Shown piece after piece: positions 1 to 64,000 of a DNA stretch of 64,000 nucleotides. The position numbers and the translations under genes were made by a program. The notes under the pieces were generated by a model. It worked only from the letters and a program-made list of their open reading frames with translations. It ran no database searches and was not told the origin of the DNA. The stretch is from contig MU001504.1 of NCBI GenBank assembly GCA_010093485.1, forward strand, positions 187,333 to 251,332, written 5' to 3'. The first letter of the stretch is position 1; each line of letters begins with the position of its first letter. The DNA comes from Karstenula rhodostoma CBS 690.94 (lineage: Eukaryota > Ascomycota > Dothideomycetes > Pleosporales > Didymosphaeriaceae).

Positions 1-95
1 AGCATTAAGCGACCATAATCTGCTTCTCTCTACAGTGGCTCAGATAGGTGAAGCGAAATGTCGGTAAGCCCGTATCGTGCGACAGGACAAGGGTC

Positions 96-1137
96 TTATG
101 CAGGGGTACAATCTAGTCCGTGTTTTGTTTCATCGCCCCCACGCACCGTCTCTCTTCGAGCCACTGCTCCGCCGGCACCAAACGTTACCTCTTCCAGCAA
201 CACGGTCAGCTCGTCTCACGAAAGGTCTTGAGTCCGTAATCCCCCCTCCACCCTATGCTCACCAAAGGCTCGGATGGTTCAGTCCCTCCTGCCCTCATGA
301 GATTTCCACACGTGTGAGAACTTCTTCATAAGCCCTTTGACCCCACCTTCCTTAAACACCTCACTCCCCTTTACACCAGAAGCGACTAGTTCAAAGGTGA
401 TAGCGTACGTCTGAGCGTACTCCTCATTCAGCTAATCGACGCCTCTTCCTTCCAGCCAAACACTCCTCCAGAGGTTGATATTGTACTGTTGGAGTTGAAT
501 CTTCTGATGGCCGAACTCCCGAGAATGCAACACGTCAGGCCACAGGGATGGAACATTCGAGCCCCCACTCAGGGTCAGGCGACCCCTGTTCCAGGAATCC
601 TGGGTGGTGAACATCCCCTCCTGCATCTGGATACTCACTAAGGCCCCCCATCTCAACTCGTCGCCTGACCCCAGGGTCCAGTGGGTGAGGCCACCAGGGG
701 CGGGCTGGGCGGAGTAGTACTGGAACACGGCTACACCCTCGAACATGTTTCCATTTGCGCTCCAAAAGCGCTGGAGTTGTGAGATGACTGTAGTAGTGGG
801 TATGTTCTGGACAATATTCGCCGCGGAGACAGCCCATAGGAAGGAGCGGAGAGGTGAGAAGGCAGTGTACACCAAAGGCACACCTTTGGGGGCTATTTGG
901 AAACCAGTAGATGATGCACGGATGGTGTGGGTATCTGCGTTCCAAGTGTTTGCCCAGGCCGGGTTTTCGAAGTGGGCTGATGTACCGTGGTACGCATAGA
1001 ATCCACCGGCTTGCTTTGGGGACTAGTCTTTCCCTGTAGCTTTGCGCACCGTGTCTTCAAGGTCATGGAGCGTGCGGTTGGCGTGCCAAGCTTCCCTGAT
1101 GTGATCCCCCTGCTCCTCCTCGCTGCAGCGTGGGTTT
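96..1137 (-). pseudogene. Decayed protein-coding gene with in-frame stops, function unknown
   Basis: One minus-strand frame reads coherently for roughly 347 codons but is interrupted by TAG at 1023-1025, TAG at 432-434, TGA at 279-281, TGA at 216-218 and TAA at 96-98. Protein-like stretches continue on both sides of each stop, for example GGFYAYHGTSAHFENPAWAN before the second stop and EEYAQTYAITFELVASG after it. I found no frameshift between 1137 and 96, so the damage is nonsense only, which suits C->T/G->A point mutation better than indel decay. I do not recognise the family. The longest intact piece (434-1022) is rich in W, Y and F and has no obvious membrane segment. Alternative: some stops lie in very short introns, but no convincing donor/acceptor pair of at least 40 nt removes them. 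A true start and exon limits could not be set. Confidence 0.5.
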
Positions 1138-3026
1138 CACATGTATGTTTTTCGTAACCCTTTGAAACTAAAATCCTTATCAAGTTCATCCACGGTAAAT
1201 TGGAACCGCGTAACTCTTTAATACCAAGCTCCCCATCAAGTTGATCCACGGTAGATTAGAGTCCCGTCTCTTTCTCTCTCCTGTGATAACTTTTGCGGGT
1301 ACTCTTAGCACATCGCACCTCCCCATAAAATCAACATCGAATCTTTTTAGTCACCACTCTCCAGCCAGAACATCGCGGTTAGCCTCTTGCTTTTTTTGAA
1401 CACTCAAAGTGCAGACAAGTGTGAGAAACTCCCCATCTCCTTCGCATCACAGTTGGTCTTCCCGCATGTGAGTTGTATAGCCTGTGATCTAGCACATCTC
1501 CACACCCCACCATCAAAAGATTGGGTGCAGATTTGTCGTCCACCGCACCACCTGCCCATCCATCACCTTGCTCCAGGGCGAATTTTAATCCCAGCGCACT
1601 CCCCCTCCATGCGTGCTGTTGCGTTTCTTTTTAGTCGCTACCCCCCAGGCAGCACATAGATTGAGATCCCGTAGACTTTTAGTCACCTAAGAGGGAGACA
1701 CTTGTGAAGAACCAGCCCCTCTCCCCGCGCGGTATCCTCACCATCCCATCTTCTGCAGCCCTCCGCGCTGCGACGTGCAAGACGCTCACACGTCAGCTGC
1801 GTGGTTTTGAGACCGCAAGCGCACCACCCAACGATATCGTTCTTATCCGTTTTCAGTTCCCACGCACCGCACCCCCATCAAGCTTCTCTAGGGTAGGTTT
1901 TGCTCCTAGCATACATTCACCCCTCCCCACGTCACCCACCACATTGGCTTTTAGTCCCCGACAGCCGCATAGCACATTATATAGTTCTCAAAAGGTTTTC
2001 ATACGCACAACAAAGGCGTGTAAGCACCCTCCATGACGAGTTTGGCACCGCGTTTGCGCGTGTGCGATGGGGCAGCGTCGAATCATTTCCAGGTTGGTTT
2101 AGTCCTCCCACCAGACGCAGTCCCACGCGTCCAGGATTCGCCCATCAAATCTACCCATGCGCGCTTTTACTCCGCACAACACCCCCTCCCTCTCCGCATG
2201 AGGACGTTCTTGCCCTTGTTAGGTCCCGATCGTCCCGCCGCAACACACCGTAAGACTTGTTGTTCGGGATTCCAATCCCTGTTTTAAATGCACTTCGTGT
2301 GCGATTGCGAGATGTGGGGTTTAGTCCTGCTGCTGCTCCCACACACCATAAACTTATCTTTGGTCGTTTTGAATCCTCCGCTTCCACTTCCATCAGGCGG
2401 AGATGGGTGTGTTTTTGTCGCCTCGTCATGCGCTCCTCATGTTTTCTCTTTCCCTTAACTTTGCATCTCCACCTCTTCCCCTCCATGTACTTCTTCGACC
2501 ATCGGTTTTAGTCCCCTCCCTTCCCATGAGAATCTCTAGTTGTGCTTGTAGTCCCCACCTCCCTTCCACACTCCTATCGATTTCTCGGCACAGGGTTTTT
2601 AGTCCCCCCCTCCCACCTCTCCCATGTAGCTCTCTAGTAGAGCTTTTAGTCCTTCTACGACCAGCCAGTACACAGCACATGCATCTGTTCCATTGGGGTT
2701 TTAGTCGCCTCCTGCTACTCCCCCACAGCTAGACACCTAGACAGCACATTGCGGTCATCCAACTCTTTTTTGTCACTCGAGGAGCAGAAGAAGTGTGACA
2801 CTCCCCACCTCCCCTCCCCTCCACACTCCCATCAGTTCCCACTGACAAACGTCTTTAGTCCCCTCCCATGAAAATCTTCAGTGGTGCTTTTAGTCCCATA
2901 GCGAGGTAGCCAGCAAGCACACAGCACATACATCTGCTCCATAGGTGTTTTATTCCCCCACAAACAACCAACCAGCCAGCCAGCCAGCCAGCCACCCATC
3001 CCGCACATACATTTGTTCCATGGGCG

Positions 3027-3106
3027 ATTTAGTCCGTCGCCCGTCGCCCGCAGTGCGGGAGAAGTAAAGAAAAACAGAAGAGGACAGTACAGGTCATGTC
3101 ATATAC
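3027..3106 (-). promoter_or_regulatory. Array 1 unit: TATA box with GACTAAAT box
   Basis: Minus-strand TATAT starts at 3105 and GACTAAAT begins at 3034, again 71 nt downstream, the same distance as in the 3502-3630 unit although intervening sequences differ. Confidence 0.45.
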
Positions 3107-3501
3107 ACCTCTCCATCGCCTCCCCTCTATCAACTTCTTGAAACGGCCTTTTTAGTCCCCATGGACTTCTCCAACCGCACTGTCTAGTCCGCACTTCCTC
3201 CCCTCCCATACAGGCCTTCGGTGATGATTTCAGTACCCCGCACACACCCTCTGCTCTATTGGCGTTTTAGTCCCCGCCTCCTTCCCTCGCCACGCTTCCA
3301 TTGCTATCTTGGCATGAGGTTTTTGCTCTTCCCTTCCCTTCCCTTCGATTTTCCGAAATGCCCTTTTTATTCCCTGCCTCCCACCCATAATTCCTTACTC
3401 CTCAAATTTCAACTCCCCTCCTGCCCTCCATGAATTTCTTGGCCGTCGTTTTGAGTCCCCGCCTCCCACTTCCCCTTCCATCAACTCCCATTAACAGATG
3501 T

Positions 3502-3630
3502 TTTTAGTCCCCACAACCAACCTGCACATAGCATTTGTTCTAGTGGTGTTTTAGTCCCCCATCCGTCCCCCACACCTCACTCGTGGTGCAGAAGTGTGAA
3601 GAAACAGTCCGAGGGGGTTATATACCCCTC
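3502..3630 (-). promoter_or_regulatory. Array 1 unit: TATA box plus paired GACTAAAA boxes
   Basis: On the minus strand TATATAA starts at 3627, GACTAAAA follows at 3556-3549 (71 nt) and a second at 3509-3502 (47 nt further). This is the clearest promoter-like unit of array 1. That it drives transcription is inference. Confidence 0.5.
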
Positions 3631-3926
3631 TCCATCCCATCTCTTCTATACATGAGGTTCACGTCTAGATGCGGGTCCAGCGCCTGGGCAGAGCGAGGTG
3701 GCAGAGGACCAGCAGCGCATCCACAAGCACACATGCGCAGCTAGCTAGCTGATTCCAAAAAGGGTGCGTGAAAGCGCGTACGCCAGAAAGAAACACGTTT
3801 ATATGTAGCACAGCACTGCAGCCATGCAGAAGCAGCACCACGCCCTCGTCTCCACGTCATCAAATACACAAATATAATACACCCACCCGCCATATACAAA
3901 ACCCCGCCCCAAAAACCTCCTACCCC

Positions 3927-5701
3927 TTACACCTTCCCCCCACCCCTCCCCTCCCTGACCCTCCTCCTCCTCCCCCTCTCATTCTCCCTCAAAAACCCAC
4001 TCGTCACAAACCCCCCCGCCAGCTCAAAACACTGAAAACTCCGCTCATCACCGAGCAGCTTATCCTCGGTGGGTTCGCCGCGGCGCGCAAACTCGTCATC
4101 TTCTCTCATCATGCGCGTGAGGACGTCGTCGTCGACGCGTGTGAGGATAGAGGGTAGAGGGACGCCGAAGGGGGGCGGGGCGGTGGAGCGGGTAGTGCGG
4201 GCTGCGCGGGCGGAGGAGGGACGGTGGGGGGAGGAGAAGGAAGGGTGGTGGTTTTTGGGGTAGAAGGATTTGAAGGGGGAAGGGGGGGGGANNNNNNNNN
4301 NNNNNNNNNNNNNNNNNNNNNNNNNNNNNNNNNNNNNNNNNNNNNNNNNNNNNNNNNNNNNNNNNNNNNNNNNNNNNNNNNNNNNNNNNNNNNNNNNNNN
4401 NNNNNNNNNNNNNNNNNNNNNNNNNNNNNNNNNNCGGCGCGGTCGGGGGTCTGCGGTTGTGTTAGATTTTTCTTGTTGTTTTCTTCTTTGGAGGGGGAAA
4501 GGGAGGAGGGTAGAAGGTGGGTGGCGAGACTTACGCTCGTCCGCGCTCTCGTCGTCGTCGTCGTCGGGACTCTCCCGCTCCCTCGCGCGCTTCTCTTTCT
4601 CCCGCCGTCGCTTGCGCAGCTCAATGTCCCGCAGCGCATCCTGCTTCGCGATCGCGGTCCGCAGCTCGCGGATGAAGTATGCGCGCTTGGGCTCCCACGA
4701 CTCCCGCGCGCCCTTGTCGATGACAAAAACCTTGTGCCAGTCGTCGCTCTCGAGCTCCTCCAGCACGGCCGGCGCCTTGGACATCTTGTACTGCAGGTCT
4801 TCGCGCTCGCGGTTGCGCGACTTGCGCTCCTCGCCCTCGTGCCGCTTGTGCACCTTGGTGTAGACGCTGTCGGCGAGGGGGTCGGCGGTCGTGGGCAGCG
4901 CGGTCGCGTACGGCGTGTAGTCGACGGGCGCGCGCTCGGTGTAGACGTGGTTGGGGTCTGGGGGTGGTTTGTCGGCGCGTGCCTGGGCGGCCTTCTGTCT
5001 GATGTTGTCGCGGAACTCTGCGAGCTGGGCGGCCGTGAGCGGCTCGTCAACGAGGGCAATCTGGTCGTCGCTGCCCATGGAGGATACATCTGCGGCCGTT
5101 AGCTTCGACCTGCGCCCGTGTTCGGATGAGACGCACTGCTCTCCGCGCTCTCCCCGTCATTCCAATTCGCTATGATGTCGTCGTACTCGTCGAAGATGTC
5201 GGCCAGCACGCTGGCTTTGCGGACGGGGTCCTTGCTGCGTAGGCTCTTCTTGTCGACCATGGCCGAGGGCGTGTCGTCGGGCTTAGGCGTCGACGCGCCG
5301 GACGGGGTATCCTCGACATTGACATTGCTGTGCAGCTTCTTTGTTGCGTCGTTTGCCCAGGTGGACAAGTCGTCGTGGAAGCGCCTTTGTTTGCTCTTTG
5401 ACTGCGGTCGCGCATCGGGGGTGTCGACCTCGGCGATGGAGCGTTTCCGCGCGCCTGCACGGGCGGGCGACGTCTGGTTTGGCGGCGCGATGTCGGATGC
5501 ATTGGGGGCTTCTGCAGGCTGCGGGAGCGTCTTGGAGAGGCGGCGCGTGGATATGGGCGAGGGGGGCCGCTGCTGGTGGTGGACGGCGACGTGTTTTGCG
5601 ACCTCAGCAGGCGGCGGGGAGCGCGATTTGGTGCGCCTCGTGGTCCTGCGGTCAGCAGCTGGCCGGATCAAGTTGGCCATTGTGTTGATTGCCTTGAGCA
5701 T
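3927..5701 (-). CDS. SAS4-domain chromatin protein (three exons, assembly gap inside)
   Basis: Likely the scaffold subunit of a SAS-type histone acetyltransferase complex, acting in the nucleus. Exon 1 is 5701-5137 and exon 2 is 5089-4535. They join through a 47 nt intron (5090-5136) with donor GTGCGT, branch GCTAAC and acceptor CAG; splicing removes a stop and keeps frame, giving ...SAESNVSSMGSDDQ. A second donor GTAAGT lies at 4534; its acceptor is unresolved because of the N gap, and the last exon ends at the TAA at 3927. Exon 2 contains the SAS4 signature: a charged helix (KRHEGEERKSRNREREDLQ), then LEELESDDWHKVFVIDKG and EPKRAYFIRELRTAIAKQ. Exon 1 is basic, Ser/Pro-rich and probably disordered (RRTTRRTKSRSPPP). 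The family assignment rests on the recalled SAS4 domain pattern, not on a search. MANLIRP, seven codons in, is an alternative start. Confidence 0.75.
4292..4434. other. Assembly gap (143 N)
   Basis: A run of 143 N lies inside the last intron, or at the start of the last exon, of the SAS4-domain gene. Flanking sequence is a G-rich homopurine tract on plus, which may explain the gap. Confidence 0.99.
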
Positions 5702-6458
5702 CGTGCTGGCGCATAGTCACCGGGAGGAATTACGGGCTATTGCGGGCTGCCATTGAGGGTTGCGCGCGGCTTGGTGAAGGCACTCGCGTTAGGGGTGCCG
5801 TCGGAGCAGCCAAAGCCAGGCGAGCTCAATCGGAGCTGTAGGATGGGAACGTCACGCTTCACAATGCAATTGCGGCAGGACAGAGACTTCGGGTGCTGGC
5901 AGCAGCTTGCGCGTCTTGGATATGGATAGCAAAATCGCTGGAGATTTTCCGAGCACAGATTCACAGAATGGCTGGTACGACGCCACGATGCATCGCAGCC
6001 AATCCTTGGGTCGGCAAGGGTATCGCCGCTAGGTGGTGAGCGCCGCAGAGGCTGAGACATGGCGCCGAGCCTGGCTGATGGCAGTGAAGTCGAGAGATAC
6101 ATGTGCAGCTAAGAGTTACTGGGCATGTGATGTGAGTAGGCACAGGTAGGGAGCTGCCGTCGCACTGTGCTGGTCCACGGAGCCAATGGCAGAGGCAAGA
6201 GTCGAGTTTCCAGCTAGTCTGCCCAACAACCGCCTTCTCGTGGTCTCACGACCTGGTAGGTTTGCGGTCTAGAGAGACGAGAACACGCGGCCCAGAGACT
6301 GATGGTCAGCTCACCAAGCATGATGGATGCTATGTACGGATGCCGCTGATCTCGCAAGTCGCTGGCGTGCACAAGGCGGGGAGAAAGGAGGAGGTTGCCA
6401 CATGTACATGGAAGAGAAAGAATAGGTCATGGAAAGAAAAGAACATGTATATACATCC
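5702..6458. other. Intergenic, upstream region of the SAS4 gene
   Basis: About 760 bp between the start of the SAS4-domain gene and the 3' end of the PX gene. Reading frames of up to 121 codons occur but show no recognisable protein features and overlap one another. It probably holds the 5' UTR and promoter of the SAS4 gene and the 3' UTR of the PX gene. Confidence 0.5.
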
Positions 6459-7259
6459 TTATTCAAACAGAAACTCCTTGAGGACGGGCGAGCCGGCGAA
6501 CTCGGGATTAAGCAGTATGCAGCTAAAGATATATATGTGAGCGACACGGGCTAGCGCAATGCACGAGGGACCTACTTGAGAAAGTGTGCGAGCCCGACTC
6601 TCCGCTTCTCCAGGAACTTTGAGCGGAAGCGCGCTGCACAGGATCAATACATGGACGAGGCCCGAACGGGCAAGTGGGGTGAGGTGACTTACAGACGATA
6701 GACTTGGGTGGCAACGGCGGCATCGAGCCCACCAGGTGGGGGAACGTCTGCACCAGCTTCTGCCGCAGGTCGTCAAAGTCCGAGTATCTGCACCCATGGC
6801 CTCACGTTAGCCACGCCGAATTCAAGCAGCGCGGAATCGTGAGCGTCACCTCTTGATTATCTTCATGGGACTCCCCTAGACGGACAGAGCGGTCGGTCAG
6901 CGAGGGCGCCAGATGGACGAGCTCGGGGCGACTACTGCACTCACATTCAATGTGTCGACGGTTACATTCCACACGACATAGGCGCCCAGTGCAGGCGTGG
7001 TGCCGCTCCCGACGACGACGTAGTCTTCAATGGTTACGTGCTTGGCCCAGAGCGCCTTGCACTGCTCCGAGCCCTCGTCGGTGTGGTCCTCGAGGCGGAT
7101 GGGGGTGCGAGCCTCGACCGAGTGGCAGCTCAGGCGGCTGTCGTTGGGCTCGCGCTGCTGCCAGTAGGGCGGGACTATTGAGGTGCGCTCTGGGCGGGCA
7201 GTGGCAGTGGAAAGGGCGGTGGCGGGTTCCTCTGCGTCTGGTGCATCACGGGACTCCAT
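6459..7259 (-). CDS. PX-domain protein, Ypt35-like (five exons)
   Basis: A phosphoinositide-binding PX (phox homology) protein, probably endosomal, resembling yeast Ypt35. Exons on minus: 7259-6945, 6875-6850, 6787-6693, 6633-6576, 6522-6459. All four introns (53-69 nt) have GT donors (GTGAGT, GTGACG, GTAAGT, GTAGGT) and AG acceptors, and all keep frame, giving 185 residues. The PX domain fills the C-terminal half: VTIEDYVVVGSG, then VWNVTVDTLNGSPMKIIKRYSDF with the basic/aromatic R-Y-S-DF lipid-binding core, the proline loop MPPLPPKS, the RFRSKFLEKRRVGLAHFL helix and the terminal FAGSPVLKEFLFE. The first 75 residues are acidic and disordered. Length fits the family (yeast Ypt35 about 214 aa). 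The start is the first in-frame ATG. Confidence 0.88.
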
Positions 7260-8079
7260 CCATCCATCAGGCGGGGGTCGTCTGATGCTGCTGTCTGCGT
7301 CTGGTCTGCGTGTGCGCCTGCGTCTGCGTCTGCTGAACGGGCCCCTCTACGACAGGAAGACTGGGGACTGGGGCGGTCGAGGTGGAAGAAATCGAAGCGG
7401 TATCAATAATGCCAAATGCGCGGTCCCGCACAGAGCGATATCGTGACTTGGTGGAGGCGCTGAGTGGCCAATCGGCCGAGGCTGGTCTGGTCTGTCCGCC
7501 CCGCACCATCCCTGCACCGTCCCTGCTGCATCTCTGGAGAGACGCCTCTCCTCTCGTCCTCCACGCCGCCCAAGTTGCAACATCTCTCTTTCCGTGGCCA
7601 CGCACAAGCTCGCCGCAGCCCGAGATATGCCCTCTGCACGCCGCCCACCTCGCCTCCCCGCCCGTCCAACATGGTCGAGTCGACGCCCGCAAACAGGAGG
7701 CTGGTGTTGAGTCTGGCCTCGGGTGCGGCGCCGGGCTAGTGAATGCTCGATAGCAAGTGTGGGTCCGTGCCAAAGGGTATGTGCGTAGCGTTGCTCCTCT
7801 CCCTTCTTTATCAATAGGCCTCTCGCCGGATGTTTGCTGCTCTCTCTCCTCACCTTCGCCGACATTCGCTTTGTGAGACACGCAGCCGCTGAGACTTCTG
7901 CTTCTTCGCATCTGTTCTACACAGCACTTGCGCTTCAACCATACGCATTGTAATACCTCCCGTCTCACTTGCCTCCGAAGCACTGTAAGTGCATTCCGGC
8001 TGCGAACAATCCTACCGAGATTACAAAAACATAAACTGACTCCCAATGCTGCAGCTCCACAAACACCTCCACCCTCAGC
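7260..8079. promoter_or_regulatory. Divergent intergenic region, PX gene / GPI-protein gene
   Basis: 820 bp between two divergent genes. Long overlapping frames exist on both strands (up to 259 codons on minus) but none has recognisable features. C/T-rich stretches before 8080 suit the pyrimidine-rich leader of the plus-strand gene. Confidence 0.45.
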
Positions 8080-8896
8080 ATGCGCTCAACATTCACTTTC
8101 GGCGTGCTTGCTCTGGCCGGCTTCTCTGCCGCCCAGGAGCAGTACACCATCGACCCTTCGACTGTGCAGCAGTCGACCAGGGACTACTGGTGCAGCCAGC
8201 AGACGGCCTCATGCCCCTACATCTGCCTGCAACAGGCCGGTGTCACGAGCATGAACACGGTCAGCAACGATTGTGACTCGGTACGTACATCCCCCGAGCC
8301 TGACTGAAGCTCGCCCAGCATGCCAACCACCATGATCACACAGTTACATTTCATACCTGTAGCCGTATAGTCCACGGTCAGGAACATGTCTTGTAACGTG
8401 TCACTGATTGCCTGCTTGCTCGGTCGCGCCTTCCTCAGCTTGCACCACTCCGCAGACCGCCAGCTAACCCCAACACCAGGACTCCCTCAAAGCCACGTGC
8501 GTGTGCGACAATGGCATCTCCCCCAACCTCACCCAGTACACGCAAACCCTCCCGTACAACATCTGCCAGCAGTGGGGCACAAACTGCGTCGCCGACTGCG
8601 GCATCGGCGAGAACGCGTGCGCCAACTCGTGCCGCGCGGACCACCCGTGCGGAGCCCAGGACCCCTTCAAGGGCAACGCGACCAAGACGTCGTCGAGCGC
8701 CTCGCACGCATCGACGGCCAAGCCCACGGGCACCAGCGACAGCGACGCCTCGTCGACCATCCCCGTGACGGGCTTCGCGGGCGCCACCTCCTCGCCCGAC
8801 TCCCCCGGCGCCGCCTCCGCGCTCGTCGGCTTCGGCGCCAGCTACGGCATGGCCGTTACGCTGGTCGGCATCTTTGCGTCGCTCATTTTGCTATGA
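8080..8896 (+). CDS. Secreted Cys-rich GPI-anchored protein (DUF7707-type)
   Basis: A small cell-surface protein. Exons 8080-8280 and 8480-8896 flank a 199 nt intron (donor GTACGT, branch GCTAAC, acceptor CAG), giving 205 residues. Residues 1-19 form a signal peptide (MRSTFTFGVLALAGFSAAQ). A Cys-rich ectodomain follows with about a dozen cysteines (DYWCSQQTASCPYICLQQAG; CVCDNGISPNLTQYTQTLPY; WGTNCVADCGIGENACANSC). A Ser/Thr/Ala-rich stalk (about 125-180) leads to a C-terminal hydrophobic tail (MAVTLVGIFASLILL) of the kind replaced by GPI. This Cys pattern is typical of the fungal DUF7707 family, found as wall or surface proteins of unknown role; the family name is from memory. Expression probably uses the shared upstream region with the PX gene. 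Confidence 0.85.
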
Positions 8897-10080
8897 GCAT
8901 CTGCAGCACGCACCAGCTTTCCATCTATCTATCTTCCCACGCGTCTACTTCTCTCATGCATAGCGCTCGGCACATGTACTGTCGCTTTTCCTGTCTTTTC
9001 CCCTGCATATACCCTACCGAATTGGGTTTTCGTCGGTCCTTCCTTCTTCGCATGGCTGGGTTCAGCACACCATCCTTTTTACATCATCTATGGGTTTAAT
9101 GGCGCTTGAGCGAGGTGTTTTTCTCGCGTTTATTCAATCTACTTTCTATCTGAGCGAGCGAGGCGAGGCGGGGCGAGCCGCGGACAGGCGAGATGCGGGT
9201 GGGTTGGGGATTAGATAGCGACGACCAAGGAGAGTAATGGAAGAACGCACGCACGTACGCACACACACATTCGTCCCGTGCAGTGCGGTGCGGTGCGGTG
9301 CAGTGGAGAAGACACAATTCCCCATCCTCTCGTCTTGTCTTGCTGTGACCTGTGCCATACCACACACTCTAATCGCCCATCCCATCCCATCAACTAGCCA
9401 TTTTTTTCCCGTGACGTGACGTGACATGACATGACACCCTCCCTCGGTACGGTTCGGCCCGGCGAGTGGTAGTCGGATTTTCGGACCCCAAGCCCGGGCG
9501 TAGGATCGCATCCCTTGTCTTGTCCTGTCTTGTCCTGTCCTGTGCCGCGGCACGAACGTACCCCAGACCAGGGTCCGACATCCCTGTCCTGTCCTGTACT
9601 GGGGTGGGCGTGGGGTTTTTCCGTCCCGTGTGCAGGGGGCGTTAGCGAGGTGAGATGAGATGCGGGTTCGCTCGCCGGGTATGAGGTATGAGTAGGCGGG
9701 AAGGTGGGGGGTTGTGGGTATGGAAATGGACCCTTTTTCCCGTATACCACACCGACAGCAGCTGAAAGCTAATCCTACTCGTTGTCCTTATCCTTATCCT
9801 TATCCTTTTTTTTTTTTTTTTTTTTTCCTGATGGGAGGTGTGGCGTGTTGCGCGGAAGGGAGGGTCTCGTCTTGTCTCGTCTTGGATGTATCTACGAGTG
9901 GGTGATGGTGAGGCTGTGGGACGAGAGTGGCGCTGTGGTGTTATGAGGCATGAGTAAGCGTTATTCTTGTGGTGTGGTGTGGTGTGGAGGGAGGTGGGCA
10001 GGGAGGGAGGGAGGGAGGGACGGATGGATAGAGGGACAGAGGGACAGATGGACGGAGGGATTTAAATCAGTAGGTCTACT
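8897..10080. repeat. Intergenic region with simple-sequence repeats
   Basis: No gene is seen. Contents: a GTGCG-type run near 9283-9303; GACGT/GACAT repeats at about 9412-9436; TGTCC/TTGTC pentamers at about 9513-9545 and 9580-9597; three CCTTAT units leading into a 21-T run (9806-9826); GGTGT repeats near 9970-9987; and GGGA tetramers at about 10000-10022. These slippage-prone tracts run straight into array 2. Confidence 0.8.
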
Positions 10081-10115
10081 ATCTACACTATACGGAAGGG
10101 GGAGGTAAGGCAGGG

Positions 10116-12570
10116 GTCTAAAATAGAAATTCAAAGATAACATATAAGAGTATAGGGGGAGGTGGCTAAAGAATGGATGAGATGGGCATAATATGTAGGT
10201 AGGCGGTGTCTAAAACATGCGGGGAATCAAGATGATATGTTGCTGTGGGACTGGCGCTGCGAGATATCACTAACCGTTACTGTGGGGTGGTGATGACGAT
10301 AGGGTATATATATACTTTATGGATCTGTCTGCGCGCTACACTACGGCGTGATGGGGGAGGTGGTAGGTCTAAAATACAAGACAAGAAGAGATATATGGGA
10401 AGAGTGGGAAGGCGGTGTCCAAAAAACATAGAGAAGAAGACGTCATGTGCGTGGGTGGTGTCTGAAGAAATATGCTGGAAAAGACGATGTGTCGCTGTGG
10501 GACTGTCGCGCTGCGGAACATGACCGTCACCATTGTGGGTTAGTGATGCCGGCAGGGAGGGGTATATATACTCGGTGGGGTTGTCTGCTACGTGTTCACT
10601 ACACTCGCTATTAGGGTAGCGGTGGTGTCTAAAACCGAGTTCCAGGATGACCTATGGGAAGGGTGAGGGCGGTGTCTAAAACCAATGCCCAAACACGTAT
10701 GTGGTGGCCTCCTGCCTATGCGCGGGAAGGGTACAGGTTACTATGCTATGGGATGACTGTGGCGCTGCGGAACATCACCAACTATCACCGTTGTGGTATG
10801 GTGATGACAGGGAGAGCTGTGGTATATATACTCCGTGAGCAGATCTACGTCTCTTACTCACTGCAATGTACAGGAGGTGATGGGTCTAAAATGCAAAACC
10901 AAAAGTACGTATGTGGGAGGGTGGGGGAGCGGTGTCTAAAAAATAGAAGAAGTAACGGAGATGTGTCGCTGCGTGCGAAACATCACCAACCGTCATCGCT
11001 GTGGGGTGGTGATGACGGAGGGAGGGGTATATACACTCAGTAGATCTGTTCGATAGGTGCTCACTGCACTACACCGTAGGGGGTGGGAATGGCGTCTAAA
11101 AATGAAACTGCGGCCAGATATGTGGGAAGCGTGGGGAGTGGTGTCTAAAAAGGACAAGACACGTATGTGGTTTCCTGCGCGCGGGAAGGGTATGGTTTAC
11201 TGTGCTGTGCTGGCGCTGTGAAACATCACCAACCATTACCGTTGTGGTATCATGATGACAGGGAGAGGCTGCGGTATATATACTCGGTAGATATCTATTG
11301 GGTATTCACTACACTATACCGTGAGGAAGGGAGATGATGGGTCTAAAAACGGAATACAGAGATTTCATGTGGAGGGTGGGAGTGCGGTGTCTAAAACCGA
11401 TGACAAGACACGTATGTGGTGGTGTCCTGTGCGTGGGGAGGGTATGGGTTACTATGCTATGCTGGCGCTGTGAAACATCACCAACCATCACCATTGCGGG
11501 GTGGTGATGACGGCAGGGAGGGGTACATATATATACTCGTTGGATCTGCCTGCTTTATCCACTACACTACCCTGTACGGGAGGTGATAAGTCTAAAGATT
11601 GAACATACAGAGTTGTATGGGAGTGCGGTGTCTAAAAGATAAACGAAAAGACGAAAATATTACTGCGTCGAAAGACGATAACAAGACACGCATGTGGTGG
11701 CCTCCCGCCTACGCGTAGAAAAACCTTGCTGTGCTGGACGGTGCTTTTCTTTCAGAGGTTGCTGAACTAGGAGGTCGGAGTCAGGCATGCATGTTTGCTG
11801 CACACTTTTTAGACTGGGCAATTCTGAAAGTGGCATGGCTTTGGTCTGGAGAGGTCAAAAGCATGATGGTGATGGAGTTAGGTGCGACATGCATCTGCGT
11901 AAAACCCATACTGGATGAAAGACATGTATGCGATGCGCAAGAAAAAGGTTTTTGTGAAGGTGATATGCTGGTTTAACTGTCTTCACTCTCTTGCGGCTTC
12001 TCCACACCACCATCTCAAGAAAGCCGCAATTCTAAAAGTTGTGGAATGCAGGATGCATGTGCCCGCTGGGGGTCCACACTAAACTCACCAAAGCCACGGG
12101 TTCATGTGCTCAGCCTGTAAAACCGGTCTATCCTATCCGCATGTGGAGAAAGGCCTTCCATCACAGAGGTATGCCACGCACTCATCTCGGCGTCAAAGAA
12201 TATAAACCAAAATCCGACCTACCCCCGTCCTCACTACCAGCCCAAGGCAAGGCCACGACTAAAAACACCACTCACGACTTTTTATGTGCTTGCGTCGAAA
12301 ACACACCACATGATGTGAATATGCGGGTTCTGTGCCGCACTCGCGTTCAAGACTTTTCCTATCAAGCTCGCATGGTAACTCCTGCGTAACCTTGATACTT
12401 TTTCAGCAGATGCCTGTTGTACACCACCGGGGAAGGCACAGTACTAAAAGACGCGCGGAAAGTACGACATGTGGACGGCGTTGGTCAGCATCTAGTCTAA
12501 ACCAGAAAAAGCAGCAGGAATGTCGATTTTCCGGGGTGCCTGGCTGGGAGAGCGGGGTCTAGAAAATCTC
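10116..12570 (+). repeat. Array 2: GTCTAAAA-box array with six phased TATA units
   Basis: Exact GTCTAAAA occurs at 10116, 10208, 10367, 10627, 10674, 10884, 10934, 11094, 11143, 11341, 11389 and 11630. Six units of about 210-260 bp repeat the order: GGCGCTG-like sequence, CATCACCAAC, an inverted GGTGGTGATGA, GGTATATATAC, then two GTCTAAAA boxes. TATA-to-first-box distance is 56-66 nt and box-to-box distance usually 47-50 nt. Between boxes a TATGTGGG-type motif recurs. From about 11,700 to 12,570 the array decays: isolated boxes remain (near 12,032, 12,257, 12,441, 12,494) but TATA phasing is lost. No conserved reading frame runs through the units. Confidence 0.85.
10771..10941 (+). promoter_or_regulatory. 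Array 2, best-preserved unit (third)
   Basis: AACATCACCAAC at 10771, its inverted counterpart GGTGATGA near 10800, TATA at 10823, GTCTAAAA at 10884 (61 nt on) and again at 10934 (50 nt on). Neighbouring units have TATA at 10305, 10563, 11038, 11275 and about 11528. The layout resembles a TATA-driven short gene; transcription is not shown by the sequence. Confidence 0.5.
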
Positions 12571-13026
12571 TTGCATGTTGGTTGGGTATGTGTCTGCCAA
12601 CCTGTTCAATTTGTAAATAGATAGTATAGCGGCTGCGTAAGAAACGGAAGGAGGAGTAATGGCGCTTATAAGCTATTAGGCTTATGTTCGGAGGCTCGGG
12701 GGCTGGGTGGAATTTCAGTGGGTGGTGTTTCTTTCTTAGCACACTGCTCGCTAAAACTGACGAAGAACGTCTGAATGTGGGGGTCTATGATATGCGGGGA
12801 GAAGCAAAAGCCCATTAGATATCGCATTATGTCGACGTCTGCAGCGCCAGGCCGAAATCTATCATGCACGTGCACATGCGTGGGGGACGAGAAACCGCAG
12901 TGTCCAGCAAATGGGTATATTCAACCACTCTCCACAGCAAGCTACATATCGTACTTTTCCCTTCCCTCCCCTTCCCTTCCTCGCACCCTTCGATCCAGAC
13001 GCCCAAACGCCCTCCTTCTATCTCCA
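12571..13026. other. Intergenic, 3' of snu114
   Basis: About 450 bp with no supported gene. Short overlapping frames lack recognisable features. It separates the decayed end of array 2 from the snu114 stop codon. Confidence 0.5.
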
Positions 13027-16000
13027 CTACTGCCCCCCTTCCAGCACCCCACTCTCCCGCAACTGCCTAAACAGCTCCGGCTCCAAAAACTTGCTAATCG
13101 TCACATCCTCCGCAAGGCCCTTGCGTCTCCGCGTCTTCAGCACAAAATCGCGCGCCGTCGCCTGCGCGGATGCCGGCTCCAGCGGCCGCAGCTGCGCGTC
13201 TTTGTCGAGCGGGTCGCCGGGGACGATGGACCAGCGGTCGAAGACGAGCGAAAGGGAGACTTGGCCTTGGGTGTGGATCTAGTTCTCGTTAGTATGTTGG
13301 TTTCAACTGGGTAGAAGGGAAACAGAGGGGAAGACTTACGCGCAGATCCGTCTCGAAGCCGAAGGAATCGATGACGGGGATCAGCCCGCGCACGCTGTAC
13401 AGCGGCGTCCCTGCGATCGGGCCGTCCTGCAGGACGTGGCCTCTCCGCCGCGCGAGGACGGTGTACAGGCTGGACTTGGTGTCCGCGGGGCCGACCATGC
13501 TGCAGCTGTACACGGGCTCCATGAGCCGCGGGCTCGCCATGAGAAAGCTGGAGTAGCACGCGCGGCGGGCGGTCGGGATGATCTGGCCGCCGCCGCGGAA
13601 GATGGCTTCGGGCGCGAGCTCGACGTCGGTGATGCGGAACTTTGTGTTGCGGATGGGCTCTTCGCAGAGGGGGCCTTCGCGGGTGGCCCAGCTGAAGCCC
13701 TGGCGGATGGTGTCGCGGACGGAACGGAGTGTCTTGGTGTCTACTTCGGAGGGGAGGGTGTCGTTTTGGAGGATGTTGGCGCCCATGTCGTCGGGGCCAA
13801 AGGCCCAGATGTTTCGGGAGGCGAGGAGGTCGTAGCCGTAGTGATCTTCGAAGAACTTGCCGACGACTCGGACGGGGTCTTTGATGGAGACTTTACCGGC
13901 TTCGATGTCCTCTGCGATGCCTGGGTCGAGCTGCTCTGCCACCATGGTGATCTTGTTCTTCTTGTTGGGAGTGAGGGCGTAGCATTTTATGGCGGACATC
14001 TCGACGACGGTCTCGCAGAAACGAGTCACCGGGTCGGACACCTTGATCTCCATATCCGCGTACAACCTCCGCAGGTCATGAAGCACGCAGTCCATGTACA
14101 GTTCGCCAGTGCCGAGGATGACGTGTTCGCCGGATTCCTCGACCTTGGTGGTGATCAGTGGGTAAGACTTGTTGATTTTGCGGAGACCGTCAAGCATCTT
14201 GGGGAGTTCGGAGGGGTTGATGGGTTCGACGGCGACTTTGAAGACGGATTCGAAGAAGTGGCGGATCGGGCGGAAGATGTAGGCGTCTTCATCATCTGGC
14301 AGTTTTTGCGAGACCAGGGTGGCAGTCTTGACTATTGAGTTGTCGACGCCACCTAGGAGCACCCAGTTACCCGCGGGCACGCCGCTCGTGGGAACGTTGT
14401 ATCTCGACTCGGCAATCCAAGTGTCAGTGATGGTGGCGACCACCATGTCTTCCTCGTCTTCGATGGTATATGCTTCTCCGAGTACTCGCACGGAGGTGGC
14501 CGTTGTAGCTGTGCCGCTCATAACTCGTCCTAGGGCGTGGAACGACTTTGCATCTGAGGTGTTGTACAGTTTGGAGACGTGAATGACCAGCGGGCCATTC
14601 TGGTTGCACTTCTCCATAGCTTGTGCTGTTTTGGAATCCAAGGGGCCTGTGTAATGTCTCTCGAGCATTCTCTTGGCGCCCTCTGCCGGTGAAGGAACGT
14701 GCTGTGTGATCATGTCTACGAAACCAGTCGAAGGACCGAAATACTGCTGGCATACCAGCCGCATCAGTTCTTTCGCGTCCGTCTTGTACTCGGATGGCTT
14801 CAACCGGATGCCCAGCTGGTCCAGCGTGTCTTTCAGATCGTCCGCGCTCTCGCTAAGGGTATGTGCGTAGAGCTTGTAGATAGGTTCTAATATCCAGTGT
14901 ACGAACGAGCGCTTCGAGTCCTCCTCTTGTGCCTTGCGGCTGAATTTGCGACTTCCTGGGTTGTAGAAAATGTCTCCCCACAGGCGCACTGCAAACTTCT
15001 CCACATCGAGGTTCTTCATCGGCTTGCCAAATCCAGGCGCTTTCGCGGGTCCAGGGTAGAATTCGGCGTACATCTTGGCAAACGACTGCAGTGTGAAGCA
15101 CCATCGCATGCTGGAGCAAGCGAAAGCGACGTTGCCTCTTTCAGGGCTTACACGTCGGCGCTCGCCGCGGCCGGGAATGGTGTTTTCGATGACTGTGTTG
15201 ACCTCCTCGATGACGTGCTTAATCTTGAAGTATGCGTCGCGCGGTGGCAGTTTCAGCTCCAGGATGAGGCGATCCATTTTGTTGACGACCAGTGTCAGGG
15301 GCAGATCTTCCAAAACAGCATGCTTAATGGCCAGCTCGGTCGTCACCTGCACGCCTTCCACCACGTCTACAACCAGCACCACACCATCCACTAGCCGCAT
15401 TGAGGCCGCCACCTCGTCCGCAAAGTTGACGTGTCCCGGGGTGTCTATGATGTTGAACAGATGCGACTTCATCGACGTGTTCTGGAGCACCAGTGTCATA
15501 GGCGCGGCCTTGATGGACAGTCCGCGCTCGCGCTCGACCACGTGCACGTCGGTGTAGCGCAGCTGCTCCTCGCGCTTCTTCCCCCTCTTGGAATCCAGGC
15601 GATCCTGGATGTCGTGTGTCTCCATAACCAGCATGTCCATGAAAGCCGTCTTTCCGTGATGCAGGTGGCCCGCAATGGCGATGTTTCGTATTTGATCCGG
15701 GTAGTTCATCAGGTCCGTCATGAGTTCGCGTGAGTAGTGTACCGGCGGCAGGTCCTCCTCTTGCACTGTGAACTTCTTCTGCACCACAGGCGCAACGATG
15801 GGCTGCGACAGCGCCTGCGTATCCTCCTCTTGGACCAGGACTTCGACATCGGCGCCGTACACGTCGGATGCGGAGGGGTAGTACTGCTTGTCTTCGTGCA
15901 GTATGACGGCGTTTGAGGGCCCCTCGTCCATCTCCATCAGCTGCTGGTCATGCGCCCCCTCTTCCTCGGCCTCGTCGTCGAGCACGTAGGCGTCTGCCGC

Positions 16001-16130
16001 CTCGCCGGTGGACTGCACATCGTCGTCGGACTCGGCTTCGCCGATGAAGTTGCCGAACCTGTAGCAATTAGGATCACGGGATGACGCACAGCACTCGAGC
16101 GCGCACTCACTCGTCGTATAGGTCGTCCAT
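13027..16130 (-). CDS. snu114: U5 snRNP GTPase Snu114 (EF-G-like splicing factor)
   Basis: The GTPase of the U5 snRNP that controls Brr2 and spliceosome activation and disassembly in the nucleus. Exons on minus: 16130-16111, 16058-13340, 13278-13027. Introns of 52 nt (GTGAGT...CTACAG) and 61 nt (GTAAGT, branch CTAAC, CTAG) give 996 residues, normal for the family. The first exon encodes MDDLYDE and joins to FGNFIGEAESDDD, the classic Snu114 N terminus. An acidic region is followed by the G domain: P-loop GHLHHGKT, DTPGHVNFADEVAASMRL and NKMDR. EF-G-like domains II-V follow (IRPIRHFFESVFKVAVEPIN; GTGELYMDCVLHDLR), ending in domain V/C-terminal sequence (DPLDKDAQLRPLEPASAQAT, KTRRRKGLAEDVTISKF). 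It diverges from erg10 across 330 bp. Confidence 0.97.
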
Positions 16131-16460
16131 GGCTGCAGAGGTGAATGGCGCAGTCTGCGCGCGCGAAGCTTGCATGAGCTACCCAAAAGTTCGAGGTCTT
16201 GGCGCGATCGACTCGGCAGCGGTGAAACGTGCCGCCGAGCAGGGATGTACCCGCTAAACTAGCGGTCAACAATGCGAAGGATGCGCCCAATCGGAGAGCC
16301 GAAATCGGGGCGAATGCTCAGGGCAAGGAACCACCCCACTCGGGCTTTTCCTAACGTGGACGCCACGACGACCGACTGCTAGACGATTAAAGTCGCTGCC
16401 CCTCGTGTGCTTTCTGCTCAATTCACCCCTTTGTCTCTCCCGTGTTCTAGATACCCCAAG
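16131..16460. promoter_or_regulatory. Bidirectional promoter, snu114 / erg10
   Basis: 330 bp separate the start codons of two divergent housekeeping genes. The erg10 side ends in a C/T-rich leader (near 16425-16450), common in highly expressed fungal genes. No operator is recognised. Confidence 0.6.
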
Positions 16461-17890
<1,430 letters not shown>

Positions 17891-18059
17891 AGGAGAGGAT
17901 AAAATACCCTAATTTGTGATGGATTGCATGTGCATATGATAGATGACAATGGATGGCTATAGCCTGTCTTGGATGATGACTGACGCCTTTGCTGTGTGTC
18001 GTATGGGGAGGTGCTGTGATACAGGGAATTAGTCATAGTGTTACCCTGGGGTTGTGGAG

Positions 18060-20000
18060 GTGGTCTGTATCATCACCACCCCACGCTGCAGATGCCAGCA
18101 CCCTGCTCTAGAACGGTATAAATACCGCCCCAATCCCCCTTCAACTTCTTCACATAACTGTTCGGGATCTTTGCGGGCTTGACTAAAACCATTTCAAGAG
18201 CATGCCATGTCTGGCTTAGGAGACTAAAAACGCTTTTATCAGGCGACATGTGTGCTTCGGCGCTGGCAAACCAAAAACGATAATTCTTCCGCCATATGCG
18301 TGGTTTATAAATATAGCGAGGCTCTGGTGATGTTGAAGGCGTCCCACAGAATTGATGTGTGCTGTCAGGCTGTCGTGATAATAATCATCATCAATCGCTG
18401 TGGAGACGTTAATCTAGGGAGGGGTATATATACCGCCTCAATCTCCGTTCAACCTCCTTACACTACTCCTGAGGATCTGAACGATCTTGCCTAAAAGCAT
18501 TGGAGAGATGGAGCATGTCCTGGTGTGGGAGATTAAATTTGGAACAACGCGGTCTTATGTCTGGTCTGCGGCTGGGCTGGGTGACTAAAACTAAAACATC
18601 TTGCACCTCTGGTCATGTTATGTACTGTATACTATACATTTAACAGAAAACGCTGCGTGCTCTTAGGTTTTCGTGATAATAATCATCATCAATCACTGTA
18701 GAGACGTTAACCTAGGGAGGGGTGGGGTGTATATATACCGCCTTGATCCCCCTTTAACTTCCTCACAACTCCTAGGGATCTTGACTAAAAATAACGAGCT
18801 ACAAGCCCATGTCCGGGGGTAGGAGACTAAAAATAAGTGACGCGACATTCTGATGTTTGGGCTGGGGATGGGCTGGGCGACCAAAAAATGACATCGAGAT
18901 TTCGGATGTCTGGTTGGGAATGTGGATGGGAGACGAAAAGCAGAAGTACATGGTGACCTGTGCGGTCTACAAGCAGATGTGGAAGACATTGATGGCGCCA
19001 GCGCCGTGTGTTTGGAGATTGGCGTGATGATGATGATGATCAGTACTACTCTGCTGTGGATATTGTTAAGCTGCTCGGGAAATGTATAAAAATACCCTTG
19101 ATCTCGACCCTGACTTGCACGATACTCTCAAGGACCCTTCTGGCATTGACTAAAAGTGTTAGCCCGGCTGTCTCATGGCCCGCACTGGAGGACTAAAACT
19201 CTAGGAGACCATTACCATGTGTGGTTGGGGCCGGGAGACTAAAAACTGAAGACTTTCAGTCATATGTGTGGTCCGAAACCAGACTGTCGAGGACTACATG
19301 GCGCCGGTTCTGGGTGTCTGTGGTTGATTTTGTTTGATGTCAGGTGTTGTAGTGATGGAGGAAATCACCACAGGCGTCGGCAATGTGTGGTGGGCTGTAT
19401 AGATACACCCTTGATTCCACTTCAGATTCCGCACACAATTCCTAGAGAATCGCTCCCACAATCATGACTAAAATCCGTTGAACATGGACAATATGTCCTG
19501 CGTTGGGAGACTAAAAACAGATCCATCCAGTGGCATATGTGGTCGATAAGCAACGACGGATATCTCGAATGGCGCCAGCTCGGTATCTGAAGCTCGTAGC
19601 GTTTATTCTGGGTCTGTTGTGATGATGATCGTCATTGCAGACAATAGTTCCCCGCCGAGAAAGTGTATTTATGTCTCTGTAATTATCCTTCTGTTCTGCA
19701 CACTATTCTCAAGTCTTTGGGCCTTGACTAAAATGGCTATTGCGCCGCTTTCATGTCCCAGGCTGGGAAACCAAAGAGTTCATGATGAACTTCCTATGTG
19801 GTCTAAAATACTTGTGGAACAATATTTATGCATCCGGCTATGGATATGAGATCACTGCTTTTTACGTTGCGTAGAGGGGTGAGATGATTATCACTGCACT
19901 CGCGGACGTCAGCGGTCTGGGCTAGATGTATAGATACCACCTCGAGTCCGTTCCTATCCAGTACGCTGCTCTCGGTTAGCCTTGACAAAAACATATGCTC
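18060..20000 (+). repeat. Array 3: GACTAAAA-box array with seven TATA units
   Basis: Exact GACTAAAA at 18181, 18222, 18583, 18783, 18825, 19148, 19191, 19237, 19466, 19509 and 19726, plus variants (18489, 18880, 18933, 19802, 19983). Units of about 260-355 bp start with an ATCATCATC or TGATGATGAT tract, then TATA boxes (18117, 18425, 18730, 19085, 19398, 19666 and about 19929), then a CTTGACTAAAA-type box 53-68 nt later, then GGAGACTAAAA boxes 41-46 nt on. ATGTCTGG or ATGTGTGG recurs between boxes. The stretch from TATA to first box is itself conserved (TACCGCC, TCAACTTC, GGGATCTTGAC). No continuous reading frame is conserved. Confidence 0.85.
18069..18229 (+). promoter_or_regulatory. Array 3, first unit
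   Basis: ATCATCACCACCCC near 18069, GGTATAAATACC with TATA at 18117, GACTAAAA at 18181 (64 nt on) and 18222 (41 nt on), with CCATGTCTGG between the boxes. It combines the upstream element of array 2 with the box dialect of array 3. Confidence 0.5.
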
Positions 20001-20427
20001 AACGGTTTGATGTCCTGGGCTGAGAGGCGATAAAGAGAAAATCTGAGTTCTATGTGTGGCGTAAAGGCAGACTTGGATGGCTTTCATGGGGCTAGGAGAG
20101 GGTTAAGGTCAACTTCTTTTTTGCGGTCCTCACATTACGTTTCGAGTCGTCTATCCGTCAGCACCTAATTTCAACTATTGCATCCCGGTCAGCTCGGTCG
20201 ACGCGATGGGAGCAGTGTGTTGATAGCAATGACAAGCTAAAGTGAATAGACAATAACTGCGTTACATTTCGCAATCCTGTCAAGCGTTGGAAACAAATCG
20301 TTCGCTAGCTGACTGGCACATCTCCCAGGACCCGGCGCCGCGTTGCCGCTGCAATGTCTACAGTGTATTGAACATGCGTTCTGTATTGCAGCCTCAACAC
20401 ACAGGCTGATGTATAGCCAGGCTATAT
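20001..20427. other. Intergenic, end of array 3
   Basis: About 430 bp with no supported gene. A faint box-like GACAAAAA at about 19983 is the last trace of the array. Sequence up to 20427 shows nothing recognisable. Confidence 0.45.
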
Positions 20428-21643
20428 TCACGTTGGACCGATGTTCCGCTCTGAATATTGGAAGAATATGGTAGTTCTGAGAGTAAGCATGCCGTTCAAC
20501 TTGTAACACTTGGATTGTAAAATTACAATGATTACATTAATTCGGCCACATGAGAAGAGACGCAATATTTCACATGACAATAACCTTGACCAGCCCTGAG
20601 TGTCAAGCTCTCTTGGGGAGTGTACTTCACTGGAAGGCAATTCGGAAACTACAGGCCGGCCGTAGATCTCCTGAGTAAAACTATGGTGGGTCATGCTAGA
20701 AGTTTTGTCTTCAACTCCAGAGGTCGCCTCTGGTGCTGCTGCCTGAGGTTTGCTTGGCCTATCCTTTCTTCGACGCCGATGCAAAAAGACCGTTAGGACC
20801 AGCGCACCGATGCCGAGTACGCCAAGCGATGCACCCAGTCCGATTCCAACTTTCACTCCCGTTGACAATCCGTTGTCGGTCGAGCTATTCGAAGGTGCCG
20901 TGCCTGTCGGAGATGGACGTTCATCCGAAGGATTTGAGGTTGAGAGCCGGCCGGGACGAGAAATCGGATGAGGCAGTTGTTGAACTGGTAGAAGGATCTG
21001 CTATAGCTGTCGAGGTCGCGCGTGCAACGTTGAATCATACTACAGCGATTGCACCAACACTGGAAGACGCAGACAACGTCGTTGTCGCCATCGACTAGTC
21101 TGTGGACTCCCCTGCACCAGTGGAGGCGTATGTCAAAACCATGCCCTTGGATACACTGGAGAGACAGTCGCCGTTTACGGAGCGGCTTGTTGCATGCAGG
21201 TTCGAGTAACCTCTGTGAATCGGAGTCAGCCTGGTAGAGGATTCAGAGAGTTCAATAGCTTACGAGGGACAACACATGATCTGTGTCGTAGTACTGTCTT
21301 TAATGAAGGTTGCGACAGTCGTCCACAGATATGGACATGTCAGAGGCTGTATGCTTAAGGCAGTATGTTCACTGCCTCCAACGCCTAGGCGCGCTTGTTC
21401 CCACCACGTAGTCACAGCAGAAGGTACACACTTGACTGCTGGGTCGATATCAAGCCCGTAGCCCGGATCGAACGCAACCAGGCTAGATCCATTGAGGCGA
21501 AAAGCAGACTCGCACCCTGATGACGGTGTGAAGACGGCCGTGAGAGGGATCCAGGAAGTTACATCGTCGCCATTTGTTTCTGCCGTGACAGACATGATGG
21601 GGAAGTTTGAAGCAAAGCGTTGTGGAGATAATGCAACGTGGGA
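20428..21643 (-). pseudogene. Decayed single-pass surface protein (Ser/Thr-rich, one TM)
   Basis: Coding relics read in order on minus. An ectodomain from about 21643 (VTSWIPLTAVFTPSSGCES; VAFDPGYGLDIDPAVKCVPS; ALSIQPLTCPYLWTTVATF; CCPS) is followed by an apparent 60-odd nt intron and GYSNL, SVNGDCLSSVSKGMVLTYAS. The frame then meets TAG at 21095-21097, where tryptophan would fit (STD*SMATTTLS), and TGA at 21035-21037. A Ser/Thr stalk follows, then a frameshift near 20950-20920 into the TM segment (VKVGIGLGASLGVLGIGALV) and a basic cytoplasmic tail (FLHRRRRKDRPSK). The layout (ectodomain, stalk, TM, short tail) is common in uncharacterised fungal surface proteins. Two nonsense codons plus a frameshift make a functional product unlikely. 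The true 5' exon and stop are not resolved. Confidence 0.7.
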
Positions 21644-21925
21644 CTGTACAAGTGAGTTGATTGATGGTAAGACACCTCATCAAAGAAGAACGGGGAGTAA
21701 CGCAACGAGGATACGGGGGACCAAGGCTTTGCCTCTCCGCCCCTATGCACAAAGCCTGGCATGCGCACCCGCGTGGCACAGTGATCCATGTACCAGAAAT
21801 GAGTGGCTGCAAGCCGCGTGCAGGGATATCACATTTAAGCGCTGACCATGCTAATCACAACACTTGGCACCGTTATAAGACAGGTTCCCTTCTCAACATA
21901 ATCCACTTTGTCCTACATCCACAAC

Positions 21926-23828
<1,903 letters not shown>

Positions 23829-24292
23829 ATTAGCTGTCATCTTTCGTTCTTCATCAACTTTGGCAAGAATGGAACAAACACTGATAAGCACATGCCATGC
23901 GGCGCAAGATCGAGAAAGATGCATGGCTCTCTATTTTATGTCATGTTATGCTTACTATAGCGAACAAAAATGTATCAGAAGAAAACACATCGACAAGACA
24001 CTTGATCGAGCTGCTACCATTTAGTTACCAGATACTGCCAATCCACGTGTTATCAATACCGGCACCGACCGAATTCTCCGAAAAGTGCATGAGCTGCGTC
24101 AATGAGTTTACACTGCTTATATATGGCTGAGCGGACGGGAAGCCTAGTTCTCTCTTGCCCATTCGCCACCAAGACCGCTAAAAGGACTGTGTTTAGTAGT
24201 CTGTCTACAGCTTAATACACCCCGTAGATCGTTGATTCACTACACAGTATTCTCAGACATTACTGTTATTCCCGGACCCTGGCTACTGCACG
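23829..24292. other. Intergenic, no gene seen
   Basis: About 460 bp after the mannosidase. A 77-codon frame (23897-24130) has no recognisable feature. GC content is lower than in the gene. Confidence 0.4.
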
Positions 24293-24520
24293 CTTAACGC
24301 TATGTCACGCACATAGGCGCTTAGATCAAGCCGCTATTGGTGTCTGCCTGTTCGAACAGGGGAGCGGCCTATTACGGAACTGTTGGGTCTAGGACTCAGG
24401 ATAGCGAGTGAGCGCGAGGCAGGCATAATGAGGGCGGGCTGCGCGACCATTAGATCGGCGGCTTGCTAAACTTGGGCTAACGCCACATCACCAAGCGCTT
24501 AGGTTAAGCCACTATTGGTT
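24293..24520. repeat. Pair of diverged direct repeats (about 47 bp)
   Basis: Copy A (about 24293-24341) and copy B (about 24475-24520) share CTTAG, AAGCC and CTATTGGT in register. Differences include several C/T and G/A transitions, as expected if RIP or deamination acted on a duplication. The MITE at 24524 sits just after copy B. A partial third resemblance (GTTAAGCCACTA) lies near 25252. Confidence 0.6.
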
Positions 24521-24523
24521 CTA

Positions 24524-24688
24524 CAGGGTGTTTAGCCCCGGCTCGCACGGGGCCGTCGTCCTTAGAGTACCGTATATTTTGAGCAAGTAAGCAGCTTTCG
24601 GTGGGTAGACCAATTGGACAGTAGCTACGGTACACCTTCACTGGCACCCTAGGAGCGGCCCCGTGCGACCTGAGGTGGAAACACCCTG
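24524..24688. mobile_element. MITE with ~32 bp terminal inverted repeats, TA target duplication
   Basis: A 165 bp element begins CAGGGTGTTT (24524) and ends AAACACCCTG (24688), flanked on both sides by TA (24522-24523 and 24689-24690). The inverted repeats extend about 32 bp inward with a few mismatches, both reaching CGCACGGGGCCG. Size, lack of coding capacity and TA duplication fit a non-autonomous Tc1/mariner-type element. No transposase is present in the window. Confidence 0.85.
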
Positions 24689-24690
24689 TA

Positions 24691-25371
24691 TCCAGGCTGT
24701 AGATACAGGCCAGTATTCTGAGTGAACGACACTTAGAAATACGCTTACTGAACAAGTCTTAGTGTCTTTCAGCGGCCACGGCGGTGCATGTGGCTTAGAA
24801 AGTGGCGATCTTATGGGTCATTGCTACCATGTACCTTTCTACCTACCATCTATACATTCTGAGACATCTACAAGGTCAAGGCGGGTGTGAGTTGGCCTTC
24901 CCCCATGCTGGCTTCCTCGGAGGTGTTCGTCGACTTCTGACGAGGCTGAAGTGGCAATTTTTAACCCGTGCTTCTCAAGCAACATGTTCTCGAAGCTTCG
25001 CTCTGGCAAGTAACCTAGGGTACATAGCACTCGTTCCTGGAAATCTGCCTTCGGTTAATTAGCTGAGAAATAAGGCGCTCTTGGCATTTTCACACGCTGT
25101 GATTCGTTTATTGAGCCATCAATTCTATCTTCTAATTGGTTGATTATACGAGGGCGGATTCGAGAATCGCGTGTGATCAAACGTGGAGTGATACTGTTGA
25201 TGCGGTTCTTCAGCCTTCCGGTGAGACGATAACAGCACCATGCAGCTCGATGTTAAGCCACTAATGCGTGGGCAGGCTAAAAGCCTATATTGTCCAGCTG
25301 AAGGCACCAGTGTTCACCGAAAATCCTCGCCCGCTCTCCAAAATCGCTTCCTGTTCTCTTGCTAATCTTCT
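24691..25371. other. Intergenic before the ankyrin gene
   Basis: About 680 bp without a supported gene. Frames such as 24802-25062 overlap antisense frames and show no motif. The last 100 bp contain C/T-rich leader-like sequence before the ATG at 25372. Confidence 0.45.
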
Positions 25372-27863
25372 ATGGATCCGCTCTCAGTAGCAGCAAGTAT
25401 TATAACCCTTATCGCGGCTGCTGGGTCTATTGTGCAGCATTTGGAATATGTGAAATCTCGCATGACTCCTTACGCCGAGCTCCTTGCTATCATGAACACT
25501 GTAGGCAGCACTAGATTGCTTGGTTTACTCCACCTAACAGCTATAGGTAACAGATCTACAAGCAACTTTGATCGTTGTCCGATATGAATATGAATCGCTC
25601 AGAAACAGCAGAATACCGGCTGCGAGGCTGGTCTACCAGACCCTACCTGATACAATTAAGAGGCTCCAACAATGCTTGGATCAATTAGTCGATTTCGCAC
25701 ATGCGAACCTCGTGAGGAATGGAAAAGGTCTATCCCGCCTTGGACTGAGCAAAGCAAAGAGAGAACAGTTGGTCCACATTCGAGACGATATTTCAGACGC
25801 GCACCGCAACTTGCAATTGCTTCTTCACTCTGCGAATCTGTCAGTCTAATCTTCTCCGCCCCTGGTATTTACGCTCAGGATCAGTTCTAATAATTTTGAA
25901 GGCGTCGGACCCAGGAGCTGATGTCGAAGATAGAAGAAGCTGCTATTGTTCAAAACGAAAACCATAATCAGACTTCTACGGTCCTGGATGGAATAATTAC
26001 TCAATTATCGGCAGTCCACGATCTTCAAGGCGAAAATTTAAAAGGCAGTCAGCATACGCAGAGTGAAATCAGATCTGTTCTGGAACAGACAACATATGAC
26101 GGCGGCGATTCAACATCGACCCAGCTTCGGATAACAACGAGTATGCCTCTCAAAGCATGTGACTGGACTTGTAATTGCCAATGTCATGTTCGAAACCGAT
26201 CTCAGACTCCGCAATGGCTCTCGGCAGTTGTCGGAACGCTTTTTTACTGCTCTACAAATACACCGTCGCTTGACTTCCTACCTTGTAATACTACAGCCTG
26301 CTTCAGGTCTCAATCAACGTCCTCTTATCGGTTCACATATTATTTTCCGAGTTGGATAATGCGTGCAGCTCTTGTCTATACGACTTGGAACAACGTACAA
26401 GGAGAGAACTCGTCTTGGAGTGTTAAAATGCCGAAGGAAATACCGCTTTATTCTCCCTGTTGGCATTACATCCAAGGAGGATTTGTAGAGAAGATTCGAG
26501 AGCTTCTGCAGTTGCGCCAAATGTCACCGTACGACATTGGGCCGGACGGAGTTTCTGTTCTGCATGTAAGTTGTGAGGAGAGACTGGGATCACCCATTGA
26601 AAGTAATGAGGATGTCGTACTAACACTTTTATAGTGGGCAGAGTCATTCTGGCAACTCGATATATGCTCTCTGCTAATGGCGACGGGAGCAGACTGGCAT
26701 TTCAAGGATAGAGCGGGAAGGTAAGTAGCTGCTATTCCCAGCCAGGGTACGGTAAAAACTTAAAAATTATTGGCAGGTCACCATCAGACGGCGCATGGAG
26801 AAAGGTCCTGTTGAATGAAAATTCCGATGCCAGTGTGACTAGGTTGCGAGCACTCGTTGGGTCAGAGGACTCGTATGATCTCCAGCTCGGGCCTCTGCAT
26901 CGCATCATCCTGGGATTATCTAGTGCCGATTTTCAGATGCAATTGGACCTGGAGCCTTCACGAATAAACGATCTGGACTGGTTGGGATTGACCCCTCTGA
27001 TGTGGGCAGCGCTTAGAGGCAATCATACTTGTCTTAATATGCTGCTCTCACACGGCGCTCGAATCCACTTAACGGACTCAGAAGGGCGTACCGCTCTCCA
27101 TCATGCCGCAAGAGTTGGCTTTTTACAATGCGTCGAGGCTCTTCTGAATGCCGGGGTCGACCCCAACATTGCCGATAAAAATGGCCTCATTCCTCTCCAC
27201 GATGTCGCCTACTTCATCCCAAGCCCAGAGGTTGCAACCATAGTCACATCACTACACGGGTATGGTGCAGACCTTGAGGCGAGGAACAAAGATGGATGGA
27301 CCCCTCTGTTTATAGCCACTGACTTAGGATCACTCGAAGCTGTCGAAGCACTCGTCGAATGTGGTGCCGATGTAAATGCTCTGGATTTCAGCGATACCCC
27401 ACCCATCGGTCGTGCGATTTTCCGCGGGAACGATCAAATCGTTCAACTACTCTGTCAGCGTGGAATATTGCCATCCTGGAATTCAACTGATCACGAGTTC
27501 GTGAATGTTCTCGCCGAAGCAGCGGTGTGGGGAACGGTGAAGGTTATGGACATTCTATCGGACTCTGCTATTCCTCCGATAGAATGTAACATTACCAAAC
27601 TTAAGCATTGGTTCAATACATATCGCCAAAACAGTTATTCTACATACCGCTCACCTGAAGAGGAGCTCGCCGCCTTTCACCGTCTGCTCGATAAGAAGGC
27701 AATTCCACTGAGCCGTGCCGAGGCCGAGGAGTCGTTCGTCGCAACGAAAGACGCATTGAACAAAGAAAACGATGATAATGACGATAGCGATGATGTCGAT
27801 GTTTTCGAGGATGCTATGGAAGGTGTTTCCTTTTTTGTTGAGTCTGGTCTTCTCGCTGCTTGA
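25372..27863 (+). CDS. NLR-like ankyrin-repeat protein with fungal STAND-type N-terminal domain
   Basis: Probably a cytosolic recognition/incompatibility-type protein. Exons 25372-25500, 25547-25839, 25902-26565, 26635-26720 and 26777-27863 (introns 46-69 nt) keep frame and give 752 residues. The N terminus MDPLSVAASIITLIAAAGSI is typical of the Fungal_N/Helo-like domains that begin fungal NLR proteins. It continues through a predicted helical segment (ESLRNSRIPAARLVYQTLPD; AKREQLVHIRDDISDAHRNL). Residues about 470-620 carry ankyrin repeats: GLTPLMWAALRGNHTCLNML, GRTALHHAARVGFLQCVEAL, NGLIPLHDVAYF, DGWTPLFIATDLGSLEAVEA, DTPPIGRAIFRGNDQIVQLL. There is no NACHT or NB-ARC P-loop between them, so it lacks the NTPase of a full NLR. 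An acidic tail (NDDSDDVDVFEDAME) ends the protein. The first intron (46 nt) has donor GTAGGC. Confidence 0.82.
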
Positions 27864-28049
27864 CCCGTTGTAGTTGCCTCATAAACGATAGCATACGGAG
27901 GGAGGCGTTTCCCATTGAATGAGATAAGCTTGAAATCTCTACTTTGTGAGCGCGTCAGAAGACGCACCGAGGCCGATATATGGTCTCCAACAGAGGAAAG
28001 CGTCCTTGAGGTCATTCGTGGTATAGGTCTGTGAAGGTAGCGCTATCAC

Positions 28050-31000
28050 GTGCCACGTGATGGTGGTGGTGGTAGTGGTATCAACCACCGGAGGATGGCA
28101 GCGCCCATGTTCAGGCATGGCGCAGCCTTTTTGCGGCGTGGCCGGCGGCAAGCTCTTGATCACGGGATCTTGTCTTTCGTCGTGGTGCTAACATACCTCA
28201 CTTCTGACGACTGGCTACCGATTCCTATTGCCGGTTTCCGTTTACGGTCCCTCAGCAGATGGCGTCCTATGGTCGTATGTGAAAGATGGAGAGCAATCTA
28301 TGGTATATATCCCCTGCTTTCATGCCCGCCCAGTATGGCATAATGCCCGTGATATCTATCTTCCGCGCATTGGTGCTATGCCTGGGGACGTACAGATACC
28401 ACCTCTATCCAGCTCTTGAATCTTATAATTCTCGGGTCTTTGCACTTTTGACTAAACCATATGCAATGTAGTGGGCATGTCTCGGGTTAGGAGAGGGGCC
28501 TAAAGAATGAACAAACCAAACTTCATGCGTGGTCTAAAAGCGATTTTGAAAAATTGAATGGCTTTGGCGCTGGTTCTGAGTGTGTGAACTCCGCCTGCTG
28601 TGATGGAGGGCTGGATTATGATCATCACCATCGTTACTGCGAATATTAGCAATATGTCTGAGGATGTATAAATACCACCTAGTTTTCATTCTGACCTTTC
28701 ACGCTCTTTGCGGGGTTTCTTGGCTTTGACTAAGAACTTGGTCCTCACTATTCATGTCTGTGGTCGGGACAAAACCGAAAACTTCGAGTTTAAGAGACAT
28801 GTCTAGCGGGTCAGAGACTAGCGAATGTAAAATGCATGTTGGCCTCGTCTGCTTGGGTACAGTTGGTGTATCTAGACTGGATACAAGGCGGAGGATGGAG
28901 ATAGTAACGTGTATCATCGTCACCGCGCCCTGCGAGTGCTCGAAGCATGTGGGGGGAATGTATAAATACGGTCTCATTCTTCTCCTAAATCGGCACATAA
29001 AACTCCCAAGGATTTCCTTGGTCTTGAACAAAACTGGTCTAAAATCAGAGATGATGGTGTCCTATGTCTGGCGGATTAGAAGGAAGATGACTCCTCGATG
29101 GTGAGAGTTGTCATTACCAGTACGCGGCGGATGTGGTATTCTGCCTGGGGATATACCAATGCGACCTCGTTTGCCTTTTACTTGTACACACCACTCCACC
29201 CATTCTGATTAAACCTCTCTACATAGCAACCTGATTCCATGGGCTCCGAGCTCGGGGCGTTGGGGACTAAAGCCAATCTCGATTCTGATCATTTCTGGCA
29301 GACTAAAACACAATGTCTCCAGCATATGACTAGTTGGCTCTCCGTATAGAGGCTCAACACCATCAACGACCTGGAGTGGGATGAGCATGGTCATCATTAT
29401 TACCACCGCGTAATGCAGAGATTGGCAATCGGTTAACGGAGTGCATAAATAATACCTCATCGATTCCATACATAGACGGCACGATGCTTTTGGGTCTCCT
29501 GGGCCTTGACTGAAAGTTGAGCGACATAAAGCTTATGTTCTGCGCTAGGTAATGGAAGATGCCGGCTTGAATCATGGCCGGTTTCTCTGTGATCTTGACC
29601 GAAAATCGTTTGATCGCACTTCCATGTCTCTGTGGGTGCTGGGCTACTAGAAATGGGAGTTCGAGCGCCTGTAGTCTTTGAGCTAAAGTATAGATAGAAG
29701 CGACGCATGGCTCCTGGACTGCTTGTCTGTCATTGCTTTTCTTTCATATGTAGAGCGAAAGGGTGGACATGGTGGCAGGCATCGCCATGTGGTCCTAGCT
29801 ATTGCCACTACGTGCTGCAGAAGACTGTGCTGCAGAAGACTGTGCTTCACGAACTGGGCTATAAATACTCCCTCAATCGTAGTGTTGATCCTGCACACGA
29901 GGCTAGGTATCTCCATAACCCTGACTAAAACGTACAAGGCGGTGCTCGATGTCGTGTGGCCTGCGTTTTGGGCACTAAAAGCCGCATCCAATAACCCCAT
30001 GTCTGGAGACGAGAGATTGCGGCGATGGACAATCGTATTGCGGGTCAATGCTGCTTGGTTTTTTTATGTGTATCATCATGACTCCATGATGTAGAAATGG
30101 AATCTCGCGGCGGAGAAGGTGCAAGTACCACCTCAATCCTACTTCTGGGCCCTAAATCACTCCAAATATCTGTAGGACTTTGACCAAAAGCTCAACCCAC
30201 GATTGATCATGTAGTGTCTTTCGGGTTTTGGGGACTCGAAGGTCATTCCGAACGACTATTTATGGTTGCCTCTAGGTCCAGGACATATAGGAAAGCTATA
30301 AATACTTTCTCTCCTCTACTTGGATCTGGGTACACTTATTTGATTTCGAGAGCTTGACTAAAAGTTCAACTGCCTCCCACATATGTTCTGGGCCGTCTTC
30401 GGACTGGAAGCTGCAAGTAGCCATCTTCATGTCTGGCGCGCCGACCTCTGATCATTATCCACACAATCCCCCAGGAATGCTATTATTGCGTTCTGTAGCC
30501 GTTGAGGGCATACATATATTTCTGACCGCAATATCCCACTCTGCACACAACGCCAGACAACACTAACGATGAACGAACATAGACCGCCAGGGAAATTGTG
30601 CCCTGGACGCTGGAAGACTAAAATTCAACCACGATCAGTTCTATGTGTGGAGACCCAGACCTCTTACTTTCCTAACATACAGCTTTGTTGGTCTACATTC
30701 CTGGCACCAATAATCCTTGGTCGCAATCTTGATAGTTCCCAGCTCTGAAGATCTCTCAGTCTTGACTACAAATAGGTCCCCTTGCAAGGCATGTTTGCGA
30801 TGCTGGGGGACTAAAAGCAAAACAGAAGCGATCGATGGGTTTTGTGCTGGGTATCTCAGAGCGATTGCTCTAGAATCATCATCATCGTCACCCCCAGTCA
30901 TCAGTGTACGTCGGAGCTGCCATGATCATCTCGTGTGGTGAGATTAAGGTAAATGTGCACGCATACCATCTCATGATGTAACTTGATACATAATTTCAGG

Positions 31001-31160
31001 GGTTAGGGGAGGTATAAGCACACCCTTCGTTTCGCTTCTGCCTTACACACACTCCAGGTCTTTGCAACCTTGACTGAGAGCTAGCAGCTCGCCACACATG
31101 TCCTGGCTCATCGCGAGACTAAATGCGTCGACGATAAATCTTATGTCTGGAGAGCAAAAG
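28050..31160 (+). repeat. Array 4: diverged GACTAAAA-box array
   Basis: The longest and most degenerate array. Exact GACTAAAA remains at 29301, 29923, 30356, 30616 and 30809; one- or two-base variants sit at about 28449, 28728, 29022, 29268, 29510, 30183 and 31073. TATAAATA-type boxes at 28667, about 28960, about 29446, 29860 and 30297 lie 59-63 nt upstream of a TTGACTAAAA-type box. ATCATCACC or ATCATCATC tracts precede units near 28621, 28914, 29391, 30072 and 30878. GGCGCTGG and ATGTCTGG motifs also recur. No reading frame is conserved between units. Array 4 sits between the ankyrin gene and a decayed gene. Confidence 0.75.
29860..29930 (+). promoter_or_regulatory. Array 4 unit: TATAAATA and CTGACTAAAA
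   Basis: TATAAATACTCCCTC begins at 29860 and GACTAAAA at 29923, 63 nt on, matching the spacing of arrays 2 and 3. A CACTAAAA variant follows about 50 nt later. Confidence 0.45.
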
Positions 31161-31827
31161 GGTTAAAGAAAACATATATTGCCCTCATGCTCTCTGAGAA
31201 CCGCGCCCGCAACGATAAATGACTTCTGCTTGAGTTGTCTAAAATCGCAAGTGCTCCGAATGCATTTAAATTTGGAGCCTTGGGGACCATCGATATCTCT
31301 CCCTGTTTCTCTAGCTGTGCACAAAATTTGTCAATTCTGACACAAGTTTGACGAAAACTTATGCTCCCATGTTTAACATCCTAATTAGGGATATCGAAAT
31401 CATGAATAAAGTGAAAGTTTTGGCAAATCCATTTGAGGGGGGCCCCGAGGGCTGTGTATACTCAGCACAAGCATGCTACACCCGCGCAAGATCATATCGA
31501 TATCACTATCGCGGAATAAGCTCAGTTTCAAGCTCTTCAGTATCTCAGTTAGGCAACACTCTTGAAACTTCTGTATGGGGCAAAATTGAGACATCTGAAA
31601 CCACTGCGCCACATTACATAGCCCCGCCCGTCATGCCGCCATACATGGGCAACAGCGTGCCTGACAAGTAAAAAAAATCTACTCTAACCCTTCGGTAGTA
31701 TTCAGAAAACGACCATCTCAGATTCAAAAAGTTCACAATCTTCATTGGAAACCCATCTTTCGATGCTTCGTTGACGCTTTCTTGCGAACGGACGTTTGAG
31801 AACCAAAAAATATCTAGCAACAGCCCC

Positions 31828-32683
31828 ATGATTCCCGTCCTTAAGAGCCTTCCTTCTGAACTGCGCGATCAGACCTAAAATGAAACTACCAATGAACTAT
31901 TAGCCCTCGAATTGCCCGAACGTTTCGGAGAGACAAAGGACGGAATAATGCGCTATCTTCGCTCTCTGCTTCCCGTGAACCTAAGAAGCGACCCCGAACT
32001 TGTGGAGGAAGCATCGAAAGAACTACTTCGTCGCATGCTTCGCACTGCAGAGAGCGTCAAGGTTCCAGGGCCCGATTTCTTCGACAAACATAATACCAAA
32101 CGACACGACATGGGATGGTGTTCGTACTCTGGAGTTTACCGAGATCCAGGACATATACGCTCCCTGTCCTGGTATAGGCCAATCACATCTCAGTTTTACC
32201 ATGCACGATATCGTCTCTCATTGCCCAAATCTCGAAACACTTGTGTTCCGCATGTCGACATCAATGATGCATCGGTCATCGATCGGCAGCCCGGAACGCG
32301 TCTCCAGGCACATCCCCGAGCAACTTGCGAACGATGTCGAGAGGCCGATCTTGAGAGCCGGTCCATTGTTGAAATATGGGGAGATGCTGACTCCAAAAGC
32401 TCTCAATGAGGTCACGCAGATATTGCGTGTCCTCGAACACACCAACATTCGGCGGCTTGTCCTCAACTGCGCAAACGCAGGAGAGCCCAATCGTAGCACT
32501 GGATACACAGCTCCCGAGCCTCCGTACCCGCCCTTCCTGCCCTTTATAATGGCATTTCGTGATGAAGCAGAACTAAAGGGACGGAAGATCGAGATCACCG
32601 TGGATCTCCATCCCGACAAAGGGGGAAAGGATCGGACATTCAAGGAGGGATTCTCTTTCATTGAATATTGGGACTTTTGGTGA
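31828..32683 (+). pseudogene. Decayed gene, family not recognised
   Basis: From ATG 31828 a frame reads MIPVLKSLPSELRDQT, stops at TAA 31876-31878, then continues coherently (NETTNELLALELPERFGETK; RSDPELVEEASKELLRRML). At about 32085-32100 the protein-like sequence passes to another frame (NIIPNDTTWDGVRTLEF; CPNLETLVFRMSTSMM; RVLEHTNIRRLVLNCANAG) and ends at 32683 (FIEYWDFW). So there is one nonsense codon and one frameshift of about one base. The first stop could derive from CAA by C->T at CpA, the RIP context. Phrases such as SLPSELRDQ and CPNLETLVF recall fungal F-box/LRR-like proteins, but I cannot assign the family. Confidence 0.6.
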
Positions 32684-33122
32684 TCATCTTCGGAGCTTCA
32701 CAGGCTCTATATCAGGGCTGAAGGAGTTGACCAGATGTGTATATCACATGATCGCATGGAATTCGGTATGAAGGTTTAGCTTATAGTTTGTAGTTTAATT
32801 TGCCACAAATAGCTCTTGCTTCGTCAAGCATATCGACATGTGCACCCCAAAATGCCCCAAGATCTAATCGCTCGTGGTTGTACAGCTTACAGTTCACAGT
32901 GCAACTCGTATCTGCAACTCGTATCTGCACGTGTGATCAATCACGCTTATCTACTTCGAAACTAGAACAAGTCGCAGCTCACTGAATACGAACCACTTCG
33001 TATTCACCACCTCTTGGCGGCTCCCTGGGGGAACTTGTAGCTCAGCGCTGAAGTTGGAGGATCCAAACATTGTCCGACAACTCCATCCTCGCTTGCGTCA
33101 TATCTTACACTGAGCCGCCAAA
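32684..33122. other. Upstream region of the HET gene
   Basis: About 440 bp with no gene. It contains a short tandem duplication (CAACTCGTATCTG twice near 32905-32930) and a C/T-rich stretch before the ATG at 33123. Confidence 0.45.
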
Positions 33123-35021
33123 ATGTCCAAATTCGATTACGAGTCCTGTGCACTGCCATCGGCAGTCACACACATCCGCATACTTGAGCTTCGTCTGTCA
33201 GGATCGGCAACACCCCCCGGGGCTACCGCATTACCACCTAGCGGAACCTTCATTTGCAAGCTCTCTACCACATCGATAGAAGCGCCGCAGCCGTACAAAG
33301 CGCTCTCGTACACCTGGGGAATCGAAGGAAAGACAAGCTTCCTGGACATATCGGGAACCCAACTTAATATCACGCCATCTCTCTACACTGCTCTTCGGTA
33401 TATAGCCAGTTGGCAGGATGTTATTTATCTATGGGTCGATCAAGTCTGTATCGACCAGAACAATAACACCGAGAAGGCAGACCAGGTATTGCTCATGGCA
33501 GACGTATACAGCAAAGCCGAGCAGACCCTCGTGTGGCTGGGTCCAGCTGCAGACAGATCAGACGAACTGATGGATCTGTGGCTCTACGTTGGGCGTCAGG
33601 CGGAAGCCATGGGCCTGGAAAGCTATTTCACCAAGGAGAAAATCCATCGTCTGTTTGCAGTCATGGATAATCGTTACGTGGATGATTCTCTGGCAGAACC
33701 GTATCACCAACTAGTCGATGAAACGCGACCCCGATTCGAGGATTTGATGCAGGCAATGGTTGATCTCGATCAGCGACCCTGGTTTCATCGTGTCTGGATC
33801 GTGCAGGAGGTCAGCTTATGCCCGGACACCGTGTTTGTTTGCGGCCAGAAGATCGTTCCTGTGGAGTTTGTTCGACATGCGAGCAATATCTTCACGGCGG
33901 CATTGAAGCGGTCTAGGAATTCCACCTCCGACCGGAGCTTTCAAGAGCTTCTTTTGCAAGCGCAATCGCACCGCATCATGCCTCTTTTAAGCACGCGACG
34001 GCGTCGACAGGATTTCTCAAAGGCCCGTGGAGAGGGGGACGAGCTCTTTCTCTTGCTCAGGAAGCTCTTTGTTGAGAGTGAAACGAGAGCGACTCAGAAC
34101 CGAGATCGCATATACGGGCTGCTGGGTCTAGCTGTTGATGCCGAACAACTGAAAATCAAGCCAGACTACACTTGCTCGAAAGTTGGACCGATCTTTGCAA
34201 ACGCGGCGCGAGCCATGATCCAAAAGGGACGCGTTGAGCTGTTGAGCTTCTCCCAGTTCCCGAAGGAAGACGACATCGAAAGACTTCCAACTTGGGCCCC
34301 AGATTGGCGACCGAATCTTGCGTCGTCCTTCTATACCATCTTTGAATCTGCCGAAGATCACCTGATGAGTGCATCTGGAAGTACCCGCGTGTCTTTATTG
34401 CCGACAACTGACGAAAATGTGCTTGGTATCCGAGGATATTTGGTCGACTCGATCGAAGAGGTGGGGACTGTTTGGCATACTTCCGATGATCATGCGTCGT
34501 ATCTGTTGTTGTTCAAGACAATCCAAGACTTTTGCGTCAAGTCTGCCGCAAAAGACGAACCTATCTACAAGGATCCGCTACGACGAGCGGAAGCGACGTG
34601 GCGAGTGCCTGTAGGCGATCTCTACTGGACACCCGAGCTAGACAATGTCCGTGCTACCAAAGCGCTCGTTGAAAATAGATACCACGACTGTGTCAGGCTC
34701 TCTGAAGTCATTGCAGGAGGAGAGGAGGTATTGACAAGAGAAGAGGTACATCGGCTTCTAGCGGGGAGATACCGTAGTAACATGAGTGGAATGGATGGCA
34801 AACGCCCGTATATTACTCGGAAAGGATATCTTGGCATGTGTCCTGGGTCAGCGCTTCCAGGCGACGTGGTGGTCATTTTCCATGGCGCTAGGCTTCCGTA
34901 CGTTCTGAGGCCGCGGCCGGAAGGAGACAGGTATACGTTTTTGGGAGAGGCTTATTGTGACGGGATGATGGACGGGGAAATTTCAGAAGGTAGACAGGAA
35001 ACCTCCTTTTTCATTGAGTAG
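33123..35021 (+). CDS. HET-domain heterokaryon-incompatibility protein
   Basis: A single-exon 632-residue protein of the class linked to vegetative incompatibility and programmed cell death in fungi. The HET domain shows its three usual blocks: YKALSYTWGIEGKTSFLDIS (residues about 58-78), LWVDQVCIDQNNNTEKADQV (about 103-122) and MADVYSKAEQTLVWLGPA. A fourth conserved patch, RPWFHRVWIVQEVSL, lies near residue 220, and ENRDRIYGLLGL-type sequence (TQNRDRIYGLLGLAVDAEQL) near 330. The C terminus has the common tail MCPGSALPGDVVVIFHGARL. No NACHT, ankyrin or TPR region is attached. Its neighbours are decayed genes and array 4. No introns are needed. Confidence 0.93.
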   Translation: MSKFDYESCALPSAVTHIRILELRLSGSATPPGATALPPSGTFICKLSTTSIEAPQPYKALSYTWGIEGKTSFLDISGTQLNITPSLYTALRYIASWQDVIYLWVDQVCIDQNNNTEKADQVLLMADVYSKAEQTLVWLGPAADRSDELMDLWLYVGRQAEAMGLESYFTKEKIHRLFAVMDNRYVDDSLAEPYHQLVDETRPRFEDLMQAMVDLDQRPWFHRVWIVQEVSLCPDTVFVCGQKIVPVEFVRHASNIFTAALKRSRNSTSDRSFQELLLQAQSHRIMPLLSTRRRRQDFSKARGEGDELFLLLRKLFVESETRATQNRDRIYGLLGLAVDAEQLKIKPDYTCSKVGPIFANAARAMIQKGRVELLSFSQFPKEDDIERLPTWAPDWRPNLASSFYTIFESAEDHLMSASGSTRVSLLPTTDENVLGIRGYLVDSIEEVGTVWHTSDDHASYLLLFKTIQDFCVKSAAKDEPIYKDPLRRAEATWRVPVGDLYWTPELDNVRATKALVENRYHDCVRLSEVIAGGEEVLTREEVHRLLAGRYRSNMSGMDGKRPYITRKGYLGMCPGSALPGDVVVIFHGARLPYVLRPRPEGDRYTFLGEAYCDGMMDGEISEGRQETSFFIE

Positions 35022-35250
35022 TCTACAGGTCGGGAAAGTAAATCTGCTAGGGGGGTTCAAAAAGCTTTCGAAGCCTGGTTCCAAAAACTCTTTGACTCAT
35101 GATGTATGCTTGGTTTTCCTAAAGCAGGGGCAATGAAGGCTGATTCGGAAACACGCATACCTCATCACATCACAAGTGCTGCCAGGCCATAGTATCAGGT
35201 GCCCAGATGATTGTTAGGTCGTATTTGCTCTATCGTTAGATTTGCGCATT

Positions 35251-35837
35251 TCAACCAGTTGGAGGCTCCAGTCCAGCGATAATCAACTTCCATCTTCCAA
35301 TATGCACATGCAGATCGGAAAAACGATACTGAGGAGTGACAAGATGAATGTTCTCCACCGCATCGCGATGGCCCTTCAGAAGGGATTCAGAGAAGCGTAC
35401 TAGTGAAGTGACTTCCTGGAACGCGAAGGTGTTCGCGGAGAAGAACAGTAGAGATGCCTCGTGATAGATTTACCGAGATACGAGAAGGAGCGTAAGACAG
35501 CGACCAATTTCCCTGGGAGCGCGGCCGCTGACGACGCGGATCGGCTTCGCTGATCAGTACGAAGCCGTAGATCTTGGCCCGAATCTCTGGCGGTAGACGG
35601 AGAAGAGGTGATTGGGCGTTGATTCTTGCACTGTCAAACAGTAAGATGATCTACCCTTTCAGTAGCGTATATAGCGTCGACATACAGTTCAATGAGGCGT
35701 ATCGGGGTAACTTCAAGAGACAAAAAACCATTCGCTAGGACGGCCACCCGGTTCTTGTTCAGACGTTCCTGTATCGTCACGATACCGCCATGTGCCCGAG
35801 TCTTCTTAGGGCGGGGGCGAAGATTGTATGGCGCCAT
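35251..35837 (-). pseudogene. Decayed gene of the 'LLRLPPEIR..IY' (DUF7730/2EXR-like) family
   Basis: Minus strand. ATG at 35837 opens MAPYNLRPRPKKTRAHGG. A plausible 55 nt intron (donor GTATGT, acceptor ACAG) joins to ARINAQSPLLRLPPEIRAKI and YGFVLISEA, the hallmark start of a large fungal family. A frameshift near 35550 then moves to VVSGRAPREIGRCLTLLLVS, followed by R, TAA (35470-35472) and IYHEASLLFFSANTFAFQEV, the usual CRQIY(H/T)EASLLFF block; the TAA stands where Gln is expected, so CAA->TAA at CpA is likely. The frame ends at 35251 with WKLIIAGLEPPTG. So one frameshift plus one RIP-type nonsense. The family name is from memory. Confidence 0.7.
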
Positions 35838-36714
35838 GCTGCTCTGGAACGCCTGGGTCTGCTGAGGGGTGGGTGAGCTCAGTTGCCCGCCTCAACTTGA
35901 TTGTGTGACAACGCTGCTGACAATGTGCTTTATCGAGTCAGCAAATAGGTGTGAGACGAAAGGATGACAATCCACTCACTTCGAGGTGTAGGAGGCTTTC
36001 GAGACGTGACACGCAAGTAGTGCGCAGGCCACCCTCAGATGAAATCGAGTTGGAGGTGTAGATTCAAGGATTTTGAACGTTCGAGAGTGGGCTGAAGCTT
36101 TAAATGTATCTCTAGATCTCTGGGAACGTGTGTGCGGCGCGTAGGCCCAGCTGCGATCTGCTACACGAGCGTGCATGATGCCATGGTTACGCCATTGACG
36201 TGAACTATTTTTGAAGTGTTATACGATGTTTGTTGTTGCTTGCTTCGAGGCCTGGAGGATGTTCCAATTCCGTTAAATAGACAAAGCGATGGTATTGTCA
36301 GGGTCTAGTGTCGGCACAGTCCCAACTATCAACGTACGGAATATTGTCACTCGAAGCACAAGACGTTGCTGGAAAAAACTTTTGTTTGAACTAACTAACC
36401 GCCGCGGGCTGACTGCATAATGCGTCAAGACTCACCACAGCTCAGTGCGACGGCCAGAAGCCAGCCGAATGTCGATCTGATGTCCACCGCTCAGGGCGAA
36501 GAAAGATCACTCGCGACGGAAACCAGACAAGTCAGCCGCCTCCTGTGGCGATGGCTTGCCACTGCCGCGACCGTGACCGCGGGCGGCGTTGGTATATGAG
36601 GGGGCAACGCGTCCCCGAGAGTCCGTGTATGTCATACGGATTTGACCCGTCTCAGTCTTCGGCACACGGCCCAGCGTCTATCTGATGTTCACCCCGAAAT
36701 AGTCTACCAAATAG
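35838..36714. other. Intergenic, no gene seen
   Basis: About 880 bp between the decayed gene and the possible readthrough end of the coiled-coil gene. Short frames (for example 35976-36176 minus) show no recognisable motif. Confidence 0.45.
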
Positions 36715-36867
36715 TCAGTACTGGCATGACAGTGTACCGTAGAAGGACTCGAACACATATACCGCCTGTGAGTGCTGTGAGTGTGACATACCACGAAGAT
36801 ACTCGTCTCGCATCTTGGCAATAAGCTGCTGCATGTGCAACTCGGCAGCCCTTTTCTTGTCAGCGGC

Positions 36868-37314
36868 TTACTTGGCAGCGGCAGCCTTCTCATTGGTGAC
36901 TTGCAACTCGAGTTTGGAAACATCTTCTGTTAAGAGCTCTATCATGAGCTGAAGCTTCTTCAGCTGGGCACGCTTCTCGTCACTGAAGTTGTCTTCAAAA
37001 AATCCGCAGAGTTTCCGCACGTGTTCGAATTTGGCAAGCTTCTCCTTCTTGCTTTCCAGCTGCTGTTGGGTAGCCGTTGCGGCGCTCTTCTCAGCGGCGG
37101 CCTTCCCAGCAGCAGCCTGTTTCCCATTGGCAGGGGTGATTTCCAACTCGAGGTTGGATATGTCCTCTGTCACGAGCTCGATCAAGAGCCGCAGCTTCTT
37201 TAGCTGGGCTCGCTTCTCGTCAGTGAACTCGTCCTCGTAAATCTCGCAGCGTCTGCGAAGATTCTCGTATTTGGCAAGCTTGGCCTTCAGGCCCTCCAGC
37301 TCCTGGGTCGCCAT
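36868..37314 (-). CDS. Small coiled-coil protein with an internal tandem duplication
   Basis: 148 residues built from two copies of a roughly 55-residue unit. Residues about 5-60 (LKAKLAKYENLRRRCEIYED; EFTDEKRAQLKKLRLLIELV) match residues about 88-143 (KKEKLAKFEHVRKLCGFFED; NFSDEKRAQLKKLQLMIELL) almost position for position. An Ala/Lys/Gln linker joins them. Each unit looks like a helical hairpin with E/K-rich heptads. No signal peptide or membrane segment. I do not recognise the family. The TAA at 36868-36870 is followed in the same frame by 50 more codons (to TGA 36715-36717) of similar composition, AADKKRAAELHMQQLIAKMR, so the natural product may be longer. The start follows a homopurine/T-rich leader (37335-37360). 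Confidence 0.7.
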   Translation of the reverse strand: MATQELEGLKAKLAKYENLRRRCEIYEDEFTDEKRAQLKKLRLLIELVTEDISNLELEITPANGKQAAAGKAAAEKSAATATQQQLESKKEKLAKFEHVRKLCGFFEDNFSDEKRAQLKKLQLMIELLTEDVSKLELQVTNEKAAAAK

Positions 37315-37768
37315 TGTAATGGCAGGCGTGTATGAAGAAAAAAGAAAGAAAAAAAAAAAGGATTGTTTGTGTGCAGTGTGCGATGAGTGTGAAGAGTGAG
37401 AGAAAGAGAAAGAGAGCGAAAGAGCGAGGGAAACAGTAGGTGAGGCGGGGTGCTCCTGCCGTTTGTTGACAGTAGCGCGGTCGCACGTGACAACAGCTGG
37501 GCATGATGATGAGTTCCGGTACTACTTTATTGGAGGAGGGAGACACGCTCGTGAGGAGGACGGGGCTTAGAAGGTGGGGATCATCGATTGGGTAGTTTCT
37601 CGTTGGGTGTAAATCGTTGGGGCCCATCGACAGCTGGGCAGGTGGAAGCACCCTCTCGCGGGAAGGTGAACACCGGCGATACAGTACTACATCAAGATTT
37701 TAAACTTGTATAGTAGGCTAAGTTACTCTAGGATTAACTATTCTATACTGACTAGCAAAGGCCTTAGC
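37315..37768. other. Upstream region of the coiled-coil gene
   Basis: On plus it contains A/G-rich tracts (37337-37360 and 37398-37430), which in the gene's sense are long C/T-rich leaders. From about 37680 the sequence becomes AT-rich and TA-rich. No gene is supported. Confidence 0.45.
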
Positions 37769-37858
37769 TTATATCCAGTCTTTATGTTCCCATAAGAGAG
37801 CACCTAGTCGGGAGAAGCGTACTAGTGAACCGCTGTCCTGGAACACAAAGGTGTGGTT
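37769..37858 (-). pseudogene. Fragment of a second DUF7730/2EXR-like gene
   Basis: Thirty codons read NHTFVFQDSGSLVRFSRLGA and end at TAA 37769-37771. They align with ANTFAFQEVTSLVRFSESLL of the decayed gene at 35251-35837. At DNA level GAGAAGCGTACTAGTGAA is shared (about 35390 and 37812). Only this block survives; flanks are AT-rich and unrelated. Confidence 0.55.
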
Positions 37859-38420
37859 TATTTCACACCGTCAAGTTATAACGGCCTACTGCAAATCGTG
37901 TATCAAACCCATTGCCGCTCCTTTCTAACTGATTATCTTACTTAGTCTCTAGTCGTACGAGTACGTGTAGTTAAAACAGCTGTAACCAACGTAAGTGCGG
38001 CGTATGAAGACGGTGACGCTTCGGAGACTTGAAAAGGTGGAGGTTTTCGCGGTAAGGAGGATCGGATAACGCGATATGCTGAAGCAAACAGCAAAGTTGA
38101 AATTATACAAGTAGAAAACGCTAAACGCTAACATGCTACATCCCGTCATTACCATTCCCTGTTCTCGTACATGCAATGCACTCATTACCCATGCCAATAT
38201 GTATCCCAAACCCGCTATGCCCCGTCCCATTACATGCATGTGGTGCAAACCCATAACAGAACGCCTCGCCAAATGCAGAAGACCGCCAGTAATACATGAT
38301 CAAGAAAGCGAAAACCAATCCAAAGGCACCCTCCCACATCATTACCCCAAGCGCAAACAAAAGAAAAAACAAAACGAACGAAAAGAGGAGGCAATGCCTC
38401 AACTCTACTACTCTACTACT

Positions 38421-40517
38421 CTACTCCTTCCCCTCCCCCTCCGCACTAGAGACAGTCGTATCCCACGTCCCCTTATCCACCTCACTACTCCTCCTCCGAC
38501 TCTTCTCACTCCTCATCGAATTCGTGCGACTCACAGATGGACTCGCCCCCGCACTCGCCCCCGCAAGCGGACTATTCGGATACAACCCCTTTATCGCCGC
38601 GCTCCTGCTCTCGCAGAGATACCTACTGCTGCGGCCGGTGCCCGGTCTCTCGGCGCTATCGGTGCGAAGAGACGCCGTGTCAGCGTCGCGCGAGCCGCGC
38701 GTGGAGAGCGAGTAGCCCGAGGAGCGGCGCGCGGCGTCGGCGTCGGCGTCGGCTTCTTCGGTGGGGCGGGACTTGGAGCGCGTATTTTTGGCCGCCGCGG
38801 CGGTGTACTCGGTTGGCTCGGTGGTGGTGCGGTGGAGGTCGTCTTCGGAGGGTTTGGAGCGCGCGGAGCGGCGCGACGAGGACGTGCGGCGGCTGAGGCT
38901 GCGGTTGCTGGAGAGGGCGTCGATTTCGTCGAGGGCGGCGAGGAGGGGGGAGACGGGGCGGGAGCCCCGCGTGGGAGAGCGGGATGCTGGGCGTTCGGGG
39001 AGGTTTGAAGCTGAGGGGTCGAAAGGGGGGATTATGGCGCTCTCCGTGGGCGTGGGGTGCCCGGCATCGGGTGTCCCAACTTCGGTGGGGTTGGGATGCG
39101 GTGGGGCGGAGTTGTCTTTTCCGTCGAACTCTGCTGCTAGCACGACCATGGAGGCTGGAGGTGCGCCGAGGAGACTTTCGGTGGATGCCGGGAGCAGGAG
39201 AGCATTGCGAGGCGTGTCGAAATCGATGGGACCGGGGGGTGGACGTGTATAGGGTGCTTGGGGCAGCTCTGATGGAGCCTCCGATGGTTTGGTTGGTGGA
39301 GGTGGAGGAACACGTAACGGTGGGGGAGGAGGGGGATAGGATGATCGTACAGAAGATTTAACCGAATTTAAGGACAGCGATGATTTCGAACGGATCGAAC
39401 TTCGTTTGGGAGGAACAGGTGGCGGTGTTCTCGAGCGGATTGACGTTCTGCCCGACCTGATCGAAGTGCGCGAAGCTGGACGGGAGGTAACTGCGTCTTT
39501 CATCGCCTTAGGCGGTGGTGGCGGCGGTGGCGACTTCGAACTAACTGACGCTCTCTCTAAAGCTGGCGTAGGTGGCAACGAGGTCCTAGGCGCGGGCAAC
39601 AGAGGCAGTGGGAAGTCAGCAGTTGTAGGAGAAGCAGCGTTGGTAGTAGGTGGCAAACCTGCTGCTTGGAGCTCCTCCTTCCTCTGGACTATCAGATCTG
39701 CGTCGTCGTACAAGGCGAGACCGTGGTGGTAGATGCACCCTTCGTCAGGGTTCTCGTTCTCGGATTCGTCACGGAAGTTCTCGTGTTTGGGCTCGCGATG
39801 GATGACTGGGAAAAGTCGCAATAACATCTTGGGCTGTTCATCTGAAGACATCTCAGCCCCAACCAGCGACGCAATAGGACTGCCTTCAGGCCTGTGTGAT
39901 GGCCAGAACTTGGGCCCCGTAAAATCATGATCCTCGTCGGTTATTGCAGGCATCGTGGCAGAAATCATCTCTCGCTCGAGGCGTGCGAAACGCCAGGTTT
40001 CGGCGGCGAGTTTGACGATGCGCTTAACCGCGATCTTGATGCCCTCCTCTTCTTTGGGGTCGGCGAAGTGTTTGATAGCATTGACGATCTCCTCGACCAC
40101 GGTACCAGCCGCTGTGTTTATGCGCTGCTTAGCACCACTGCTCGTAAAGGCTGCAAGGAGCGTCTGTTGGCGCCAAATGGCCTCTTTGCGCGTGCTCTTG
40201 TCGCGGATGTGGTTACTCATAGACAAAAACAAGGAGTCAGCCTTGTCGTACCGACGGCCCAAACTGAACAGGAATGGACCGAAGACGCGATAGGTGATGA
40301 GCTTGGAGACAGTGTGGGCCACATATGCGGCGCGAAGTTGCCTGGAGGAAAGTTAATCGATGTCAGCCAAACATGATATCGCAACTTACCTTGAAGAACG
40401 GGAGTCCGCCAAAAAGGAAGGTATGTGGGAGGGTATCTGCTGCAACTCCTCGGGTGGAGGAATGACAGGAAGGTGGACGAAGTGGGTCGCAGCGAGGTCA
40501 AGGATTTGCTTTTGGAG
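38421..40517 (-). CDS. Conserved fungal protein with helical N-terminal domain and Pro/Ser-rich tail
   Basis: Function unknown. The main exon is 40341-38421 and an upstream exon runs from 40390 to about 40517, joined by a 48 nt intron (GTAAGT...CTCCAG) that keeps frame (SRSSRQLRAAYVAHTVSK). The initiating exon lies further upstream and I could not place it; no in-frame ATG occurs before a stop at about 40550. The N-terminal ~170 residues are ordered and helical: VSKLITYRVFGPFLFSLGRR, MSNHIRDKSTRKEAIWRQQT, INTAAGTVVEEIVNAIKHFA. The remaining ~450 residues are low complexity with proline runs (KSPPPPPPPKAMK, TPPPVPPKRSS, YPPPPPPLRVPPPPPTKPS) that look like SH3- or profilin-binding segments, and Ser/Arg-rich stretches (SLSRRTSSSRRSARSK). 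A link to actin or cell-polarity adaptors is inference. Confidence 0.72.
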
Positions 40518-40710
40518 CTGCGTGAAAGAGACCAAACTGCAGAGCACTTAGCGACAGTCGGCAGAGAACAGAGAGGCAGAAGTACGAAGATTGCATTACG
40601 ACCGTGAAAATGCTAACAACTTTTACGCCCTCATGACCCAAAAATAACAGCAATGTACGCAAAAAGGGACAGCCTCCGAGAAAGAAACATTAAACAACTT
40701 GGCAGACTTA

Positions 40711-43700
40711 CTAATAAGTATCACCCTTGCTCTTGATCTCAGCAATATCACCGTAAGACTCCATAAGCTTCTCCAGTCTCGACTTCTCACTCTCCATGTT
40801 GCTCGCAACGCTCTTGATGATCTCCTTCTCCTTCTCATGCTGCAGCTTAAGATCGGTGTACTGCTTAAGCAACTCCTCTTTCTCCTTGCTTAGCTGGTCG
40901 GCAGCCGCCTTGATCTCATCCGCCTTGCGATTCGCCTCTGAATGCAGCTCAGTCCACGCCTTGTCAGACTCCTCCTTGATCTTTTTGTGCTGCCCTTCGA
41001 GAAGGGAGCGTTGCTCTTCCCAGCTCTTGCGCAGGCTCTCAACATCTTCCCGATGAGCTTGTACAAGTGTCCCTCTCTCCTTCGCCCAAACCTCCATCGT
41101 ATCACGTTCACGCTTAAGTGCCTGCTCGCAGTCAAGCTGAGAAGCACTCAGCTTCTGCTCGAGCTCGTTGCGAAGTCGGTCGAAACTCTCTTCACGTTCT
41201 CGCTGTTGTCGCTGGTGTTCGGAGCGGAGGTCGTCCTTCTCCTTGATGTGAGCAGCTGACGCGGCCTTTTGTTCGTTCTCGGCCTTATCTTCAGCTTCCT
41301 TGATCTTTTTGTCGAACTGAACGGCCAGAGCGATCTTCTCGGCGTCGTTCCGGGTAGTAGTTGTGGTCTTCCATTCCTCGAATTCACTGCGCGTTTTGGC
41401 GATCTCCTCGGAGGATGTCTTCTCGAGAGTTGCGTGCGTTTCCTCGAGATCTTTGTATTTGCCCTCCCACGACTTCGTCGTAGCGTCGAGGGTGACCTTC
41501 AGCTGACTTGCCTCCACTCTGAATTTCTCAGTCTCGACGAGTCGCTCTTTGAGGTCCTTCACCTGCTCCTCCATGTTACCAACCTCTAGACGCAATCTGT
41601 TTGCCTCGCTAGAGTGCTTGCGCTCCAGGCTCGTGATCCTGTCCCTCAAGGCTTGGATCTCATCGTCTTTAGCGCGTAGCTTCTCTTGATGTTCAATACC
41701 GTTCCGGCGAAGCAAATCTTCCCGCACTGCCAGCTGACCTTGGACCTCCTTGTAGTTAGCTAAAAGGGAAGGAAGGTCTTGGATAGCGCGAGCTATACTA
41801 GAGAACGCATCTCCAGGCCCCTCATCGACTGCGGGTCCGTTTTCGATAGCGGGAAACCCATTGCCATAGTCCCTGGGACGCATAGGATCATGGCGTTGCG
41901 GTGGACTATGGCCGTTGTATCCATAGTTCGGTGGGACATGGCTCCAGCTTTCTTGATATCCGTGTGGGGATGAATTATGCGAAGGGGCCCCATATGGGGA
42001 ATACTCTTGGTATCCACTAGCCTGGCTCATGCTGTGCGTAGGTGCGTGGCTAGGAGCGTGACTAGAGGGGTGGTAGTATGGTGGGGCAGCCGGGGGATAA
42101 TGATGCCTTGGATGGTGATACTGCGGAGGAGCGGACGGTGGTGGAGGGTTTGAGTAATGCTCAGGTTGTGGTACGCGGGATGCGAACAAAGGCCGAGAGT
42201 GGGCTGGCGGGTAAGATCCACGGGAAGAATCGCGGGACAGCGGGTCGTCCTCACGGTGCCTCAATCGGGATTGCATCAAAGCTGACTCGTTGTCGTCATC
42301 GTCGTCGTCATATACAGGTGCGCGTCGGGGTCGAACTTTGGTTGACGGTGGTGTAGGAGCTGGGGGTCTGTCTTCTTCGATTGCTTGGTTCACTGCCGAC
42401 TTCGCCGTAGCAGAAGGCACAAATGGACGCTCGGTTGCTGTAGACAGTGGCGAGAGGGGAGCAGATTCAGAGATGGGTGGACTTCTTGATCTGACTGGGG
42501 CAGGTGAAGGGGCTGCAACCATGGGTGACGAATGGTTCTCTGCCTGGATGGGAGTGGGTATGGGTGATACGGCTCTTGGCACTACTAGAGGTTCTGGTAC
42601 TCGACGCTTTGGAATGGCCAAGGCTTCTGTTTCCACGGGTGCCGGTATAGACGGAGGGGTTGGCGTAGGCGGTCTCGGTGCTTCAACAGGCTCTGGGGCT
42701 GGCGGGGGGCTCGGTGCTCTTGGTGCTTCAACGATCTCTGGTTGCGGCTCCGGGGTTGGATCAGGTGCAGCGACTTCTTGCACTATAGGAGTTGCGGGCG
42801 CAACTTCAGGTTCTGGGGCAGTGACCACCTGAGCTGGCTCTTCAACAGGAGTGGCAATATCCTTGCCCTTCTTTCCCTTCTTGCCTTTCTTCTTAGAAGA
42901 CTTCGCAGGTGGTGTCCAGTCGTCAACGGCGGGCGCTTCGACCTTGGCAGGCTCAGGCGGTGCTTCCTCGATTTTCGGTGGTTCAAGTGGTACTTCGTCG
43001 ACTTGCGGAGGCTCCGGCGCTTCGATGATGGGTGCTTCGGGTGCTTCGGGTGCTTCGGGTGCTTCGGGTGCTTCGGGTGCTTCGGGTGCTTCGATGATGG
43101 GTACTTCGATGATGGGTGCTTCGATGATGGGTGCTTCGATGATGGGTGCTTCGATGATGGGTGCTTCGGGTGCTTCGGGTGCTTCGATGATGGGTGCTTC
43201 AATGGGTGCTTCAGGTGCTTCAACAATGGGCGCTTCTGGGGCTTCGATGACAGGTGGTGCTTCTGGGGCTTCGATGATCACTGGGGTTTCCTCAACCTTG
43301 ACCTTCTTTCCCTTCTTGCCTTTCTTCTTCGGTGGGGGTGCTTCAATAACTGCGGGTGGTGGAGCTTCGACAACTGGAGGCTCGGGCTCGGGCTCGGGTT
43401 GTGGAGCTTCAACAACTGGAGGCTCGGGCTCGGGTTCTGAAGCTTCGACGGGCGGTGGTTCTGAAGCTTCGACGGGCGGTGGTTCTGAAGCTTCGACTGG
43501 GGGTGGTTCTGAAGCTTCGACGATGGGTGTTTCTGGTGCTTCGACTGGCGGTGGTTCTGAAGCTTCGACGATGGGTGTTTCTGGTGCTTCGACTGGCGGT
43601 GGTTCTGAAGCTTCGACGATGGGTGTTTCTGGTGCTTCAACGATCGGGGGCTCTGAAGCTTCGACTGGCGGTGGTTCTGAAGCTTCAACGATCGGGGGCT

Positions 43701-44556
43701 CTGGAGCTTCAACGATCGGGGCTTCCTGCTCTTCGACTGGAGGAGCTTCCTGCGCTTCGACGATGGGTTGTTCCGAGGCCTCTACGACAGGGACTTCAGA
43801 AGCTTCGACGATGGGTTGTTCCGAGGCCTCTACGACAGGGGCTTCAGGAGCTTCGACGATGGGTTGTTCCGAGGCCTCTACCACAGGGGCTTCAGGAGCT
43901 TCGACGACTGGTGGCTCGGGGGCCTCTACGACTGGTGGCTCGGGGGCTTCGACGACTGGTTCAGGCTCTTCGCTCTTCGGTGTCTCAACCTCAGGCTCTT
44001 TTTTGCCCTTCTTCCCCTTCTTCTTCTTCTTGCTGCTGCTGACTGCAACAGCGCCCCAATCGTCGTCTGCAGGCGGCGCAGGTTCTTCAACCGTTTTATC
44101 GGCTGGCTGCTCAGTGACGACTTCTAAACTTGGCTCCTTGGCCGCCTCTTCTGACTTGGGATCGCTCTCAGGTTCTGGTTGTGTTTCAGCCGCTGGCTCG
44201 TCCCAAGCGGTTGTGTCGAACTCAGGATCGTCTGTGAGCTTGACCTCCTCTATCGATGTGGTTGCTTCTTCTTTCTGCTCAGGAAGAGGCGCGTCCTCGA
44301 CCTCGGGCTCCTGGCTGGGTGATTCAGTCGCGGGCGCTTCTATAGGCGAATCGTCTGCTTTAGCGTCAGTTGGTGTGTCCAACGATGGTACGCTGTCGTC
44401 TGGTATCGAGTCGGTCGGCGCGGTCTCTGGTGAAAGTGGTAATGACGCAGGTACAGCGGGGACAGGCTCTTCTGGTACAACTTTGGGGCTCGGTGGGGGA
44501 GAAGCCTCCACAGTCTGCTTCTGAGCCTGAGCCTTCTTGCTCTTCTTCTTCGCCAT
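40711..44556 (-). CDS. Giant acidic/proline repeat protein with C-terminal coiled coil
   Basis: A single open frame of 1281 residues. It starts MAKKKSKKAQAQKQ. An acidic Ser/Pro region is interrupted by three nearly identical lysine clusters (KKKKKGKKGKK, KKKGKKGKKVK, KKKGKKGKKGK), separated by hundreds of residues of degenerate VEAPEPPV / VEASEPPP / IIEAPEAP repeats (about 200-560). A Pro/His/Tyr-rich stretch (about 780-930) follows. The last ~330 residues form a long coiled coil (LRDRITSLERKHSSEANRLR; EEWKTTTTTRNDAEKIALAV; KADEIKAAADQLSKEKEELL). I do not recognise it. The layout suggests a scaffold or tether: basic patches for RNA, DNA or membrane, a disordered spacer and a dimerising coil. 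The repeat DNA creates a 557-codon antisense frame with no real protein features. Confidence 0.8.
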   Translation of the reverse strand: MAKKKSKKAQAQKQTVEASPPPSPKVVPEEPVPAVPASLPLSPETAPTDSIPDDSVPSLDTPTDAKADDSPIEAPATESPSQEPEVEDAPLPEQKEEATTSIEEVKLTDDPEFDTTAWDEPAAETQPEPESDPKSEEAAKEPSLEVVTEQPADKTVEEPAPPADDDWGAVAVSSSKKKKKGKKGKKEPEVETPKSEEPEPVVEAPEPPVVEAPEPPVVEAPEAPVVEASEQPIVEAPEAPVVEASEQPIVEASEVPVVEASEQPIVEAQEAPPVEEQEAPIVEAPEPPIVEASEPPPVEASEPPIVEAPETPIVEASEPPPVEAPETPIVEASEPPPVEAPETPIVEASEPPPVEASEPPPVEASEPPPVEASEPEPEPPVVEAPQPEPEPEPPVVEAPPPAVIEAPPPKKKGKKGKKVKVEETPVIIEAPEAPPVIEAPEAPIVEAPEAPIEAPIIEAPEAPEAPIIEAPIIEAPIIEAPIIEVPIIEAPEAPEAPEAPEAPEAPEAPIIEAPEPPQVDEVPLEPPKIEEAPPEPAKVEAPAVDDWTPPAKSSKKKGKKGKKGKDIATPVEEPAQVVTAPEPEVAPATPIVQEVAAPDPTPEPQPEIVEAPRAPSPPPAPEPVEAPRPPTPTPPSIPAPVETEALAIPKRRVPEPLVVPRAVSPIPTPIQAENHSSPMVAAPSPAPVRSRSPPISESAPLSPLSTATERPFVPSATAKSAVNQAIEEDRPPAPTPPSTKVRPRRAPVYDDDDDDNESALMQSRLRHREDDPLSRDSSRGSYPPAHSRPLFASRVPQPEHYSNPPPPSAPPQYHHPRHHYPPAAPPYYHPSSHAPSHAPTHSMSQASGYQEYSPYGAPSHNSSPHGYQESWSHVPPNYGYNGHSPPQRHDPMRPRDYGNGFPAIENGPAVDEGPGDAFSSIARAIQDLPSLLANYKEVQGQLAVREDLLRRNGIEHQEKLRAKDDEIQALRDRITSLERKHSSEANRLRLEVGNMEEQVKDLKERLVETEKFRVEASQLKVTLDATTKSWEGKYKDLEETHATLEKTSSEEIAKTRSEFEEWKTTTTTRNDAEKIALAVQFDKKIKEAEDKAENEQKAASAAHIKEKDDLRSEHQRQQREREESFDRLRNELEQKLSASQLDCEQALKRERDTMEVWAKERGTLVQAHREDVESLRKSWEEQRSLLEGQHKKIKEESDKAWTELHSEANRKADEIKAAADQLSKEKEELLKQYTDLKLQHEKEKEIIKSVASNMESEKSRLEKLMESYGDIAEIKSKGDTY
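43018..43230. repeat. Coding minisatellite, 9-15 bp units
   Basis: On plus, GGTGCTTCG-type 9-mers repeat about seven times (43030-43095) and are followed by GATGATGGGTGCTTC-type 15-mers. On the coding (minus) strand they give EAP and PIIEA repeats. All units are multiples of 3, so copy-number change preserves the frame. Confidence 0.85.
43440..43960. repeat. Coding minisatellite, 24-48 bp units
   Basis: A 48 bp unit (on plus, GCTTCGACTGGCGGTGGTTC and following bases) occurs at least twice in perfect tandem at about 43537-43632, with 24-27 bp relatives on each side. The encoded repeats read VEASEPP / VEAPETPI. The region is prone to length polymorphism. Confidence 0.8.
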
Positions 44557-45552
44557 GTTGGCAACTGCGATGCTTCCTGTTTATAGCGGGGAGGGGTACC
44601 CTGCGGGTTGCTTGCTTAAAATGTTTGCGTCTTACAGAGACTCGGACGCAATGTGAGGATGGGGCTAAGTGTAGCTAGGCGCACGCTTGCGTGGCACAAT
44701 AGCGGGAGAACATGTAAAGGTGCACGAGACAGCGCAGTAGGGGCTATATACAGACTACTACGTGCGCAGCTGCAGGAGGATTCAAGCGCCGTGCATTGCG
44801 GCGACACCAACTGGAAAAGCCCATTCGGCCAATGGAAGGGCGCCAGCGAGTAAGGAGATGCATATCAGAGTTAGCAGATTAATCTATGCGCTCCAATTGA
44901 AACGCGTCCAGCCTTCAAACTATGGGTAGGTGTGCACGCGTGGGTCGCAGAAGAGGTGAGGTGGCCCGCCCCTTTGCCGTTGAGCCATGATTGCGGTCGA
45001 GAATGGAGCGCGGTACCGAACAGAGATAAATGGAGAGGTTGGGGAACTGCTCTACTGGAGAAGTGGAGGCGCATTGACAGGCGGTTGGGCGTAACGTGAA
45101 GCTCGACATCGGGCCACCATGCAGAAAATCCGTGGTGCGTCTGCGTGGACGCCTTCGGTTGGTCGCACGTGCATGATGCGGATGCATGCCCCGGTAGCCG
45201 ACGATGCTCGAACGCGCCGGCGGCGTCGCAAAATTGTGGGCGCAATCTTCATCAGTGGCCGGGTCGACTGCCTCGCCGACGCATGATGCGGTGTAGAGGT
45301 GATGAGTTGTCAAAACGGCCCGTGCCTAGCTTTCGCGCTAGCCGTCCCCAGCTTAACCCCATCACGTGAATGCGCTCCACCGTCACTGCCTCGGAGAGCG
45401 CGCCAAGGCAGGCTACACCTTCCTCGCCCCCACCACGCAGTTCACCACCGTCAACCAACAGGGCGCGTCCACGCCTGCGACCGCGCCCGTCTAACACGAC
45501 TGGGGATCAAGAATGAACGCTTGCCTCGGTCCACGCAATCACTCAAGGCGGC
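44557..45552. promoter_or_regulatory. Divergent intergenic region, repeat protein / rad17
   Basis: Nearly 1 kb between divergent genes. Overlapping frames on both strands (for example 44915-45313 minus) show no recognisable protein. Only promoters and leaders are expected. Confidence 0.45.
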
Positions 45553-48195
45553 ATGGTCAAGCCGCGGGCAGCGCGCAAAAAGCCAGTAGTGGTCTCCTCC
45601 GGCAGCGATGAGGACGAGCGATACTCACCGCCTGCAAAGCGTCTCCGTAAGGGCACGCTACTGAGCCTCGCAAATGAGCCCCGCGCATCCGGAGACGCGA
45701 AGCCTCACAAGACAGCGCGACGCGCTTCGTCGCCAAAACCCTCTAGTACCGCGGTCAAGAAGTCGCCAGCCAAGTCCAAGGTCATCTCGAAGCCTATCAC
45801 GTCCTTCTTTGGTGCTGCTCCGAAGCCCACATTCTCCCAGCCCACCCCGAGTCCCGAGAAGACCTCTGTAGGCACACCGGTCGAGTTCGACGATATCTTC
45901 GATTCTTCAGATGATGAGTATGGGACGGCGCGACCGACCACCCTACCGGTACGCAAGGGCAAGCCTCTTGCGGTGGATACGGAGAACGCCTTGAAGGGCA
46001 AGCCTCTTGTGGATACGGAGAACGCCTTGAAGGGCAGTCGTCGCTTCCTGCGAACAGCCAGTGGAGACCGTGCCACTCCCACGCCGTCGCCGGCGCCTGT
46101 TCTTGAAACTGTTGACAGACGCCCTTGGAACGAGAAATACGGTCCGGCGTCACTCGATGAGCTGGCCGTGCACAAGAAGAAGGTCGCCGATGTTCGCACA
46201 TGGCTCACTGATGTCTTCAGTGGTAAGGAGCGCAAGAGATTGCTGCTTCTGAAAGGTCCTGCCGGAAGCGGCAAGACTACCACCATGGCGCTCCTCTCGA
46301 AGGAATTGGCCTTCCAGATGCACGAATGGAAGAACCCTGAAAGCACGAAATCGTCCGAGGGCGGCTTCATTTCTGTTACTGCGCAGTTCGAAGATTTTGT
46401 CGGCAGGACTGGCACCTTTGGCAGTCTTACGTTCGACGAACCCATTGAGGCTCGCCAGCAAGCCCAGAACCCGACTGAGATAAGTCGAGAGAAGCAACTG
46501 ATCTTAGTAGAGGAATTTCCTAATACATTTACGCGCACTTCTTCTGCTGTACAATCATTTCGATCGTCTGTTCTCAATTACCTTGCCGCGACCACGCCTT
46601 CGGCCACTGCTTTCTTTTCAGGCAAAGCTGATGCTCAAAGCATAACACCAATCGTTATGGTGATCTCTGAGACCTTACTATCAACAAACACTGCCGCAGC
46701 TGATAGCTTCACCGCCCATCGGTTGCTCGGTCCTGAGATATTAACCCATCCAGGGGTTTCCGTTATTGAGTTTAACCCAATTGCCGCGACATTCATGACG
46801 AAAGCACTGGATCTCATAGTCGTCAAAGAAGCATGCAAAACAGGCCGGAAGAAGACGGTCGGCCCACAGGTGATACAACGTCTGACAGAACTCGGTGACA
46901 TCCGCAGCGCTGTTTCATCACTTGAGTTTCTCTGCCTGAGAGGAGATGAGACGGAAGGGTGGGGCGCAAAAGTCAATCTCACCAAGAAGAAAGTGCCAAA
47001 AGCATCCAAGGACATACCAATGACGCGAATGGAGCAAGAGTCGCTGGAGATGGTCACACAACGTGAAAGCACGCTCGGTATATTCCATGCTGTTGGTCGA
47101 GTAGTATACAACAAGCGACATCCCGAAGATCTTAACAAGCCCGTCATTCAGCCTCCCAATTTCTTTCCCGAACGGCGGAGACCAAAGGCATCTGAAGTCG
47201 ACATTGAAACGCTCATCGACGAGCTTGGCACAGATACTCAAACGTTTGTTGCAGCGCTACACGAGAACTACGTCCTGTCATGTGATGCAGGAGATAGTGA
47301 GGAAACCCTCGATTGCATCAATGGCAGCATCGACGCCCTATCCAACGCCGACCTTCTCTCACCCGATCGCTTTGGTGTTTCTGGTTCCGGTCGACGAAAT
47401 TTCCAGGGAACAAGTGCAGACAATCTTCGCCAAGACGAAATGAGTTTCCAAGCCAGCGTCCGAGGCCTTCTTTACAACCTCCCGAACCCCGTCAAACGTA
47501 TCGCGCCTCCCCCAGGTGTCATGGGAGCGAAAGCAAAAGGCGCAGGTGCATCCGCCGCTGCTGCAAGGGGCAGCGCGTTTGTCATGTACTACCCATCATC
47601 GCTCCGCCTGTGGCGACAACAAGAAGAAATCGGAGGACTCCTAGAACTCTGGATCTCACGCGCGCAGCGAGGCGACCTCTTCGGCGCCCACGGCCCACTG
47701 TCTAAGCCCGCGCCAGCAGTCACAGGCGGCGTAGACACGTGGCGCAAGATCGCTCCCCTCGCAGCGCCAGCAAAACCCACAGCCTCACCCTCCTCGCAAC
47801 ATAAACCTGAAGAAGATACCCCAACGCCCGTCCTCCTGGGCAGCGGCGGCTCCGCGCGCTACGAGATGCTCCTCGAGCGCCTGCCTTACCTCCCTGCTAT
47901 CTTGCGCAAACGTTCTCCCTCGTCCCCCTCCGCAGCCGCTACCGTCCGCGAGGTCCGCAAAATCACTGCGTTCACAGGGTCCGGCGTTGCCGCGTCGCCG
48001 GAAGACGACGACGGCGATGGGAACGAGGATGTGGGGGAGGGGGAGCAGTGGGCGACGGATAAGCCGGCGCCGGACACGCCGCGGCGGAAGAAGAGGGTGA
48101 GGATTGAGAGTAAGGAGAAGGAGGAGAGTGCGATTCCTGGGGGCGAGGTGGAGGGTGGGAAGTTGGTGCTCAGTGAGGACGATATTGAGGATTAG
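45553..48195 (+). CDS. rad17: Rad17/Rad24 checkpoint clamp loader
   Basis: Loads the 9-1-1 clamp onto damaged DNA with Rfc2-5, in the nucleus. Intronless, 880 residues. The disordered N terminus carries KSKVISKPITSFFGAAPK (about 75-92), a PIP-like I-x-x-FF motif. The RFC-like core begins at RRPWNEKYGPASLDELAVHK, then Walker A GPAGSGKTT (about 234-242), a Walker-B-like ILVEEFPN (about 316-323), and AAA/lid sequence (VVKEACKTGRKKTVGPQVIQ; RLTELGDIRSAVSSLEFLC). GILFHAVGRVVYNKR-type sequence (TLGIFHAVGRVVYNKRHPED) follows, as in Rad17 orthologues. An in-frame duplication in the linker (RKGKPLAVDTENALKG followed by KPLVDTENALKG, DNA about 45955-46035) is a young tandem repeat. The C terminus is acidic (DDDGDGNEDVGEGEQ). 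Confidence 0.93.
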   Translation: MVKPRAARKKPVVVSSGSDEDERYSPPAKRLRKGTLLSLANEPRASGDAKPHKTARRASSPKPSSTAVKKSPAKSKVISKPITSFFGAAPKPTFSQPTPSPEKTSVGTPVEFDDIFDSSDDEYGTARPTTLPVRKGKPLAVDTENALKGKPLVDTENALKGSRRFLRTASGDRATPTPSPAPVLETVDRRPWNEKYGPASLDELAVHKKKVADVRTWLTDVFSGKERKRLLLLKGPAGSGKTTTMALLSKELAFQMHEWKNPESTKSSEGGFISVTAQFEDFVGRTGTFGSLTFDEPIEARQQAQNPTEISREKQLILVEEFPNTFTRTSSAVQSFRSSVLNYLAATTPSATAFFSGKADAQSITPIVMVISETLLSTNTAAADSFTAHRLLGPEILTHPGVSVIEFNPIAATFMTKALDLIVVKEACKTGRKKTVGPQVIQRLTELGDIRSAVSSLEFLCLRGDETEGWGAKVNLTKKKVPKASKDIPMTRMEQESLEMVTQRESTLGIFHAVGRVVYNKRHPEDLNKPVIQPPNFFPERRRPKASEVDIETLIDELGTDTQTFVAALHENYVLSCDAGDSEETLDCINGSIDALSNADLLSPDRFGVSGSGRRNFQGTSADNLRQDEMSFQASVRGLLYNLPNPVKRIAPPPGVMGAKAKGAGASAAAARGSAFVMYYPSSLRLWRQQEEIGGLLELWISRAQRGDLFGAHGPLSKPAPAVTGGVDTWRKIAPLAAPAKPTASPSSQHKPEEDTPTPVLLGSGGSARYEMLLERLPYLPAILRKRSPSSPSAAATVREVRKITAFTGSGVAASPEDDDGDGNEDVGEGEQWATDKPAPDTPRRKKRVRIESKEKEESAIPGGEVEGGKLVLSEDDIED

Positions 48196-48620
48196 TGCTG
48201 GGGAGGTAGAATGGGGTGTTGTATTGGGCGTTTTGGGGTTTAGAAAAGGTGTGGTGGGGATTTGTTCAGTCAGGGATGGGTGCGTGATAGTCACTGACTG
48301 CTAAGAGAGCAGATGGCCATTTGATGTTCTATTTTAGAGACTACAGTTATCACATCATCTTTGCAGATAATCAATGTATGGATCTAATCACTATTTGATG
48401 AAAAGCAAGAGCACGCATAAAGGGGCTGGTGATATCTTCATTGGGTATTCCGGACCGCACGACTCGTTTACCTCCCCTTACCCCACACAATTTGCAAATC
48501 GAAAGCCCAAACTCCACACAGATGCTGATAACGGGAAGAAAGCAGTCGGGAATCGACGCCCCCTCAAAGCCCAAACGCCATACCCATGCCATGCTGAAAA
48601 CCAAGACGACGCAGGCCCGC
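48196..48620. other. Convergent 3' intergenic region
   Basis: 425 bp between the convergent ends of rad17 and the TFIIF beta gene. No gene or clear hairpin is seen; it should hold both 3' UTRs. Confidence 0.5.
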
Positions 48621-49688
48621 CTACACGACATCCTCCATCTCTTCGTCGTCCTCTTCATCCTCAATTCCAATATCGGCAATGCCATCGTGAAGCGAGACCC
48701 TCTGAAACATGTTGAGCCTCGTCCAAAGACTAGCGAAATTGCCGCTCTTGATCAAGTGGGCGATCTCAGGCAGGACCTCCTTCAGGTAAGCCTCTGGCTG
48801 CTTAGTGTGCTGCTTGAGCTGCTTCATGGGCCAGTATCTGTGCTCGTCGAAGGCGCGGTGGAGGATGTCGATGAGCTCGTTGCGGGGCAGGCGGGCGAAC
48901 TTGTTCTGCTGGGACTTTGGCTTCTTGTCTGAGCGGATGAAGGAGGTGAAGGAGTCTTGGAGGTTGTTCATAACGGTGACCTCGTCGACGGTCTCGGTCA
49001 TGATGTTTGTGCGGGAGTTGCGGCCCTGGATGGCTTCCTTTGTGCGCTGCGTGTTGAAGGCGATGAACTCGGCCGTGTTGAGTGGCTTCGCGAGGTACTG
49101 TGTGTTGACGCTGCCGATGAGGGAGGTCTGCTTGGGGATGGCCTTTTTGTACTTGGGGCGCTTGGTGATGCGCGCCTTTGGGTCTTGCACGGCGCCGTTG
49201 GGCTTGGGCTGCCCGACGCCGTTGTGCTTGTAGCCGGGGAGGTCTTTCTCCGTGAAGACGTACGTGTTGTTCAGGAGGGTGTCGTTGACGGTCTGGCCCT
49301 CGATCTCGAAGGCGGTCGGGAGGCCCGTCTTTACATGCCAGTCGTTATTGAAGAAGATGCGCATGGACGGGGGTTCGGGCGGGCCTTCTCGCTTCACCAG
49401 CGGCTTCTTGCCATCCTTGCTGTCCTTCTGGGCTTTGTTCTGGTCGTATGCGTTGCCCGCGGGCAAAGACAAGACCTCGCCGATTTCGATCAGGTCGTGG
49501 TCATTGCCGCCTTTCGCGAGCTCGTCCCATTTCGAGACGTGGTCGTATAGCCAATCCGGGATGCGCGCAATCATGACGTGCTTCTCTCCTACGCGCGGTA
49601 GTGAGAGTTCGCCCGTATCCTCGTAGAACTCGTCGTCCATGTAGCCGCCGCCGCCAAAGGACGGTGAGGCTCCCTCCGTCTTCATCAT
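48621..49688 (-). CDS. tfg2: Transcription factor IIF beta subunit (Tfg2/RAP30)
   Basis: Recruits RNA polymerase II to promoters as part of TFIIF. From ATG 49688 the protein has 355 residues (MMKTEGASPSFGGGGYMDDE). Two upstream segments of the same frame (VQQTTLTPRIQVQKRAPT) lack an ATG, so a short 5' exon is possible. The N-terminal dimerisation domain contains EFYEDTGELSLPRVGEKHVM, ARIPDWLYDHVSKWDELAKG and FEIEGQTVNDTLLNNTYVFT. A linker (ITKRPKYKKAIPKQTSLIGS) precedes the C-terminal winged helix: LPRNELIDILHRAFDEHRYW, PMKQLKQHTKQPEAYLKEVL, PEIAHLIKSGNFASLWTRL. The tail is acidic (EDEEDDEEMEDVV). The order and length match fungal TFIIF beta. Confidence 0.94.
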   Translation of the reverse strand: MMKTEGASPSFGGGGYMDDEFYEDTGELSLPRVGEKHVMIARIPDWLYDHVSKWDELAKGGNDHDLIEIGEVLSLPAGNAYDQNKAQKDSKDGKKPLVKREGPPEPPSMRIFFNNDWHVKTGLPTAFEIEGQTVNDTLLNNTYVFTEKDLPGYKHNGVGQPKPNGAVQDPKARITKRPKYKKAIPKQTSLIGSVNTQYLAKPLNTAEFIAFNTQRTKEAIQGRNSRTNIMTETVDEVTVMNNLQDSFTSFIRSDKKPKSQQNKFARLPRNELIDILHRAFDEHRYWPMKQLKQHTKQPEAYLKEVLPEIAHLIKSGNFASLWTRLNMFQRVSLHDGIADIGIEDEEDDEEMEDVV

Positions 49689-50351
49689 CGTGGGCGCGCG
49701 CTTTTGCACTTGTATGCGCGGAGTGAGCGTGGTTTGCTGCACTTGGATTGTGAGAGTGCGTTGAACGGACGATTGTTCTTTCCGAGGGTGGAGTGGTTAG
49801 ACGTGGGCTTTGAGGGCGTGCCGTTCAAAGAGCTGCGCTGCGATTGCGGGAGTCCGCCCGCAGCTTAGCGCCTTGGCTCACGTTGAGGCTCTGCGCCTGG
49901 TAGGATCCGCGCCTGGTAGGATCCTGGTCTTGAACTCGAATGAGGCTGTTAGAGTTTATCTGGGAACAAGCTACTACTCGAAGTAGATCTTGCAAGGCTT
50001 GTGTGATTATCACAAACTTTCTTTCTGACCCAAGCTTGAGTACGTGCATGCTTGCGAGCTTCAACTCAAGTAGAAGCGCTTATCGATTACGCTCGCGCTA
50101 GCGACCGCGGCGGTAACAATACACCTTCACCACCGGAGCCGCTCTTGTTCATATACGCACTGATCCCAAGTCCACCCGCGGTAGTGTAGGCTAGAAAACA
50201 GTCCCGACCTTTACCACGACCTTTCAGCCCGCCAGTCTCGCCGCTCGCATCAATCGTACTTCCGCTCTGCTGCCTGAAGCTTCCCCACCTCGACCGCGAC
50301 AAACCACCACCACTCCACTCCACAACCTCTACACCCCGCCCTTCACCCACG
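49689..50351. promoter_or_regulatory. Divergent promoter region, tfg2 / csn4
   Basis: 660 bp between divergent start codons. A short direct duplication (GCGCCTGGTAGGATCC at about 49887 and again about 17 bp later) is visible. The csn4 side ends in a C/A-rich leader. Confidence 0.5.
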
Positions 50352-51657
50352 ATGGCATCCCCACAAGTCAATTCAGCTCTGCAAGAGATCCAAGCAGCTT
50401 CCGTCGGCGACAAGCCTTCTCAATACTCGACCCTTCTCCAACAGATCACCGCCTCTTCAAACAACCTCGCCTCCGACCTCAATGCCTACTCCCGTACTCT
50501 GTTAGACGACAACCTCGGCGTTGTTGTCCTCCGACCTCTAGTCAGCAACTTCGTGGAGCAGTTCCGCAACATCAAAGATCCAGAGGTCAAGATCGAGGTT
50601 GGCGAGAATGTGATTGCGCTTCTCCAGACCAAAGGCGTGGGCCAATACGAGGAACAGGACACATTGATTAAGGAGGCAGTAGCAGAAGCTTGCGAAGAGA
50701 CAGACGACTACCGAAAGTCAGCGCGGGTATTGGGGTCTATCAATCTGGAGTCAACACAACGCTCATTGACCAACGACGATAAGGCGAAGGTCTGGATTCG
50801 TATCGTGCGGTGCTACCTGGAGGAAGACGACCCCACGAGCGCGCTGATCCACCTCAACAAAATCAAGAACGTCATCTACAGCGTGCAGGACAAGGAGACG
50901 CGGATACATTTCCAGCTCAGCCAAGCTCGCATCAACGACTCGCAGCGCAACTTTCTCGACGCAGCAAAGGCATACTACTCCCTGTCTCTTGAGTCCAGCA
51001 TCGCAGAAGAAGAGCGCCACCAAGCCCTCTCCTCCTCCATCGTCTGCGCCGTATTGTCGCCCGCTGGTCCCCCGCGCTCAAAGATGCTAGCAACCCTCTA
51101 CAAAGACGACCGCGCAAGCTCCGTCGAGAACTACTCCGTGCTCGAGAAGATGTTTTTCGACCGTCTGATTCCCCCGCACGAGACCAAGGCCTTCGCCGCA
51201 GACCTGCAGCCGCACCATCTCGCCCGCACATCTGACGGCTCCACCGTCCTCGACCAGGCCGTCCTCCAGCACAACCTCGTCGGCGCGTCCAAGCTCTACA
51301 ACAACATCGGGTTCGACCAGCTGGGGGAGTTGCTGGGCATCGACGCGGAGAAGGCGGAGGATTATGCGGCCAAGATGTTTGAGCAGGGGCGGCTGAGCGG
51401 GTATATTGATCAAATTGACCGGTGCATCTTCTTTGAAGGGGAGGGCAGCGGGGAGCGGAAGACGGGGCAAAGCGAGCGTGTGGTGGGAAGGGAGCTGCGG
51501 AAGTGGGATGCCAATGTGCAGGGGCTGGCTGAGGAGGTGGAGAGGGTGACGACGATGATTCAGACGCAGTATCCGGTATGTCTTGGGTTGGTTTCCTGTT
51601 TTTCTGGCCGGGCTAACTGTTGTGCAGGAGTTCTACGCTGCGCAGACGGTGCATTGA
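50352..51657 (+). CDS. csn4: COP9 signalosome subunit 4
   Basis: A PCI-domain subunit of the COP9 signalosome, which removes Nedd8 from cullin-RING ligases (in fungi linked to development and light response). Exons 50352-51575 and 51628-51657 flank a 52 nt intron (donor GTATGT, branch GCTAAC, acceptor CAG); the terminal exon encodes only EFYAAQTVH. The product has 417 residues, normal for CSN4. Helical repeats: QAASVGDKPSQYSTLLQQIT, VVLRPLVSNFVEQFRNIKDP, DPTSALIHLNKIKNVIYSV, LSQARINDSQRNFLDAAKAY. PCI/winged helix: LDQAVLQHNLVGASKLYNNI and FDQLGELLGIDAEKAEDYAA with MFEQGRLSGYIDQIDRCIFF, typical of CSN4. The start is the first ATG of the frame. Confidence 0.95.
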
Positions 51658-52051
51658 GGGGGTTCGTCGAGGACCAAGTGCTTGAAGTGGGGACCGATGT
51701 CTAAGCTTCAGTGGCTCCGATAAACGAACAGGCAGCAGGTCTAAACGCCAGGCCAGCTGAGAATGAAGCTCTCGGTAGACGAGCATGAGTTATGCATAGC
51801 GAATGGTTCATCAATGTCTATATTCCGGATGACCTCATGGAACAACAAGGGAAGATACGAGGCGTCATGACCGCCAAAGGGTTGGTAGATATAATACAGA
51901 AGCACATGTTTCCCGTCCGTACGTGTATCGAGACAAAATCCCCATGCAATGCAGTCCCTTCTATCCTTCACATATTATACATCCAGTATACACTCCCATC
52001 CGTGCTTCCGCTCTCCCACGCAGCTCCCTACGCCTTTCCCCACATGTCCTC
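51658..52051. other. Convergent 3' intergenic region
   Basis: About 390 bp between the csn4 stop and the stop of the bL21m gene on the opposite strand. No gene is seen. Confidence 0.5.
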
Positions 52052-52765
52052 CTACGCCTTCCCCTTATTCAACACCGCCTCATACTCATCCAAACTCCTC
52101 ACCTCCAACTCCCCCACCCTCAACACCGTATACTTGTGCTTGCTAAACACATGCTTCGTATGCCTCTGCCTCCTCTTCGTCTTCTCCATGATGCGCATCG
52201 GCTCGCTCTCCACTCCGACCACCGTCGCCCGACACGTAAACAGCCGCTCGTCGAGATAATGCACGATCTTCCCGTGGTCGGCGGTGCCCTTGACCGCGGC
52301 GGGCGCTTTCAGCGTGTAGTCGCGCGACCCGATGTGCGTGGCGCGGGTGAGGCGGAGGACGTCGCCGGCTTTGACGTGCGGCATGAGGAAGGGGAGGCGC
52401 ACGGTGTCGCCGGGGGTGAGCAGGTAGGGTCGGCCGTGGATGTGGGCGGTGATGTAGTGGGCGGGCTGGGAGGTGAGGAGCGGCAGCAGCTGTCGTATCG
52501 AAGGGGTGAGGTGGCGGGCGACGAGGTCGGCGCGGGCATTTGGGCCTGCAGGTACGGATGATGACGGCGGCGTGTGCGGTGGTGCGAGCGGGGACTCGAC
52601 TTTCTGGCTGAGCTCGTGGGAGGTGTGCTGGCCGGAGTGCAGGAGCGAGTCCGGCACGTTGCCCGTCTCCAGCGTGTGCGATACGGTCGTCAGGCCCCTG
52701 GTGCATTGCAGCGCGGGGCGTGCGTCGAGCAGCGAGCGGCGGAGTGTGCGGGCGAAGAGCGCCAT
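52052..52765 (-). CDS. mrpl49: Mitochondrial ribosomal protein bL21m (MRPL49-like)
   Basis: A large-subunit protein of the mitochondrial ribosome. From ATG 52765 it has 237 residues, starting with an amphipathic Arg-rich presequence (MALFARTLRRSLLDARPALQ). An upstream extension of the frame lacks a good start. A Ser/Pro linker precedes the bL21 domain: RPYLLTPGDTVRLPFLMPHV, AGDVLRLTRATHIGSRDYTL, FTCRATVVGVESEPMRIMEK and TKRRQRHTKHVFSKHKYTVL, whose basic K-RRQRHTKH loop is diagnostic of fungal MRPL49. It ends in ELEVRSLDEYEAVLNKGKA. No intron is needed. It diverges from nsa2 with 244 bp between start codons. Confidence 0.93.
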   Translation of the reverse strand: MALFARTLRRSLLDARPALQCTRGLTTVSHTLETGNVPDSLLHSGQHTSHELSQKVESPLAPPHTPPSSSVPAGPNARADLVARHLTPSIRQLLPLLTSQPAHYITAHIHGRPYLLTPGDTVRLPFLMPHVKAGDVLRLTRATHIGSRDYTLKAPAAVKGTADHGKIVHYLDERLFTCRATVVGVESEPMRIMEKTKRRQRHTKHVFSKHKYTVLRVGELEVRSLDEYEAVLNKGKA

Positions 52766-53009
52766 GGTGGGTGTACGGCGGCAATGGCTGTATTCGTCGT
52801 CGAGTCGATGGAGGATGTCGAGAAATCGCGAAGTTTGGCGGAGCGAGCTGCAGGGATCACGGGGCGCTAGCACGTCGAACTCTTGGCAGTGCGGGACTGG
52901 GACTTTTTCGCCGCCAGCCTCTCCAGTGCTCAACACCACGAGTTAGAGCACGCGCTCGCAGTACCAATTCCCCGGAGATAATCAGAGCAAACGCTCGCCC
53001 GCCGCCAAG
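52766..53009. promoter_or_regulatory. Bidirectional promoter, mrpl49 / nsa2
   Basis: 244 bp between the start codons of a mitochondrial ribosomal protein gene and a cytosolic 60S assembly factor gene. Such a short shared region suggests co-regulation of ribosome production in both compartments; that is inference. Confidence 0.6.
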
Positions 53010-53899
53010 ATGCCTCAGAATGAGTATATGGAACGTCACAGTAGGTTCCGAGGGTTGCTTTGCTCCAATTCGGCAGTGCTAACGCTGGACACCAGAAAAA
53101 CTCCATGGAGAGAGATTCGATGCCGCCGAGCGGAGACGCAAGCGCATCGCCCGTGAGGGTCACGAGGCCAGCCAGAAGGCGCAGAACCTACGCGGCTTGC
53201 GCGCAAAGCTCTACGCCGAGAAGCGTCGCAAGGAAAAGATCCAGATGAAGAAGCAGATCAAGGCGCACGAGGAGCGCAACGTCAAGACGTCCGAGCCCGC
53301 CGAGCCCTCTACCGAGGCCCTCCCGCAATACCTGCTTGACCGTAGCAACGAGAAGAATGCGAAACAGCTGTCGAGCGCCATCAAGCAGCGGCGAAACGAG
53401 AAGGCGGCCAAGTTCTCGGTGCCGCTGCCCAAGGTCAAGGGTATCTCCGAGGAGGAGATGTTCAGCGTGGTGAAGACGGGCGCGAAGACGAAGAAGAAGA
53501 GCTGGAAGCGTATGATTACGAAGCCGACGTTTGTCGGGCCCGGGTTCACGCGCAGGCCGGTCAAGTTCGAGCGCTTCATCCGACCCATGGGGCTGAGGTA
53601 CAAGAAGGCGAATGTTACGCATCCCGAGCTGGGCGTTACCGTGCAGCTGCCCATCATCTCTGTGAAGAAGAACCCTCAGAATCCACTGTGTAAGTCCCTC
53701 TGTCATAACACATACTACACCAACGCTGACCTCTGCAGACACGCAATTAGGCGTGCTTACAAAGGGAACCGTGATCGAGGTCAACGTGAGCGAGTTGGGC
53801 CTCGTCACAGCCGGAGGAAAGGTGGTCTGGGGTCGCTACGCCCAGGTGACCAACAATCCGGAGAACGACGGATGCCTGAACGCGGTCCTGCTTGTCTAA
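53010..53899 (+). CDS. nsa2: 60S ribosome biogenesis factor Nsa2
   Basis: Nuclear assembly factor of pre-60S particles, needed for 27SB pre-rRNA processing. Exons 53010-53040, 53096-53689 and 53739-53899 (introns 55 and 49 nt; donors GTAGGT and GTAAGT) keep frame. The 261 residues equal the length of yeast Nsa2. The tiny first exon gives [10 protein letters not shown]. Then [20 protein letters not shown], an extended basic helix ([20 protein letters not shown]), [40 protein letters not shown] and the C-terminal beta-barrel ([48 protein letters not shown]). All conserved blocks are present. Confidence 0.97.
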
Positions 53900-54152
53900 C
53901 CACGTCACCTTGCGCACGACAATGCATCATTACGGCGTTCGGGGTACCAAAATCGAATCGGCGTTGAGGGATTGAAGATATTTGAACATATTGGGATGCG
54001 CTAGGATGAGGACGAGAGGCGGGGTGGCTCTGATAGCATCAGCACGAGGACGAACGATACCAATAGACGCAATGCAAGCCTGTCGTTACGAAGGCGATCC
54101 CACGACCTGTGTTTGTGCATAGGACCAAATCACAGTAGAATCTTATACCTAC

Positions 54153-55428
54153 CTAACCTCCCTCCTCCAGCACCCCCCCGTCCCTATACCCCCACAACCT
54201 CGAGAATTTGTTCACCCCCGCCCCCTTCTTCCCCCTCCCCTCATCTCCAATCCCATTCACTCCCTCTCTATCTCCCTCCTCCAGCACGCTCACCCCCTCC
54301 CACCCATCCCCGTCGTCCACCTTCCCCTCCCTAAGCGGAAACAGCACCCCCAAATAATGCATATTCATCAGATGCCCCGACCCCTCCCTCACAAACACCT
54401 TCCCAGCATACCGGTTCGGAAACGCCGGGCTGGAGAAGTGCAGCACACCCCAGCGGGCGACGAAATCGGCAGTGTGGGCGAAGTGCTCGATGTGTATGTT
54501 GGGTGAGGAGGCAAAGGAAGAAGGAAAGGAGGAGGCGGAAGTGGAGGTTTGGGGGTTGTTGAAGTGATTCGCGGCCGAGCCGAAGGTGTAGATTTCGAGC
54601 TTGGAAAGGATGTCTCGGGGCACTAGCGTTCTATCAGCATACATCCCATACTTCTCGGTCCTTGGTTGAGGAGAAAAGGGGGACAGAGACGAGGGAAGAC
54701 GTACGCTCACCCAATACCCAATCCAGAATCATCCCACCCTCAATGCCCCCCTGACTATGCAGAATCAAAACCACCTTCTCATTTTCCGGTTCGAGCAGCG
54801 CGGCTTTGATGGTGCCGTACGACCTCCGAATATCCACGGTAGCATACAGAAAGTAGCGCTCGAGGATGCACTGCAGGAGGTCGAATAGTATCCCATATGT
54901 CCGATTGTGCACGCCGGTAATAGGCCGACGGAAAGTCAAAGCGAGAAGGTCGAGGTTGGACTGCAGCCAGTGGCGGCCCACGGACACGCCGTTGAGGTAG
55001 ATCCAGCACTCGCCTTTGTGCGCTGGCGCGGGGGGGAGAGCGAGGGTGCTGTGGAGGACGTCCTCGCTCCCGTTCAGGAGCCACGCTATTGCTAGAGTTA
55101 CCGCGTACACGGCTGCGAAGTAAACTCCCACGACCCAGACGGGTAGTGGGATTAGGAAGGGGAGGCTTAGTAGAAAGAGTGATTGGAATAGTAGCAGGAA
55201 GGCGTGGAGGAAGAGGCAGTAGAGGTTTGGTAGGGAAGGGTACAGCTCGTCGAGCGCGCCGCTACGCCATTGTGTTAGGGGGGTGAAGATGCCGGGGAGT
55301 GTACGTGCGAGGGCGAAGAAGAGGCGGATATCGGAGAGGCAGAGGAGGAGGGGGGATCCGGTGTAGGGGATGGGGGCGTGGGGGTGGAGATGGGGTTTGG
55401 AAGGGGGTCGGAGGAGGTTGATGGTCAT
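54153..55428 (-). CDS. Membrane-associated alpha/beta-hydrolase-like protein
   Basis: Exons 55428-54711 and 54622-54153 are joined by an 88 nt intron (GTGAGC...CTAG) in frame (WVLVPRDILSKLEIY), giving 395 residues. The N-terminal half has one or two membrane segments (LYCLFLHAFLLLFQSLFLLS; LPFLIPLPVWVVGVYFAAVY). It then has VVLILHSQGGIEGGMILDWV with the nucleophile elbow H-S-Q-G-G, close to the lipase GxSxG pattern. Next come the strand LEIYTFGSAANHF, a probable Asp region (FAHTADFVARWGVL) and GSGHLMNMHYLGVLFPL, where His may complete the triad. Substrate unknown; a lipid ester is a guess. The C-terminal tail is acidic and Gly-rich. The family is widespread in Ascomycota but unnamed to me. 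Confidence 0.78.
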
Positions 55429-56068
55429 ATTTACAAAGTTGACAGTGAGGAAGGGAAGGGAGAGGGAAATGTAGAGCTAGGGATCCGTAGGCGAGCGGAC
55501 GGCGAGATCGTAATATACGCAGCCATGTGAGCAGGGGCATGTGAGTAGGCGGAGGGGCTGAAAGCAGGCGGTGGGTGGTGGTTGGGGACCTGAAAGGCTT
55601 GGAGGTGCGGCTTGCTACGAGCTTAGGTAGTGACTTTTTTTGGAGTACTTTTGAACAGCAGCTGTGTAGTTTGAGTGAGAATCTGACGTATGCGGAGTTT
55701 TTAGCTGTGGCTGAGTTGATGAGGTGTGGTTACACGAAGGTTTGCCTTATCGTATGTGCGACCGTTCCTCAGCTGGATTGAGCATGTTAGCTTTGAAATA
55801 TCCTCAGTTCCAGAGATCGAATTTTATCTAGATAGAATAGCTGTTTTAGAGTTTCGAATATCGAAGCATGTGTCGTGTGTTTGAGGTTGATGTGGTTTCT
55901 GGTCACTCGCTCATGCAGGGTCCACATGATCAGGTGCAGCTTCCCAGAACGTCACCTTGCTTATGACCCCAAGCCAGTGACCATAACGATATTCGTTCAA
56001 GCAACAACAAACTTTTATGAACCACATTTTCATAGACTTAAGCTACCACGACTATTTCTAGGTAATGC
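55429..56068. other. Intergenic, no gene seen
   Basis: 640 bp between the hydrolase promoter and the HET gene 3' end. A 68-codon plus frame (55575-55781) has no recognisable feature. Base composition drifts to AT toward 55,800. Confidence 0.45.
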
Positions 56069-58266
56069 TCATACTACAGTAATCGTGTAGTTTCCGTTGC
56101 CATCCATCTCTTGATAGAGGTAATCTGCAAGAGGACTCTGAAGTACTGCAACATGGCGCTTTACCGTGTCGAAAGTCGGTTTCTCTTCGCAGTTCAGCCA
56201 CAGTCTCACTATGCCTACTCTTCGGTACACTCCACGCTCTGCCGATGGCTGTGCTTGTAATAGTAGACCCATCACAACATATCTTTTCTTGTCCCACGAA
56301 ATGTAGCACAGTATTGGCATAATGGTGAGATAATCCAGCGATTGCCTTCGTAGCATGTCTAGAGGAGCATCAATCTCTCCCATGATCTCCCATTGGAGGT
56401 TCTGTTTGATGAACCAATGGTCTGGTCTAAGACGGATCGCGAGACCTTTGTCGTCAGACCCTCGAACTTCGAATTCGGAAACGTTTATGACTTTCGTATC
56501 CAAGCCTCGGTATTCGCTCGGAAAGTTCATAAGCTTACCACAGAGCCGTAGCTGCAATGTCCTTGGAAATCGAAGGAGATCAATAGCGCATATTTTGCAT
56601 ATTTGATGTTGGTAAAGTCGAATATCCCAAATCACTGGCGCGTGCAAGGCTGCCCATGACCATGTGGGTGAATCATTCCCTGTTGGTACAACGCATGTGC
56701 CAATATTATCTCTCATCTGTTCAAACATGAGCCCGCGGTGAATGTCTTTGAGCCACAGCCCGTAGATGCTCTCATCCTTGAGTTGGTTCCTGAATCCGTT
56801 GATAATACCAGCAAGGGCGGGAAGGCGATCCGAAGCGAATGTCAAGCGACGAATAGAGTATTCCTGAACAACTCGCATCCAATCGTCACGAAGGGAATCC
56901 TAAAAGTAGTCAGCCCGGAAAGCCTCATTAGTGTCGATGCTACTATAACTAACGCAGTCAGATACCACATTACCGAGATTTAATCGCAATATTCGATCAC
57001 TGCTGCCTGTGAACTGGACTTCTAGGGGTGTACCCATCCAACCTCGAGGCCAAGCTTCGTTCGCAGTGGTCTGTTTACATACCCAGTAAACCTGATCATC
57101 ACTGAAGTGCACAGCGCGAGGTGCCTATTACTCATATTATTGCTTTTTCCCAGATAATCATTAGCAAACTTACCAACAACTGCTCTTGCAACGTCCAACC
57201 TCTGTAGAAAATCGGGCCTCTCCTGAATTCCCACCATGGATATGAATGTATCAAATAGTAAGATTTCTGGAGGCCGTCTTGGCTGCCTGAGAAACCGCTT
57301 GGTTGATACTGGCTCGGAACGTGAATGATCGGAACACTTGGATCAATACGTCGCTCGCTGAGTATAAATCCCTCGTCTCCATTTGCAAATCCTGAAGCTG
57401 AAATCATGCAAGTGCAGTTCCTATACACGTGATGCATCAGTTGCGCTTCGTGTTTCCAGTCTTCGAGATCGTCCTGTATGATGCACAGGGAATCTATCCA
57501 GATATATTGAAACCCCATATTTACTGTTGCAAAGAAGGCGTCTTGAAAAGTTCGGGAAAGCTCATTGACAGGAAGTAACGTTTCCCAAGAACTTGGATTT
57601 GTGCAAGTCAAAGTTAGAAACGTAGCGTCGCCCCAGCAGTGAGAGAGAGTGAGATATGGCGTGTCCGGAGGAAGTGTGTCACCATGACAGATGTTTGCAA
57701 CTAGCTTCTGAGGTTCAACACATGGCTGTACTTTGATAAGCCTCGTCGGTAGCGTTCGGGGATCGTCACAACCTCTGCAATCGATGTGCCCTGAACAGCA
57801 CTCTTCAATCCACTCGCCAATCAAGGAAAAAGTCTCCTCAGACCTCAACGATGAGTTCAATTTTGTACGAACAATATTCGGATACTGGTCTGAGAGCGTT
57901 AGCGACATGTCGTAAAGTGTAGTGGATATCCCAACCTGCGAGCCTTGTTTCGAATCCCCAGAAATCGGCAGTGTATCGAAGCTCCCCCTCGGTCTTGCTG
58001 GAATAGATCTTGATTCGTAGCATGAGTTGATCGATGCACATAGTATATGTCGTGGAATACACAGGTACATGGACGACATATCCTTGCGATCTAGACCAGC
58101 GCATGTTTCTGTATGTCCAACTGCATATATAACAACTCTCTTCAACTGCTTTGAAGAAATCTTCAGTGTCGAGATGGTGCTGTTTTCTCATGCCACCTGC
58201 TCCAATATCTGACGGTGACTTTGAGAAGATGTTAAGACATGCCGTACATAAGCGGCTTCTGGCCAT
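56069..58266 (-). CDS. HET-domain protein (long type, four exons)
   Basis: A second incompatibility-type protein, of a different subclass from the one at 33123. Exons on minus: 58266-57936, 57889-57174, 57124-56966, 56899-56069; introns of 46, 49 and 66 nt. The first has an atypical donor (GTTGGG) but a perfect GCTAAC branch and CTCAG acceptor, and it restores frame (GFETRLADQYPNIV). The total is 678 residues. The N-terminal Cys-rich patch (LCTACLNIF...CYICSW) is common in this subclass. HET domain: YLTLSHCWGDATFLTLTCTN, FQYIWIDSLCIIQDDLEDWK, EAQLMHHVYRNCTCMISASG, then RGPIFYRGWTLQEQLLAPRA, the WxLQE..L(A/S)PR signature. SIRRLTFASDRLPALAGII, near the start of exon 4, is also typical. The start is the first in-frame ATG. 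Confidence 0.88.
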
Positions 58267-58677
58267 GGTGCCGACAAATTGTCTGCAGGCTGTGGATGAT
58301 CGTCCAGGATTTCTTGACACCAGGGGTTTTCCCAGCTTAGATAGGACAACCCTAGACTTTTCGTACACGCGATTGACAGAGTAGGTGTGGGGATGGAATG
58401 CTTTGAATATAACAAGGTGACGAGCATAAAGTGGGGGATAAGCGTGATTTGTAGATGGGCTGCTAGTGAGGTTGAGCCTGCCAGACGCCAGACGTGCGCC
58501 TACCGCCAACACGAGGGATTCAGCCACAAAAAGCAGCAGGCGTTGAGGGGCCTGAGGCTACAGCACCCCGCAGTCCAGCCTCTATACGAAGACCGCCCAC
58601 CGTGTCAACATACTGCACCGCAAATCATTCATGCACCCCTGTCTCTTATACTGACACCAAACACCGCAGCACACCTC
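58267..58677. other. Intergenic between HET gene and truncated gene
   Basis: About 410 bp with no supported gene. It holds the HET gene promoter and the 3' flank of the truncated gene. Confidence 0.45.
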
Positions 58678-58977
58678 TCAAATCCTCGCCCTCTCCCTCC
58701 CATCGTCCGCCTCCAACAACCCCTCAACAACATCCCTCCATCTCCCCGCCATCTCCTCACTAATCGCACTCTCATCATAGCTAACCCCAAACCGCACCCT
58801 CCCCTCTGCATCCGTACTACTCCCCACCAAGAACTCCTCCTCCCTCGCCCTAACCCCCTGCTTAAGGTCCAAAAAGTCCGCCGCGAAGTCCTTCTGCCCT
58901 GCACCACCCCCAACCACACCAAGATCATACGTACCCGCAGCGAGCCAGTGCGCTGTGCGCCCGATACACTACAGCCA
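58678..58977 (-). pseudogene. 3' remnant of a gene truncated at the AT-rich boundary
   Basis: About 95 codons read coherently from IGRTAHWLAAGTYDLGVVGG through KDFAADFLDLKQGVRAREEE and VRFGVSYDESAISEEMAGRW to the TGA at 58678. Codon use resembles the GC-rich genes nearby. Upstream, a TAG and then the AT-rich tract begin within a few codons, so no start is possible. The text suggests the C-terminal end of an acyltransferase- or condensation-like enzyme, but I cannot assign it. Confidence 0.55.
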
Positions 58978-61900
58978 GAGTTTCCCTATAATAGGGATAC
59001 ATTTACCTAGATAGATATATTATATCCCTATATAGGTATATTATATCCTTATATAGAGAAACTTTAGTTAAAATAGGTAATAAATCTTATAAATAGGGAA
59101 AAGTTTCCCTCTTTAAATATAGAATATCCCTAAAAGGGATATTTTATATAATAGAATATATATAATTTTATATTCCTATATTATAGCCTTCTTCTATACT
59201 AATAGTAACTATTAGTATAGTAGTAATATATATATAGGAAATAAAAATCTATTATCTTCTCTAAAAATATATACTTAAATACTACTATATATATATACTA
59301 TTTACTACTAGTATAAGAGCTTATTATCTAGCCTTATACTAATAGTTATTACTAGTATAAGAGCTTATTATCTAATCTTATACTAATAATTATTACTAGT
59401 ATAAAAGCTTATTATTTAGCCTTATATTAATAATTACTATTAATATAAAAACTTATAAATATATAAAGGTTTTAGAGTAAATAAGTAATTACTCTTAAAA
59501 ATATATTAGTCTCTAGGTAGTAGTAGTAATAAGAGGGAAAAAAAGAAAGGGAGCTAGTAAAAGAGAGATATATTAGTAGATCTACTACTATACTTCTAGT
59601 AGTAATAATAGTAATAGAAAGAAAAAAAAAAAAGTTATAGTATTATAGTTAACTATCTAGAATAGAATATAAATTTACTTAAAGTATAAAAATAATTACT
59701 TAAATATATACTTTTATTAATATACTTTTATAAATTATACTAGTAGGGATAGATAGTAGTAGTAATAGTCTCTATATAGTTCCCTCTTTATAAATCTATA
59801 CTCTATACTACTAAATATATAAAAGCTTTAGAGTAGGTAAATAGTTACCTTTAAAGACTTATTAGTCTCTAGATAGTAGTAGTAGTAAGGGGAAAAGAGA
59901 AGTTAATAAGAGAAAAATATATTAATAAATCTACTATTATACTTCTAATAGTAGTAATAAATAAAAGACTATATAGTCCCCTTATTATAAATTTATACTC
60001 TATACTACTAAATATATAAAGGCTTTAAAATAGGTAAGTAATTACTTTTAAAGACTTATTAGTCTCTAGGTAGTAGTAATAGTAAGGGGAAAGAAAAAAC
60101 TAATAAAAAAGAGATATATTAATAAATTTACTACTATACTTCTAATAGTAGTAGTAGTAGTAATAATAGAAAAAAAGAAAAAAGGAAGAGGAAAAAGGAA
60201 ACTATAATATTATAGTTAACTATCTAGAATAAAATATAAATTTACTTAAGATATAAAAAGTATACCTAATAGCTAATAAATACTAATTAAACTTAGCTAG
60301 TATAGTATTATATATTTATATAGTAAAGTCTAGATTTTTATTTACTAAGTTATACCTATTTTATATTTTAGTAATAGAGTTTATTATACTATTTCTAGCT
60401 AGGTATAGCTATTTAAATATATATATATTACTCTTATTAATATACTTTTATAGATTATACTAATAGGGATAGATAGTAGTAGTAATAGAGAGGGAAGTAT
60501 TAATAAAAAAAATATATATTAATAGATTTACTACTATACTTCTAGTAGTAGTAGTAGTAAAAAGGGGAAGAAAAAAATTAATAAAAGAGAAGTATATTAA
60601 TAGATTTACTACTATACTTCTAGTAGTAATAGGGAAGAGAGTACTAGTAAAAGAGATATATTAATAAATCTACTACTATACTTTTAGTACTAGAGAGGAG
60701 TTATAACTTCTAAGTTAATATTTCTATATAGTTAAATATATAAAGTATACTATAAATTTATATAGAGGTAATATTATTATTAATTTACTAAAACTAATAA
60801 GGAATAGAGTTTATTTAGGGGTATTTTATTTTTTTACTACTATATAGATAGGTTAGTTTTATTAAAAGGTTACTTATAGAGAGATTATTTAATAGCTATA
60901 GAATTCCTTATAGGTATAGATATATTAGACTACTCCTCTTAGCTTTATTATAGTATAATTATTATTTTTTTTTAACCTTAATACCTTTTATTTTATATAC
61001 TTACTAATAAGATAGTAATACTAAGGTTCCTCCTTAATAGTACTAATTTCTTAGATATAAACTCTCTTTAAAATATACCTAATAACTAACCTAGTATAAG
61101 TAGAAGGTAGCTTTAGAATATTTAATAAAATATTCTTTTATACTAATATATTATATACTATATAAGAGCTATATAGGAATAAAAACTCTAATACCTCTAA
61201 ATATTATTATAGATACCTAAGGGAAGGTATAGGAGAGGTATATTATAGCCTAATAAATATATTATTAATAGAGGTATAAAGCTTTATTTCTAGCCCTAAT
61301 TACTAGTAGTATTAGTAATATATTTCTAGCCCTAGTAACTAGTAATAAGGATACTATATTACTAGCTCTAATAGCTAGTAGTAATAATTATATATTTCTA
61401 GATTTTATTATAGATTTTTAGGAGGAGGTATAGAAGAGATATATTATTAGTAGAAATATATAGTTTTATATCTAGTTCTAATTACTTATAATACTAGTAT
61501 TATATTACTAGCCCTAGCTATAATAATAGTCCTACTATTATTTTATTTTAATATAGAATATTATATATATATTTCTAACCCTAGATTATATATAAGTATA
61601 TATTAAATTAATAGTTTTAACTCCTTCTTTACTTAGGCTTATACCTCTCTACCTAAGCTTTCTTTTATTAGGTCTTTTTATTTACTATATAGTAGAGCTT
61701 TTTTATAGCCTACCTAGCTTTATTTAGTAGAGGGTATCCCCTCTTCTTTAGTATTCTAACTAGTAATACTATAGGTACTAATATTTTAGTATTTATAGGC
61801 CCTAAAGAGGGACTTTATAGTAGTAAAAATACTAGTATAGGTACTAGTACCTATACTAGATTAGGTAAGAGTAAAGGTAGTACTAATAATAGTACTAATA

Positions 61901-64000
61901 ATAAGGATATAAGTATAGAACTATAGCTACTTAGTATATTACTCTATTTATAATATAGAGGGTTAGGCTTATAGTAATATAGATATAGATATAGATATAA
62001 GACTATATTTATTTAGTATATTATTCTATTTATAGTATAAAGAATTAGATTTATAGTAGTATAAATATAAATATAGGTATAGAACTATAACTACTTAGTA
62101 TATTATTTTATCTATAATATAGAGAATTAGGCTTATAGTAGTAATAGCTAAATTACCTATAATAATACCCTCTATAGTAAGTAAAGTAGTAGTAGTAAGA
62201 ATAAGAGTAAGTAGTAATAAATCCTTATTACCTCTCTTTAAGGAAGGAGGTATTACTCCCCTCCCTTAGATATTATAGTAGGTATAGAGACTAAAATAAT
62301 ATTAGGTATTAACTATTTTAGAATAAAACTACTTATAGGTATTCTAGATAGGATTAAAGTACTTAGAGTTAAATAGTATAATTATATATATTAAGGAGAA
62401 AAAAAGTAGCTATTTAGTATATATTTAAGTATAAACTTACCTATTTATTAGGCTACTATTTATATATTACTATAGTAACTATATTAGAAAAGTATATCTA
62501 GTAACTAGTACTAGAAATATATTACTAGTATTACTAGTAGTTAAAACTAGCTATATATATAAGGGAAATTATCTAGTCTAATAGTCTAGCTATAATTTAT
62601 AATTACTAGGGGACTATATAAATTACTATATAATTAACTAGTATAAACTAGCTATAATTAGTTTATATATAGTATAACTATAGCTAGTCTATACTAGTAA
62701 GAATAAAGAGGATAGGGAGAAAAGAGTATATAAATAGCTAGGGAAGTATCTAGGGGACTAGTAATACTATATAGGTTATTATAGAATTAACTAGTATAAA
62801 CTAGCTATAATTAGCTTATATATAGGTATTTATAGCCTATTTAAATAAGGGAGAGGGATAGAATAAAGAGGATAAAGAAGGTAAAGGTAGGGACTAGTAG
62901 TCTAGTATTATAGGAAGTAGCTTTCTATTCCTAAGGACTATATAGTTAGAAACTACTTCTTAAAAGTAAAATTAATAGTATATATTATATTATTAAATAT
63001 TAATCTATACTAAAGTACTTAATATATAGATAAGGGGGGTACCTATAGGGCTAGTAATACTACTAGAGCTAGTAATATAGAGTAGTCTACCTTCTCTACT
63101 ATTAGCCTATTTATCTCTACTATAGGATTAACTAGTATAGGCTAGCTTCTCTATAATAGAGATAAGTAGGAGAGAATAGAGAGGAAAAAAAGGATAAAGA
63201 GGAGGAAAGGTATAAATAGTTAGAAAAGTTCTAGAATAAAAGTCTAGGGGGGTACCTATAGGGCTAGTAATACTACTAGTACTAGTAATATAAATAAATT
63301 ATCTTTTCTATTTTTAGTTTACTTATCTCTATTATAGGATTAGCTAGTATAAACTAGCTATAATTAGTCTATATATAGTATAAGCTATAGCTTAATTAGT
63401 AAGAAAAAGAATAGAGAGGGTAAGAAAAGTATCTAAAGAGTATTTAAATATTATTATCTCTAGTTATAATCTCTAAATTAAACTACTTATACTTAAATTA
63501 TTAAAAATCCTTTCTTTAGCCTATTTATTATCTTAGTAGCTATATAGTTAGAAACTATTCCTTAAAAGTAAAATTAATAGTATATATTATATTATTAGAT
63601 ATTTATCTATACTAGAGTACCTAATATATAGGTAAGGGGAGTGCCACTATATAGATAAAGGGGGTACCTAGGGGAGTACCTAGGGATTCCTAAGGGAGGG
63701 TACTAAAGGACTAGTATACCTAAGCTATAGAAATAGTAAGAGGGGAAGAGCTAAGGCTAGAAATATAATTAGGGCTAGAAATATAGTACTAGTACTACTA
63801 GTAGTTAAAGTTAGCCTATTTTATAGAACTATTAATATAAGTCTATATATTACCTTTAGAAATCTAATACTAATAATATAGAGGTTAATAAATAAGAATA
63901 GCTCTCTATAGTAGAATAAGTTAAAATAACTATATTTAATAGTAAGCCTATAGACCCCTTTTAGAAAACTAATACTAATAATATAGAGGTTAATAAATAA
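58978..64000. repeat. AT-rich, exhaustively RIP-like tract
   Basis: Base composition changes within a few bases at about 58,978. In the lines I scanned, CpA, TpG and CpG are almost absent; exceptions noticed are a CA near 59,000 and GTGCCAC near 63,641. Cytosine survives almost only before C or T and guanine almost only after A or G, while TA, TAG, CTA and AGTA dominate. This is what saturation RIP (C->T at CpA, both strands) plus loss of CpG would leave. No reading frame of useful length exists. The tract probably derives from transposons or a subtelomere-like repeat block; it continues past the window end. Confidence 0.9.
62943..64000 (+). repeat. Diverged long-period direct repeats inside the AT-rich tract
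   Basis: About 90 bp starting TAGTTAGAAACTA occur at 62943 and 63545 (602 bp apart) with about 90% identity. TACCTATAGGGCTAGTAATA occurs near 63040 and 63250. A third pair, TAATATAGAGGTTAATAAAT, is found near 63873 and 63978. They indicate a tandem or nested repeat family mutated by transitions. Confidence 0.75.

Follow-up and report, generated by a model that had tools for sequence, protein, structure and literature searches.

A genome-wide family of TATA-led arrays with a fixed 18- or 19-nt variable segment in Karstenula rhodostoma, candidate genes for short guide RNAs

Results and discussion

Four arrays in a 64-kb window

The window, i.e. the whole stretch of 64,000 nt that was analysed (contig C13, positions 187333–251332), belongs to the genome of Karstenula rhodostoma CBS 690.94 (Pleosporales; 44.3 Mb in 29 contigs), which was used for the genome-wide searches. 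Proteins encoded in the window are fungal (SAS4, U5 EFTUD2, GH47, HET, Rad17 and PSMD12/CSN4), and the only shared protein-coding flank seen was a thiolase-like pair found at locus L009 and in the window. Four arrays carry the box GACTAAAA or variants thereof (Table 1). With 31 copies in the window, GACTAAAA exceeds both the expectation of 1.6 and the maximum of six obtained in dinucleotide shuffles. A first-pass annotation of this DNA had counted 28 box copies between positions 10116 and 31160 and 13 more in array 1; the excess is real, but the plus strand of this interval holds 32 copies (17 GACTAAAA and 15 GTCTAAAA), and the 13 copies of GACTAAAA in array 1 were recovered on the minus strand.

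The arrays have one module in common, in which GACTAAAA or a variant of it is separated from an ATG by 18 or 19 unconstrained bases. At a threshold of 8 bits or more, the window contains about 105 modules in arrays 1–4, and at 9 bits, 34 of the 40 minus-strand modules lie inside array 1 and 67 of the 72 plus-strand modules inside arrays 2–4. The ATG signal at 18 or 19 nt, the same grammar in array 1 and the genome-wide extent of the family go beyond the first-pass annotation.

Table 1. Positions of the arrays and of representative modules and TATA boxes in the window
Feature	Position	Strand	Details
Array 1	1139..3624	-	36 modules of at least 8 bits; TATA 3619-3624; second TATA-like element near 1980; first box 3549-3556
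Array 2	10116..12880	+	26 modules in tandem units (~210-260 bp), usually two per unit; TATA in every unit; box variant GTCTAAAA
Array 3	18117..20090	+	22 modules; several units with their own TATA
Array 4	28450..31267	+	21 modules; boxes more degenerate
TATA box, array 2 unit	10563..10568	+	first box of unit 10627-10634
Example module, array 3	18181..18209	+	GACTAAAA 18181-18188; 18-nt segment 18189-18206; ATG 18207-18209
Second module of the same array 3 unit	18222..18250	+	18-nt variable segment
TATA box, array 3 unit	18730..18735	+	first box of unit 18783-18790
Example module, array 3	19148..19177	+	19-nt variable segment
TATA box, array 4 unit	30297..30302	+	first box of unit 30356-30363

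A fixed distance between box and ATG

Twenty stretches of the genome, mostly at clusters of matches to GACTAAAA-N16-21-ATGT, were sampled together with three added loci, and arrays were present in 22 of these 23; the remaining one (L028), which had been chosen by another pattern, was rejected as an array with 2 modules only. The fitted box reads GG-G-A/T-C-T-A-A-A-A, and the second signal is ATG with T or G at the next position and G at the one thereafter. Among 537 strong boxes (at least 9 bits; 27 regions), for which spacings of 0–55 were examined and the ATG element was counted at 5 bits or more, 302 had an ATG 18 or 19 nt downstream (131 at 18, 171 at 19). Spacings of 17, 20 and 21 accounted for 18, 23 and 9 boxes, each of the remaining spacings up to 54 for at most 10, and spacing 55, where the next module starts, for 12. 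Since most loci had been chosen with the range of 16–21, the unbiased evidence consists of the peak at 18/19 inside this range and of the window arrays, whose selection was independent of the box-to-ATG spacing. In the latter, 29 of 46 exact boxes were followed by an ATG at 18 or 19 nt (14 and 15, respectively), compared with 3 at 17, 4 at 20 and 0–3 at each other offset.

The same model, fitted on the sense strand of the 27 regions with the antisense count as control, identified at 8 bits 828 modules on the strand of the array, compared with 47 antisense ones. Genome-wide, GACTAAAA-N16-21-ATGT occurred 106 times, compared with 19 times for the reversed pattern, and extrapolation from the 76 exact-pattern matches in the analysed loci suggests a total near 1000 modules; the arrays number some two dozen or more. 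Six other stretches of the same genome (L029, L030 and L034–L037) contained 0–3 modules per strand in 4–10 kb. The linkers from ATG to the next box range from −1 to 40 nt (pairs were counted up to 40), which suggests that box, 18/19 nt and ATG form the functional unit and that linker length is free. The pattern is solid as a pattern. An earlier proposal of selection on layout was right, but the arrangement concerned is that of box, 18/19 nt and ATG rather than the order of elements described at the time.

Promoter-like elements upstream of the modules

TATAWA motifs peak 50–69 nt before boxes, an interval that holds 51 of the 111 found at distances of 10–199 nt. As promoters were called by a box 45–80 bp away, this histogram is the independent evidence for the spacing. 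Among 130 called promoters, the first box mostly follows TATA by 53–66 bp, and the window arrays span 53–78 bp, in agreement with the spacing noted previously. One module was assigned to 19 promoters, two to 42, three to 33 and four or more to 36, so that 75 of the 130 serve two or three modules. As a side observation, the pattern TATAWA-N42-66-GACTAAAA matched 420 times compared with 11 for reversed controls, a count that is inflated by AT-rich decayed repeats and was not used as evidence.

TATA is followed by a pyrimidine-rich stretch and, about 35 bp downstream of TATA, by a C/A-rich region. Of 128 promoters, 37% had CACAC or CACAT at +22 to +51 of TATA, compared with 2–5% upstream, and TTCACACT-N8-36-GACTAAAA was found 12 times genome-wide, compared with once for the reversed control. 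The exact word TTCACAC, present at +22 to +51 in 11% of the 128 promoters only, indicates that any start signal is loose. Upstream of TATA, CATCAC was enriched fourfold and TCATCA about threefold, with TCATCA/TGATGA in the −80 to −41 bin of 18% of the promoters (reversed control 0–3% across all bins). GGCGCTG, previously listed as an element of the family, did not hold up, as even the 40-bp bin upstream of TATA that was richest in it or its variants had them in only 5% of 128 promoters; the word is restricted to a small number of units. The suggestion of multi-copy, short TATA-driven non-coding RNA genes fits the TATA boxes, the pyrimidine-rich stretch, the CACAC/CACAT words, the strand consistency and the lack of a coding frame, from which transcription appears probable.

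The segment between box and ATG diverges more than its neighbours

The comparisons below of first-module pairs and of 719 modules were ungapped and anchored; a gapped promoter alignment was set aside, its null being as high as the signal. In 140 same-array pairs picked by similarity before the box, identity fell from 0.83 at the last box base to 0.30 at the next one. Likewise, 96 same-array pairs picked by linker similarity showed identities of 0.21–0.36 over the segment and 0.94–1.0 over ATG, with a step from 0.36 at the last segment base to 1.0 at the A of ATG. Pairs of first modules taken without such selection had segment-end identities of 0.267 and 0.262 within arrays (n = 388) and 0.265 and 0.264 between arrays (n = 7740). 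For the same kind of pairs, identity within and between arrays was 0.449 and 0.284 for linkers, 0.358 and 0.276 for the pre-box region, and 0.308 and 0.335 within vs 0.261 and 0.293 between for the two TATA flanks. Linker, pre-box region and TATA flanks thus retain some trace of common descent, unlike the segment. Over 719 modules, the mean excess per region above letter shuffles amounted to 0.060 for linkers and 0.040 for the pre-box region, each positive in 26 of 26 regions; for the segment it was 0.007 and 0.017, positive in 20 and 21 of 26 regions.

The earlier remark that sequence between the elements is unconserved was correct, and the segment goes beyond it in diverging more between paralogues than its immediate neighbours. 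This is illustrated by locus L031, in which four tandem units have largely kept their linkers and differ in their segments. Segments are copied with their unit and diverge afterwards, as shown by one exact duplicate (L013), one close pair (L020) and five related segments in array 1. Segment composition is nearly flat. From these comparisons we infer diversifying selection or targeted change of the segments, with linker constraint inside each array as the alternative.

Locus L010 consists of repeats of a compact two-segment gene with the order TATA - leader - GACTAAAA - N - ATGTCTAAAA - N - ATGCTTCGTGG. Here a ATGTCTAAAA-like element combines the ATG of the first module with the box of the second, the final element contains ATG, and the segments are unrelated. 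Nine units match this pattern, with identities of 0.86 and 0.82 for the boxes and 0.63 for the 3' element. The segments are at the shuffled level (0.45 vs 0.44), and so, nearly, are the promoter stretches (0.51 vs 0.49; leader 0.52 vs 0.47), which means that at this locus nothing but the boxes and the 3' element has been kept longer than the segment.

Search for targets, pairing and structure

When 771 segments were compared with 253 kb of DNA that excluded arrays and each segment's own locus, 11-base matches numbered 455 vs 376 and 472 vs 395 on the two strands (Markov control). Matches of 13 bases or more showed no clear excess in this set except for sense lengths of 14 (10 vs 4.3) and 15 (3 vs 0.7). 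One perfect target per segment, evenly spread over the genome, would give about four full matches in 253 kb; the 15-base words found, three sense and one antisense, are too few for even one 18-base match. With so few long matches, three options are left: targets outside this genome, partial pairing, or no pairing at all.

Further comparisons addressed smaller sets. No second genomic place was found at 2–3 mismatches for three of three segments, the third pattern consisting of a 17-nt segment plus ATG with lower power. For 413 segments against 304 kb, 67 had a second place at 3 mismatches compared with 47 in one letter shuffle, and 5 compared with 3 at 2 mismatches, the one exact match being a duplicate in its own array. 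The 771 segments showed no clear excess against one retrotransposon-like locus, the mean against one 5.8S copy was not in excess, and a RIP-tolerant comparison of 413 segments with 27 kb of AT-rich DNA gave no excess either. A DNA search with whole arrays, to which 18-base matches are invisible, returned only the arrays themselves. Pattern searches yielded no match in GTDB genomes and three in IMG/VR, at loci with 0–4 modules per strand and no array (L039: 4 in 4 kb).

Pairing of a segment with its own unit was rejected, being the same as with other units, as was segment-segment pairing inside arrays, of which none was found. Hairpin linkers that join ATG and box, hinted at by some linkers of array 3, were rejected as well, with an overall fold z of −0.14 (SE 0.06). 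Terminal linker stems (2.91 vs 2.99 shuffled) gave no common fold, and among 440 offsets searched for shared structure none was outstanding (best z 2.9).

Comparison with known RNA systems

The plan of the arrays resembles that of box C/D snoRNAs (box - guide - box/box - guide - box). C/D snoRNA paralogues have boxes in common and differ in their guides, their genes are often clustered, and in archaeal C/D sRNAs the guide length is set by the RNP. The signals themselves differ, as RUGAUGA and CUGA stand against GACUAAAA and AUG (fitted G-A/T-C-T-A-A-A-A and ATG-T/G-G), and the roughly 1000 extrapolated 18–19-nt segments contrast with the far fewer rRNA sites known for C/D guides. A cmscan search at Rfam gathering scores of the window and 25 loci (L009–L033) returned one tRNA, one 5.8S and no snoRNA family.

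CRISPR arrays share with the present ones repeated short signals that alternate with unique segments of fixed length on one strand behind a promoter. Segments of 18/19 nt on one strand (828 vs 47 modules), few of them duplicated, correspond to such spacers, and at L010 the signals are fused into a 10-base ATGTCTAAAA repeat. Near-identical repeats of about 20–50 nt are absent, as only box and ATG recur across arrays, and the arrays further differ in belonging to a eukaryote, in having diverged repeats and internal promoters, and in the inheritance of segments by duplication. The type VI-A CRISPR repeat, too, has GGGGACUAAAAC at its end, most likely by chance. The arrays do not qualify as Fanzor/TnpB omega RNAs; a genome search for PF07282 (TnpB/Fanzor/Cas12f zinc ribbon, E 0.001) gave no match, with a control that was positive in 6 of 14 genomes.

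The type 1 piRNA (21U-RNA) loci of C. elegans likewise consist of many mini-genes in clusters, each with a constant motif at a set distance from a unique sequence, there 21 nt long; each gives rise to an Argonaute-bound small RNA that begins with U. They differ in the motif, and the segments described here are bounded on both sides and lack a U bias at the first base (T 0.14–0.16). Titles and abstract openings of the literature searched contained nothing on such arrays.

Possible function and alternative explanations

We favour, with about even confidence, the explanation that the arrays are a family of Pol II genes for short multi-guide RNAs with guides of 18–19 nt. Each gene would have a TATA box, in many cases preceded by TCATCA/CATCAC words that resemble an activator site. 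Transcription would probably start some 35 bp downstream of TATA, frequently at CACAC, and a short leader would be followed by one to several modules of GACUAAAA - N18/19 - AUG. A protein may hold the RNA at box and AUG and leave the 18–19-nt segment to pair with a target, with C/D snoRNPs and crRNPs, each with its own signals, as analogues. The simplest explanation for a constant 18–19 nt between two short RNA signals would be a complex that clamps a guide-target duplex at its two ends. After duplication, boxes and linkers would be kept while the segment diverges, so that the family might explore new specificities. The sequence shows the module with its spacing, promoter context, strand and repetition across the genome, as well as the extra divergence of the segment; we infer transcription and its start, the RNP, the pairing with a target and why the segments diversify.

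The main rival, which we regard as rather unlikely, also assumes Pol II non-coding RNAs, with the 18–19 nt as a neutral spacer, free to drift, between box and AUG, which a protein or complex would contact a set distance apart; linkers would then look conserved through constraint within arrays or because the paralogues are recent. Segments that resemble random sequence, with nearly flat composition and without coding signature, the lack of a near-perfect genomic match in the tests run, and sharp borders, which constrained boxes alone would also produce, are all compatible with it. However, linkers reach only 0.284 between arrays (segments 0.265) yet 0.449 within them, and the segments keep almost nothing. 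As linkers are weakly conserved between arrays and kept within, a neutral segment should not decay faster than the linker. Moreover, a fixed gap between two short single-stranded RNA signals would have no obvious use without a duplex.

It is improbable, in our view, that the arrays act at the DNA level, with box and ATG as half-sites about 26 bp apart that serve nuclear organisation, replication or the regulation of neighbouring genes. Bipartite sites for DNA-binding proteins typically combine a fixed spacing with free intervening sequence, but such sites need neither the near-exclusive use of one strand per array nor a position downstream of a suitably placed TATA, and linkers of many lengths between modules remove regular helical phasing. 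The binding-site array considered in the first-pass annotation is similarly weakened by the orientation fixed relative to TATA.

Short peptides or micro-exons from each ATG can be dismissed almost entirely and short ORFs were rejected on frame tests, because, despite an ATG in every module and 32 codons in its frame compared with 28 and 27 in the other two, the alternation of 18 and 19 breaks any frame, the distance from ATG to the next TAA is split over three frames (54, 62 and 72 of 188), A at −3 is unfavoured (0.18) and the profiles contain no position-specific intron signal. Satellite DNA or a decayed transposon family, also raised before, is just as implausible: local tandem duplication in arrays 1–3 and L031 would suit it, but blastn revealed no similarity of array modules between regions beyond short dispersed repeats, the 13 cross-locus matches (E 1e-8; window and 23 loci) being short and dispersed-repeat-like, 11 without a module and two with at most one module call per side, and grammar and strand are kept while the sequence is not, with segments at chance identity.

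If the segments are guides, the arrays would represent a large family of fungal guide-RNA genes that use a box code of their own. Their plan would compare with that of C/D snoRNAs or CRISPR arrays, but the tests run here place them in neither group; this would open the question of the pairing partners and of what drives excess divergence over exactly 18–19 nucleotides. Even if they are only spacers, the arrays would constitute a family of putative Pol II genes, built to a precise ruler, that is undescribed as far as the titles and abstract openings searched reveal.

Piwi-domain proteins as candidate partners

A more far-reaching version of the guide-RNA explanation, which we consider unlikely, would view the arrays as a repertoire of about 1000 hypervariable guides under diversifying selection against foreign or fast-changing nucleic acids (e.g. 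mycoviruses) and acting in an undescribed RNP. Piwi-domain matches in the genome number eight; the Piwi gene on C10 lies near one pattern match and was rejected as array-associated, the stretch containing one module per strand and no array. Among the eight are two divergent single-exon Argonaute-like proteins of 1071 and 1093 aa encoded on contig C20, and naming one of them as a partner of the arrays is a guess. In C20-type proteins, the usual first catalytic aspartate, in the Piwi motif GADVTHP, appears to be replaced (GAHISHP, GAHISQP or GAHIAHP). For the second C20 protein, at least five relatives at E 1e-20 were found among the matches listed, including proteins of Paraphaeosphaeria minitans and Paraconiothyrium brasiliense.

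Divergent Piwi-domain proteins
Two divergent Piwi-domain proteins, each encoded by a single exon on contig C20 of the K. rhodostoma genome, share 27% identity (1071 vs 1093 aa), and the first catalytic Asp of the Piwi motif appears to be replaced. Besides the longer protein itself, the matches listed for it at E 1e-20 comprised one protein from Paraphaeosphaeria minitans, one from Paraconiothyrium brasiliense and three more.

Array segments and genomic setting
Five kindred segments, the variable stretches between box and ATG, were found in array 1 on the minus strand (boxes starting at window 3556, 3272, 3034, 2955 and 2706). They differ largely by A/G changes, which perhaps hint at the type of mutation diversifying the segments, five being too few for a test. 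Around arrays 3 and 4, GC is reduced to 0.46–0.52 (window 20300–38000), and this region holds GH47, ankyrin and HET genes.

Features of the window and of further stretches of the genome (L024, L035, L036).
Feature	Location	Strand	Remark
Piwi-domain protein, 1071 aa	L035:1359-4574	-	contig C20
Piwi-domain protein, 1093 aa	L036:1279-4560	-	contig C20
Open frame, 1281 aa	window 40711-44556	-	no Pfam match
5.8S rRNA copy	L024:5651-5796	-	

The 1281-aa frame contains tandem repeats of 24- and 48-bp period (window 43019–43960) and perhaps encodes a repetitive secreted or wall protein. L024, which also bears an array, gave no SSU or LSU matches within the same 9.9 kb as its 5.8S copy.

The very AT-rich blocks at window 59000–64000 (GC 0.20–0.27) and in L030, another stretch of the genome (GC 0.13), look like RIP-mutated repeats. 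Genome-wide, 105 reverse-transcriptase matches were obtained, the majority with several stops, often seven TAA.
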